A DNA stretch of 37,485 nucleotides from a virus, in the IMG/VR virus record IMGVR_UViG_3300000117_000001, positions 1-37,485 of that record, one strand, 5' to 3'. The notes beneath the pieces are model-generated. The model was given only the letters and a program-made list of their open reading frames with translations, did not search any database and was not told the origin of the DNA. Position 1 is the stretch's first letter. Each line of letters opens with the position of its first letter. Both the position numbers and the translations under genes were made by a program. Shown here piece after piece: positions 1-37,485 of this stretch.

Positions 1-142
1 GACTTGCGTCGGAAGGCATAACTCTAAAATTACCTTCGCTTAGTAAGATGCTGGCTACGGCAGACCTAGTCATCGGCCCTCTCTCGTAGAGGATTTCTGC
101 AACTCTCCTTCTAATGCGAGCATTCGCATTATTTTTTGCCAT
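1..142 (-). CDS. Winged-helix-like protein, N-terminal part (runs off left edge)
   Basis: Only the first 47 codons lie inside the window. The start ATG at 142 has an AGGA SD about 7 nt upstream. The visible part is basic (Arg-Arg-Arg near residue 12), then a helix, a Gly-Pro turn and a second hydrophobic helix. That order matches the three tandem winged-helix-like proteins at 2982-3805. I infer a small DNA-binding protein of the same family; the fold is assigned by eye and the C-terminal half cannot be seen. Confidence 0.6.
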   Translation of the reverse strand, partial: MAKNNANARIRRRVAEILYERGPMTRSAVASILLSEGNFRVMPSDAS

Positions 143-171
143 ACTACAGTCCTGTAGACGGTGCTATTTAA

Positions 172-363
172 TTACTCCTCTAAACCACCTATGTACGCAA
201 CACCTAATTCGGTATTACCAACATCACCGGATGCGTAAGAAGCAACTCTGGTAGTCGTTGCGAATAGTATTCGTAGAACACTTTGAGTCAGTGGTTTTAG
301 AAATGGGTGCATCATGCAATACATCCACATGAGACAACCGCAACCATATACGGTCAGAGCCAA
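172..363 (-). CDS. Small hypothetical protein, partly hydrophobic
   Basis: 63 residues from a TTG start that overlaps the end of the upstream gene by 10 nt; GGGTGG lies just before the TTG. The first third is Cys/Met-rich and hydrophobic (MWMYCMMHPFLKP), so a short membrane-associated segment is possible. The rest is Gly/Thr-rich with an acidic C-terminus. An internal ATG near 330 is an alternative start. Not recognised. The tight packing with neighbours is the main reason to call it a gene. Confidence 0.45.
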   Translation of the reverse strand: MALTVYGCGCLMWMYCMMHPFLKPLTQSVLRILFATTTRVASYASGDVGNTELGVAYIGGLEE

Positions 364-1001
364 TCTACCACACCCTGCTTTCTTTTCTTCATACCTTTAG
401 GTAACTCATCACATGTACTGCGAATCATGTTTGCTACTTTCCCATCTTGGATTATCATATCAGTATACAAATCGCTTTCTCGGAAACCTTGTATCTGCAA
501 TTCTTCTTTCTTCTTCTTCTTCGGAAAGGCAGGTCTGCCAGATATGGGTTTAGTTGCGAAACAAATCGCTGCTTGCTGCCACTCTTCGGGACACCAACGA
601 AAGGACTTTGCTAAAAGTCTGTATAGATTTATGTCTCTGACATTTTCTTTTAGGAATGATAACATAAGAGGAACAGGTACTTTAGTCATACCAGACCATA
701 CCCTATTCCTATCCGACCAACGGAGAGTCGCTTGAATCGCAGGTATGTAGTCCGACTTCTTCCGTTTCATAGTCTTATCGTAGATGACTCTGTCATCTTT
801 GATGTCTGGGGCTTTATCGCAGACCCATACCATGCGATATGAAATAAGGTCTAGCCAGCCCATACATTCTTCTTTAGAAGGTCTCTTCTCATGTACTATG
901 ACAGTAAGACCATCAGACGGAGATGATACAACGCCTTTACCTTCGACATAGTCACCTTCACGGTATGCTTGGGCATCACGCGTAAAAATGAGCATCCCCA
1001 T
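354..1001 (-). CDS. Hypothetical protein, 215 aa
   Basis: Start chosen at ATG 1001, inside the 3' end of the upstream gene; the open frame continues further upstream but would overlap that gene heavily. A second ATG at 995 is possible. The protein has a Trp-rich middle, a helical segment around SFLKENVRDINLYRLLAKSF, a Lys run (FPKKKKKEE) near residue 165 and a basic C-terminus. No known catalytic motif is visible. It sits in the early cluster, so a nucleic-acid or replication role is possible but unproven. Confidence 0.65.
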   Translation of the reverse strand: MGMLIFTRDAQAYREGDYVEGKGVVSSPSDGLTVIVHEKRPSKEECMGWLDLISYRMVWVCDKAPDIKDDRVIYDKTMKRKKSDYIPAIQATLRWSDRNRVWSGMTKVPVPLMLSFLKENVRDINLYRLLAKSFRWCPEEWQQAAICFATKPISGRPAFPKKKKKEELQIQGFRESDLYTDMIIQDGKVANMIRSTCDELPKGMKKRKQGVVDWL

Positions 1002-1239
1002 CGTAGTCACCCGTTTTAGCAAACTCTTTGACTCCACTTGAATTAAGACGCATATCCAATACCCCTCTACTAGCCATGATTCGCAAGTACCTAGATACAG
1101 AGTATACATTGATACTACAAGACCTCTGCGGGAGGGAATCAATTGCTTTAGGTAGTAATTGGTCAGCAGTAAACCATTCAGATATATTCCACTCTACTAC
1201 TGCCGCCTTAACTGCTACACCACGATACTTCTTACTCAT
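976..1239 (-). CDS. Winged-helix-like hypothetical protein
   Basis: 87 residues. Start chosen at ATG 1239, which has a strong SD (GGGAGGGG) and an ATGA overlap with the gene upstream. Residues 10-70 read as three short helices plus a turn (VVEWNISEWFTADQLLPKA, then YSVSRYLRIMASRGVLDMR), a layout typical of winged helix-turn-helix proteins. It may be a DNA-binding regulator, more divergent than the tandem paralogs at 2982-3805. Confidence 0.65.
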   Translation of the reverse strand: MSKKYRGVAVKAAVVEWNISEWFTADQLLPKAIDSLPQRSCSINVYSVSRYLRIMASRGVLDMRLNSSGVKEFAKTGDYDGDAHFYA

Positions 1240-1535
1240 TGTGACCCCTCCCATTCGGTATCTACTTCTTTGTGAATCATATCAAGTACCTCTAGAAACT
1301 CCCAAAACTGTTGCTCATCACTTCTGTCCTCAAGCATCTCTCTGAACCTGTCAAACGCAAGTGCCTTGCGCTCAAACTCTTTGAGCATATCCAATGTATC
1401 TTGGTATGTGTATGGTTCTCTTTCCTCCATGTTCACATTACCCCAGCACATGTGCGATATTTCTTCCACTAACTCTTCCATCTCCGGTTTCAAGAAACCT
1501 TTGTCAAACTGTATCATTCCTATTCTGTCACTCAT
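1236..1535 (-). CDS. Hypothetical acidic helical protein
   Basis: 99 residues from ATG 1535, which overlaps the stop of the upstream zinc-ribbon gene as TGATG; GGGGGT lies 8-10 nt upstream. The sequence is acidic and strongly helical in the second half (DTLDMLKEFERKALAFDRF), suggesting a coiled coil or helical bundle. No family recognised. Translationally coupled on both sides. Confidence 0.7.
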   Translation of the reverse strand: MSDRIGMIQFDKGFLKPEMEELVEEISHMCWGNVNMEEREPYTYQDTLDMLKEFERKALAFDRFREMLEDRSDEQQFWEFLEVLDMIHKEVDTEWEGSQ

Positions 1536-1642
1536 CAATATACCCCCTTTAGGAACAAGTAGCAATCTTCACATATAGGCTCGTCGGTGTGCCATTTCAT
1601 ATCTTCCATCTCACACCATTCTCCGCACTCTGCACATTCCAT
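1535..1642 (-). CDS. Zinc-ribbon microprotein, 35 aa
   Basis: A 35-codon gene between two overlapping neighbours: its ATG at 1642 overlaps the stop of the upstream gene (TAATG) and its stop overlaps the next start (TGATG). Two Cys pairs, CAEC near residue 3 and CEDC near residue 25, form a classic four-Cys knuckle. The zinc site and the overlaps on both ends make it convincing despite its size. Likely a nucleic-acid- or protein-binding adaptor; function unknown. Confidence 0.7.
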   Translation of the reverse strand: MECAECGEWCEMEDMKWHTDEPICEDCYLFLKGVY

Positions 1643-1920
1643 TACTCTTCCTCCATCATAACCATAAACGGGTCGTTCCTATAAACCCATCGTTCAAAGG
1701 AGGATAATTGCGCTCTACTTAGACTCCAAATCTCACGGACACACGACTTCGTTACGGGATAGCGGCCAGCATACCACTGTATACCCTCCGATGTAAGTAA
1801 AGCCAGAAGGCCATCGTTTAGCATGTTTCTAGCAATAGAGGGATATTCTTCGCTAGGTATGGTTCTAGTAACTAGCATCTTGAAACTTTTACGCCACTTC
1901 ACTTTATCCCCTGCTTTCAT
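1642..1920 (-). CDS. Hypothetical protein, 92 aa
   Basis: ATG at 1920 preceded by a near-ideal SD (AAAGGAGG, 7-8 nt spacing). The N-terminus is basic (KAGDKVKWRKSFK), the middle resembles a small helical domain with SEGIQWYAGRYPVTKS, and the C-terminus ends in an acidic EEE. Layout is compatible with a small winged-helix or SH3-like fold, but I do not recognise the family. Overlaps genes on both sides. Confidence 0.7.
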   Translation of the reverse strand: MKAGDKVKWRKSFKMLVTRTIPSEEYPSIARNMLNDGLLALLTSEGIQWYAGRYPVTKSCVREIWSLSRAQLSSFERWVYRNDPFMVMMEEE

Positions 1921-2041
1921 AGTATAACCTCCTTTCTAAATCTTGTAATCTCTGATTTCTTATTTCGCAAACCGAACAATACCTTTTTTCTCTGATGGTT
2001 TTCTCGGCCTTGCATCCTTGAGTCAGACATCTCCTTCCCAT
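1904..2041 (-). CDS. Zinc-finger microprotein, 45 aa
   Basis: Starts at ATG 2041 inside the end of the upstream gene and ends 17 nt into the next gene. Four cysteines in the order C-x4-C ... C-x2-C (RRCLTQGCK and YCSVCE) form a probable zinc site, followed by a charged helix (RNQRLQDLERRLYYE). The alternative overlapping frame starting at 2030 lacks any such pattern. Probably DNA- or RNA-binding; function unknown. Confidence 0.65.
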   Translation of the reverse strand: MGRRCLTQGCKAEKTIREKRYCSVCEIRNQRLQDLERRLYYESRG

Positions 2042-2202
2042 ATCTTAATCCCCAGACAATAATCGCAAGACTTCTGAGTTTTCAACTCATCTTTCATTTT
2101 AGCAGTAAACCTGTTGATAGAAACATGGTGCTTGCACTCTTTACAGTACCTAGTGATAACTCCCCTAGGTCTAATTGAACCATACTTCGGCCCGTACTTC
2201 AC
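2023..2202 (-). CDS. Zinc-ribbon protein, 59 aa
   Basis: GTG start at 2202 with SD GAGGGTGGT, overlapping the upstream stop as GTGA. Carries CKEC followed by a basic stretch and CDYC near the C-terminus, so a four-Cys zinc ribbon is likely. The N-terminal 18 residues are basic and Gly/Pro-rich. Part of a run of consecutive zinc-ribbon genes from 1535 to 2369. Confidence 0.7.
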   Translation of the reverse strand: MKYGPKYGSIRPRGVITRYCKECKHHVSINRFTAKMKDELKTQKSCDYCLGIKIWEGDV

Positions 2203-2369
2203 AATACCACCCTCATATAACCACAGTATTCTTTGCGACCATCTACATATTTATGATGGGTATTGTATCTAGCGTTAGTGGAAAAGCCGCATTCGTTACA
2301 CCGCCTTAGCGTTTTTTTGCGTACGCTATAACCCAGACCATGTCTACCGCCATTGTAAGATACTCCCAT
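2199..2369 (-). CDS. Zinc-binding small protein, 56 aa
   Basis: ATG 2369 is chosen over an upstream GTG because GGGAGGAAG gives good SD spacing and the start overlaps the upstream stop (TGATG). The centre holds CNEC, then a His-His pair, then a Cys (EYCGYM), a plausible CCHC or CCHH zinc knuckle. Basic overall. Function unknown; probably nucleic-acid-binding. Confidence 0.7.
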   Translation of the reverse strand: MGVSYNGGRHGLGYSVRKKTLRRCNECGFSTNARYNTHHKYVDGRKEYCGYMRVVL

Positions 2370-2992
2370 CAGACTTCCTCCCACTGTCCTTCCTGTATGT
2401 ATGTAGGGGATTTCATAGCCGCCACCCTCAATTCGATTTGGTTTAGCAAACTATCTTCGCCTCTAAGAACATCGACTAGTATTCCCATGACACCATTGAC
2501 TTGTTGATTAGCGAGTAACAGTTGCGAATCAACCCCAATCTCTTTCTTCAGAGTACCAATCAACTTGAGAGAAGAATTAGCCTGTCCAATTAGACGAGTC
2601 GCATTAGCAAGCCACTCGCCATCTATACCGTCAGCATTCTTTACCGCCTCCCATTCATCCAACCACGAGTTTATGCGACTGAACACATCTTCTGCCATAT
2701 CAAGCGTAGTGATTGCCTCTCTGCGAGTCTCCTCTACTTCCTTGGCTTCCTGTGGGTCGTAGGTCATATGCTCTTGCATATGTTCTTCGACTATGCCTGT
2801 GGGCCAGCCGTTCTTGATTTCTAAATATGACGGAGTCATGTTTCCATTGAAAACTTGAATCTCTAAATCCCTCACTTGGGGATGGTTGCACATGGGACAT
2901 TCGGGGGATTCCAGAATCCATTTCAAAGTCTCCACGACACTTGGGTCTTCTTCAATCGCAAGCCTCTGCTCAATCAACCATTTACTCTTCAT
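2369..2992 (-). CDS. Putative terminase small subunit-like / HTH-zinc protein
   Basis: 207 residues from ATG 2992 (SD GGAGG, spacing 7). Near residue 32 is CPMCNHP followed by a helix-turn-helix-like stretch ending in HMQEHM. The pattern Cys-x2-Cys-x-His, helix, turn, then H-x3-H is common in phage small-terminase-like proteins that bind DNA. The remainder is a long helical region (residues 90-190), suitable for oligomerisation. A TerS role is inferred from the pattern; the gene is about 20 kb from terL, so a general DNA-binding role is an alternative. Confidence 0.55.
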   Translation of the reverse strand: MKSKWLIEQRLAIEEDPSVVETLKWILESPECPMCNHPQVRDLEIQVFNGNMTPSYLEIKNGWPTGIVEEHMQEHMTYDPQEAKEVEETRREAITTLDMAEDVFSRINSWLDEWEAVKNADGIDGEWLANATRLIGQANSSLKLIGTLKKEIGVDSQLLLANQQVNGVMGILVDVLRGEDSLLNQIELRVAAMKSPTYIQEGQWEEV

Positions 2993-3239
2993 CGGCAAGC
3001 CTCCACTCCACTACTTCATAACTATTAGTGGTTCCTCTGACCTGTACCTTTTTCCTGTTGAATCTCCTATCAACACGCATTACTTGGAATACATGACTTG
3101 CGTTTCTAGGTGCGCCTCGTATGAAGGTTCTACCTTCTCCATTCTTGACACTAAGCAACAACTCGCTAGAAGTCGCAGGGCCATTCTCCTTCAGGTAATC
3201 ATAAGCCCTATTACGCCATCGAATACCTCTAGACCTCAA
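2982..3239 (-). CDS. Winged-helix paralog 1
   Basis: 85 residues from a TTG start at 3239 with GGGGGT upstream. Shared pattern with its two neighbours: W-x2-R-A near residue 12, a helix, a Gly/Glu turn, a second helix, Gly-x-x-(F/W/Y), Ala-Pro, then a recognition-type helix ending in R-x-D-x-R-F. That is the layout of a winged helix-turn-helix. Likely a small DNA-binding protein; target unknown. Confidence 0.7.
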   Translation of the reverse strand: MRSRGIRWRNRAYDYLKENGPATSSELLLSVKNGEGRTFIRGAPRNASHVFQVMRVDRRFNRKKVQVRGTTNSYEVVEWRLADEE

Positions 3240-3272
3240 GCCAAACCCCCCTGCATTTTAGCAACCAAATAA

Positions 3273-3557
3273 TCATTCTCCCACCTTCTTTGCTATGAAA
3301 TAGGCTCTACGGTAATTACTACCCTGCATACCCATAACCAACCTGTCACCGACACACTGAAACCTACTATCTCTTTTCAAGACTTGCGTTACTGCTCTAG
3401 CCGAAGGTGCGTTTTCCCAAGGTCTGCCATCTCTAGTCTTTACTTTCATAACCAACTCGACACCACTCACGGCTTCATCACTTTCTGCTAAAAACTTTAG
3501 ACAAGCCTTTTTCCAATTCCCGTATCTAACTCTCTGACTTCTAGGCTTTCGTGACAT
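3273..3557 (-). CDS. Winged-helix paralog 2
   Basis: 94 residues. ATG 3557 overlaps the stop of paralog 3 (TAATG). Basic N-terminus, then W-K-x-A, a helix, SGVELVMKVKTRDG, NAPSARAVTQVLKRDSRF, and a beta-like tail. The residues aligned with paralogs 1 and 3 are the Trp, the helix Ala, the Ala-Pro step and the R/K-D-x-R-F ending. Probably arose by tandem duplication followed by strong divergence. Confidence 0.7.
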   Translation of the reverse strand: MSRKPRSQRVRYGNWKKACLKFLAESDEAVSGVELVMKVKTRDGRPWENAPSARAVTQVLKRDSRFQCVGDRLVMGMQGSNYRRAYFIAKKVGE

Positions 3558-3805
3558 TATGCTGACCCCCATTCTTTAAGACCCCAAAGGGTCGCTCGTC
3601 TAGTATTACAATGCCCTGCTTTGACAAATCGTCGTTTCTTGTCGCATCTTAGGGCGTTACCAGCATGTCTGATATTAGGTGCGTATTTGTATTCTTGCCC
3701 CTTTTCATTTCTAGCATTTTCCAATATATCACCTGCCACCATAGGCTCGCCACTTTGCTTTAGCAAATCTTCTGCTCTGTTCAACCATCTACTACATATA
3801 GGCAT
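3557..3805 (-). CDS. Winged-helix paralog 3
   Basis: 82 residues from ATG 3805 (GGGGTG upstream); a GTG at 3814 is also in frame. Pattern SRWLNRAEDLLKQSG, then a second helix, YAPNIRHAGNALRCDKKRRF and a short basic tail, matching paralogs 1 and 2. It directly follows the AAA+ ATPase gene, with which it overlaps or nearly touches, so it may act in the same replication or regulatory complex. Confidence 0.7.
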   Translation of the reverse strand: MPICSRWLNRAEDLLKQSGEPMVAGDILENARNEKGQEYKYAPNIRHAGNALRCDKKRRFVKAGHCNTRRATLWGLKEWGSA

Positions 3806-3806
3806 A

Positions 3807-5117
3807 TCATACACCCCACTTCATACTCTCGCCCTCATCGGGCAAACCAAATCTACATATCACACCTCTGCGACCCCTACCCTCTTTGCGAGGGGTAAAC
3901 TCACTGAACCATGCTTGGCCTTTGAGATTGTCGTCAATCCATCTCTTAGCCGCTTGATAATCATTATTTGTGATAAGACGCGTAATATCCTTAACTAGCG
4001 TAGACCTAGGTACATCTTTATCCCAGAATGTTGTCTTCACCAATCGAATATCTTCATCCATAACATCCCTACGCATCTTTAGAGAAGACTCTAGCAACTC
4101 TAGCAAATCATCATCCATCTCAACTTGAATGATACCGCCAGACCATTCATCCTCACGCATCATGTGGTAGCCAATAGCAAGTCTGCGAAACAAATCGCTT
4201 TCAAAGGAACGGACTGATTCTTTCATCACCCATTGTTCAAAGTCTTTGCTAAACCTAACTCCCGTAGGGGGATTAAGGACTACAGACATCTGTCTGTCTA
4301 TGAACCATGCTCGCAAATCAAGTATCTCGCCAGCGAGGAATGCTCTCTCCTCCGGAGTCATGCTAGCCTGTCTGTTCTGCGCTTCTTTGTATAGACGCTC
4401 TTTATCAGCATCCATACCAATGTCAATGATGAAGAACCTACGGTCAAGACCGGACTCCAAATCCATACGACCATGTTGCGTACCACCCCATACGGTGTAT
4501 CGGGTATTGTATCGCACCCATCCATCTCTCATGCCTTTATTGACTCTTCCAGAGTCAAGGGAAGTTAGCAATTGGTTCTTCATATCAATACTATGGTCTT
4601 TCTTATTCGCATCACTGACTGAAGAAAACTCTTCAAAGCAGAGGAAACCGCCGCAGGTTTCTCTTGCGAGTGGTCTACCTACAATCTCCCCTTCGTCATT
4701 TACAGACCCGAACATACCTGCCTCGGTAATCGAGTTAGGCCCGACCATTGTGCGAAAACCAATTCCGGAAAAACCATTAGGATTCCATAGGACACCTGTA
4801 TGTTCCGCACAGAACAAATCTAGCAAAACATTCTTTCCAGAACCTTTAGCACCACGCATAAGTATGTTGATGCGAGTATCTGCTATGCGAGAAGATGGAG
4901 TGTATATGGGATAATTGGTGTGTCTCAGAGGACAGTCGTCAATCGTGAATCTGCGACTGTCGTCACCTTCTCTAGGTGCGAAATCACACATACTGCATTT
5001 ATTCACTGTGTTGAATAAGTGACCCCCTATACTACATAGGAATACGGGTACTTTGTCTGCCACATCTATAATGTGGTTCTTTTCGCAGAAGTCTAACATT
5101 CTCTTAAATATACTCAA
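3807..5117 (-). CDS. AAA+ ATPase, MCM-like (putative replicative helicase)
   Basis: 436 residues. TTG start at 5117 overlaps the upstream stop and has SD AGGAGG 9 nt away. Residues 25-60 carry several Cys/His (CSIGGH, CSMCDF), a likely zinc module. Walker A is GAKGSGKN (about residue 91); Walker B is GGFLCFEEF (about 157); a sensor-like GGTQHGR and an arginine-finger-like LDRRFF follow at about 216-230. This order and the Leu-rich stretch before sensor 1 resemble MCM and related helix-hairpin AAA+ proteins. The C-terminal 110 residues look like a winged helix. I infer DNA unwinding or initiator remodelling; a D5-like or other AAA+ role is not excluded. Confidence 0.7.
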   Translation of the reverse strand: MSIFKRMLDFCEKNHIIDVADKVPVFLCSIGGHLFNTVNKCSMCDFAPREGDDSRRFTIDDCPLRHTNYPIYTPSSRIADTRINILMRGAKGSGKNVLLDLFCAEHTGVLWNPNGFSGIGFRTMVGPNSITEAGMFGSVNDEGEIVGRPLARETCGGFLCFEEFSSVSDANKKDHSIDMKNQLLTSLDSGRVNKGMRDGWVRYNTRYTVWGGTQHGRMDLESGLDRRFFIIDIGMDADKERLYKEAQNRQASMTPEERAFLAGEILDLRAWFIDRQMSVVLNPPTGVRFSKDFEQWVMKESVRSFESDLFRRLAIGYHMMREDEWSGGIIQVEMDDDLLELLESSLKMRRDVMDEDIRLVKTTFWDKDVPRSTLVKDITRLITNNDYQAAKRWIDDNLKGQAWFSEFTPRKEGRGRRGVICRFGLPDEGESMKWGV

Positions 5118-5917
5118 CCGAACATTCCTCCTTCATATCTACTAGCGCGTGTTTTATTCCGCATCTTGGTTACTACATCGTCTGCCATTTTAGCCGCCTC
5201 TATAGTCTCCGAGGAAGCCTTTTGATATAAGTCCTTCGCTCTTTTTAGGCATCCTGTGGTGTTGTAGCCCATATCTTTCAGCATCTTAATTGCCTCTTTT
5301 ACATGGGTATCTGCAAAGTCTTTACTCACCATCGTATGTCCATGTGAGGGTATGATGAGAACACTAGCACCTTCCCTCTCTACTGCGAACATGAAAGCAG
5401 GTAGCCAACCCCAGAGAGTCTGTAAACTCTCAAACTCCAAATCATCTCTACCAATATCTTCACCCTTTACGCAGGTAGGTCTTTCAAAACCCTTCCCTTC
5501 CCTTACATCAAATGCGTCAGATGTCATAATCGAAAACGATTCGCATCCTAAGTCATTTAGCATCCTAGCAACATCTCTAGCAGGTGGGTAATTGAAAAGC
5601 CAAGCATTCTTCTGTGCGCCCATATCCCTACTTATGTGTGCTGGCGTGAGGACTTCTATGACTATAGTCTTCTTGTCCGGCCCATAATAGATAGGCCAAC
5701 CTGTGAAGCCTAGGGACATGAGTGTATGGGGCGAAGACGCTATGTGCTTTGAGGACATGTAGCCTATAGGCTCTAGGTCGGTTACGAATGATGCTCCTAC
5801 TACTGCTGGCACATGGTCGCTACCTACTGCATCAAACAGAATAGCATGTGTAATGCCCTTCGGTTTACCGTTCATCCAAATAAAATCAGTCTCGTTAATG
5901 GTTATTACTTCGCCCAT
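5114..5917 (-). CDS. Hypothetical protein coupled to AAA+ ATPase
   Basis: 267 residues from ATG 5917 (SD AGGTGAT). It overlaps the AAA+ gene start by 4 nt, so the two are probably made in fixed proportion and may work together. The sequence is mixed alpha/beta (AILFDAVGSDHVPAVVGASF; KTIVIEVLTPAHISR; ASVLIIPSHGHTMV) with a helical C-terminus. No recognised motif. A primase-like or loader role is an idea from context only. First gene downstream of dyad element 1. Confidence 0.65.
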   Translation of the reverse strand: MGEVITINETDFIWMNGKPKGITHAILFDAVGSDHVPAVVGASFVTDLEPIGYMSSKHIASSPHTLMSLGFTGWPIYYGPDKKTIVIEVLTPAHISRDMGAQKNAWLFNYPPARDVARMLNDLGCESFSIMTSDAFDVREGKGFERPTCVKGEDIGRDDLEFESLQTLWGWLPAFMFAVEREGASVLIIPSHGHTMVSKDFADTHVKEAIKMLKDMGYNTTGCLKRAKDLYQKASSETIEAAKMADDVVTKMRNKTRASRYEGGMFG

Positions 5918-6158
5918 GTTATCACCTATCCATCTACGACCTTATGAATCCAATGTTTCTAGCCCGTAGAAATAATTCAGAAAAAATAAAACGAATGACT
6001 GTTAGCAAGTCAGCGTTATTCTTTCCAATTTCCTAAGATGTAGAAACTTATTTACTAATAATAGTAAAGCCGGTTTCTAAATACTAACTCTTAGGAAAAA
6101 AGAAATAATAAATCGAAATGCCATTCAGTACAACGATTATTTATTTCTGTATTCTTTT
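5918..6158. other. Intergenic control region containing dyad element 1
   Basis: The longest non-coding gap in the first 17.9 kb. It is AT-rich and filled almost entirely by a 172-bp imperfect palindrome (5978-6149). Inside are the exact inverted repeat TTTCCTAAGA/TCTTAGGAAA (6029-6038, 6089-6098), TAGAAAC/GTTTCTA (6041-6047, 6073-6079) and a central TTTACTA-ATAA-TAGTAAA hairpin (6051-6068). Both flanking genes run leftward, so this is the 5' region of the AAA+ operon. Confidence 0.8.
5978..6149. promoter_or_regulatory. Dyad element 1: two inverted 24-bp arms
   Basis: The left arm on the plus strand (5978-6001) and the right arm on the minus strand (6149-6126) share CAGAAA at offset 0, CG at offset 14 and ACTG at offset 20. 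Outer arms and the TTTCCTAAGA repeat share one centre at 6063.5. TTATTCTTT (offset 38), ATTTCCT (offset 50) and TAGAAA (offset 63) also occur at the same offsets in dyad element 2. Candidate origin, operator pair or bidirectional promoter. Confidence 0.7.
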
Positions 6159-6962
6159 TCAGACCTCCAAATAATTAATTTGTGAAAGTCTTCCGACCTC
6201 TATATCATCACGCTCGCGTGATAACATTCCAATCGCATTTTGATTATCACCTTCTAGACGAGCGTATTCAGTTTCATTTACGCTACGCGCCATCTCTGGG
6301 AGATAGTTGTTTAGGAAAAAGGCAGTATCGTCTGGACTCCAATAATTCTTGCGACACAGACGGACATCCCTTCCGGTGGGATTGTATACGATACATGTAG
6401 TTAGCAAGCCTTCTTGATACTCTCGCACCAATACCAACTGCGGGTAACTACCGTATACATATGTGGGAACATAGTGCAGACCGTGTGTATCTCTGTACGG
6501 TGTGTCAATTTTTACAATAAAATCAAGTCTCTGATATTTATCAGAGACTTGCGTTTCGACAGGGGTAGCCCTGAAGTCTTTTGCGATATAGCAATCTTCT
6601 ATCACGCGTATGTCGTTAGGTACTCTCATACGCTTGGTTTCGTATTGTATAGTTAGCATGTCAATCTCCGATTCCTCTATCAAATCAACCAACTCTCTTG
6701 CGAATATGACATCTTCAACATCCCCTTTCATAGCCGCATTCACCATACTGCGATACATGTCTGGTTGTATCGTGTCTAGGAACGACCATACGGAGTCATA
6801 GCCGTCTATGACTACATCATGTTGTCCGACTTTCAGATGTATGAAAGGCTCAAATGTTCTGCGTCTAGCCGCAGAGTTTCTACGCCAGCATTGAAAATCA
6901 ATAACTTGAATGTCGGTCAAAGGTGTAATCAGCCACTCTCCGAGGAGTCTTAGTGTTTCCAT
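6159..6962 (-). CDS. Hypothetical protein, 267 aa
   Basis: ATG at 6962 sits 8 nt from a perfect hairpin (6970-6991). The protein has a mixed fold with many aromatic and charged residues, including WRRNSAARRRTFEPF near residue 27 and a beta-rich stretch (YVPTYVYGSYPQLVLVREY) around residues 165-185. No catalytic motif recognised. The stop lies 9 nt from dyad element 1. It is the last gene of the upstream leftward unit. Confidence 0.65.
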   Translation of the reverse strand: METLRLLGEWLITPLTDIQVIDFQCWRRNSAARRRTFEPFIHLKVGQHDVVIDGYDSVWSFLDTIQPDMYRSMVNAAMKGDVEDVIFARELVDLIEESEIDMLTIQYETKRMRVPNDIRVIEDCYIAKDFRATPVETQVSDKYQRLDFIVKIDTPYRDTHGLHYVPTYVYGSYPQLVLVREYQEGLLTTCIVYNPTGRDVRLCRKNYWSPDDTAFFLNNYLPEMARSVNETEYARLEGDNQNAIGMLSRERDDIEVGRLSQINYLEV

Positions 6963-6969
6963 GTTGCGA

Positions 6970-6991
6970 GATAAGGTCGCATGACCTTATC
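6970..6991. promoter_or_regulatory. Perfect hairpin just upstream of a start codon
   Basis: GATAAGGTC (6970-6978), loop GCAT, GACCTTATC (6983-6991). It fills the space between the stop of the zinc-ribbon gene (6990-6992) and the ATG at 6962, where an SD would be expected. It could block or pace translation of the 6159-6962 gene, or bind a regulator as DNA. Confidence 0.5.
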
Positions 6992-7118
6992 AAACCTCGC
7001 CTCGTACATGTTTAATGTAGCACTTGATACAGAGCATCTGCTCTTTACCCAATGGTGTGTATAGAGGCTGGGCCTCTATATCGTCTATCTCTACACCGCA
7101 TTTATCGCAAGTAATCAT
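6990..7118 (-). CDS. Zinc-ribbon microprotein, 42 aa
   Basis: ATG 7118 overlaps the upstream stop as TAATG. CDKC at residues 4-7 and CIKC at 30-33 form a four-Cys zinc ribbon; the loop between is acidic then aliphatic (EIDDIEAQPLYTPLG). The C-terminus is basic. Its end coincides with the hairpin at 6970-6991. Function unknown. Confidence 0.7.
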   Translation of the reverse strand: MITCDKCGVEIDDIEAQPLYTPLGKEQMLCIKCYIKHVRGEV

Positions 7119-7345
7119 TATAATCTCTCCATTATCACTTTGTAATCTTCAACCATCTTACGCAACCGCTTGACTTCTGCAAGGAGAAGTGGTGCGTCTG
7201 TCACTAAGTTTGCCGTTGCTTCATTCGGAAACACGGTGCAGATATTTACATCTCTAGCATAAATGTGATGAGCCAATGCACCTTCATGTCTAGTATCTCG
7301 CCATTCGCCCTGTATGTGTCCTTCGTATTTGTCTGTGTCAATCAT
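7118..7345 (-). CDS. Conserved small phage-type protein
   Basis: 75 residues, ATGA overlap with the upstream gene. The C-terminal half NLVTDAPLLLAEVKRLR resembles a very common phage hypothetical family with the signature A-x-LI/VT-x-AP-x-LL-x-EV, followed by a coiled coil. The N-terminus is acidic. Function of that family is not established to my knowledge. Confidence 0.65.
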   Translation of the reverse strand: MIDTDKYEGHIQGEWRDTRHEGALAHHIYARDVNICTVFPNEATANLVTDAPLLLAEVKRLRKMVEDYKVIMERL

Positions 7346-7851
7346 TCAATCACCTCTACGCCTCGCCACCAATTAGGGGAAACTCTCCCCATCTCCCATT
7401 TAGCAAATGTCTTAGTGTGGTAGTATTGTCGATATGCTAGAATAGCATTAGACATCTTGTATTCCTCTGGCATAGCCTGTGCGAATGGCGTTCTATCACC
7501 CTCTGGCAAGTAATCGTCACACATCCAATACATCTGATTTATGGGGAGTAGACAGGCATGGGGTCTACCATAACGAGATTTGAATTGGTCTGCTAGAGCA
7601 ACAGCATGTCTAGCAAGCCATAAGAAGTTGGATTGGTTTTCTTGAGTCCAACGAGTACAGGGATGGTGCGGGTAGCCACCCTTGTATGGCGTACCATTAA
7701 GGGTCAGAGGCATATCTTTGTCGGTTGCACCGTGAAATCGCAAAGCAGAAGCCATCATCTGCGCCGACTCTACTACCATCTTACTAAGATGTTTGTCGCA
7801 CATCATTTCAGCCGCTTCTTCTGGATTGTCAGATAATGCGAATATATTCAT
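7342..7851 (-). CDS. Conserved phage protein, CDKHxxKM type
   Basis: 169 residues. ATG 7851 has a strong SD (AGGAGGG, 7 nt); an upstream in-frame ATG lacks this. Motifs: MCDKHLSKMVVESAQMM near residue 17, HHPCTRWT near 58, NFLWLARHA near 71, and PEEYK near 125. This combination is a widespread tailed-phage family, sometimes labelled pyrimidine-dimer glycosylase-like because its Asp-Lys-His/Gln region recalls small DNA-repair glycosylases. I consider that label unproven; a DNA-related role is plausible. Confidence 0.7.
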   Translation of the reverse strand: MNIFALSDNPEEAAEMMCDKHLSKMVVESAQMMASALRFHGATDKDMPLTLNGTPYKGGYPHHPCTRWTQENQSNFLWLARHAVALADQFKSRYGRPHACLLPINQMYWMCDDYLPEGDRTPFAQAMPEEYKMSNAILAYRQYYHTKTFAKWEMGRVSPNWWRGVEVIE

Positions 7852-8015
7852 TGTGCATCCCTCCTTAGAAACATTCCCGACATTCTCATAGGCACAACTA
7901 CAGTCCAATTGCAGGTATCACAGCATCTACCTGCATTCACAGGCTGGGCATTGTGTCCCTCACTCCATCCGTAGTCGGTTACTGCTATCTCTCCTTTGCA
8001 TATGCTACATTTCAT
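7848..8015 (-). CDS. Conserved phage zinc-ribbon protein, 55 aa
   Basis: ATG 8015 with SD GGAGG; ATGA overlap with the next gene. CSICKGEI at the N-terminus, then GHNAQPVNAGRCCDTCN and VVPMRM. The signature Cys-x2-Cys ... NA-x-PVN-x-GRCCD-x-CN ... V-(V/I)-P is a well-known phage hypothetical family. Two Cys pairs suggest one structural zinc. Function unknown. Confidence 0.75.
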   Translation of the reverse strand: MKCSICKGEIAVTDYGWSEGHNAQPVNAGRCCDTCNWTVVVPMRMSGMFLRRDAQ

Positions 8016-8239
8016 ACTAAATCCTCCGTTGCGTCTTTTATTTCTTGTAATGCTACTTCGATTTCCGCAAGCACTTCTTCCCATTCCATCGAGCCGCTAT
8101 GTGGCGACTGTATGTCGTGTGGTAAGTCTGCTACAGCGTTTTCGATAGCGTCAATCGCTACCTCTACGGCACTCTTCGCATCGTCTAATTCATCTACTCT
8201 ACAGAGCAGTGCTTCTATCTCTTCTTTCAATTCACTCAT
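8012..8239 (-). CDS. Acidic coiled-coil protein, 75 aa
   Basis: ATG 8239 with SD GGAGG. Almost entirely alpha-helical with heptad-like spacing (ELKEEIEALLCRVDELDDA; VLAEIEVALQEIKDATE), broken once by PHDIQSPHSGS. Strongly acidic. Likely a small oligomeric adaptor or inhibitor; no family recognised. First gene of a sub-operon after a gap holding a CCCCTAT element. Confidence 0.65.
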   Translation of the reverse strand: MSELKEEIEALLCRVDELDDAKSAVEVAIDAIENAVADLPHDIQSPHSGSMEWEEVLAEIEVALQEIKDATEDLV

Positions 8240-8261
8240 TTTTATGCCTCCATTTTGTGTT

Positions 8262-8280
8262 CTATAATAGGGGTCTCACC
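8262..8280 (-). promoter_or_regulatory. CCCCTAT element, copy a
   Basis: On the minus strand: GGTGAGACCCCTATTATAGA, starting at 8280 and reading left, 23 nt upstream of the ATG at 8239. It lies in one of the few non-overlapping gaps (8240-8283). Matches four other sites with a GA-rich lead, a C-run and TATA. Probable internal promoter or operator. Confidence 0.45.
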
Positions 8281-8283
8281 TAC

Positions 8284-8547
8284 TTAGACTTGCTCCTTCA
8301 ATTTCTTACTATCGACTAGCAATCTATCAGTTGTTAGTTTGCGAGTCTGGAATACCTTTTCTACCCATGCGTCTTCTTCGATACCGCACTCCTTCGGAGT
8401 CTTGCCTTCGATGCGTACACATGGGGTGGAAACACGCAACATGGTTTCCGCTAATCTGCATTTAACGCATCCTTCCGTTTTACGGTCATACGCTAAGGCT
8501 TCTGGTGGAGGGTCGCAAGGCGAGCCGCATATACCGCACTTACCCAT
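8284..8547 (-). CDS. Zinc-binding protein, 87 aa
   Basis: ATG 8547 follows the upstream stop directly, with SD GGGGAGGAAG inside the upstream gene. CGICGSPC at residues 4-11 and CVKC near 27 give a four-Cys site; CGI and CVRI Cys residues further on may be structural. The C-terminus is a charged helix. Last gene before the gap at 8240-8283. Function unknown. Confidence 0.7.
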   Translation of the reverse strand: MGKCGICGSPCDPPPEALAYDRKTEGCVKCRLAETMLRVSTPCVRIEGKTPKECGIEEDAWVEKVFQTRKLTTDRLLVDSKKLKEQV

Positions 8548-9084
8548 TCACTCTTCCTCCCCGATATAGTTTGCGATTCTGTATTGTTGTGGTTTATCTA
8601 AACCAAATACACTCAAGTCTACACCTGCCTCATCAGCCGCTTCTCTCATCAACTCATCAGCCATCTGACGCAAATCTTTTGGGACAGTCCTTTCGATTAT
8701 CCAATCAAAACCTACCCACTCTACGCTACTAGCGTCTTCGGGTAGTGCTACCTGCAAGATTGCTGGGCCTACTAGTGGTTTGTCGTAGGTTATGCCTTCA
8801 CCATAAGCGGCGAAGGTAGATACTGAATTAGGTTTCAAGTTTCGCAGAAGACCCTCTTCGTTCACTATAACATCCCTTATTTCGCAAAGACCTGCTACGA
8901 ATCCTTTATCATCATATCCTAAACCGCTTGCTGGTACAGGGAAACCTTCGGTGTTTCTTACATTGGCGTATTCTATGTACCCGCCTACATGTTCTTGCAT
9001 TTCCTCTAGGGAAAGGTCGTCTAGGGTTATTCTCGTTATCACGCCGCTTTCTGCTATTAGTATACTTAGTATCTCTTCTTTCAT
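8548..9084 (-). CDS. DUF3846-like protein
   Basis: 178 residues, SD GGAGATGA. The order LSLEEMQEHVGGYIEYANV, then VNEEGLLRNLKPNSVS, then LVGPAILQVALP matches the phage DUF3846 pattern (helix, V-G-G-x-I-E, later N-E-E/D-G-x-x, then a G-x-A/V strand). The family is common in phages of many hosts and has no established function. The acidic C-terminal extension (residues 120-178) is specific to this protein. Confidence 0.6.
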   Translation of the reverse strand: MKEEILSILIAESGVITRITLDDLSLEEMQEHVGGYIEYANVRNTEGFPVPASGLGYDDKGFVAGLCEIRDVIVNEEGLLRNLKPNSVSTFAAYGEGITYDKPLVGPAILQVALPEDASSVEWVGFDWIIERTVPKDLRQMADELMREAADEAGVDLSVFGLDKPQQYRIANYIGEEE

Positions 9085-9320
9085 CTAATCATCTCCTTAT
9101 CTCTTCTTATGTTGCTCTCAACTTCTAGCAAGGCAGAATCTAAAAGATTCCTCCATGTTCGTAATCGTGAGAGTGTGTTTTCTGTCTGCTCTGGTACAAG
9201 CATAGTGTATGCTTGAGACATGTGTTCTAGCAAAGTCACCGCTTCTAGTAGTGCCTTGACTGTGAATGTATGAGTATACAAGGTATCACGCCCACATTCC
9301 TGACGAGAACGGGTCGTCAT
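9081..9320 (-). CDS. Hypothetical helical protein
   Basis: About 79 residues from ATG 9320; this start overlaps the upstream gene by 35 nt and has only a weak SD, so a downstream TTG near 9281 is also possible. The conserved-looking part is two helices (VKALLEAVTLLEHMSQAY and RLRTWRNLLDSALLEVES). ATGA overlap with the next gene supports the 3' end. Not recognised. Confidence 0.5.
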   Translation of the reverse strand: MTTRSRQECGRDTLYTHTFTVKALLEAVTLLEHMSQAYTMLVPEQTENTLSRLRTWRNLLDSALLEVESNIRRDKEMIR

Positions 9321-9957
9321 CGTTCTCATCACTGTCGGGGTCAATATCTTCTGCGACTTTTATACCCATGCCGAATGCCTTCTTTCTGATAGCGGCTCTG
9401 ACATCATCTTCGTCGTGACTTTCAATTGCGTCTACATGTGACTCTACGGGCAACCTGCTAGTCACACTATCTATGTATCTCTGCAAGTAAGTGTTGTCGG
9501 TTACGGGGATTGCGGCGGCTTTTGTAGCGTCATCGTAGACAAAGCCATCCACACATGCGTCTAAGGTCTTCATGAAAGATTCCCATAGATGTTGATACCT
9601 ACGGTACTTTCGTGTCTTGCTAGACTCGGTGTCAATGTTAGGTATTAACCTAGCCGGACAATGTGCTGGTTCTGCCTGTGTGCCTGTCACTAGGTTAGTG
9701 ACGAGTAAACTTTCGCAATAGTTGATAACTTCTTGTGCGTCTACTTTACCATCCTTTAGGATGCCCTTAGCCCTCTCATGACATGCCTGTAACTCTGCTA
9801 GGTTAATGTCATCTGCTATCACTTCATCAAATGCAGACTCGCCGTTGCTTCTGTAGAAGCCGTGGTCTGCGTCTATTACAAGGCCGTTCTCTACTACTAC
9901 TGCGTAGTAAAAACTCGCAGCGTCGCTTTCGTTGTTTATGTGTTTCAATCCTTCCAT
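9286..9957 (-). CDS. Hypothetical protein with acidic C-terminus
   Basis: 223 residues; SD AGGAGAG, spacing 6. N-terminal mixed fold (SFYYAVVVENGLVIDADHG), middle helical, and a C-terminal tail rich in Asp/Glu (DIDPDSDENDDDPF) that could bind basic proteins or mimic DNA charge. Not recognised. First gene after the 9958-10001 gap, which carries a CCCCCTATA element. Confidence 0.65.
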   Translation of the reverse strand: MEGLKHINNESDAASFYYAVVVENGLVIDADHGFYRSNGESAFDEVIADDINLAELQACHERAKGILKDGKVDAQEVINYCESLLVTNLVTGTQAEPAHCPARLIPNIDTESSKTRKYRRYQHLWESFMKTLDACVDGFVYDDATKAAAIPVTDNTYLQRYIDSVTSRLPVESHVDAIESHDEDDVRAAIRKKAFGMGIKVAEDIDPDSDENDDDPFSSGMWA

Positions 9958-9981
9958 GTTTTTCTCTCCTGTTTCAGCCTC

Positions 9982-9998
9982 TTATAGGGGGCTTCACC
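9982..9998 (-). promoter_or_regulatory. CCCCCTATA element, copy b
   Basis: Minus strand reads GGTGAAGCCCCCTATAAG from 9998 leftward, 25 nt before the ATG at 9957. The gap 9958-10001 has no gene. Best match to the consensus GA-rich / C5 / TATA element. Confidence 0.5.
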
Positions 9999-10001
9999 TA
10001 T

Positions 10002-10532
10002 TTATTGTTTATCCCCCATCGGGCCAGCCTTTAGTTTGCTTTTTGCTTTAGCAAAGTCTACTTGCTTAATTGCACCCACGGACACATAGTCCTTGAGTGC
10101 ATCTATGTCTACAGTCCATCTGAACCTCGACCTATGATTATGAATTGCGAAGACGAAGTCTTCGTACATCATTTGAGCATCGTCACCCCATCCATTGATG
10201 TCCTTCATATGCTCTCTCACCACATCTGCGCCGCCTACTTTGAGTGTGCGGCCTAGGTGTTTAGCCATGTGGCATCTAGGACATAGTGCTTGCACACCTA
10301 AGAGAACTTGTTTGTTAGAAATATCGTCGTAGCCCCAGATTTCATGGGCTTCGACGGCATGTTTGCGATTTTGCGTAAATCCATCTTGGCCGCAGATTTC
10401 ACATTTCTTGTCTGCTCTGTCGTAGACAAACTTGCGAAGTCTATTCCAACCCGAAGGGGGCATGAGGCTACGCAAGTTTGCACCCCATGTTCCTGTAGGA
10501 ACCAACTCGCATGTCAGAGGAATACCTCTCAT
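10002..10532 (-). CDS. HNH-type zinc protein (putative endonuclease)
   Basis: 176 residues from ATG 10532 (SD GAGGTGG); an upstream GTG at 10541 is also in frame. CEICGQ near residue 45, EAHEIWGY near 64 and LCPRCHMAKH near 84 form the zinc-finger version of the HNH fold: two Cys pairs around the metal-binding His residues. Such proteins nick or cut DNA or serve as phage accessory nucleases. Sits alone between two gaps, not in the packaging module. Confidence 0.7.
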   Translation of the reverse strand: MRGIPLTCELVPTGTWGANLRSLMPPSGWNRLRKFVYDRADKKCEICGQDGFTQNRKHAVEAHEIWGYDDISNKQVLLGVQALCPRCHMAKHLGRTLKVGGADVVREHMKDINGWGDDAQMMYEDFVFAIHNHRSRFRWTVDIDALKDYVSVGAIKQVDFAKAKSKLKAGPMGDKQ

Positions 10533-10590
10533 TTGCGCCACCTCTTGAGTATATTCCTAAGTGAAGGCCATTCGGCCCACATGTCGAATA

Positions 10591-11037
10591 TCACAGTAAA
10601 TCCCCCAGAGCATCAGCGACTTGTCGCTTGACATCTTTCATATCTACCTTCTGCGATTGTTTGACTTTACCGTTTCTTTTCTTTCTAGAAAAGATACGGG
10701 AAAAGAATGACTTCTTTTTCTTAGGAACAACTGCTACTGTAGCAACCTTTGGTTGGAAGTGTCTGTTAGTTGTCGCAAGAGTTGTCATAACAACTAGTGG
10801 GTGGTCATGTGAGCATAGGTACGACTGCTGCATCTGGCTGAATCGCATCTCACTTCCACACATAGGACAAGCATCAGATGACATAGGCTCATCCGTCTTG
10901 ACGACTATGTCGGAGACTCCACCATCCGGCCTACGGCAAATCACATTTGCGTTTCTCTCTCCGGCAAGGCAGTTTATCTTTAGCACTTCGTAATCCTGTG
11001 GGATTACTGTAATCACTGACGCAGACTCGAATATCAT
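10591..11037 (-). CDS. Zinc-ribbon protein with basic tail and GDL C-terminus
   Basis: 148 residues, ATGA overlap with the upstream gene. CPMCGSEM near residue 57 and YLCSHDHP near 73 form a probable CCCH zinc site. Residues 100-130 are Lys/Arg-rich with Phe (KKKKSFFSRIFSRKKR), a likely nucleic-acid or membrane contact. The last 20 residues (DVKRQVADALGDLL) closely resemble the end of the 13208-13666 protein, suggesting a shared docking helix. Confidence 0.65.
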   Translation of the reverse strand: MIFESASVITVIPQDYEVLKINCLAGERNANVICRRPDGGVSDIVVKTDEPMSSDACPMCGSEMRFSQMQQSYLCSHDHPLVVMTTLATTNRHFQPKVATVAVVPKKKKSFFSRIFSRKKRNGKVKQSQKVDMKDVKRQVADALGDLL

Positions 11038-11252
11038 TCGTATGCCTCCTGTAACTGTGTGATGCCGCTTTTGATTGTGCCAATGGTAGTGTCTAGCATT
11101 TTGAGAGCCACTACGCTTTCACCAATCGCAAGTTGCATTCTAGTAATCTCTAAGACATCTACGATGTCGTTTAGTACATTCACCTGCATACCTACCATGT
11201 TGTCTAACATTTCTTTCACTTCATCAATTATTTTCTGTTCGTTCATTTTCAT
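11034..11252 (-). CDS. Helical hypothetical protein, 72 aa
   Basis: Starts at ATG 11252 (ATGA overlap with the upstream stop) or ATG 11246, both after GAGAGGAGG. All helical: KIIDEVKEMLDNMVGMQ, VLNDIVDVLEITRMQLAI, TTIGTIKSGITQLQEAYE. Probably a small coiled-coil oligomer. Not recognised. Confidence 0.65.
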   Translation of the reverse strand: MKMNEQKIIDEVKEMLDNMVGMQVNVLNDIVDVLEITRMQLAIGESVVALKMLDTTIGTIKSGITQLQEAYE

Positions 11253-11515
11253 TCCTCCTCTCCACAATAACATGCGCTCATAAATGGCCCATTTAGGTGT
11301 GAATAATCTCTGATGAAACACTCGCAAGTGTCACACCAATTACCTTCGGTCTGCAATTCGTCAAGCCATTCTGCTAGTCCCATCTCATACATGATTGGGT
11401 CTACCAATTTGCATACAATGGAAGGCGACCTCCCTACACCGAAGACAACTATGTCTTGGTAGCAACCGTCTAGCAAATCATCGTAAGCCTCGTATACTGC
11501 GTAACTGTAACTCAT
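11249..11515 (-). CDS. Small zinc-binding protein, 88 aa
   Basis: ATG 11515 with SD GGAAGGAGG. N-terminal Tyr-rich helix (SYSYAVYEAYDDLL), then CDTCECF near residue 61 and CYCGEEE at the C-terminus, giving a possible C-terminal zinc knuckle. Acidic end. ATGA-coupled to the next gene. Function unknown. Confidence 0.65.
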   Translation of the reverse strand: MSYSYAVYEAYDDLLDGCYQDIVVFGVGRSPSIVCKLVDPIMYEMGLAEWLDELQTEGNWCDTCECFIRDYSHLNGPFMSACYCGEEE

Positions 11516-11517
11516 GT

Positions 11518-11727
11518 TCAAGCCTCCTTCCATTCATTTAGAAGTCTAAGGACTTCTTTTTGGTCTTTCAGTTTGTCTAATTGGTCTGTGATTATACTGT
11601 GTATAATCGTAAGTGCGGTGGCCCTGTTAGGCTCATCCACAAAGTCCTCGATTACATCTCCGTTCTCAAGCATGTCACACATACTAAGCAAAATCTCTTC
11701 ATATTGTTCAATTGGCATTTTCATCAT
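11518..11727 (-). CDS. Acidic helical protein, ~69 aa
   Basis: The outer start at 11727 overlaps the upstream stop (ATGA); ATGs at 11724 and 11718 are in frame and give better distance to the GAGG SD. The sequence is amphipathic helix throughout (YEEILLSMCDMLENG; TIIHSIITDQLDKLKDQKE). Not recognised. Confidence 0.6.
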   Translation of the reverse strand: MMKMPIEQYEEILLSMCDMLENGDVIEDFVDEPNRATALTIIHSIITDQLDKLKDQKEVLRLLNEWKEA

Positions 11728-11945
11728 TCCTCTTCTGTTCGGTTCTTATCCTCTATAGGGGGGCCGCCACTACTTGAAGTTTTTCGTTTGACCCAGACCA
11801 TCTCGCCTGTGTCTCGCATCTGTATAGCGTCTAGCGTATGTTGTAGTGTCATATGCAGACCTATGCGACCATCATGTCGCACCATCTGTCTGTCTAATAC
11901 GGGAACCCATGTTCCCTGACGAGTTTCTAGCATTTCGTAAATCAT
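11724..11945 (-). CDS. Hypothetical protein, 73 aa
   Basis: ATG 11945 with TGGAGTGA 8 nt upstream; a TTG at 11972 would overlap the upstream gene by 20 nt. Residues 8-30 are beta-like (RQGTWVPVLDRQMVRHDG). The Pro/Gly-rich tail (SSSGGPPIED) is encoded by the stretch that also carries CCCCCTATA element copy c. Not recognised. Confidence 0.6.
   Translation of the reverse strand: MIYEMLETRQGTWVPVLDRQMVRHDGRIGLHMTLQHTLDAIQMRDTGEMVWVKRKTSSSGGPPIEDKNRTEEE
11753..11770 (-). promoter_or_regulatory. CCCCCTATA element, copy c
   Basis: Minus strand GTGGCGGCCCCCCTATAG inside the 3' end of the 11724-11945 gene, 26-43 nt upstream of the next start. The C-run and TATA match copies b and d. Because it is also coding, chance is a fair alternative. 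Confidence 0.3.
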
Positions 11946-11952
11946 TTGCGAA

Positions 11953-12189
11953 TCACTCCAAAGGATGCTCAATATCTTTGTCTCCGAGAACCCATCGCAA
12001 AGATTTTACAACGCCCTGTAGGGCTTTGTAATTTCTCATATGGTGCATACGCTCGGCCTTCTTGCATGTCTGTAGAGCAAGCAGGTGTCTGTTCTGCTTG
12101 CGCTCTGCTCGGTCTAGCATTCGCTCGATTTCAGACCAACTTCTCTCGTAAGAGAAGTGTTCAGAGTCTTGATGGTCGTTTAGTGTCAT
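11953..12189 (-). CDS. Basic coiled-coil protein, 78 aa
   Basis: ATG 12189 overlaps the upstream stop; AGGGTGA lies 7-8 nt upstream. Charged helices throughout (SWSEIERMLDRAERKQNRH; YKALQGVVKSLRWVLGD). Possible nucleic-acid-binding helical bundle. Not recognised. Confidence 0.6.
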   Translation of the reverse strand: MTLNDHQDSEHFSYERSWSEIERMLDRAERKQNRHLLALQTCKKAERMHHMRNYKALQGVVKSLRWVLGDKDIEHPLE

Positions 12190-12314
12190 TGTAATGTCAC
12201 CCTATCAAGAAGTCGCAATATAATTTCCATTTCATCAGCGTTCAACTGACTACTAACATTCCACTGAATACCGTAAGGCCTCATTCTTTCTCGTAAGTCT
12301 TGTATGTAACTCAT
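12186..12314 (-). CDS. Small hypothetical protein, 42 aa
   Basis: Fills the gap between two genes with ATGA overlaps at both ends (start 12314, stop 12186) and SD GAGAGGG. Sequence: a basic first half (LRERMRPYG) and an amphipathic helix (LNADEMEIILRLLDRV). The perfect fit into the overlap chain is the main support. Confidence 0.6.
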   Translation of the reverse strand: MSYIQDLRERMRPYGIQWNVSSQLNADEMEIILRLLDRVTLQ

Positions 12315-12616
12315 TCTGTACCCTCTCCTAGTGCGCCTAGTATGTCGTCATGTAGGGCCATGAAATTGTCGTACAATTTCTGACCTGTGCCTTTGATGCC
12401 GAAGTATTTCTTGACATCTGTGACTTTCCAATGTCTGTGGGGTTTCCAACCACGCACATAGCCACTAAGGTCTCTCTTAGAGACGATTAGATTCCAAATG
12501 GCTCTCCCCATAGGGGAACCATTAACGGCCATGACTTCGCCGCCATTCGCAAGTATTTCTGCTTCATTTCTCAATTCCTCCATAAATGGAGAGTCCATAT
12601 CGTATTTCATTTTCAT
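12311..12616 (-). CDS. Hypothetical protein, 101 aa
   Basis: ATG 12616 after SD GGGAGG. N-terminal acidic helix, then GGEVMAVNGSPMGRAIWN near residue 25 and a basic aromatic stretch (YVRGWKPHRHWKVTDVKKYF) near 53, followed by a C-terminal helix. Possibly nucleic-acid-binding. Not recognised. Confidence 0.65.
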   Translation of the reverse strand: MKMKYDMDSPFMEELRNEAEILANGGEVMAVNGSPMGRAIWNLIVSKRDLSGYVRGWKPHRHWKVTDVKKYFGIKGTGQKLYDNFMALHDDILGALGEGTE

Positions 12617-12619
12617 TCT

Positions 12620-12811
12620 TCATTCCTCCCTTTTTTCAACTGTGATACCACGCAGGGTATTAGGGAATGGTCTGCGAATGAATTGCCATAATTCATCCCA
12701 CTCACCATCCCATGCGTCTCTCTGGTGTAGGAGTGTGTCATCATCGTGAAAAACACGAATGATTCCTTCGTATAGTGTAATTCTGATACCTGCCGCACCT
12801 TTTTCCTTCAT
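12620..12811 (-). CDS. Hypothetical protein, 63 aa
   Basis: ATG 12811 with SD AGGTG and ATGA overlap with the upstream stop. Beta-like N-terminus (GIRITLYEGIIRVFHDD) and a Trp-rich middle (DAWDGEWDELWQFI). An alternative frame over the same bases (12613-12798) lacks the overlap and SD. Not recognised. Confidence 0.6.
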   Translation of the reverse strand: MKEKGAAGIRITLYEGIIRVFHDDDTLLHQRDAWDGEWDELWQFIRRPFPNTLRGITVEKREE

Positions 12812-13095
12812 TCTGAAGCACCTCCAATCGCAAAACCTCTTTCAATTATATGGACTGCTTCGACAGAAGTAAGCCACCCTTCGGGTTCTTCGTGTTCCCA
12901 ATACTTCAAGTCTGTGATACGCATCAATTCTAACAAGTGCTGCGGAGAGCCGTAGCCATTAGCAACAACTGAAAACTTTTCACCATCTTTCCTCTCTACA
13001 TGTATCTGCACAGGGGAGAGTCTATGTATATATGAAACGCAATCGGAGTTTTTCAGCATTCGTACAGTCTGCTCAAGCATGTCTGTCGTCATCAC
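12808..13095 (-). CDS. Hypothetical protein, 95 aa
   Basis: Two adjacent ATGs at 13095/13092; the start overlaps the stop of the upstream zinc microprotein. Alternating beta and helix (SPVQIHVERKDGEKFSVVAN; QHLLELMRITDLKYWE) and a C-terminal helix. Not recognised. Confidence 0.6.
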   Translation of the reverse strand: MMTTDMLEQTVRMLKNSDCVSYIHRLSPVQIHVERKDGEKFSVVANGYGSPQHLLELMRITDLKYWEHEEPEGWLTSVEAVHIIERGFAIGGASE

Positions 13096-13208
13096 TCATC
13101 ACCCCTTGCTACTCCACATGCTTTATCAAAGCACTCCGAGCATATACAGAAGTATAGTTTGTCTGTTTTGTTATCGCAATCTGCTAAAGCACAATACATG
13201 TAACTCAT
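13092..13208 (-). CDS. Cys-rich zinc microprotein, 38 aa
   Basis: ATG 13208 overlaps the upstream stop (TGATG). Six cysteines in 38 residues: C6, C11, then CICSEC (21-26) and C31. The pattern C-x4-C ... C-x-C-x2-C-x4-C would suit one zinc with spare ligands. Fits exactly between two genes. Confidence 0.65.
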   Translation of the reverse strand: MSYMYCALADCDNKTDKLYFCICSECFDKACGVARGDE

Positions 13209-13666
13209 CATTCATCACCTCCGGTGATTAGGTCGCCCAATTCTTTTGCGACAAGTTTCTGAACCTCTGCTACTGACAAAGGCTTAGTGCCTTTGGTAGA
13301 CCTGCCATTGTATGAGCGAGGCTTGAGTGAAGGTAGACCTGTAGGTCTAGATGCCGTAGTCCTGTTGTTTCGTCTAACTACTCTACGAGTAGGTCTATCT
13401 GCTATGTATGCTCTAACTGTAGGTATGTAACCCATCTTGCTACGCTTGTAAGCATTGATTTTATTCCATAACTCGGTTTCCTCTACATCACAGTACGCTG
13501 GTACTCTCATAAGAGTAACTTCTTCACTATCAGAACATGTTTCTAGAACCATGCACTTCTGTTCAAAGTCTCTCCATACATGTACCTTAGTCACGCCTTG
13601 TGCGTCAAATCTTACGGCGGCAACGCCAATCATTTCTCTCGTCGGTTTCATCTCATCGTCTTCCAT
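13208..13666 (-). CDS. Hypothetical protein with Arg-rich linker and GDL C-terminus
   Basis: 152 residues from ATG 13666 (SD ATAGGAG, good spacing; an ATG at 13675 sits on the SD). N-terminal half is beta-rich (MIGVAAVRFDAQGVTKVHVW), the middle is basic (RPTRRVVRRNNRTTASRP), and the end is EVQKLVAKELGDLI, nearly the same helix as in the 10591-11037 protein. I infer a common interaction tail. Function unknown. Confidence 0.65.
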   Translation of the reverse strand: MEDDEMKPTREMIGVAAVRFDAQGVTKVHVWRDFEQKCMVLETCSDSEEVTLMRVPAYCDVEETELWNKINAYKRSKMGYIPTVRAYIADRPTRRVVRRNNRTTASRPTGLPSLKPRSYNGRSTKGTKPLSVAEVQKLVAKELGDLITGGDE

Positions 13667-13678
13667 GTTTCTCATCTC

Positions 13679-13696
13679 CTATAGGGGGGTTTCTGG
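13679..13696 (-). promoter_or_regulatory. CCCCCTATA element, copy d
   Basis: Minus strand CCAGAAACCCCCCTATAG, in the only gene-free gap of this stretch (13667-13718), 12 nt before the ATG at 13666. The TATAGGAG end also supplies the SD, so its placement may reflect both roles. Confidence 0.4.
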
Positions 13697-13718
13697 TATT
13701 TAGTTTTACTCTATCTTT

Positions 13719-14531
13719 CTACTGCACTATTTCACGAGCGTGTCTGTAAGCCTCATATGTACGCTCATCAAACGCAGGTTCAACATCGTGGAAACGGTCA
13801 TCTTCTCTCTGTTCGGCTATTATTCTGCGAGTGTTGGTAAGTATAAACGCAGGTAGGGTACATGTAAGGAGTCTCCAAGACTCCTTTTTGTTGGTGACTA
13901 TGAGACTAAGGTCGGGTCTCTCTCCCTCTGGGAGAGTTTGCGGGTAAGTGTATTTCCAAGTGCTAACAGGAAAGTCAAATGCTTTGCATCCATCAGTAAA
14001 ATTAGCAAAGAATGTTTTAGCGAAGCGGTTCAAGTCCTCCGTGTCCGGCTCTGCCCTACCAAACTTCGCCCACGGAGACATATTTTCCCACCTCGTACAT
14101 AGGTTCAGAGAGTGGGTCTCCACATTCCAAGTGCTAGCATACGCTAGGATTCTAAAATCGCATTTATGGAGTCGAAGACTCGCAGAATAAGCCATATTTT
14201 GCACAGCATAAAATCGTGCGTTTTCGACTATATTGCATATAGCATTCATGTAAGGTCGGAATCTATACTGTTCTTTGAAAGTGAAGTAATGGTATTTCAT
14301 ATAATGATAGGCTTCACCTATCTCTTTTATGCAGAAGCCGAGATTTTTTAGTGTCATCATCATGCGCGTATTCCTATTATCGTAATTGTTGCGTAGCAAA
14401 TCATGATAATCTGTGTTATCTTCCAACTCTGTATAAACCTGCTTTCGCTCGTAATTAGCCCTAGTATCTTGGCAACCTGTGTAAGGTTCGCATCTACCGC
14501 ACCCTGTTGTGTACTCGTGAATTGATTTCAT
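13719..14531 (-). CDS. Hypothetical protein, 270 aa, Cys-rich N-terminus
   Basis: ATG 14531 has SD GGAGG; a TTG at 14600 would extend it by 23 residues but overlaps the membrane-protein gene. Residues 10-20 carry three Cys (GCGRCEPYTGCQ). The rest is aromatic-rich (Tyr, Trp, Phe): MKYHYFTFKEQYRFRPYM near residue 77 and WNVETHSLNLCTRWENM near 125. No catalytic motif seen. Contains strong internal hairpins (for example 13867-13882). Confidence 0.65.
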   Translation of the reverse strand: MKSIHEYTTGCGRCEPYTGCQDTRANYERKQVYTELEDNTDYHDLLRNNYDNRNTRMMMTLKNLGFCIKEIGEAYHYMKYHYFTFKEQYRFRPYMNAICNIVENARFYAVQNMAYSASLRLHKCDFRILAYASTWNVETHSLNLCTRWENMSPWAKFGRAEPDTEDLNRFAKTFFANFTDGCKAFDFPVSTWKYTYPQTLPEGERPDLSLIVTNKKESWRLLTCTLPAFILTNTRRIIAEQREDDRFHDVEPAFDERTYEAYRHAREIVQ

Positions 14532-14586
14532 TATTACTGCCTCCAATCTATTTTTCTGATTATTTTCTGGGAATCGAGAATTATTT

Positions 14587-14697
14587 TCAGAATAACTCAA
14601 TTCCTCCCATTATGTATGCGACTACGAGTATAGGTGCTAGGGGTAGCATGACTATGAGCATAGGGCCGAATGCCCATGTAGGTACTCGGACTCTCAC
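14587..14697 (-). CDS. Single-pass membrane microprotein, 36 aa
   Basis: GTG start at 14697 with SD GAGGTGG 5 nt upstream, directly after the upstream stop. After a short basic N-terminus (RVRV) comes one hydrophobic stretch of about 22 residues (PMLIVMLPLAPILVVAYIM), clearly a transmembrane segment. A second frame starting at the ATGA overlap (34 residues, Ser/His-rich) is less convincing. Possible small holin-like or membrane regulator. Confidence 0.55.
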   Translation of the reverse strand: MRVRVPTWAFGPMLIVMLPLAPILVVAYIMGGIELF

Positions 14698-15045
14698 TCA
14701 TACCACCTCATCATTCGCAAAGACTTCAAGCATGTGTCTGAAGGTTTCCGTAGGAAACATGTTTGCGATTCTTCTACCTTCGGTAGTCAAAAATTGGTCT
14801 ATCTTCATGTAGGTCTCCCATAGGTATGTACCGTGTAGGCTCTTGATGAAATCAAATGCACCCTGCGGAGGAGTAGTGCGTTCTTGTCTAAAGGTTTCTA
14901 TGAAACCTACAACATCGTAAGGGTGCTGATTTAGGATTCTAACCATACCCTCTTCTGTGAAGAGTGAAGAGATTTTATCCATAAAAGCCTCATCTAGTCT
15001 ACGACTAGGGTCATATCCTCCATCACCGTGTCCCATGTTACTCAT
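14698..15045 (-). CDS. Hypothetical helical protein, 115 aa
   Basis: ATGA-coupled to the upstream gene. N-terminal Gly-rich acidic segment (GHGDGGYDPSRR), then helices (MDKISSLFTEEGMVRILNQ; VVGFIETFRQERTT; MFPTETFRHMLEVFAND). Not recognised. Lies downstream of the ATPase/VWA pair in the same operon and may be part of that complex. Confidence 0.65.
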   Translation of the reverse strand: MSNMGHGDGGYDPSRRLDEAFMDKISSLFTEEGMVRILNQHPYDVVGFIETFRQERTTPPQGAFDFIKSLHGTYLWETYMKIDQFLTTEGRRIANMFPTETFRHMLEVFANDEVV

Positions 15046-15404
15046 GCTTCCACCCCCATAGGTGTCATGCTAGGAATCGTGATTTCCAATTGCGATTCGT
15101 CTAATTCCCAATGCTCAAGGTACGCTTGACCTGCTCGGTTAAGTGCCATGATGCAAGCCCTTGTATCATCAGCACATAGTAGGCTATCTACATGTATCTC
15201 ATGACTACCCATCCACCAAACCTGTAAGGTCTCGATGAAGTCACTGAAAGGTACTTTCAGTCTAAGACCGTTTCCTAGGAAACCGACTTCATGGGCCATT
15301 TGCGAATAAGTAGTTGCTAAAGCAACTGCCTGTTCTGTTCGTGCTATCATTTCTGCTAGGTCTTCGACCTTCATTTCTGTTTTACATGTGTGTTCGTCTG
15401 TCAT
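15042..15404 (-). CDS. Hypothetical protein, 120 aa
   Basis: ATG 15404 (SD GGGAGG, 10 nt) or GTG 15410 (overlapping the upstream stop). Mostly helical with a hydrophobic centre (DFIETLQVWWMGSHEI) and an acidic C-terminal half. The reading frame contains several perfect hairpins, for example ACTGAAAG-GTA-CTTTCAGT around 15244. Not recognised. Confidence 0.6.
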   Translation of the reverse strand: MTDEHTCKTEMKVEDLAEMIARTEQAVALATTYSQMAHEVGFLGNGLRLKVPFSDFIETLQVWWMGSHEIHVDSLLCADDTRACIMALNRAGQAYLEHWELDESQLEITIPSMTPMGVEA

Positions 15405-15406
15405 GT

Positions 15407-16354
15407 TCACTCATCCTCCCCTGTCCACTTTGCTAGTGCTTGCTTGACATCTTCGATGCCAGCCTTGATTGCCTCGGTAACTGTGTTGGAACCTGTGCCT
15501 GTTCTCATTACATGAGCCTTTTCTAGGCCAATACATCTTGCGATTTCTTTACCTTGACTTGGGTCAAGGTCTACGGCGCATCCTAATCCGCCACCGGCAT
15601 TTCCGTGAGCCGCCCACATACCGAATAAGCCGGTTCTAAAGAACCATGCAGAGCCAGCACTAGCCGCTATTGCCTCATTCAATCCCTCGTCAGCATCTTT
15701 GATGCGAACCGCCGCTAAAGTATTCGTAGTACCGTTTACGGCACTATTCAAGCATCCTCTTGAGTAGGCATAGGCCCAGACTTCTACAGCGAAGCCAGCC
15801 TGTGATAGTAGGTCAGCCGCCGCTAGTGCGACTGCTGTCCTAGCGAAGATGACATCAGCATCAGTACCACAATTTGCTCCCGTAGGGACTACAAGTGCTA
15901 CGGCTTCTACCGGAGCCGCCGATTTGCGAATTGTCCTACGGAACTTATCGACTCCGTTTAGCAAGCGAGTAGCATTCACACGGCCTCGGCTGTCTGACCA
16001 CATGAGTTTGCGCTTCAACATTGACAAGTCGATGGAATCGACTAGGTCGGACATCTTGTCACGAGTTTTTGCGATTGCTTTGTGGTCGTTCTCGACATAG
16101 TCGCCAAGTCGTGCGGCTACCTGTCCTCTAGATGTGACTTCACCTTTTAGGTCGGGGCGACCTATCCAATCTAAATCGACATGGCCGTCATTTAGAGGGT
16201 CGTAGCCCTTGAAATCGCTAGGCTTGAGTGAATTGACATAGTCGCCAGCATCCGCCGGTGTGTCTGATATGGTGAAATTGCATGAGAGTGCATCAGAGGT
16301 GTGATGCCCTAGGCGAGTACCAAAATCGTAAGATGTTACTTCAGTAACAGACAT
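15407..16354 (-). CDS. VWA-like protein (CobT-type partner of the AAA+ ATPase)
   Basis: 315 residues; ATG 16354 overlaps the ATPase stop (TGATG). The C-terminal 180 residues start with VALVVPTGANCGTDADV, then an Arg-containing helix and FAVEVWAYAYS, the order of a Rossmann-like VWA domain (strand, metal loop, helix, strand). The metal site lacks the usual D-x-S-x-S, so it is degenerate, as in phage VWA-like families often paired with a CobS-type ATPase (DUF7192 type). Likely substrate adaptor for the ATPase. Known family logic: MoxR/CobS ATPases work with VWA partners. Confidence 0.65.
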   Translation of the reverse strand: MSVTEVTSYDFGTRLGHHTSDALSCNFTISDTPADAGDYVNSLKPSDFKGYDPLNDGHVDLDWIGRPDLKGEVTSRGQVAARLGDYVENDHKAIAKTRDKMSDLVDSIDLSMLKRKLMWSDSRGRVNATRLLNGVDKFRRTIRKSAAPVEAVALVVPTGANCGTDADVIFARTAVALAAADLLSQAGFAVEVWAYAYSRGCLNSAVNGTTNTLAAVRIKDADEGLNEAIAASAGSAWFFRTGLFGMWAAHGNAGGGLGCAVDLDPSQGKEIARCIGLEKAHVMRTGTGSNTVTEAIKAGIEDVKQALAKWTGEDE

Positions 16355-17718
16355 CAAGCCGCACCTCCATTTGTCTGAAGGGCGGAGGATATGAAGGCAT
16401 CATCGAAGCCTACGGCTTTCAAGTCCTTGCGGTTCCAATCTCGTAGAGATAGTTTGCGAATGGTCTCCATATCATATCCTAGGATATGTTTCATTTTCTT
16501 GGCATTCAACATATGACGAGGGGATATGATACGGCCTACAAGCCCTGCCTTATCTGCTCTGTCACGAAGGTCATGATAGAAGGAAACTATCTCATCATCT
16601 CCGATGAGTTGGCGTTCAAATGCTCTGTCGTAGCCCCACAAAACAACTCCGTTGGCGAAGCGATTTAGAGTAGCACCGTCGAGCGTTTCTGCCGCACTGT
16701 ATGGGCCACGACCTTTACCTTGTCCCAAGGTGTTAGTTGTGACTAGGATAAACAAGTCCTCGGACTTCTTGATTACAGTACCATCGGGCATAGTCCATTC
16801 ATCGTTGGCTAAAGCCATGTTAGCCGCAACTGCTGTCCCACCGACTAGTCGGTCGAACTCATCCCAGCATAGCACTCCACCATCACGGAAGACCTTGACA
16901 GATTCAGAGATTCTATGGTTCTCGGAACCATCAGATACATTAGGAATCATTGGGCCGACTATGTCGGAAGGCATCATTTCATTGTGACATGAGAGAACAG
17001 CAAAACGGACAGAGTCCGGATTTGCGAATCCACCGGCTTCCACAGGAAGTGCCTTGAGAGTTTCAAAAATCTGTCTGGCAGCATGGGTCTTACCAGACCC
17101 AGCAGGGCCGGTTGCCATACAATTGACACGAATACGGCCCAAGTTTAATGCTTCATCGAAGCATGGGTGGACTAGTCCGACCTTGACTTCTTCAAAGTCA
17201 CCAAGAGGCTTGACGACAGTAGTACGAGGTAATGCTAAAGCATTTACCTTCTCTTCTAGGGTAGTATCTACTAGGTCAGTAAACTGTCCTAGGATATGAG
17301 GGCCGACTAATTCTGCTAAAGCAGCACCGGCAGGGTCTTTCTTGGCTAAGGCATTAGGGGCAAAAGGATTGAAATCCTCGGTTTTCTGTTTTCTAGGCAT
17401 TTTCTTAGTCTCCTTTGGAGGGGTGTCTCTTGGTACTTCTTCACCAGAGGTGAAGGCTTTGAATTGCGAGTTTGACATTGTTTCAACAATGAGTTGCTCG
17501 GTTTCTGGCTTTAGGTGATAATCCACATCTACACAGTGGGTGTGAATCCAATTTGCTTTTCTAGATTCCGTAGGAATCTTGACTTGAGCAACTGAACACT
17601 TCGGAGAAGTGCCGTTGATTGCTCCGCCACAAACCTTACAGGTTGAGTCGAAGTTTGCATTCTTGGTCTTAAGACCAATCTCTCGTAGTATCTTTGCTTT
17701 CGGGGTTTGCTTGCTCAT
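16354..17718 (-). CDS. MoxR/CobS-like AAA+ ATPase
   Basis: 454 residues, ATGA overlap upstream. Residues 20-55 hold CKVCGG and HTHC, a possible zinc module. Walker A GPAGSGKTHAA near residue 208; Walker B GGVLCWDEFDRL near 280; sensor-1-like LVTTNTLG near 326; arginine-finger region TLNRFANGV near 349. This matches CobS/MoxR ATPases that remodel protein complexes; phages often carry such an ATPase next to a VWA protein. Target here unknown: host enzyme, replisome or virion assembly are all possible. The gene is rich in short perfect hairpins. Confidence 0.8.
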   Translation of the reverse strand: MSKQTPKAKILREIGLKTKNANFDSTCKVCGGAINGTSPKCSVAQVKIPTESRKANWIHTHCVDVDYHLKPETEQLIVETMSNSQFKAFTSGEEVPRDTPPKETKKMPRKQKTEDFNPFAPNALAKKDPAGAALAELVGPHILGQFTDLVDTTLEEKVNALALPRTTVVKPLGDFEEVKVGLVHPCFDEALNLGRIRVNCMATGPAGSGKTHAARQIFETLKALPVEAGGFANPDSVRFAVLSCHNEMMPSDIVGPMIPNVSDGSENHRISESVKVFRDGGVLCWDEFDRLVGGTAVAANMALANDEWTMPDGTVIKKSEDLFILVTTNTLGQGKGRGPYSAAETLDGATLNRFANGVVLWGYDRAFERQLIGDDEIVSFYHDLRDRADKAGLVGRIISPRHMLNAKKMKHILGYDMETIRKLSLRDWNRKDLKAVGFDDAFISSALQTNGGAA

Positions 17719-17942
17719 TCTTTCATCTCCTCGGTGTTTCTCGGTTCCTTTAGGGGGCTTTCGCTTATAGTGTCTTCGATGGTGTCTTCATCATCCAAGG
17801 CGTATATCATCTGTAAAATCCTGTCTGAATAGGTAGTTGGCACAACTACACCATCCATAACGACTTCGTCAAAGTTTTCAATCAACAAATCGGCCAAATC
17901 TGTGACCAAAGGGTTGTTGAAGTAATCTCTCTTATCATACAT
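17715..17942 (-). CDS. Small acidic hypothetical protein, 75 aa
   Basis: ATG 17942 is chosen because GAGGAG lies 9 nt upstream; the open frame continues to 18350 but that part is a run of hairpins and does not look coding. Acidic and helical (TDLADLLIENFDEVVMDG; RILQMIYALDDEDTIEDT). ATGA-coupled to the ATPase, so it may regulate or accompany it. Its end contains CCCCCTA element copy e. Confidence 0.6.
   Translation of the reverse strand: MYDKRDYFNNPLVTDLADLLIENFDEVVMDGVVVPTTYSDRILQMIYALDDEDTIEDTISESPLKEPRNTEEMKE
17747..17765 (-). promoter_or_regulatory. CCCCCTA element, copy e
   Basis: Minus strand GCGAAAGCCCCCTAAAGGA, 29-47 nt upstream of the ATPase start and inside the 17715-17942 gene. 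TATA is replaced by TAAA. Weakest copy. Confidence 0.3.
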
Positions 17943-18350
17943 GTTTATATTCTCCTCATCTACGATGGGAGAATTAAACTGTATTCTAAGAGAGTACAAT
18001 ATACTACTTCGTAGTATAAAATCAGAATCTAAGAATAAGAATGAGAGCATCTTATTCTTAGATTTGCCTATGCACATGTATAGGTATGTGTGTATAGGAC
18101 TATTTTCTAGCCCTTTAGGGCTAGGATTTAGCAAATCTATATTAGCAACTTCCTTTGAAAGGAAGCCATAGGCACATGTATGTGTGTCTAATTTTCTGCT
18201 AGTTTCAGTCAGAATGTCGTGACATTCTGCTTTGTTAGCAAAAGTGTTTCCAATATGTGTAATGTATATCATGTATGTTCTATTAGTGTCTCTCATCTCA
18301 TTTTTCCGATTGTAATCATAAGGGACTAGATTATAATCAGAATGGAACAT
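17943..18350. other. Non-coding, hairpin-rich start of the palindrome island
   Basis: About 400 bases without a convincing gene, although one minus-strand frame happens to stay open. Holds inverted repeats such as CTAAGAATAAGA / TCTTATTCTTAG (about 18029-18061), TATACTAC-TTC-GTAGTATA (about 18000-18018) and ATTATAATC / GATTATAAT at 18330-18364. The 5' leader of the 17715-17942 gene is its left end. Confidence 0.6.
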
Positions 18351-18578
18351 TCTTGATTATAATCGTAAAATACTATGGTTTTTACTTTGAGAATAGAGTA
18401 TACAGATACTCTATTCGCAAAGCCACCTGCACACCTGCGCGCTGGGTTTAGATAAACCCCCCAAAGGGCGGAAACCCCCTACGGGGTTTTCCTTCCGCAG
18501 TCCATCGGTTTTGCTATTTCCCCTTTCCACACATGAGGCGTAGGCCCACATGGGCGAGGGCGCACACCCCTGCAAGAT

Positions 18579-18593
18579 GCTTGATTTTCTTAG
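18579..18593. repeat. Dispersed 15-bp repeat, copy 1
   Basis: GCTTGATTTTCTTAG; an exact direct copy lies at 19690-19704. Both are preceded within about 45 nt by CCCACATG and a C-rich stretch, so a larger unit seems duplicated. Confidence 0.7.
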
Positions 18594-18889
18594 TTTTATT
18601 TTTACACTCTATCTAAAAAGTATACTTTTTGATATAGTGTACGGGAATGAGGTTCAAGGTAGTGGGATAGCCTTTTGAAATTAGAGTGCCGAGAGATTGA
18701 CGAGAGACACCATAACTCGGACTTTACTTTTTGCACCGACCTTGATTTAGGGTTCCCTAAAAATAACTCGTAGAGTTATTGTTGGCGGGTGTCCGTACAC
18801 ACGAGGGCATGTGCGAGGGTGTCTGGATTTCTTGCAGAAATCTTCCGGATTTAGAGAATAGTATTGGAGAATACTATTCCCGAAATCGA

Positions 18890-19060
18890 CGCATGTGCGA
18901 GCAAGCGAGCGTACACCCGTAGGTGTATGCGTGTGCGTGTAAGCGCACATACGCATATGTGTGCGTATGTGTAGGCACACATGTAGGTGTGCGTAGGCAC
19001 ACCTGCGAGTGCATGTGTAGGCACATGCCTATGGGTGTACGCATATGTGCGTACAGGTCT
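18890..19060. repeat. Alternating purine-pyrimidine (Z-DNA-prone) tract
   Basis: Long runs of GT, CA and CG steps such as GTATGCGTGTGCGTGT and GCACATACGCATATGTGTGC. Smaller similar tracts lie at 19140-19200 and 19780-19820. Such runs favour left-handed DNA under torsion and are rare in compact viral genomes. Confidence 0.6.
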
Positions 19061-19208
19061 AAAACTATCGGAGATAGTTTCGCAAAAATTAAGGAATAAG
19101 TATTATTCAATCTTATTCCTAATTTCAGCATACAGGGGTACTCGCACACACATGCTTGCATGTGTGTAGGTACATGTGCGAGCGCACATGTATGTGTATA
19201 TGATTCAG

Positions 19209-19228
19209 AAATCTAACTAGTTAGATTT
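19209..19228. repeat. 20-bp perfect palindrome centred on CTAG
   Basis: AAATCTAACTAGTTAGATTT, both halves fully complementary with no loop. One of ten such palindromes in the island. Confidence 0.9.
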
Positions 19229-19242
19229 TCAGTCATTTGAAA

Positions 19243-19283
19243 TTAAAAAAAGCCCCTTAGTGAATCGAGATTCACTAAGGGGC
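19243..19283 (-). terminator. Intrinsic terminator of the 19327-19548 gene
   Basis: On the minus strand: a 15-bp perfect stem (arms 19269-19283 and 19252-19266, GCCCCTTAG core) followed by a run of seven U. Classic Rho-independent form, about 45 nt after the stop. Confidence 0.85.
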
Positions 19284-19326
19284 AAAGAGTGACGAAGTCA
19301 CTAAACAAGAAGACTATGGTGATAAA

Positions 19327-19548
19327 TCACCATAGAGGCTCTAAGCCAACAAACTTCATGTATTCATTCAGAAGGAGACCTTCTGGGATGGGGTTTTTCT
19401 TACCATTTGTTGCTCTGATTGCTTCAGCAATCATGGTACTAGTGGTACTTTGGATTCCAACAATTTCATTGTTGTTTCCGATATATTCATGGATTCTCAA
19501 CAATTTGTTGGTCAGTCTTTTTTGTCGGCGGTCTTCGGCTTTACTCAT
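19327..19548 (-). CDS. Small basic hypothetical protein, 73 aa
   Basis: ATG 19548 with TGAGGA 8 nt upstream, and its own intrinsic terminator downstream. Basic helix at the N-terminus (EDRRQKRLTNKLLRIHEY), Thr/Ser-rich middle (GIQSTTSTMIAEAIRATNG), then KKNPIPEGLLLNEYMKF. Possibly DNA-binding. The coding sequence itself contains hairpins (CAACAAT-TTC-ATTGTTG; GATTGCT-TC-AGCAATC). Confidence 0.65.
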   Translation of the reverse strand: MSKAEDRRQKRLTNKLLRIHEYIGNNNEIVGIQSTTSTMIAEAIRATNGKKNPIPEGLLLNEYMKFVGLEPLW

Positions 19549-19824
19549 CTGTATTCCTCATTTTCAATGGGAATACAGAGAGTATTTTCGCATACATGTA
19601 AAAACTCCCAGAGTTTTTCGCAAATTAGAATAGGATTCCCCTAATTCCTATTCTTATTTGGGGCCACCCACATGAGCGCACCAGCCCCCGCTTGATTTTC
19701 TTAGTCCTTGGACTACAGAAAATATACGCACGAACCGAAGGTTCTTGCGTAGGAAAAATAAAGTCAAGACTTTATTTTCGCATGTACGCATACATGCGTG
19801 TGTACGCACATGTGCGCGCGAGAT
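19549..19824. other. Non-coding hairpin-rich gap
   Basis: No gene seen. Contains AATAAAGTC-AA-GACTTTATT (about 19756-19775), GAACC-GAA-GGTTC inside a longer ACGCA/TGCGT stem (19725-19750), CGCATGTA-CGCA-TACATGCG (19780-19800) and a second copy of GCTTGATTTTCTTAG (19690-19704; first copy 18579-18593). Confidence 0.65.
19690..19704. repeat. Dispersed 15-bp repeat, copy 2
   Basis: Exact copy of the element at 18579-18593, same orientation, again after CCCACATG and GCGCAC. Confidence 0.7.
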
Positions 19825-19864
19825 AAAAAAAAGCCCCACTAGTCCTCTAGAGGACTAGTGAGGC
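19825..19864 (-). terminator. Intrinsic terminator of the 19885-21441 unit
   Basis: Minus strand: stem with a 24-bp perfect palindromic core (19837-19860, centre TCTAGA), extended by GCC/GGC with one mismatch, then eight U (19825-19832). Lies 20 nt after the stop of the zinc microprotein. Confidence 0.85.
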
Positions 19865-19870
19865 AAAATC

Positions 19871-19890
19871 CTTTGAAACTAGTTTCAAAG
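19871..19890. repeat. 20-bp perfect palindrome centred on CTAG
   Basis: CTTTGAAACTAGTTTCAAAG, overlapping the stop codon of the 19885-20055 gene. Loopless. Confidence 0.9.
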
Positions 19891-20055
19891 TGTACCGATA
19901 ATTATTTTTCTACCTTCTCTGAAGGTAGCGATAATTTGCGATTTATCTGCTAAGGGAACCTTAGCACAGTAGAAGTGGTTTACCACTTCTATACTTCCAT
20001 CTTGAAGTCGTTCTACTTGTAGAACGGCTTCACATCTAGGGCATCTAATTGTCAT
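19885..20055 (-). CDS. Zinc-ribbon microprotein, 56 aa
   Basis: ATG 20055 with strong SD TAGGAG 7-8 nt upstream. CPRC at residues 5-8 and a Cys at 30 (HFYCAK); with nearby His this could form a zinc site. Beta-like middle (VLQVERLQDGSIEVV) and a basic tail (REGRKIIIG). Last gene of a three-gene leftward unit ending in a strong terminator. Confidence 0.7.
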   Translation of the reverse strand: MTIRCPRCEAVLQVERLQDGSIEVVNHFYCAKVPLADKSQIIATFREGRKIIIGTL

Positions 20056-20085
20056 TCTATCATCTCCTAAACTTCGTTTATTTCC

Positions 20086-20364
20086 TCATAGGTTTTCCAT
20101 TACTAATTCGACTATGTCGAATCGGTCAATCCATTCCTCCAAATCTTCGTAGAAGATTTGATGCAATTTTACCGGCATCTCAAAGTCATAAATGACTTCG
20201 TTAATCTTGGCTATCATATAGCCAATAAGCCATTCTCTATTAGAGCCGAAGGCTCTAACTCTATTCAAGTCCATAGACTTGAATACCTTGTGGTATTCTA
20301 TATCCCAATCATCTAAAGATGATTGCGATAATTTGCTATACAAATTATATTTTACATATTCCAT
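20086..20364 (-). CDS. Hypothetical protein, 92 aa
   Basis: ATG 20364, SD AGGAGAG. Tyr- and acid-rich helical sequence (YVKYNLYSKLSQSSLDDW; KLHQIFYEDLEEWIDRFD). Not recognised. The gene is dense in hairpins: AAATCTTC-GTA-GAAGATTT, TAGAGCC-GAA-GGCTCTA, TCAAGTC-CATA-GACTTGA. Confidence 0.65.
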   Translation of the reverse strand: MEYVKYNLYSKLSQSSLDDWDIEYHKVFKSMDLNRVRAFGSNREWLIGYMIAKINEVIYDFEMPVKLHQIFYEDLEEWIDRFDIVELVMENL

Positions 20365-20406
20365 TTCAATTCTCTCCTAAATCTCCGATTTACTTTTCAT
20401 TGTTCC

Positions 20407-21441
20407 TCAATTCTTGGTTCCTACGGAACCATCTCTCTCTTCTGCTTGGATTTTCAATCCAAATCTAAAATCACAAACTTTCCCTTGCAGGGAATCTTTG
20501 ACTGTCATTTCTTCGATACTGTAAGTATCGCCATTTCTGTCTCTGACAGAATACATCAGATTAGTTTTTGAAAGTCTTTCGACTTTCACTCCACAATCTC
20601 CGATTAACTCTTCATGGCTTTGCCATGCTATCATAGAACCAATTAGTTCATTTCGACAAAGTCGAAGGTCTTCTAATTCTTCTTCGATTTCTTCTTCGTT
20701 ACATCTAAAGATGTATTCCAAATCCCATGCTTCGTAGAAGCATCTCAAAGCATCTCCATCAAAAAGCAAGGCAAAGCCTTGAAGGAAGTTTAGCAAATCA
20801 ACATCTTCGATGTTCAATTCTTTAGCAATTTGTAGAGAATCTACAATGAATGCCGGAGGCATTGAATAACCGAAGGTTGTCAATTTTTCATAACCCAAAT
20901 CTTCGATTTGTAGGTAATTTCCAATGTCATATTCAATCAGAGATTGAAGTATCTTGGAAATATCATTTCCAAAGAATGTTTGAACAGACTTATCGAAGAT
21001 AAGGTCTTCAGACCAATTTGGATTTGCTTCAGCAAATAATTCCATAGTCATTCTCAACGAAGTTGGCTTTCTTAGTTTCTTGGAAACCAAGACTCTGTCT
21101 TGTCCTTCCAGAATATACTCGAAGATACTGACGAAGTCAGTGGTTGTCAATTCATCGAATCTATCTTCGATAGAACACAAGTTTTTCTCTCCAATCAGTA
21201 AACTGATGTCAACTAATTTTGAACCACAACCGAAGGTTGTCCTTAAAGCCTTCGAGAAGGCTTTCAGAGTAGGTTCAAAGAGGTCGAAGACCCCTTTGTT
21301 GCTAATCTTGTAGAAAGGAATGATAAACTCGTTTATCATGTTGTCCTTCGACATCTTCAAGAAGTCCTCGACTTCTTGGTTTCTGGTTTCAGCCTCCAAA
21401 GTTGGAGTGGTTTTACTAGGTTCTATAATATCTTTTATCAT
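20407..21441 (-). CDS. Hypothetical protein, 344 aa, in hairpin-saturated DNA
   Basis: ATG 21441 with SD AGGAGG 8 nt upstream. Acidic, Leu/Phe-rich, helical protein; an EEEIEEELEDLRLCRNE stretch near residue 250 is probably coiled coil and the last 70 residues look beta-rich (NGDTYSIEEMTV). No family recognised. At least 22 perfect hairpins with stems of 6-8 bp and loops of 3-4 nt occur in its 1.0 kb, far above chance, so the DNA or mRNA structure is under a constraint other than coding. Probably one transcript with the next two genes. Confidence 0.7.
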   Translation of the reverse strand: MIKDIIEPSKTTPTLEAETRNQEVEDFLKMSKDNMINEFIIPFYKISNKGVFDLFEPTLKAFSKALRTTFGCGSKLVDISLLIGEKNLCSIEDRFDELTTTDFVSIFEYILEGQDRVLVSKKLRKPTSLRMTMELFAEANPNWSEDLIFDKSVQTFFGNDISKILQSLIEYDIGNYLQIEDLGYEKLTTFGYSMPPAFIVDSLQIAKELNIEDVDLLNFLQGFALLFDGDALRCFYEAWDLEYIFRCNEEEIEEELEDLRLCRNELIGSMIAWQSHEELIGDCGVKVERLSKTNLMYSVRDRNGDTYSIEEMTVKDSLQGKVCDFRFGLKIQAEERDGSVGTKN

Positions 21442-21497
21442 TAGTTTTACCTCCTTCACTTCGTTCAGGAGTAAAACAATGTAAAAGTATTAGAGAT

Positions 21498-21519
21498 AGT
21501 AGAAATCTAGATTTCTACT
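21498..21519. repeat. 22-bp perfect palindrome centred on CTAG
   Basis: AGTAGAAAT then CTAG then ATTTCTACT; no loop, no mismatch. Confidence 0.9.
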
Positions 21520-21578
21520 AACAATTTCCGAATTATGTAATATGGTATATTGATACCATATTACTTAATTTACATAAG

Positions 21579-21596
21579 AAATCTACTAGTAGATTT
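21579..21596. repeat. 18-bp perfect palindrome centred on CTAG
   Basis: AAATCTACTAGTAGATTT; loopless, followed directly by a TTTGCGA motif. Confidence 0.9.
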
Positions 21597-21663
21597 TGCG
21601 AAAAGTAGAGATAGGAATTGAAGAATCCTATCTCTTCTTTAACGCGAGATGTTGGTTTTTCCT

Positions 21664-21687
21664 TTAAGTCTATCTAGATAGACTTAA
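21664..21687. repeat. 24-bp perfect palindrome centred on CTAG
   Basis: Left half TTAAGTCTATCT, right half its exact complement; loopless. Confidence 0.9.
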
Positions 21688-21848
21688 TCTGATTGGTCAG
21701 CAAATCTTCCTTAATACGGTAATTTATCGGCTTTTAGTGCTGTTTTATGTTGTCTTTAGACAACATACTTCCGGACTATGTCAAGATAACTTTTGTATTA
21801 GTTTTCTTTCTGGTTTTTGGGCTAAAGCCCAACTATCACAAAGAGAAC

Positions 21849-21870
21849 ATTATTTTCCTAGGAAAATAAT
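21849..21870. repeat. 22-bp perfect palindrome centred on CTAG
   Basis: Left half ATTATTTTCCT, right half AGGAAAATAAT; loopless. Confidence 0.9.
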
Positions 21871-21900
21871 TCTTAGAGAAGAAAGCCGATTTATTGTGCG

Positions 21901-21930
21901 AACTAATCTCAAACTAGTTTGAGATTAGTT
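21901..21930. repeat. 30-bp perfect palindrome centred on CTAG
   Basis: Left half AACTAATCTCAAACT, right half its exact complement; loopless. Confidence 0.9.
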
Positions 21931-21984
21931 TCATATAATAAATAGCAAAAAATTGTTGGAGAAGATTGGCCCTTTATTAGAAAG

Positions 21985-22008
21985 AGGAGGAGGACTAGTC
22001 CTCCTCCT
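21985..22008. repeat. 24-bp perfect palindrome centred on CTAG
   Basis: Left half AGGAGGAGGACT, right half AGTCCTCCTCCT; loopless and purine/pyrimidine-segregated. Confidence 0.9.
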
Positions 22009-22018
22009 AACTATTAAT

Positions 22019-22062
22019 AAAAAAAAAAAAGGCCCTACTCCCCCCAAAGGGGGAGTAGGGCC
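22019..22062 (-). terminator. Strong intrinsic terminator of the 22088-22216 gene
   Basis: Minus strand: 14-bp GC-rich stem (22031-22044 with 22049-22062; arm GGCCCTACT plus C-run) followed by twelve U (22019-22030). Textbook Rho-independent terminator 25 nt after the stop of the 42-residue gene. Confidence 0.9.
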
Positions 22063-22087
22063 AAAGATAATTCTTCCGAAGGAAGAA

Positions 22088-22216
22088 TCAATATCCTTGT
22101 GCTTTAGCACAAGGAGGGCAGAGCCTTTCTGCTAGTCCGTCATCTCCGAAGGAGATGACTACATCGTTGTTGTTCGTTTTTGTTTGGCAATTCCATTGAC
22201 AGCACTTTTCTGACAT
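22088..22216 (-). CDS. Zinc-binding microprotein, 42 aa
   Basis: ATG 22216; no clear SD. Two Cys clusters, KCCQWNC (residues 4-10) and LCPPC (32-36), fit a four-Cys zinc ribbon like the other microproteins here. A strong terminator follows directly. Its coding DNA contains two hairpins (about 22071-22089 and 22091-22113). Isolated in the palindrome island, so this is a moderate call. Confidence 0.5.
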   Translation of the reverse strand: MSEKCCQWNCQTKTNNNDVVISFGDDGLAERLCPPCAKAQGY

Positions 22217-22440
22217 CGAAGAGAACTACGGTGGTCGATTACTTAGAGTTTCCGTGTTTATGCTTCGTTGTTCCGTAGGAACAATGAAGCAAGGGGTTTT
22301 AGGGCCCCCTAAATCGTCGGATTTCCAGAACCGGACACCCTTATATCTTCGATATAAGGGTGGTTTTCGGCAAACCAAAATAATTCTGTTACCCTATCTT
22401 CGATAGGGTAACAGGTAAGGGTTGAGATTTTCGAGATTTT

Positions 22441-22583
22441 GGTTGCCCTAAATCTTCTTCTCCTTTAGGAGGAGAAGAAGATTATTGATTCTATGTGGAC
22501 ATCTTCGATGTCCACATAGGGCAAAATCCAGCAACTTTTTTTTTGAACCCCGTAGGGGTTCAATGAGGAGATTTAGGGCAACC
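22441..22583. ncRNA. Candidate multi-branched structured RNA/DNA element
   Basis: A 14-bp closing stem (22441-22454 with 22570-22583) encloses a stem at 22449-22484, a 13-bp stem with loop TTC at about 22491-22519 and TTGAACCCC-GTA-GGGGTTCAA at about 22543-22562. The first inner stem competes with part of the closing stem, as in switching RNAs. Expression is not shown; strand unknown. Confidence 0.3.
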
Positions 22584-22601
22584 TAAAACTCCAAATCGCA
22601 G

Positions 22602-22635
22602 AAATAATTCTGAGAACTAGTTCTCAGAATTATTT
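22602..22635. repeat. 34-bp perfect palindrome centred on CTAG
   Basis: Left half AAATAATTCTGAGAACT, right half its exact complement, no loop. Longest perfect palindrome in the window. Confidence 0.95.
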
Positions 22636-22653
22636 TGAGCGTAACTAACTAGA

Positions 22654-22686
22654 GGTAATTATACCATCTTCGATGGTATAATTACC
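22654..22686. repeat. 15-bp stem with TTC loop
   Basis: GGTAATTATACCATC, loop TTC, then the exact complement. No mismatch. Confidence 0.95.
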
Positions 22687-22700
22687 GTAAAAAATCCTAC

Positions 22701-22730
22701 AAAAATCGGAGAGTCGGCGAGCCGACTCTC
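22701..22730 (-). terminator. Intrinsic terminator of the terL operon
   Basis: Minus strand: GAGAGTCGGC, short loop TC, GCCGACTCTC (22709-22730), followed by CGAUUUUU. Lies 35-65 nt after the terL stop at 22765. Confidence 0.75.
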
Positions 22731-22764
22731 GCCCAGCACCACGAGCAATTTTTTAATTTTTTTT

Positions 22765-24267
22765 TCAAAAGAAAGTGACATACTTTCCGCCACTCTTTCT
22801 AGTGGGCCTACCACTTTTCTGATTAGGCTTGCCCCATTTATTCATATCTACAGATGAACCCATCATGGGGATGTCGCCGGTTACATTCTTAAATTGGTCT
22901 ACCGCATGAGCAAGGGCCATAACTATATCATTGTGTTTGCCTTTGTCTACTATGTCACCATTCTTCCAAGCATGAGATTCTAACTCTAGCAAAAGTACAC
23001 TGACTATCTTGCGAGTCTTGTCATCTCCGTAAGGGAAAATAATTCTACCCTGCTCAAACCATGTCCTTAGTCTTGTCATTAGACCTTGCTTCAAAGTCTT
23101 ATTGCTAACTTTACTTTGCTTTACATTAACAGTTAGTCCCTTCTGCCTAAGTAGACTTTCGTAAAGATGTTGAAATCCAGCAGATTCAAATGCAAACAAA
23201 GGTCTACTGTATTTATCATTCCATACTGCTATCTCATCTATCTGTTTAGCAGGGGGGAAATCGTTTTTTCGCCAGATGTTTACTAATCGCAAATTACCAT
23301 CTTCGTCTTTTCGCATACAGACCATAACAGAGTAATCTTGCCCTATACCGTGACTTGGGTCAAAACCTATGACATAGTCATTGTCATGCACCTTCTCATT
23401 TTCAAGTATACTGTGCATATCTAGATTCTTGCGAGTAAGTGTAGTGGGGAATACAGCAGAGTCATCATCTACTACTTTACATAGATATTCTTGCGTAAAT
23501 GCTAATTCGCCTATTGCATCTCTCTGTTCTAGCAGAAACTCAATAGGTCTTTCTTCGGGCCATAGACATGTAGGCTCTACATTATCTGGGTCGCTGCGCC
23601 ACTCATCATAATTTAAGATTGAACCTTTCACCCAAGTCTGCCACTTCTTATTACTTAGCATCTCAGTATGATACAAATCATTCATTGACATAGGAGTACC
23701 TACACAATATATCGAAGTACCGGGGGATAGCATAGGTGTTAATTTCTTGCGAAACCATTGTTGAACATAATCATATGACATATCGTTCTGGTCATCTAGT
23801 ACATCGTCTAGTATAATAGCAGCCGGGTGTTCTCCACGAATACCGCTACCTACGGATGTTGCCTTTATCCATGAACCATTTGTTAGATGCAATTCTAACT
23901 TGTTACCTTTCTTTGGGTCAAGCATACGAGATAACTCTGGATGAGTTTTCAAATCTTGACGAATCTCTTCAAGACGATTAGCAGCCAAATCTTTGTTGCT
24001 TGAAAATAACCACATCTTCAGAGGCTTACCTCGCCACCTTTCAAAAAGTAGCATATGCAAGGCTTTAATTCTAAGAGTAGTAGATTTACTATGGTCTCTT
24101 GGTGCTATGATGCAAACTCTATGAACCTGTGCGTCGCCTCTTTCTCCATACAGGTCTAGCCATTCACCTATATGCTCACCCCAATTATAACCTAGCCATT
24201 CATAGAAATGTCTGACATCATACTTAGACCTCTCAAGATGAAGGGCAGTCATTATTCTTGATGACAT
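22765..24267 (-). CDS. terL: Terminase large subunit
   Basis: 500 residues. ATPase: Walker A-like APRDHSKST near residue 54 (the phage variant of the P-loop), Walker B AAIILDDVLDDQ near 150. Nuclease: VIGFDPSHGIGQDYSV near 296 gives the first catalytic Asp; GKHNDIVMALAHA near 451 gives the last. These are the two parts of the DNA-packaging motor, which pumps DNA into the prohead through the portal and cuts it. ATG 24267 overlaps the upstream stop (TAATG). It is on the opposite strand from the other head genes. Confidence 0.95.
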   Translation of the reverse strand: MSSRIMTALHLERSKYDVRHFYEWLGYNWGEHIGEWLDLYGERGDAQVHRVCIIAPRDHSKSTTLRIKALHMLLFERWRGKPLKMWLFSSNKDLAANRLEEIRQDLKTHPELSRMLDPKKGNKLELHLTNGSWIKATSVGSGIRGEHPAAIILDDVLDDQNDMSYDYVQQWFRKKLTPMLSPGTSIYCVGTPMSMNDLYHTEMLSNKKWQTWVKGSILNYDEWRSDPDNVEPTCLWPEERPIEFLLEQRDAIGELAFTQEYLCKVVDDDSAVFPTTLTRKNLDMHSILENEKVHDNDYVIGFDPSHGIGQDYSVMVCMRKDEDGNLRLVNIWRKNDFPPAKQIDEIAVWNDKYSRPLFAFESAGFQHLYESLLRQKGLTVNVKQSKVSNKTLKQGLMTRLRTWFEQGRIIFPYGDDKTRKIVSVLLLELESHAWKNGDIVDKGKHNDIVMALAHAVDQFKNVTGDIPMMGSSVDMNKWGKPNQKSGRPTRKSGGKYVTFF

Positions 24268-24464
24268 TATTCTTCTTCCTCCATATTAAAGAAAAGCGGG
24301 AGACCTACCCACTCTGCTATGCCGAGAGCAAGTTGTTCTGCTTCTGACCTATCTATTACAATACCTACGATATAGTCTTCACTAAAGATATTTAGAGCAA
24401 TTAGGTTATCTGTCAATTCTGTTAATTGAGCATCTTTTTCTTTAGAAGTCCAAATCTTCGCCAT
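24267..24464 (-). CDS. Hypothetical protein between terL and phosphoesterase, 65 aa
   Basis: ATG 24464 (GGAG 9 nt upstream) within the end of the phosphoesterase gene; an ATG at 24479 is also in frame. Acidic with a hydrophobic middle (YIVGIVIDRSEAEQLALG). Ends in EEEE and overlaps terL (TAATG). Possibly a terL accessory protein; not recognised. Confidence 0.6.
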   Translation of the reverse strand: MAKIWTSKEKDAQLTELTDNLIALNIFSEDYIVGIVIDRSEAEQLALGIAEWVGLPLFFNMEEEE

Positions 24465-25671
24465 CTTCGTCTTCTCCATTGAGTGCTTTTAGTGTCCTAA
24501 GACCATGCCTCAAATCAGAGAATGCTTGAATCTCTCTTGTGTGAGGGGAGAGGATGACAACAGGGCAAGTTGGTCTTTCACGAGGGAAACCACACATCTC
24601 ACCGAAGGTATCTACAATCTTATATGCGCCCGGTCTAACAGCCCAACGCTCAAGACCATGTTTAGTGAAAGGGGAAACAAGAGGGGTATGGTGATGACCT
24701 ACTACTCCTATATCAAAATCTGCTTCGCCGTCATCCCACATCTTCTTAACAACACGACTTGGGTCTATCTGTGAATTACCTCTGCGCTTATGTCTTACAG
24801 ATATATGGTATGGCTGGTCGCCAATCCATAATCTGATGTTTAATTCATGAGCGTGATAAAGTACCGACCTATCTTCTGCAAACTTCTTTAGAGGGTCATA
24901 GTCTGTCATACCGGCAGTCCATAAATCATGATTACCTGCAACAATAGCCATAAGTGATTTCGGAGTCATATCTAAATAATGCTCACATAGTTTCCATTGA
25001 ACAGAAGGGGGGATAGGTGCTTTCATAGCAGGTCTTGGTTTGTCTACAATGAAGTTATCAATGTAGTCACCTGCATGTATAATGAAACAGTTTTCTGTTC
25101 TTTCAACCATCTCTGTATCTAAACGAAGTCTTTCATGGTCACAGAAAGGATTACCTATATGCTGGTCACTTGCGAATGCTATTGCGATATATTTACCTTC
25201 ATCATTATTCACGCGAATATCAGCCCATCTATTATGCTCAACATTCTGAATAGCAACTTTAGACTTTTCTTCTATTGCAGCCCATAAGTCTTCTTTACTA
25301 CCAGCCGCTTTCTTTAGATGCTCTATTACAAAGTGTGGTTTTTCGGTTCTAGTGATAGCCCCATTCTCATATGCTTGTCTAACACGGTTTCGCCATGCTT
25401 CTACGCTGATACCATTGTCTCTGCGGTATAACATACGAGCAAGAGACATAACAGAGCCATCCCAGACCTTCGGAATAGCACTATTGTACCTCTCTTCTAT
25501 ATCTGGAAACAATTTAGGGTTATTTTTTTTCATTCTGTCTATAAATTGCGCCCAAGCACTGTAAGAGTGGTCTGGGTACTCATTTGCTAACCATCTAGCA
25601 TAGTGTGTAACTACACCATTGTATTTATCTAAGTTTTCTACGACTATCGCCTTGCGTTCCTCGCTTCGCAT
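24442..25671 (-). CDS. Calcineurin-like metallophosphoesterase
   Basis: 409 residues, ATG 25671. Full signature set: ASDQH near residue 171, GDYIDN near 200, GNHDLW near 247 and GHHHTP near 325. These are the metal ligands of the MPE superfamily (nucleases, phosphatases, nucleotide hydrolases). Residues 1-130 look helical with an HTH-like part (YARWLANEYPDHS), so it may bind DNA. Sitting directly upstream of terL, it may process DNA ends or nucleotides during packaging. The acidic tail (GEDEDGEDLDF) is unusual. Confidence 0.85.
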   Translation of the reverse strand: MRSEERKAIVVENLDKYNGVVTHYARWLANEYPDHSYSAWAQFIDRMKKNNPKLFPDIEERYNSAIPKVWDGSVMSLARMLYRRDNGISVEAWRNRVRQAYENGAITRTEKPHFVIEHLKKAAGSKEDLWAAIEEKSKVAIQNVEHNRWADIRVNNDEGKYIAIAFASDQHIGNPFCDHERLRLDTEMVERTENCFIIHAGDYIDNFIVDKPRPAMKAPIPPSVQWKLCEHYLDMTPKSLMAIVAGNHDLWTAGMTDYDPLKKFAEDRSVLYHAHELNIRLWIGDQPYHISVRHKRRGNSQIDPSRVVKKMWDDGEADFDIGVVGHHHTPLVSPFTKHGLERWAVRPGAYKIVDTFGEMCGFPRERPTCPVVILSPHTREIQAFSDLRHGLRTLKALNGEDEDGEDLDF

Positions 25672-25741
25672 ACCAATACTACATACTTTTTACTTATTAA
25701 ACCCTTCTCTAACTAATTATTTCTACTGTATTGAAAGATTT

Positions 25742-25914
25742 CAGAAAGAAATAACCGTTATACTGCGCCTTAGACCACTTTATTCTTTATTATTTCCTTA
25801 TATTTAGAAATTATTGCCGCTTTTAGACCATTATTAGTATTAATATAATTATATCTAAAGAAATAATAAAGAATTAAGGCTTTTTTAGAGCAGTATTCCG
25901 TTTATTTCTTTCTG
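25742..25914. promoter_or_regulatory. Dyad element 2: two inverted 24-bp arms
   Basis: The same 24-bp motif as in dyad element 1 (CAGAAA, CG at offset 14, TACTG ending at offset 23) begins at 25742 on plus and at 25914 on minus. Three exact paired blocks share centre 25828: TCAGAAAGAAATAA (25741-25754 / 25902-25915), ATACTGC (25760-25766 / 25890-25896) and ATTCTTTATTATTTC (25782-25796 / 25860-25874). Confidence 0.8.
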
Positions 25915-26053
25915 ATTTCTTTCTCAACCTAGAAATAAAAAGAAATATACCAATCCACCAAAGTATTTCAAGAAGAAGTAAAAGTCCGGCATATTTGCCT
26001 AAAACCTCTAACATACTACTAAATAAACACGAATGTCACATAAAAATGCTTAT

Positions 26054-26093
26054 GGTTTACCCATTCATTGATAAATCATATCGTATGTAAACC
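26054..26093. promoter_or_regulatory. Inverted repeat GGTTTAC / GTAAACC before portal
   Basis: GGTTTAC at 26054-26060 and GTAAACC at 26087-26093, 26 nt apart, ending 4 nt before the portal ATG. Could be an operator or an mRNA hairpin over the start. No SD is present there, so translation may be leaderless. Confidence 0.4.
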
Positions 26094-26097
26094 CTTC

Positions 26098-27546
26098 ATG
26101 GCGCGGAAACCATTACTAGCCCGACTTTTTGGTTCGGGTGATAAAAAGGAAGTTGTATTAGATGCTGCTGAAGCAAATACTCTAAATCATAGTGTAACAC
26201 ATAGACACCCTCTAGTATTAGCAGCAGGTATGTCAGACATTGTAGACGAATCTAATAAATTACGAGATAACAGTAATTACGATAATGATTTCTATCTATT
26301 TGATGATATGCTAAAGTTAGACCCAGAGTTAAACGGTGCGGTTCGTGCTGTTAGCCTTACGGCTAACAATTACCATATAGATTACACTAGAGCCAAAAAT
26401 GCTAGAATTAGAGATGCTATTAAATTACTTACAGAAGAAACTTTGGACTTTGACGATTTTCTAATTAATGCTATGAGAAATATGATGGTCTACGGAAATG
26501 ACATAAACAAATATGTCGGTACTTCAAGAGAAGGCGTTACTGAATTACAGTCTCTACCTATAGCCCAGATAACAATACTAGATTCAAGGGGTCTAAACGA
26601 CACTACAGACGAAAACAACCCTGTAATTATAGCAGAGAGATACTTCCTAAGAGAAGGAGAGACTACTGTTGAAGAAATACCATCAAATGAGATTCTTCAC
26701 ATAAAGACTGATTATAGGTCTAATTGGTTTACAGATAGTGAAGGTAGAGAGACTTATGGCATATGGGGTGCTTCAAGATTTACATCTCTTAAACAAGCCA
26801 TTCGTGCTAAATACAATAGCATGAATAACCGTATATCTCTCGAAGATGCTATGACTAAGCAATACATAACCATTGACAAAAGCGCAATAGCGCACATACA
26901 AGACCCAAATGAACAGAGAGAAAGATTAAAGTTTATTATGGAACAGATTGTTGCTACACTTGAGTCTCTTAGAGGAGACCAAGTACCTATATTCCCAGAC
27001 TATGTAACCATTCAGCACATAGACCAAAGAACCGCTATACCAGACACAACTTCTTTCCTTGACAATGTAAACGCTGATATTGCAGCAGTATTACAAGTGC
27101 CGAGAACGGCTGCTGGTCAAGAAAAAGGTTCTACCTTTGCGGCATCGTATACTGCTAACCAATGGTCTACTACTGCAATTAAAAGAATGTTAAGTATTCT
27201 AAATCAATCAATAAGGGCTTTGTTTTCAAAGCATCTTGAGTTGCTAAAGATAGAACATACAATATCAGACTTACCTAAAGTAGTCTTTGAACCAATTGAC
27301 GAAGAATCCCCTCTAGACAAGATGCGTAGAGCAAATATGGGCTACGGTGCTGGCATTCTAAATCTAAACCAATCTCTAGATATTGTGGGTCTTCCAGAAT
27401 TAGGGGAAGAAGGAGATGTCAGGAAAGATGGCTCTTCTAGCGAACCTATGGGTGAAATGCCTCGTGATGGCGAAAGAGTTAATAACAAACCGACAAATGA
27501 GGATGAACCTGTAGATGAGGCGGAAAACGATGAACCAAGCGAATGA
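26098..27546 (+). CDS. Portal protein
   Basis: 482 residues from ATG 26098; a TTG at 26068 would add 10 residues. Basic N-terminus, then a helical-beta body with features of HK97/SPP1-type portals: early DDMLKLDPELNGAVRAV, central strand-rich clip/wing region, RTAIPDTTSFLDNVNADIAA near residue 320, and an Asp/Glu/Pro-rich tail. It forms the dodecameric ring for DNA entry and binds TerL. Identity is from order and position before protease and major capsid protein. Confidence 0.8.
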   Translation: MARKPLLARLFGSGDKKEVVLDAAEANTLNHSVTHRHPLVLAAGMSDIVDESNKLRDNSNYDNDFYLFDDMLKLDPELNGAVRAVSLTANNYHIDYTRAKNARIRDAIKLLTEETLDFDDFLINAMRNMMVYGNDINKYVGTSREGVTELQSLPIAQITILDSRGLNDTTDENNPVIIAERYFLREGETTVEEIPSNEILHIKTDYRSNWFTDSEGRETYGIWGASRFTSLKQAIRAKYNSMNNRISLEDAMTKQYITIDKSAIAHIQDPNEQRERLKFIMEQIVATLESLRGDQVPIFPDYVTIQHIDQRTAIPDTTSFLDNVNADIAAVLQVPRTAAGQEKGSTFAASYTANQWSTTAIKRMLSILNQSIRALFSKHLELLKIEHTISDLPKVVFEPIDEESPLDKMRRANMGYGAGILNLNQSLDIVGLPELGEEGDVRKDGSSSEPMGEMPRDGERVNNKPTNEDEPVDEAENDEPSE

Positions 27547-27778
27547 TGTTACAGGATTTAGATTAGATGCCGTAGAAGAAGATGTACGAGATTTGAAATC
27601 CCTTACTGTAAAAATTGTAGAAGCACAGACTAGAACAGATGCTCGTCTTGCAGGTCTAGAAGGCCAACTTAGAATACAGAACGAGGTTCTAACACAAGGC
27701 TTCAAATTGATGCAGAGAGTCATTATGGCGGGAATAGGTATAATTAGTATAGTTGTAACCGGAACGCAAGTGATGTAG
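27530..27778 (+). CDS. Coiled-coil / C-terminal membrane protein (holin-like)
   Basis: 82 residues from ATG 27530 (GAGGCGG 6 nt upstream), overlapping the portal end. Long heptad helix (VEEDVRDLKSLTVKIVEAQ ...), then one hydrophobic stretch (VIMAGIGIISIVVTGTQV) at the C-terminus. Resembles XhlA-type hemolysin/holin accessory proteins by layout. Membrane lysis role is inferred. Confidence 0.55.
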   Translation: MNQANDVTGFRLDAVEEDVRDLKSLTVKIVEAQTRTDARLAGLEGQLRIQNEVLTQGFKLMQRVIMAGIGIISIVVTGTQVM

Positions 27779-27780
27779 AC

Positions 27781-28236
27781 ATGATGTTCATAATGATACA
27801 CAGTCATGAAGATTTAGAGTATTATTGGGGTTCTAAGTTACTAAGGGCTAGCGAAAAAGGCTACCCCGCTATCTATGATGAAGGTCTGCATTGGGTAATG
27901 TTCAAAGACCAACTTCCTGTAGCATACACTACATCTATTGATTGCGGAGACTTTGTTTTTGTTGGAAATACCTATGTGCGAAAAGAATATCGCAAACAAG
28001 GCCTACATTCGCAACTATTAGAGTATAGAAATGAAAAACTAGGAAATATCACTAAACTAACAATAGTTAATCCAATAGAAAACTCTAAGATGGAACATCT
28101 AGTAAAGGTTATTAAACGATTAGGGTATAAAAAGGTTGAAAAGTTATCCGATGTATCAGATTTACTGTCGGACACTAGTTTCTATGGAATTGACGCTGAG
28201 AAACAAGAAGTTTGGAGGTTAGATTATGAAAAATAA
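27781..28236 (+). CDS. GNAT-family acetyltransferase
   Basis: 151 residues. VGNTYVRKEYRKQGLHSQLL contains the acetyl-CoA loop (R-K-x-G-L/I-x-x-x-L) of GNAT enzymes; a C-terminal R-L-G-Y-K segment fits the usual last strand. Target unknown; small GNATs in phages may modify host or virion proteins. It overlaps the next gene by 11 nt. Confidence 0.75.
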   Translation: MMFIMIHSHEDLEYYWGSKLLRASEKGYPAIYDEGLHWVMFKDQLPVAYTTSIDCGDFVFVGNTYVRKEYRKQGLHSQLLEYRNEKLGNITKLTIVNPIENSKMEHLVKVIKRLGYKKVEKLSDVSDLLSDTSFYGIDAEKQEVWRLDYEK

Positions 28237-28666
28237 ACAAAGGCAGTCATTTAATGACCGTATGGTCAAACGAACAGTATTACCTACTATCTATCTATGG
28301 TTGCTTGCCGCAGGTTCAGTAGTGGCTATGGGTATATGGAAACCAGATGTGGTTCTAATGAATCTTGATGGTTTCATAGCATTATTAGCAATTATTAGCG
28401 GTGTTGCCGTACCTGCGCTTGGTACAGTGCTTCGTATGTGGGAATCGGAACAGACTCAAGAAGTTGATAACATTCCTACTGAATTAAAGCATGACCGTGA
28501 CCGTGATGCGGCTACTAAAGAACATATCATAGAATTAGAAAAGATTGCACAGAAACATGAACATCTTCTTGCACAGATGGCACAAGAACACGCACAAGAG
28601 ATGGATAAAATTAGAGCAGACTTGAAATTAACTACTCTAGAACCTGTAAAGAAAAAGAAAGCGTGA
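28226..28666 (+). CDS. Two-TM coiled-coil membrane protein
   Basis: 146 residues. Two transmembrane segments (VLPTIYLWLLAAGSVVAMGI, residues 18-37; LDGFIALLAIISGVAVPALG, 48-67), then a long charged helix ending in KKKKA. Typical holin or membrane-anchored coiled coil. The basic tail could touch DNA or RNA. Inferred lysis or entry role. Confidence 0.6.
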   Translation: MKNKQRQSFNDRMVKRTVLPTIYLWLLAAGSVVAMGIWKPDVVLMNLDGFIALLAIISGVAVPALGTVLRMWESEQTQEVDNIPTELKHDRDRDAATKEHIIELEKIAQKHEHLLAQMAQEHAQEMDKIRADLKLTTLEPVKKKKA

Positions 28667-28671
28667 TGTAG

Positions 28672-31056
28672 ATGTCTTCTGAAACAGTAGAGGCTCTACA
28701 GTACGGTAAGCCAAAGAAAAACGACCCACGCAAGACTCCCGCCCCTCCAAAAGATAGGAAAAAGGGTTCTAAGAAAAATAAACCGGGTTCTGCTAAGAAA
28801 CCAAACTCGTCAATTAAGATGAGTAAGGAAACAGAGTCTAGAATCCGTAATCTTATGCAAGAACACAATAAGAAGGTAGCAAAGAAAGGTAAAGGTTCAA
28901 AAGCAACTATGGGTAGGTTGAAATCTGTCTTTCGTAGGGGTGCTGGTGCTTTTAGCCGTTCTCACGCACCCAATATGTCAAGAAGTGGATGGGGAGTTGC
29001 TAGAGTTAAAGCATTCCTATATCTCTTGCGAAACGGAAGACCAAGCAATCCAAACTACAAGCAAGACAACGACCTATTGCCTAAATCACACCCAAGAGCA
29101 AGTGAAGACTCTGAAGATTACGAAGATTGGGATAACGAGGTCTTTAGTGCCGCCGAATATCAAGGAAGAAAGGTAACTCTAAACAAACCATTCCGCACAC
29201 CCGGCAAAAAGAAAAAGTTTGCAGTATATGTTCAGAATCCCGCAGGTAAAGTCATAATTGTTCGATTTGGCGACCCTAACATGGAAATTAAGCGTGACGA
29301 CCCTAAAAGGCGCAAAGCATTCCGTGACCGTCATAATTGCTCTGAAAAGAAAGATAAAACTACACCCGGATATTGGTCTTGTTATCAATGGCGTAGTGGT
29401 TCTAAGGTTAAAGGTAGTGAAGACTTTAATAAGACATCTGATTGCTTAGAGTCAGATATGGGCTGCGGCTGTGGGTGCAAAGAGACAGTAGAGGCAAAGA
29501 TGGAAGATTACATCTTTATGGATAAAGAGGCTGCTATTAAGAAGTCTCAAGAAATAGGTTTCAAAGGAGAGATTCACGAATCTACTACAGCAGATGGAGG
29601 CACACTGTACTTCCCTGCTAAGACAGAAGATGAGTTTCTAACTTGGTATCGCAAGAACGACCCAGATGCAGAAAATGAATTATCTGCCGCAGAACCTACT
29701 CCTAAAGACGACGAAACTCACGACCAATACATGTCTCGATGTCAAGAGATGGGTTATTCTGAAGAAGAGTGTATGGCTGCACATAAAGGTCACAGTTTTA
29801 TGGATGAAGAGAAGGTAGAAGGATATGGCGGCGGCGGAGGCGGCGGTTATAGCAAACCAGATAATTCTTGTAAAGACGGCTATGAAAAAAGAAATGGTAT
29901 GTGTGTAAAGGTTGCATTTAACTTAGATGTAGATGTTACAGTAGATGAGACTGTAATAGAAGCAAGTACCGGAAGACAGATTGTAAGAATTACAGGAATA
30001 GCATTCCATGATGGTATAAATAAAAATGGATGGCAACTTACTCGCAAAGGTGCAGAGTTAGCAGTATCGCAAATGGTCGGTGCAGATTTAACATTAAACC
30101 ACCCTCCCGCAAAGAATGGTAGATTTACTCGCAATATGGATGGCGGAGTAAAAGATGCCATAGTAGGTATAGTAACTGATGCTTTTATCTTAGACACTGA
30201 ACAAGGCTGGGATGTGGGCTTCAAAGCAGAAGTCCACAGGCCAGAATTGTTTGAGGCTCTAGAGTCTGGCATGTGGCTACGCCCAGACTACGGAGTATCT
30301 ATTGGCGGAACAGGTATACCGGATTCGGTTACAGAACACAAAGATGGTAAAGTAATAATGACATTTGAAAGCGATTTTAAGTTAGACCATCTAGCAATAG
30401 TCCATAGACCGGCTTATCCTCGTGCAAATATAAAAAGTGTTGAAAAACTAGAATTAACTGCCGAAGAAGAAGAAGCCTTTATTAGTCAAACCGATAGTGG
30501 AGTAAATACCGAAAAGGTGAATATAATGGCTGACGAAGAAATTATTACCATCGAAGCATCCGAAGAAGATGTTGTCGAGACCGTAGCAGAAGAGGTTATT
30601 ACCCCAGATTATTCAGCAGAGATTGAAGCATTAAAGGCTTCACTTGCAGAAAAGGAATCAGAAGTTGCCGCTTTCAAAGCAGCAGAAGAAGCAAAGGTAG
30701 AAGAAATGCGCCTTTCTCTTGTAGCAAAAGCAACATCCCTTGGAATGTCCGGACATGATGAATTATCCTCTGAAACTCTAGAAACACTTATTGCTTCTTG
30801 GGAAGCAAGCAAGCCTGTCGTAGAAGACAAGGTAGTTGAAATGAAATCTATCAAAGCATCAACAGATGTAGAAGTAGTTAGCAATCCTGTCGAATCAGAC
30901 ATGGTAGTAGCAAACTACTTGAATGGTAGAAAACTAAAAACCCCTGAAAGCACTTACGAAAAGGCTTTCAATGTGTGGGCTTCCGCATGGAACAAGACAC
31001 AAAGCGACTCCAAAGCACCAACATATGCAGAGGCAAAGGAGAATATGTTACTTTAG
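28672..31056 (+). CDS. Prohead protease fused to N-terminal virion domains and C-terminal scaffold
   Basis: 794 residues. Basic N-terminus; DUF5824-like part with WGVARVKAFLYLLRNGRP and DNDLLPKSHP (about residues 104-142); a second phage domain with GDPNMEIKRDDPKRRKAF and RHNCS...WSCYQW (about 200-245); Cys/Gly-rich linkers. Protease at about 430-600: LNHPP gives the probable catalytic His (about 477), YGVSIGG the Ser (about 543). Then an acidic coiled-coil scaffold (about 640-690). The protease would cleave the scaffold during head maturation. One polyprotein where most phages use separate genes. Confidence 0.75.
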   Translation: MSSETVEALQYGKPKKNDPRKTPAPPKDRKKGSKKNKPGSAKKPNSSIKMSKETESRIRNLMQEHNKKVAKKGKGSKATMGRLKSVFRRGAGAFSRSHAPNMSRSGWGVARVKAFLYLLRNGRPSNPNYKQDNDLLPKSHPRASEDSEDYEDWDNEVFSAAEYQGRKVTLNKPFRTPGKKKKFAVYVQNPAGKVIIVRFGDPNMEIKRDDPKRRKAFRDRHNCSEKKDKTTPGYWSCYQWRSGSKVKGSEDFNKTSDCLESDMGCGCGCKETVEAKMEDYIFMDKEAAIKKSQEIGFKGEIHESTTADGGTLYFPAKTEDEFLTWYRKNDPDAENELSAAEPTPKDDETHDQYMSRCQEMGYSEEECMAAHKGHSFMDEEKVEGYGGGGGGGYSKPDNSCKDGYEKRNGMCVKVAFNLDVDVTVDETVIEASTGRQIVRITGIAFHDGINKNGWQLTRKGAELAVSQMVGADLTLNHPPAKNGRFTRNMDGGVKDAIVGIVTDAFILDTEQGWDVGFKAEVHRPELFEALESGMWLRPDYGVSIGGTGIPDSVTEHKDGKVIMTFESDFKLDHLAIVHRPAYPRANIKSVEKLELTAEEEEAFISQTDSGVNTEKVNIMADEEIITIEASEEDVVETVAEEVITPDYSAEIEALKASLAEKESEVAAFKAAEEAKVEEMRLSLVAKATSLGMSGHDELSSETLETLIASWEASKPVVEDKVVEMKSIKASTDVEVVSNPVESDMVVANYLNGRKLKTPESTYEKAFNVWASAWNKTQSDSKAPTYAEAKENMLL
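30526..31056 (+). CDS. Nested in-frame scaffold start inside the protease gene
   Basis: ATG 30526 is in frame with the protease (residue 619) and has SD AAAAGGTG 7 nt upstream. It would give a separate 176-residue scaffold starting MADEEIITIEASEED, like the nested C/Nu3 arrangement of lambda. The product is acidic and helical with Ala/Glu/Lys heptads. Inferred from the RBS; not proven. Confidence 0.45.
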   Translation: MADEEIITIEASEEDVVETVAEEVITPDYSAEIEALKASLAEKESEVAAFKAAEEAKVEEMRLSLVAKATSLGMSGHDELSSETLETLIASWEASKPVVEDKVVEMKSIKASTDVEVVSNPVESDMVVANYLNGRKLKTPESTYEKAFNVWASAWNKTQSDSKAPTYAEAKENMLL

Positions 31057-31067
31057 ACATTAAAACA

Positions 31068-31086
31068 ATAGGAGATGAAAAATATG
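31068..31086 (+). repeat. Duplicated ribosome-binding leader, copy 1
   Basis: ATAGGAGATGAAAAATATG including the start codon of the decoration gene. An identical 19 nt precedes the major capsid gene at 31530-31548. Confidence 0.9.
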
Positions 31087-31512
31087 ACAGATATGAGCGC
31101 ACCAAGAAACGCTGTTCTAAAGACAGGTACAACTGTTGCAGGGCCGGGTTACTTATTGACAAACGACAGCACAAACAATACCCTAGACCTAGTCACATGG
31201 GGAGAGACCGTACTTGGAGTCTCAGCAGATGAATCCGAAAGAGATGCTTCCGGACTAGTTACTGCTGCTGGCGCAAAAGTTGGCTTCCGCCCTCTAGGTG
31301 GAGTTTTGATGGTAGCATCAAAGGCTTCTCAAACTTATACTACAGGACTCCCTGTCTATGCAGACAACAGTGGACTTGTAGCAGATGGTGACGACTCTGG
31401 CGGTTCAACCGCTGGAAAAATCATCGGAATATACATCGGAGAAGGCGTAGTTACTTCCTCGGCAGCAGGTGATTTGATTCCTGTTATGACAGGAGTAGGA
31501 ACCGCTAACTGA
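31084..31512 (+). CDS. Capsid decoration / head stabilising protein
   Basis: 142 residues from ATG 31084. Beta-rich, Gly/Ala/Thr-rich sequence: TTVAGPGYLLTNDSTNNTLD, then GVSADESERDASGLVTAAGA, then GLPVYADNSGLV. This is the style of gpD/DUF2190-like proteins that coat the mature head. The position directly before the major capsid gene agrees. Has the same leader as the capsid gene, implying high expression. Confidence 0.7.
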   Translation: MTDMSAPRNAVLKTGTTVAGPGYLLTNDSTNNTLDLVTWGETVLGVSADESERDASGLVTAAGAKVGFRPLGGVLMVASKASQTYTTGLPVYADNSGLVADGDDSGGSTAGKIIGIYIGEGVVTSSAAGDLIPVMTGVGTAN

Positions 31513-31529
31513 TTCCCACAATGAAAAAT

Positions 31530-31548
31530 ATAGGAGATGAAAAATATG
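31530..31548 (+). repeat. Duplicated ribosome-binding leader, copy 2
   Basis: Identical to 31068-31086, now before the major capsid gene. Confidence 0.9.
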
Positions 31549-32445
31549 GCAAACGAAACATTAGAACAAATCTTAACAGTCGAAGCAGCAGCAGGGCCAT
31601 TCGGTCAATCTGATGCAGTCCTTGAGCAGACCCTTCGTGACTTTATTCAACTACAGTCCACACTAATTAGTGTTGGTACAAAAGTTGTTGGAGTACGCAG
31701 AGTCGGATGGCTTGAGTTTACTTGGTACACAGGACAAGACGGTACATTCACATACCCACTAGCAGATAACGCTGTTACTGACCCAACCAAGATTGGAACC
31801 AGCAACTACTCTGTTCACCTAAAGAAGGGACAAGGCCGATGTATCTTCCTAGACTCCACACTACTTCGTGGCGAATCTTGGGAAAACATTGACCGTCAGC
31901 AACTTGCTATTATCCGCAACATGGCTGATGTTATAGACGACCTTATCCTTGATGCTCTAGTCGCTGGTGCAGACCAAAGCGTAGCAGTTGCAGGTGGTTC
32001 CGAATGGGACACAGCAAGTGCAGATGCAGAAGCAAACATCTTAGCCGCTATGGATAAGATTTTCGAGAACGGTAGAGTCTCCGGTAACGAACCATTGGCT
32101 CTTATCGTACCTGCAAAGCATCGAAATGTTTTGCTTAACACTACTCTTTACGGAAATGTTGTTGAATCACTTCAAGAACACCTAGCCCGTATCGGAAACC
32201 TAACTATCTACTACACCCGTAACACAGGATTTGCTGACACAGCACTACTTCTAGTACCGGGCGCAGAGACAGGAGAGTTCTTCCAATACAACGGCGACGG
32301 ATTCCAAGAGACTGAATTGACTCGTATTCCGGGTGTCGGTTTCGATTGGATGCTAACAGGCTACATGGGCTGTGTTATTCACGAAGACGGCGGAAGTGCA
32401 GGTAAAAACAGTCGAATCTGTAAGATTACAAACATCTCCGCTTGA
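31546..32445 (+). CDS. Major capsid protein, HK97 fold
   Basis: 299 residues from ATG 31546. N-terminal helix, then a beta E-loop-like part (WLEFTWYTGQDGTFTYPLAD), a spine helix (DRQQLAIIRNMADVIDDLI), later KHRNVLLNTTLYGNVV and an axial domain ending in GYMGCVIHEDG. Size, position after protease and decoration protein, and Ala/Gly/Thr composition fit an HK97-type capsid protein. No N-terminal delta domain is obvious, in line with a separate scaffold. Confidence 0.8.
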   Translation: MANETLEQILTVEAAAGPFGQSDAVLEQTLRDFIQLQSTLISVGTKVVGVRRVGWLEFTWYTGQDGTFTYPLADNAVTDPTKIGTSNYSVHLKKGQGRCIFLDSTLLRGESWENIDRQQLAIIRNMADVIDDLILDALVAGADQSVAVAGGSEWDTASADAEANILAAMDKIFENGRVSGNEPLALIVPAKHRNVLLNTTLYGNVVESLQEHLARIGNLTIYYTRNTGFADTALLLVPGAETGEFFQYNGDGFQETELTRIPGVGFDWMLTGYMGCVIHEDGGSAGKNSRICKITNISA

Positions 32446-32457
32446 AGGTGATGTTAG

Positions 32458-32709
32458 TTGTCTGATAGAGCAGAGTTTATGAAGCGGTACGCCGCAGATA
32501 TACTAGGCAGAGACTTAACTGATGATGAGGCGGATTTGGTTTCGCAAGAAACCAACCGTCGCATCGTTAGAGACTTATGTGGTACTTTTAAGGTGTCAAA
32601 GCCTAAGCCTAAGAAGTCAAAACCAAAACCTAAGATTAGTGTAGATAAAGAATTGGAGAGTGTAATAAATGAAGCAATCGAAAGCAGCAGTAGCAAAAGC
32701 ACTGAATGA
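32458..32709 (+). CDS. Small basic protein with Lys-Pro tail
   Basis: 83 residues from a TTG start (GAAGGTGATG just upstream). N-terminal acidic helix (DRAEFMKRYAADILGRDLTD), then a Lys/Pro-rich stretch (VSKPKPKKSKPKPK). The next start lies inside its end. Possibly a head-associated protein; not recognised. Confidence 0.6.
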   Translation: MSDRAEFMKRYAADILGRDLTDDEADLVSQETNRRIVRDLCGTFKVSKPKPKKSKPKPKISVDKELESVINEAIESSSSKSTE

Positions 32710-33106
32710 TGCTGGAATCCCTCTTCCTAAAGAGGATTCTTACGATGCCATGATGCACCGCCTAAATACTTGGTCTGCCGGACATGGTTATTTGTTTCGC
32801 AGAATGAAGTCAAGATTTTATGCACAACAAAAATTACCTGCTGAGATTCCTCTAGGTACAGTCATTTGGGTTCCAAATAGTAAGTTTGCTAGAGATTTGA
32901 TTAGGACAGGTGCTATGTTCCCTATGGGTCGTGCGCCTTATGATGATAAGTACACAATGATTGATGTCCCTAAGACAGAAGATTATGTAGAGCCTGTTGT
33001 TGAAAAACCTAAGTCTAAACCTAAAGCAAAGCCTAAAAAGACAAGTAAACCTAAAAAGAATAGTAAGGTGAAGGCTGATGGCGGTAACAACAAGTCAGAT
33101 TCGTGA
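32669..33106 (+). CDS. Hypothetical head-region protein with Lys/Pro-rich C-terminus
   Basis: 145 residues; SD GGAGAG. Residues 1-95 form a folded part (YDAMMHRLNTWSAGHGYLF; GTVIWVPNSKFARDLIRTG); the last 45 are repeats of K-P/S-K-P (EKPKSKPKAKPKKTSKPKKN), echoing the tail of the previous gene. Such tails could bind DNA in the head. Not recognised. Confidence 0.6.
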   Translation: MKQSKAAVAKALNDAGIPLPKEDSYDAMMHRLNTWSAGHGYLFRRMKSRFYAQQKLPAEIPLGTVIWVPNSKFARDLIRTGAMFPMGRAPYDDKYTMIDVPKTEDYVEPVVEKPKSKPKAKPKKTSKPKKNSKVKADGGNNKSDS

Positions 33107-33467
33107 TTTGCTAAACAGACCGAGAGGACTGAATGACGGCACTGTTACTGAATATATTACTATTCGTACCGCACAGATAGACAAACAGGTTCGTTCCTCG
33201 ACCTTGTACGGCCTAGGTGATGATAGCGGAGTAACTGATACTCTAAAAGAATCTGCTATCAAAATGATGGTATGCGTAGATTGTTTGCGAGTTATGATTG
33301 ATACAATTCCCTCTTATGTCCCAGAGAATGAGCAGAGACAGCAAGACATAAGATTTAGTACACAACTAAGGTCATTTGAAAAACAGGCACAAAGCCTACT
33401 AGACCAAATAAGTGAAGCGGCTGGCTCTGCATTCTTTGTTGATTCTACATCAACAAAGCAGAGTTAG
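33078..33467 (+). CDS. Head-tail adaptor-like protein
   Basis: 129 residues, SD AAGGTGAAGG. Helical N-terminus (TSQIRDLLNRPRGLNDGTVT) followed by a long helix with Cys pair (VCVDCLRVM) and acidic C-terminus. Size and position after the capsid genes suggest a gp6/gp15-like adaptor. Low-confidence function. Confidence 0.5.
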   Translation: MAVTTSQIRDLLNRPRGLNDGTVTEYITIRTAQIDKQVRSSTLYGLGDDSGVTDTLKESAIKMMVCVDCLRVMIDTIPSYVPENEQRQQDIRFSTQLRSFEKQAQSLLDQISEAAGSAFFVDSTSTKQS

Positions 33468-33476
33468 GTGTAATAT

Positions 33477-35753
33477 ATGACAGATTATACATGGGTAGGC
33501 GCAGCATCACCAGATGCTTCTACTGCTGCTAATTGGAGTCCTTCATCTGGAACCCCTAATACATCTTCTGATACTGCTATATTCAAAAACAATGCCCCTT
33601 GCGAATGGAATATAGCAACAGTAGGTACTATACAAATAGAAGATACTTATACAGGAATGTTAATTATTGCTAGTGATATTGCTATAACAGGGTTTGATAT
33701 TCGAGTTGCTGGTATGATAGATACGGTTGCTGCTAGAATCTTAACATTTAGCGGTACTCCCCCTTATAATAGTGGAAAAACCCATATTGTTCACGGTTAT
33801 TCAACAGATGATTCTCCCTTTAGAACAGAAACCGCAAGAGGACATATTACTTACAAAATGAATGGTAGTAGTGCTATTACTTACGATTCCGGTATATACC
33901 CTCACATACTACTTACTAATGGCAGTCATACACCAGACTATGCTATGGTATCTGGTACTAGAACCAATCAAATAAAGTTTCATTCTCTTACTGTAAATAG
34001 TGGTGCTACTTTTGCACCTGCTTCTGCTACTCCTAGTGCTAATGACCGTTTGCGAAAATGGGTTTCTGAAACTGCCGTAGCAACTCAATTTGCGATAAGT
34101 AGCGGGGTTGCTAGTTTTAATGGCGGTTATGCAGAGTGGACTTTTCAAGCAATAAGTTCTGGTTTTGCTATTCCTACATCCGGAGTTGCTACATACAATC
34201 AATGTAAGTTTACATTTGATAAGATGGTAATAGATGCTAGCGTAGGAGGAGTAGGTAAATGGGCGCAAATTATTGCTCCTTCAAGATTAATACTAACAGA
34301 CTTTACAGTAAATGTAGGTGCATCTGTTAAAGGGAGTTCTACTTCAGCAGGGTGCGCTATTCTTTTAGTAAATAAACCTAAAATACACGGAACATGGTCT
34401 TTCCTCCCCGTTGCTGATGGTTACTATGTATATCCTAAGACAGGAGAAACATTAAGTTATCCTCATGGTGGAACAGGTCTTAATGCCCTAGGTTCTGCTA
34501 ATCAAGTTCTTGCTACAAATGCAGGTGCTACTGCTATGGAGTGGCAGACTGTTTCTGGCGGCGGAGGTTCCGGTGATATAACAGGAGTGACAATAACTAC
34601 TGATAGTGGCGGTGGTTCAAAGGCCGAAGATACAGGAGGGTCAGCAGACTTTTCTATATTGGGCGCAACAGGCGTAGGTGTAACAAACAGTGGTACTACA
34701 ATTACAGCCGTTGCTGTTCCCGGTGAAATAGACCATGACTCACTACAAAACTTCGTAGCAGCAGAACATGTTGATTGGGCTGGTGCAAGCGCAGGTACAA
34801 TCCATGCAAGTAACTATACTGATACAAATACTCAATTAAGTAATGCAGAAGTAAGAACAGCCGTTGAAGCGGCAACCGATTCAAATGTATTTACAGATGC
34901 AGACCACACCAAATTGAACGGAATTGACGCATCGGCAGATGTGACAGACGCAACCACTGTAACTGCGGCTGGCGCACTAATGGATAGCGAAGTAACTAAT
35001 CTTGCTCAAGTTAAAGCATTTAATACGGCAGACTACGCTACTGCGGCTCAAGGTGTAAAGGCTGATAGTGCTTTACAACCGGGTTCAGCATTAGCACCCG
35101 GCGACCCCGTAAGTGCTTTGGCTAATGATTTAGGTTTCGTTGGGGCTGGCGACCCTGTTAGTGCCTTGGCTAATGATGCCGGTTACTTGGATGCGTCTAC
35201 TACTCCTACTGCTATGTTTGCTAAGTTTAAAGAAAATACAAGTAGTCATACAAGTAGTAACATAAGCGCAGGTGGTACGGGAGCAATTATTTTAGGTAGT
35301 GAAATATGGGTTACTGAAACAGGTAATGCAACTTTACTTGCGACTATGAATCAAACAGGAGGTGCTGCTCAAGATGGAGTTATGACATTTACTGCTGCTA
35401 CGGCTGGAACATATCAAATTAACATTCAAATCCAATACGGCTCAAGCAGTTTAGCACAAACAAGTGGTGCTACATACAAATTACAATTACTCCCATATTA
35501 TTTAGCGGCTGCATCTGCTGGCTCTTTTGGTGTAGGCGGAGGTAATTTGCTTGCTTATTCAAGGAAAATTGTTACGCAGTATTGGCAAGACCAATGCCAA
35601 CAAATATCATTTATGGCTACATTTGCCGATGGAGATTTATTTTGGGTTCAGTCAAAAATAGTAGCATCAAGTGGTTCCGGTAATTACAAAATTAAAGGCT
35701 CCGGTGCAAGTGGTAGTAGCACAGTATTTTTAGATATGATTAGGATAGCGTGA
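33477..35753 (+). CDS. Fibre / adhesin with C1q-like C-terminal head
   Basis: 758 residues; SD TTAGGTG. N-terminal TWVGAASPDASTAANWSPSS is the usual opening of beta-helix adhesion domains. Residues 325-500 carry phage-fibre motifs (GGTGLNALGSANQVL; DHDSLQNFVAAEHVDWAGAS; ASNYTDTNTQLSN). A tandem repeat with core DPVSALAND occurs twice at about 545-565. The last 165 residues look like a C1q/TNF-like jelly roll. Probably trimeric and receptor-binding. It lies among head genes, so it may be a capsid fibre. Confidence 0.7.
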   Translation: MTDYTWVGAASPDASTAANWSPSSGTPNTSSDTAIFKNNAPCEWNIATVGTIQIEDTYTGMLIIASDIAITGFDIRVAGMIDTVAARILTFSGTPPYNSGKTHIVHGYSTDDSPFRTETARGHITYKMNGSSAITYDSGIYPHILLTNGSHTPDYAMVSGTRTNQIKFHSLTVNSGATFAPASATPSANDRLRKWVSETAVATQFAISSGVASFNGGYAEWTFQAISSGFAIPTSGVATYNQCKFTFDKMVIDASVGGVGKWAQIIAPSRLILTDFTVNVGASVKGSSTSAGCAILLVNKPKIHGTWSFLPVADGYYVYPKTGETLSYPHGGTGLNALGSANQVLATNAGATAMEWQTVSGGGGSGDITGVTITTDSGGGSKAEDTGGSADFSILGATGVGVTNSGTTITAVAVPGEIDHDSLQNFVAAEHVDWAGASAGTIHASNYTDTNTQLSNAEVRTAVEAATDSNVFTDADHTKLNGIDASADVTDATTVTAAGALMDSEVTNLAQVKAFNTADYATAAQGVKADSALQPGSALAPGDPVSALANDLGFVGAGDPVSALANDAGYLDASTTPTAMFAKFKENTSSHTSSNISAGGTGAIILGSEIWVTETGNATLLATMNQTGGAAQDGVMTFTAATAGTYQINIQIQYGSSSLAQTSGATYKLQLLPYYLAAASAGSFGVGGGNLLAYSRKIVTQYWQDQCQQISFMATFADGDLFWVQSKIVASSGSGNYKIKGSGASGSSTVFLDMIRIA

Positions 35754-35757
35754 TAAT

Positions 35758-35946
35758 ATGTGTAGCAATTGTAGTAATTATGAAGATGTAATGAAAAATC
35801 ACTACTCAACCGAATTAGCAGATGATGATGCACATATTTTATTTAGAATGGGTAATGGTAGTATCGGTATTAATCTTACAGGGTGGCCTACTTGGATTAG
35901 TAGTGCGCCAACAATAGAACATTTGAATAGTTTGATAGGTGGTTAA
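35758..35946 (+). CDS. Small hypothetical protein, 62 aa
   Basis: ATG 35758 after the fibre stop. Cys pair CSNC at residues 2-5, then an acidic helix and an aromatic tail (GINLTGWPTWISSAP). Possibly a chaperone or fibre accessory; not recognised. Confidence 0.55.
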   Translation: MCSNCSNYEDVMKNHYSTELADDDAHILFRMGNGSIGINLTGWPTWISSAPTIEHLNSLIGG

Positions 35947-35947
35947 A

Positions 35948-36049
35948 ATGACAAGATGTAATTTATTAGATACATGGTTTGATGCAAAGTCTAAAGAGTT
36001 AGACAAAGCAGAAAAAGAGCAAAAGAAAGATTTAATTACAGGTGAATAA
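35948..36049 (+). CDS. Microprotein, 33 aa
   Basis: Starts directly after the previous stop and is followed at once by the next start. Basic/acidic helix (FDAKSKELDKAEKEQKKD), probably coiled coil. Called from tight packing only. Confidence 0.45.
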   Translation: MTRCNLLDTWFDAKSKELDKAEKEQKKDLITGE

Positions 36050-36050
36050 A

Positions 36051-36218
36051 ATGAAGATGAAAGGAAAAATAATATATACGCCGCCGGAAAGATGTTATGC
36101 CAATGTAAACATTGAAGAAACACCACATGGCTATAGGCTATATAGGGAGGGCGAAAGCCAACCGTTTATGTCTCTACCATTTAGTTGTGTAAAGGCAGTA
36201 GAATATAAAAAGGAATGA
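36051..36218 (+). CDS. Microprotein, 55 aa
   Basis: ATG 36051 one base after the previous stop. Beta-like sequence (KMKGKIIYTPPERCYANVN; THGYRLYREG-like segment; FMSLPFSCVKAVEY). Not recognised. Confidence 0.5.
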   Translation: MKMKGKIIYTPPERCYANVNIEETPHGYRLYREGESQPFMSLPFSCVKAVEYKKE

Positions 36219-36223
36219 TAAAT

Positions 36224-36508
36224 ATGCAAGAATACATGTATTATGCAACAGGAGTAGCGATTGTAGGTGCTGGTCTATACGGCATCTATAAGAAATATCT
36301 GAAAGATGGAAAACTAACATTAGATGAGGTTATGGATATTGTCAATGATGTTGAAGACATTGTAGATGATTTAACTGATGCTTATCCCTCTTTAGCAGAA
36401 TTAAAGAAAATGAAAAAGGCTGAATTAGTAGCACTTTGCGAAAAGTATGATATTGACGCAAAAGGTGTAAAGGCTGAATTAGTTGAAAGGCTTTCGGAGT
36501 TGGAGTAA
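36224..36508 (+). CDS. SAP-domain protein with N-terminal membrane segment
   Basis: 94 residues from ATG 36224 (AAAGGA about 9 nt upstream); ATG 36215 is in frame but too close to the SD. Residues 3-22 are hydrophobic (YYATGVAIVGAGLYGIY), a probable transmembrane helix; then an acidic helix; the last 35 residues (LKKMKKAELVALCEKYDI ... ELVERLSEL) form a SAP DNA-binding motif. A membrane-anchored DNA-binding protein is unusual in a head module. Confidence 0.7.
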   Translation: MQEYMYYATGVAIVGAGLYGIYKKYLKDGKLTLDEVMDIVNDVEDIVDDLTDAYPSLAELKKMKKAELVALCEKYDIDAKGVKAELVERLSELE

Positions 36509-37032
36509 TGACATACTATTGCTCTGTTGCCGATGTTGGTCTAAGACTAGGTCTTGATAGCGCGCAGCGTAGCAGAGCAAGTAGTAGGATTACTTCTTGT
36601 ATTCGCAGAGCAACAATTAAGATAGACCAATGCTTTAAAGATTATGGTAGAGATGAGCCTAGTAAATCCACACAAAGTAATACTTTGAATGGTGCTATTA
36701 CTGCTGGTGCTACTACCCTTACTCTTACTTCCGGTACTGCTTTTAGTACATCTGGAAATGGAAATGTAGATGGTGACTCTTTTACATGGAGTGGTAAGTC
36801 TACTCATCAATTAACAGGGGTTACAGGATTATCTTTTGACCATGCCTCCGGAGTTACTGTAGAAGAAGGCGAGTTTGCTCATGTCGTTAGAGAAATATGC
36901 GGTGATATAGCAAGCGGTCTTTATTTAGAAGATGAAGCAACACATCAGAAATCTGATGATATGAGAGGATATAACCTAAGAGAAAGGGGTTATATTGAAT
37001 TGCAGAGATTAGCGCATCTAGGTAGTGTATAA
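36508..37032 (+). CDS. Head-tail connector-like protein with inserted beta domain
   Basis: 174 residues; start overlaps the upstream stop (TAATG). N-terminal helices (SVADVGLRLGLDSAQRSRAS; IRRATIKIDQCF) and C-terminal helices (VVREICGDIASGLYLEDE; NLRERGYIELQRLA) match gp6-type connectors. Between them is a Thr/Gly-rich beta insertion (TLNGAITAGATTLTLTSGTA). Likely binds under the portal. Function by family analogy. Confidence 0.6.
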   Translation: MTYYCSVADVGLRLGLDSAQRSRASSRITSCIRRATIKIDQCFKDYGRDEPSKSTQSNTLNGAITAGATTLTLTSGTAFSTSGNGNVDGDSFTWSGKSTHQLTGVTGLSFDHASGVTVEEGEFAHVVREICGDIASGLYLEDEATHQKSDDMRGYNLRERGYIELQRLAHLGSV

Positions 37033-37033
37033 T

Positions 37034-37485
37034 ATGGTTCGCTCTAGCATGAGGATTGGTAAAGGCGGCCCACAAGGTCAGTTGCCTTACAAAGGCAGCA
37101 GAGGCTCTAGTGGCGGCGCAATCAACATGCAGTTTAGGCTTGATTGGGATGACTCCGCTTTAATTGCCGCTATTACTGAATTAGGTTTAGATGGAGATAA
37201 AGCCATGAAAAATATGCTAAGAGGTAGAATAGAATTAGCGATTGAGGAAACGCAAAAGAAACTAAAACAAATGGCTGGGCCATTAGCAAATGTAACTGTT
37301 CCCCCTAAATCTAAATCTATCCATACTACAATAGCAGATGCTCTAAAACAAGACGATATAGCAGGTACTACATTTATTAGAGTACATACTGCGGCAGATT
37401 CTAGAAACGCACATATTGGTAGAATTGGTACTCGTGGAGTTAATCTATCTAAAGTAATGGTAACAGGAATAAAACCATTTAACTA
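37034..37485 (+). CDS. Head-tail / tail-completion protein, 3' end missing
   Basis: 150 codons visible, then the window ends. Gly-rich N-terminus, MQFRLDWDDSALIAAITELG, a long helix (MLRGRIELAIEETQKKLKQM), and beta C-terminal part (TTFIRVHTAADSRNAHIGRI). The layout resembles HK97 gp10-like tail-completion proteins. Position after the connector agrees. Confidence 0.5.
   Translation, partial: MVRSSMRIGKGGPQGQLPYKGSRGSSGGAINMQFRLDWDDSALIAAITELGLDGDKAMKNMLRGRIELAIEETQKKLKQMAGPLANVTVPPKSKSIHTTIADALKQDDIAGTTFIRVHTAADSRNAHIGRIGTRGVNLSKVMVTGIKPFN

What the first reader, a model, noticed from the sequence alone, without database searches (positions are those of the whole stretch)
17943..22730. Palindrome island: nearly 5 kb built from short perfect inverted repeats
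Non-coding and coding parts alike carry a perfect stem-loop about every 30-50 nt. Stem sequences differ each time, so the conserved property is the ability to fold, not a word. Loops fall in a small set: TTC/GAA, GTA/TAC, AA/AAA/TTTA, CTAG. I know of no described viral region like this. Ideas: structured RNAs, cruciform arrays, an assembly or recombination zone, or perfecting of repeats by polymerase template switching.
Basis: seen in the sequence. Interest (0 to 1): 0.92.

Follow-up and report, generated by a model that had tools for sequence, protein, structure and literature searches.

The report
Virus region packed with DNA hairpins
In a clade of uncultured marine viruses (probably of archaea), about 5 kb right behind the packaging-motor gene is written almost entirely as small perfect DNA hairpins, even inside genes; their two arms change together as relatives diverge, which suggests that one arm is copied onto the other and makes the region a natural test bed for how hairpins arise and persist.

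Summary
The interval holds 106 non-overlapping perfect inverted repeats with stems of at least 6 bp, about one per 46 nt. Stems of at least 8 bp number 8-16 per kb against 0-0.5 in shuffles. The window belongs to a 64-kb tailed virus with archaeal-type PolB and clamp loader. About 18 relatives carry the same island behind terL; a sister group lacks it. The island has a sharp edge just after terL, at a conserved 43-nt site, and hairpin density decays over 8-15 kb away from terL. With the protein held fixed, synonymous codons spell hairpins (AAA gene 15 versus 2.6). G·U pairs are not favoured on either strand, so the constraint acts on DNA, not RNA. Arms change together: 133 two-sided Watson-Crick changes versus 19 two-sided non-pairing ones, even between genomes about 99% identical. 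Best explanation: DNA mini-hairpins whose arms are copied onto each other by short-range template switching, in a stretch exposed from a fixed site. Mechanism and the site's role are inferred. Main rival: selection for supercoil-extruded mini-hairpins like phage N4 promoters. Nearest published parallel: nematomorph mitochondrial coding palindromes. Function is unproven.

The parts
22765..24267 (-). terL (large terminase subunit); free of hairpin excess; its 3' end is the sharp edge of the island
   Evidence: Pfam Terminase_6C E 4.8e-6; 2 IRs observed vs 1.7 in synonymous shuffles
22698..22740 (-). conserved ~43-nt site GGTG(G/C)TTGGCG-N~26-TTTTTGG just after the terL stop; the middle is a perfect hairpin in island viruses (22709-22730). 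Candidate terminator, packaging, replication or nicking site (role inferred)
   Evidence: found after terL with fixed spacing in most island and islandless relatives; the window copy is a variant (GGTGCTGGGCG...TTTTTGTAG)
17943..22730 (.). hairpin island: ~106 perfect inverted repeats of stem >=6 bp, one per ~46 nt
22300..22730 (.). non-coding zone 1: long perfect hairpins with 6-17 bp stems
   Evidence: alignment with L002, L004, L005
22491..22519 (.). hairpin with a fresh concerted change: CTAT-GTGGAC-ATC..GAT-GTCCAC-ATAG here, CTAT-ACCCCCT-ATC..GAT-AGGGGGT-ATAG in L002 (~99% identical), ACCCCT/AGGGGT in L004
22088..22216 (-). 42-aa zinc-ribbon-like ORF written largely in hairpins; conserved in relatives, in opposite orientation in L045 and L048
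22031..22062 (-). 14-bp hairpin followed by T12 on the transcript strand (intrinsic-terminator-like)
21607..21635 (-). type B composite hairpin: ..RGA-TTCNNNAAT-TCY.. loop, next to TTTTCGC/TTTGCGA and a second hairpin; 1-4 copies in most islands
20407..21459 (-). island ORF, 350 aa, fast-evolving modular protein without known family; 28 hairpins vs 3.0 expected with the protein fixed
   Evidence: AlphaFold2 model too poor to use (pLDDT 49.6)
20086..20364 (-). 92-aa ORF, 8 hairpins vs 1.8 expected; in L004 the same ORF is longer by ~290 bp that carry 7 more hairpins
19252..19283 (-). 15-bp hairpin followed by T7 (terminator-like)
18391..18416 (.). type A hairpin (11-bp GAATAGAGTAT stem, 4-nt loop); orthologous type A loops are found inverted between relatives (CAGT/ACTG, GTTG/CAAC)
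16354..17718 (-). AAA_5 ATPase gene: 15 hairpins vs 2.6 in synonymous shuffles (z 6.6); start of the declining tail
3000..16350 (-). declining tail of hairpin excess across the leftward gene block

Best explanation
The island is a stretch of viral DNA that is repeatedly single-stranded or torsionally stressed, starting at a fixed conserved site just behind terL and extending one way. Small DNA hairpins with easily folded centres (5'-C..G-3' or T..A closure; GNA, TTTA or CTAG centres) form there. When a polymerase stalls or an end folds back, it copies one arm using the other as template (short-range template switching). This perfects near-palindromes, rewrites both arms together and occasionally inverts a loop or a segment. 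Shown: the density, polarity and edge; DNA-level (not RNA) pairing; synonymous codons spelling hairpins; paired and block changes at very low divergence; a conserved site at the edge. Inferred: template switching as the copying step, single-strand exposure, and the site as its starting point. Some hairpins (type A/B composites, terminator-like hairpins) probably have functions of their own.
For: (1) Perfection: 633 perfect stems >=7 bp against 30 stems with one internal mismatch. (2) Strand symmetry: one-sided changes give G.T 32 vs A.C 29; pairs just outside stems G.T 123 vs A.C 126; so no RNA-type tolerance. (3) Both arms change together: 133 two-sided Watson-Crick changes vs 19 two-sided non-pairing. 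Substitution density inside hairpins is 8.6%, outside 10.0%, so stems turn over about as fast as spacers yet stay perfect. (4) Same-step changes: L002 vs window (~99% identical) differ in one hairpin by five paired changes plus a paired 1-bp indel with no broken pair; L033 vs L035 show 3 paired changes against 3 broken pairs; L005 vs L007 (99.8%) show a paired cluster. (5) L045 vs L063: no substitution outside one hairpin loop and one rearranged G+C-rich repeat in ~5 kb, yet that loop is exactly reverse-complemented, GTTG to CAAC. (6) A gradient from one edge in four genomes, flat in two islandless ones, visible with proteins held fixed. (7) A conserved site at the edge. (8) Published precedent that template switching creates and maintains stems (PMC8794818) and that quasi-palindrome mutations depend on transcription and replication direction (PMC3820800).
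Against: Loop inversions are not in excess overall (3-nt loops 1 vs 2.9 expected; only 4-nt loops exceed, 3 vs 0.4), so the interstrand form of template switching is rare at best. The new block in the window hairpin has no source elsewhere in the window, so where novel stem sequence comes from is unexplained. Some low-divergence differences (L005 vs L007, where L007 is closer to L056) could be recombination between strains. Template switching is general, so it does not by itself explain why only this region and this clade are affected. Hairpins keep their positions over deep divergence, which selection would also explain.
Confidence: 0.52

Rival explanations
1. The hairpins are selected: supercoil-extruded DNA mini-hairpins (or cruciforms) serve as many binding sites or torsion sinks for replication, packaging or transcription, as the three early promoters of phage N4 do. 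Stem sequence is free as long as it pairs; loop and closure matter. Paired evolution is then compensation.
For: 88% of loops have 5'-Y..R-3' closure; C-GNA-G loops, the N4 extrusion requirement (PMC4496689) and the known ultra-stable DNA mini-hairpin loop (cited in PMC6479982), lie preferentially on the template strand for terL-direction transcription (68:32, p 4e-4 ignoring relatedness). Hairpin positions are kept while stems turn over completely. Composite hairpins have conserved loops. A different iterated word occupies the same place in islandless relatives, so the place may be a cis-acting region.
Against: A smooth decline over 8-15 kb and ~15 short hairpins in a conserved ATPase gene are hard to maintain by selection on each; block changes and paired indels at ~1% divergence without intermediates; substitution rate in stems is near that of spacers. 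No N4-type virion RNA polymerase was recognised among the proteins scanned, but not every large protein was scanned.
Confidence: 0.3
2. The island encodes structured RNA: an ordered, double-stranded transcript that resists nucleases, regulates expression or acts as a decoy.
For: The array runs in the direction of transcription from just after terL; some hairpins end in T-runs like terminators; strong predicted folding.
Against: No excess of G.U over A.C in stems, stem edges or one-sided changes; no Rfam match; near-total absence of imperfect stems is not how RNA stems evolve.
Confidence: 0.1
3. Insertion of mobile palindromic elements (like Rickettsia palindromic elements or MITEs).
For: Hairpins inside reading frames; L004 carries an extra ~290-bp coding stretch with 7 hairpins.
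Against: Stem sequences are unrelated to each other; the short conserved parts are limited to loops and two composite types.
Confidence: 0.03
4. Artefact of assembly or whole-genome amplification.
For: Contigs often end inside the island; a loop inversion could in principle be an assembly or amplification error.
Against: About 18 relatives from many separate metagenomes have the island at the same place; reading frames stay open across it; the same viruses have no hairpin excess in the structural and replication genes.
Confidence: 0.02

Closest known systems
Coding palindromes of nematomorph mitochondrial genomes (Mikhailov et al. 2019, PMC6649704)
   Same: Many perfect inverted repeats inside real protein genes; almost no imperfect ones; authors propose an arm-conversion mechanism such as template switching.
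   Different: There arms are long (mean 43 bp, up to 142), 110 repeats of at least 15 bp in four genomes, spacers average 37 bp. Here stems are mostly 6-17 bp, loops 0-4 nt of restricted type, ~20 per kb, in one polar island of a virus.
Template-switch mutations that create and maintain hairpins (Monttinen and Loytynoja 2022, PMC8794818)
   Same: Paired multi-base changes, stem perfection, loop inversion.
   Different: Described as scattered events in RNA genes under RNA selection; here a dense local array without RNA-type pairing.
Phage N4 early promoters (supercoil-extruded template-strand mini-hairpins; PMC4496689)
   Same: Short stems with C-G closure and GNA loops, stem sequence largely free, DNA-level.
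   Different: N4 has three such promoters with conserved flanks and a dedicated virion RNA polymerase; here there are about a hundred hairpins with many other loops, in coding sequence, and no such polymerase was recognised.
Rickettsia palindromic elements
   Same: Palindromes that sit in frame inside genes (mentioned in PMC6649704).
   Different: Those are homologous copies of an inserted element; these stems are unrelated.

Membership tests
Concertedly evolving coding palindromes (nematomorph type) | Perfect arms with no tail of imperfect repeats | tested here: met
   633 perfect vs 30 one-mismatch stems
Concertedly evolving coding palindromes (nematomorph type) | Inside functional, conserved protein genes | tested here: met
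   AAA gene 15 vs 2.6, orf350 28 vs 3.0 with protein fixed
Concertedly evolving coding palindromes (nematomorph type) | Long arms (mean tens of bp) | tested here: not met
   stems 6-17 bp in the window
Template-switch-maintained hairpins | Multiple paired changes in one stem in one step | tested here: met
   L002 vs window, L033 vs L035; strain recombination not fully excluded
Template-switch-maintained hairpins | Loop inversions enriched | tested here: inconclusive
   clear single cases but no overall excess
N4 vRNAP-type hairpin promoters | C-G closure and GNA loop on the template strand | tested here: inconclusive
   100 of ~660 hairpins have C-TNC-G or C-GNA-G; GNA on the template strand 68:32
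N4 vRNAP-type hairpin promoters | Virion-encapsidated single-subunit RNA polymerase encoded | tested here: inconclusive
   none among the proteins scanned with Pfam; several large proteins of the right half were not scanned
Structured RNA (large viral non-coding RNAs) | G.U tolerated on the transcribed strand; Rfam family | tested here: not met
Rickettsia-type palindromic elements | Homologous element copies at different sites | tested here: not met
   stems unrelated between sites; only loops of type A/B hairpins are shared
Archaeal tailed viruses (Caudoviricetes) | terL, portal, archaeal-type PolB and clamp loader | tested here: met
   Pfam (portal below its curated cut-off); PolB best hits in named phages are haloviruses at 22-23% identity; host not tested

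The most novel reading that the evidence does not exclude
A viral system that keeps a region as an array of DNA mini-hairpins: a unidirectional process from one conserved site (nicking, packaging cut, replication or transcription start) leaves a strand exposed, and hairpin folding plus arm copying writes perfect palindromes into everything downstream, genes included. This would be a new class of polar, self-propagating sequence structure, possibly used for extruded-hairpin function.
Probability: 0.35. Interest if true: 0.93.

Novelty: new variant of a known kind. Interest (0 to 1): 0.83.

Why it matters
How perfect stems arise and are kept through compensatory change without broken intermediates is an open question in molecular evolution. 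Here dozens of hairpins, in many related genomes at 1-30% divergence, with islandless sisters as controls, make it directly testable. The polarity from one conserved site offers a handle on which DNA process drives it. It is also a case where a DNA-level constraint rewrites protein-coding sequence on a large scale. I found no description of such a viral region in the searched library.

Tried and rejected
RNA structure: rejected as main cause by strand symmetry of G.T vs A.C and no Rfam hit. Shared repeat words as the basis: stems unrelated; only spacer words (TTTGCGA, AAATCGCA) and loops of composite types recur. Regular spacing: hairpin centres 27-136 nt apart (10-90%), no period. Loop inversion as the dominant mode: not in excess overall. 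Source of the new stem block in 22491-22519: none found in the window. Islands in unrelated viruses through the type B loop word: the 15-mer scan found only chance hits plus known members. Host by provirus: no relative of terL in 84,980 bacterial and archaeal species genomes. Structure of orf350: pLDDT 49.6, not searched further. Close relatives among named phages: none for orf350 or portal.
Full report
What was checked. The window is bases 1-37485 of a 63,998-bp virus record. Its genes include terL, portal, a calcineurin-like phosphoesterase, an AAA_5 ATPase and, beyond the window, family B DNA polymerase, an RFC-like clamp loader, an ERCC4-HHH nuclease, a PD-(D/E)XK nuclease and a DNA methylase. 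PolB's nearest named relatives are haloviruses at 22-23% identity. This is a tailed virus with archaeal-type replication genes; the host was not determined.

The hairpin density is real. In 17.9-22.74 kb there are 106 non-overlapping perfect inverted repeats of stem >=6 bp. Stems >=7 bp number 22-27 per 1.5 kb against 0.5-0.9 in shuffles, z about 19-22, and the structural half of the genome is at the shuffled level. Stem sequences differ throughout. Loops are restricted: 88% are closed by 5'-C..G-3' or 5'-T..A-3' pairs versus about half in shuffles.

It is polar. The excess begins 35 bp past the terL stop codon (in the direction of transcription) and declines leftward. Per 2 kb, counts run 46, 41, 19, 12, 14, 16, 8, 9 against 2-4 expected. 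Three related genomes repeat this pattern and two islandless relatives are flat. Coding constraint does not explain it. With each protein and its codon usage fixed, orf350 has 28 hairpins versus 3.0 expected, the AAA gene 15 versus 2.6, genes at 10-16 kb about 2 to 8 times expectation, and terL 2 versus 1.7.

Relatives. A terL search gave 51 loci. About 18 of those with sequence behind terL have the island at the same place; others (L015, L017, L027-L029, L038, L040, L043, L044) do not. By PolB, full-length island genomes are 69-96% identical to ours and islandless ones 59-61%, so the trait is clade-specific. Islandless relatives keep terL and a larger AAA gene in the same order with about 1.4 kb between them. 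That spacer carries a different iterated word, AAACGATGGACTGCGAGCC and variants, on both strands.

At the edge lies a conserved site. Within about 65 nt after the terL stop, most relatives of both kinds have GGTG(G/C)TTGGCG, about 26 nt, then TTTTTGG. A strict form of the word occurs once each in three of the six genomes scanned, plus one weaker match. In island viruses the middle is a perfect hairpin; in the others it is an imperfect one. I infer a functional DNA site (terminator, packaging, replication or nicking); its role is untested.

DNA, not RNA. If the transcript were selected to pair, G.U on the transcript strand should exceed A.C. It does not: 2 vs 7 inside stems, 32 vs 29 among one-sided changes, 123 vs 126 just outside stems. 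Perfect stems outnumber one-mismatch stems 633 to 30.

Arms evolve together. In nine pairwise alignments there are 133 two-sided Watson-Crick changes and 19 two-sided non-pairing ones. About 6 of the former would be expected if arms changed independently (my estimate from the 8.6% substitution rate). Substitution density in hairpins (8.6%) is close to that outside (10.0%). At about 99% identity, the window and L002 differ in one hairpin by a five-pair block plus a paired 1-bp indel and no broken pair; L033 and L035 show three paired and three broken. L045 and L063 differ over ~5 kb by one exactly inverted 4-nt loop, a 22-bp deletion and one rearranged G+C-rich repeat, with no other substitution. 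Across all orthologous hairpins, loop inversion is in excess only for 4-nt loops (3 vs 0.4) and not for 3-nt loops, so I do not claim it as the main mode. L005 vs L007 may be strain recombination.

Other parts. A 42-aa zinc-ribbon-like ORF (22088-22216, minus) is conserved in sense orientation in most islands and reversed in L045 and L048. orf350 and orf92 are conserved across the island clade but modular and fast-evolving, without PHROG match (and no Pfam match for orf350). Composite hairpins recur with a conserved 9-nt loop TTCNNNAAT followed by TTTGCGA and a second hairpin. Two hairpins followed by T-runs look like terminators.

Mechanism. The polarity with one sharp edge, strand symmetry, perfection, near-spacer substitution rate and same-step paired changes fit arm-to-arm copying by short-range template switching in DNA exposed from a fixed site. 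Template switching is known to make and keep stems (PMC8794818), and quasi-palindrome mutations depend on transcription and replication direction (PMC3820800). Selection for extruded mini-hairpins is the main rival. N4 promoters need C-G closure and a G..A loop on the template strand with otherwise largely free stem bases (PMC4496689), and here GNA loops favour the template strand 68:32. The two are compatible: copying could supply and selection keep. The gradient through conserved genes is what tips me to the mutational account.

Known and new. The nearest published case is nematomorph mitochondrial coding palindromes (PMC6649704), also perfect, also inside genes, also ascribed to conversion, but far longer and sparser. 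Searches of the paper library found no viral counterpart; subscription papers are mostly missing from it.

Noticed in passing
L017:11600-13150, L028:11590-12760: Islandless relatives carry about ten copies of a word AAACG(A/T)(T/G)NNACTG(C/A)GAGCCT on both strands in the same spot behind terL; a degraded copy lies in the window near 18505.
   Followed up: partly
window 18890-19200 and 19779-19830: Alternating purine-pyrimidine tracts (ACACATGCGTGTGCG...), Z-DNA-like, shared as a zone by several islands.
   Followed up: no
window 22088-22216 (-); L045, L048: 42-aa zinc-ribbon-like gene is inverted relative to its neighbours in L045 and L048.
   Followed up: partly
L004:4650-4940: About 290 bp of extra coding sequence in the orf92 homologue, with seven new hairpins.
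   Followed up: partly
window 15407-17718 (-): AAA_5 ATPase next to a 316-aa protein that resembles a MoxR/VWA-type pair (phrog_249 'porphyrin biosynthesis' match for the ATPase; VWA likeness is my impression).
   Followed up: no
L045 island position ~1013 (hairpin GAATAAGGATT): 4-nt loop GTTG versus CAAC in L063 with otherwise almost identical islands: a clean loop inversion.
   Followed up: yes
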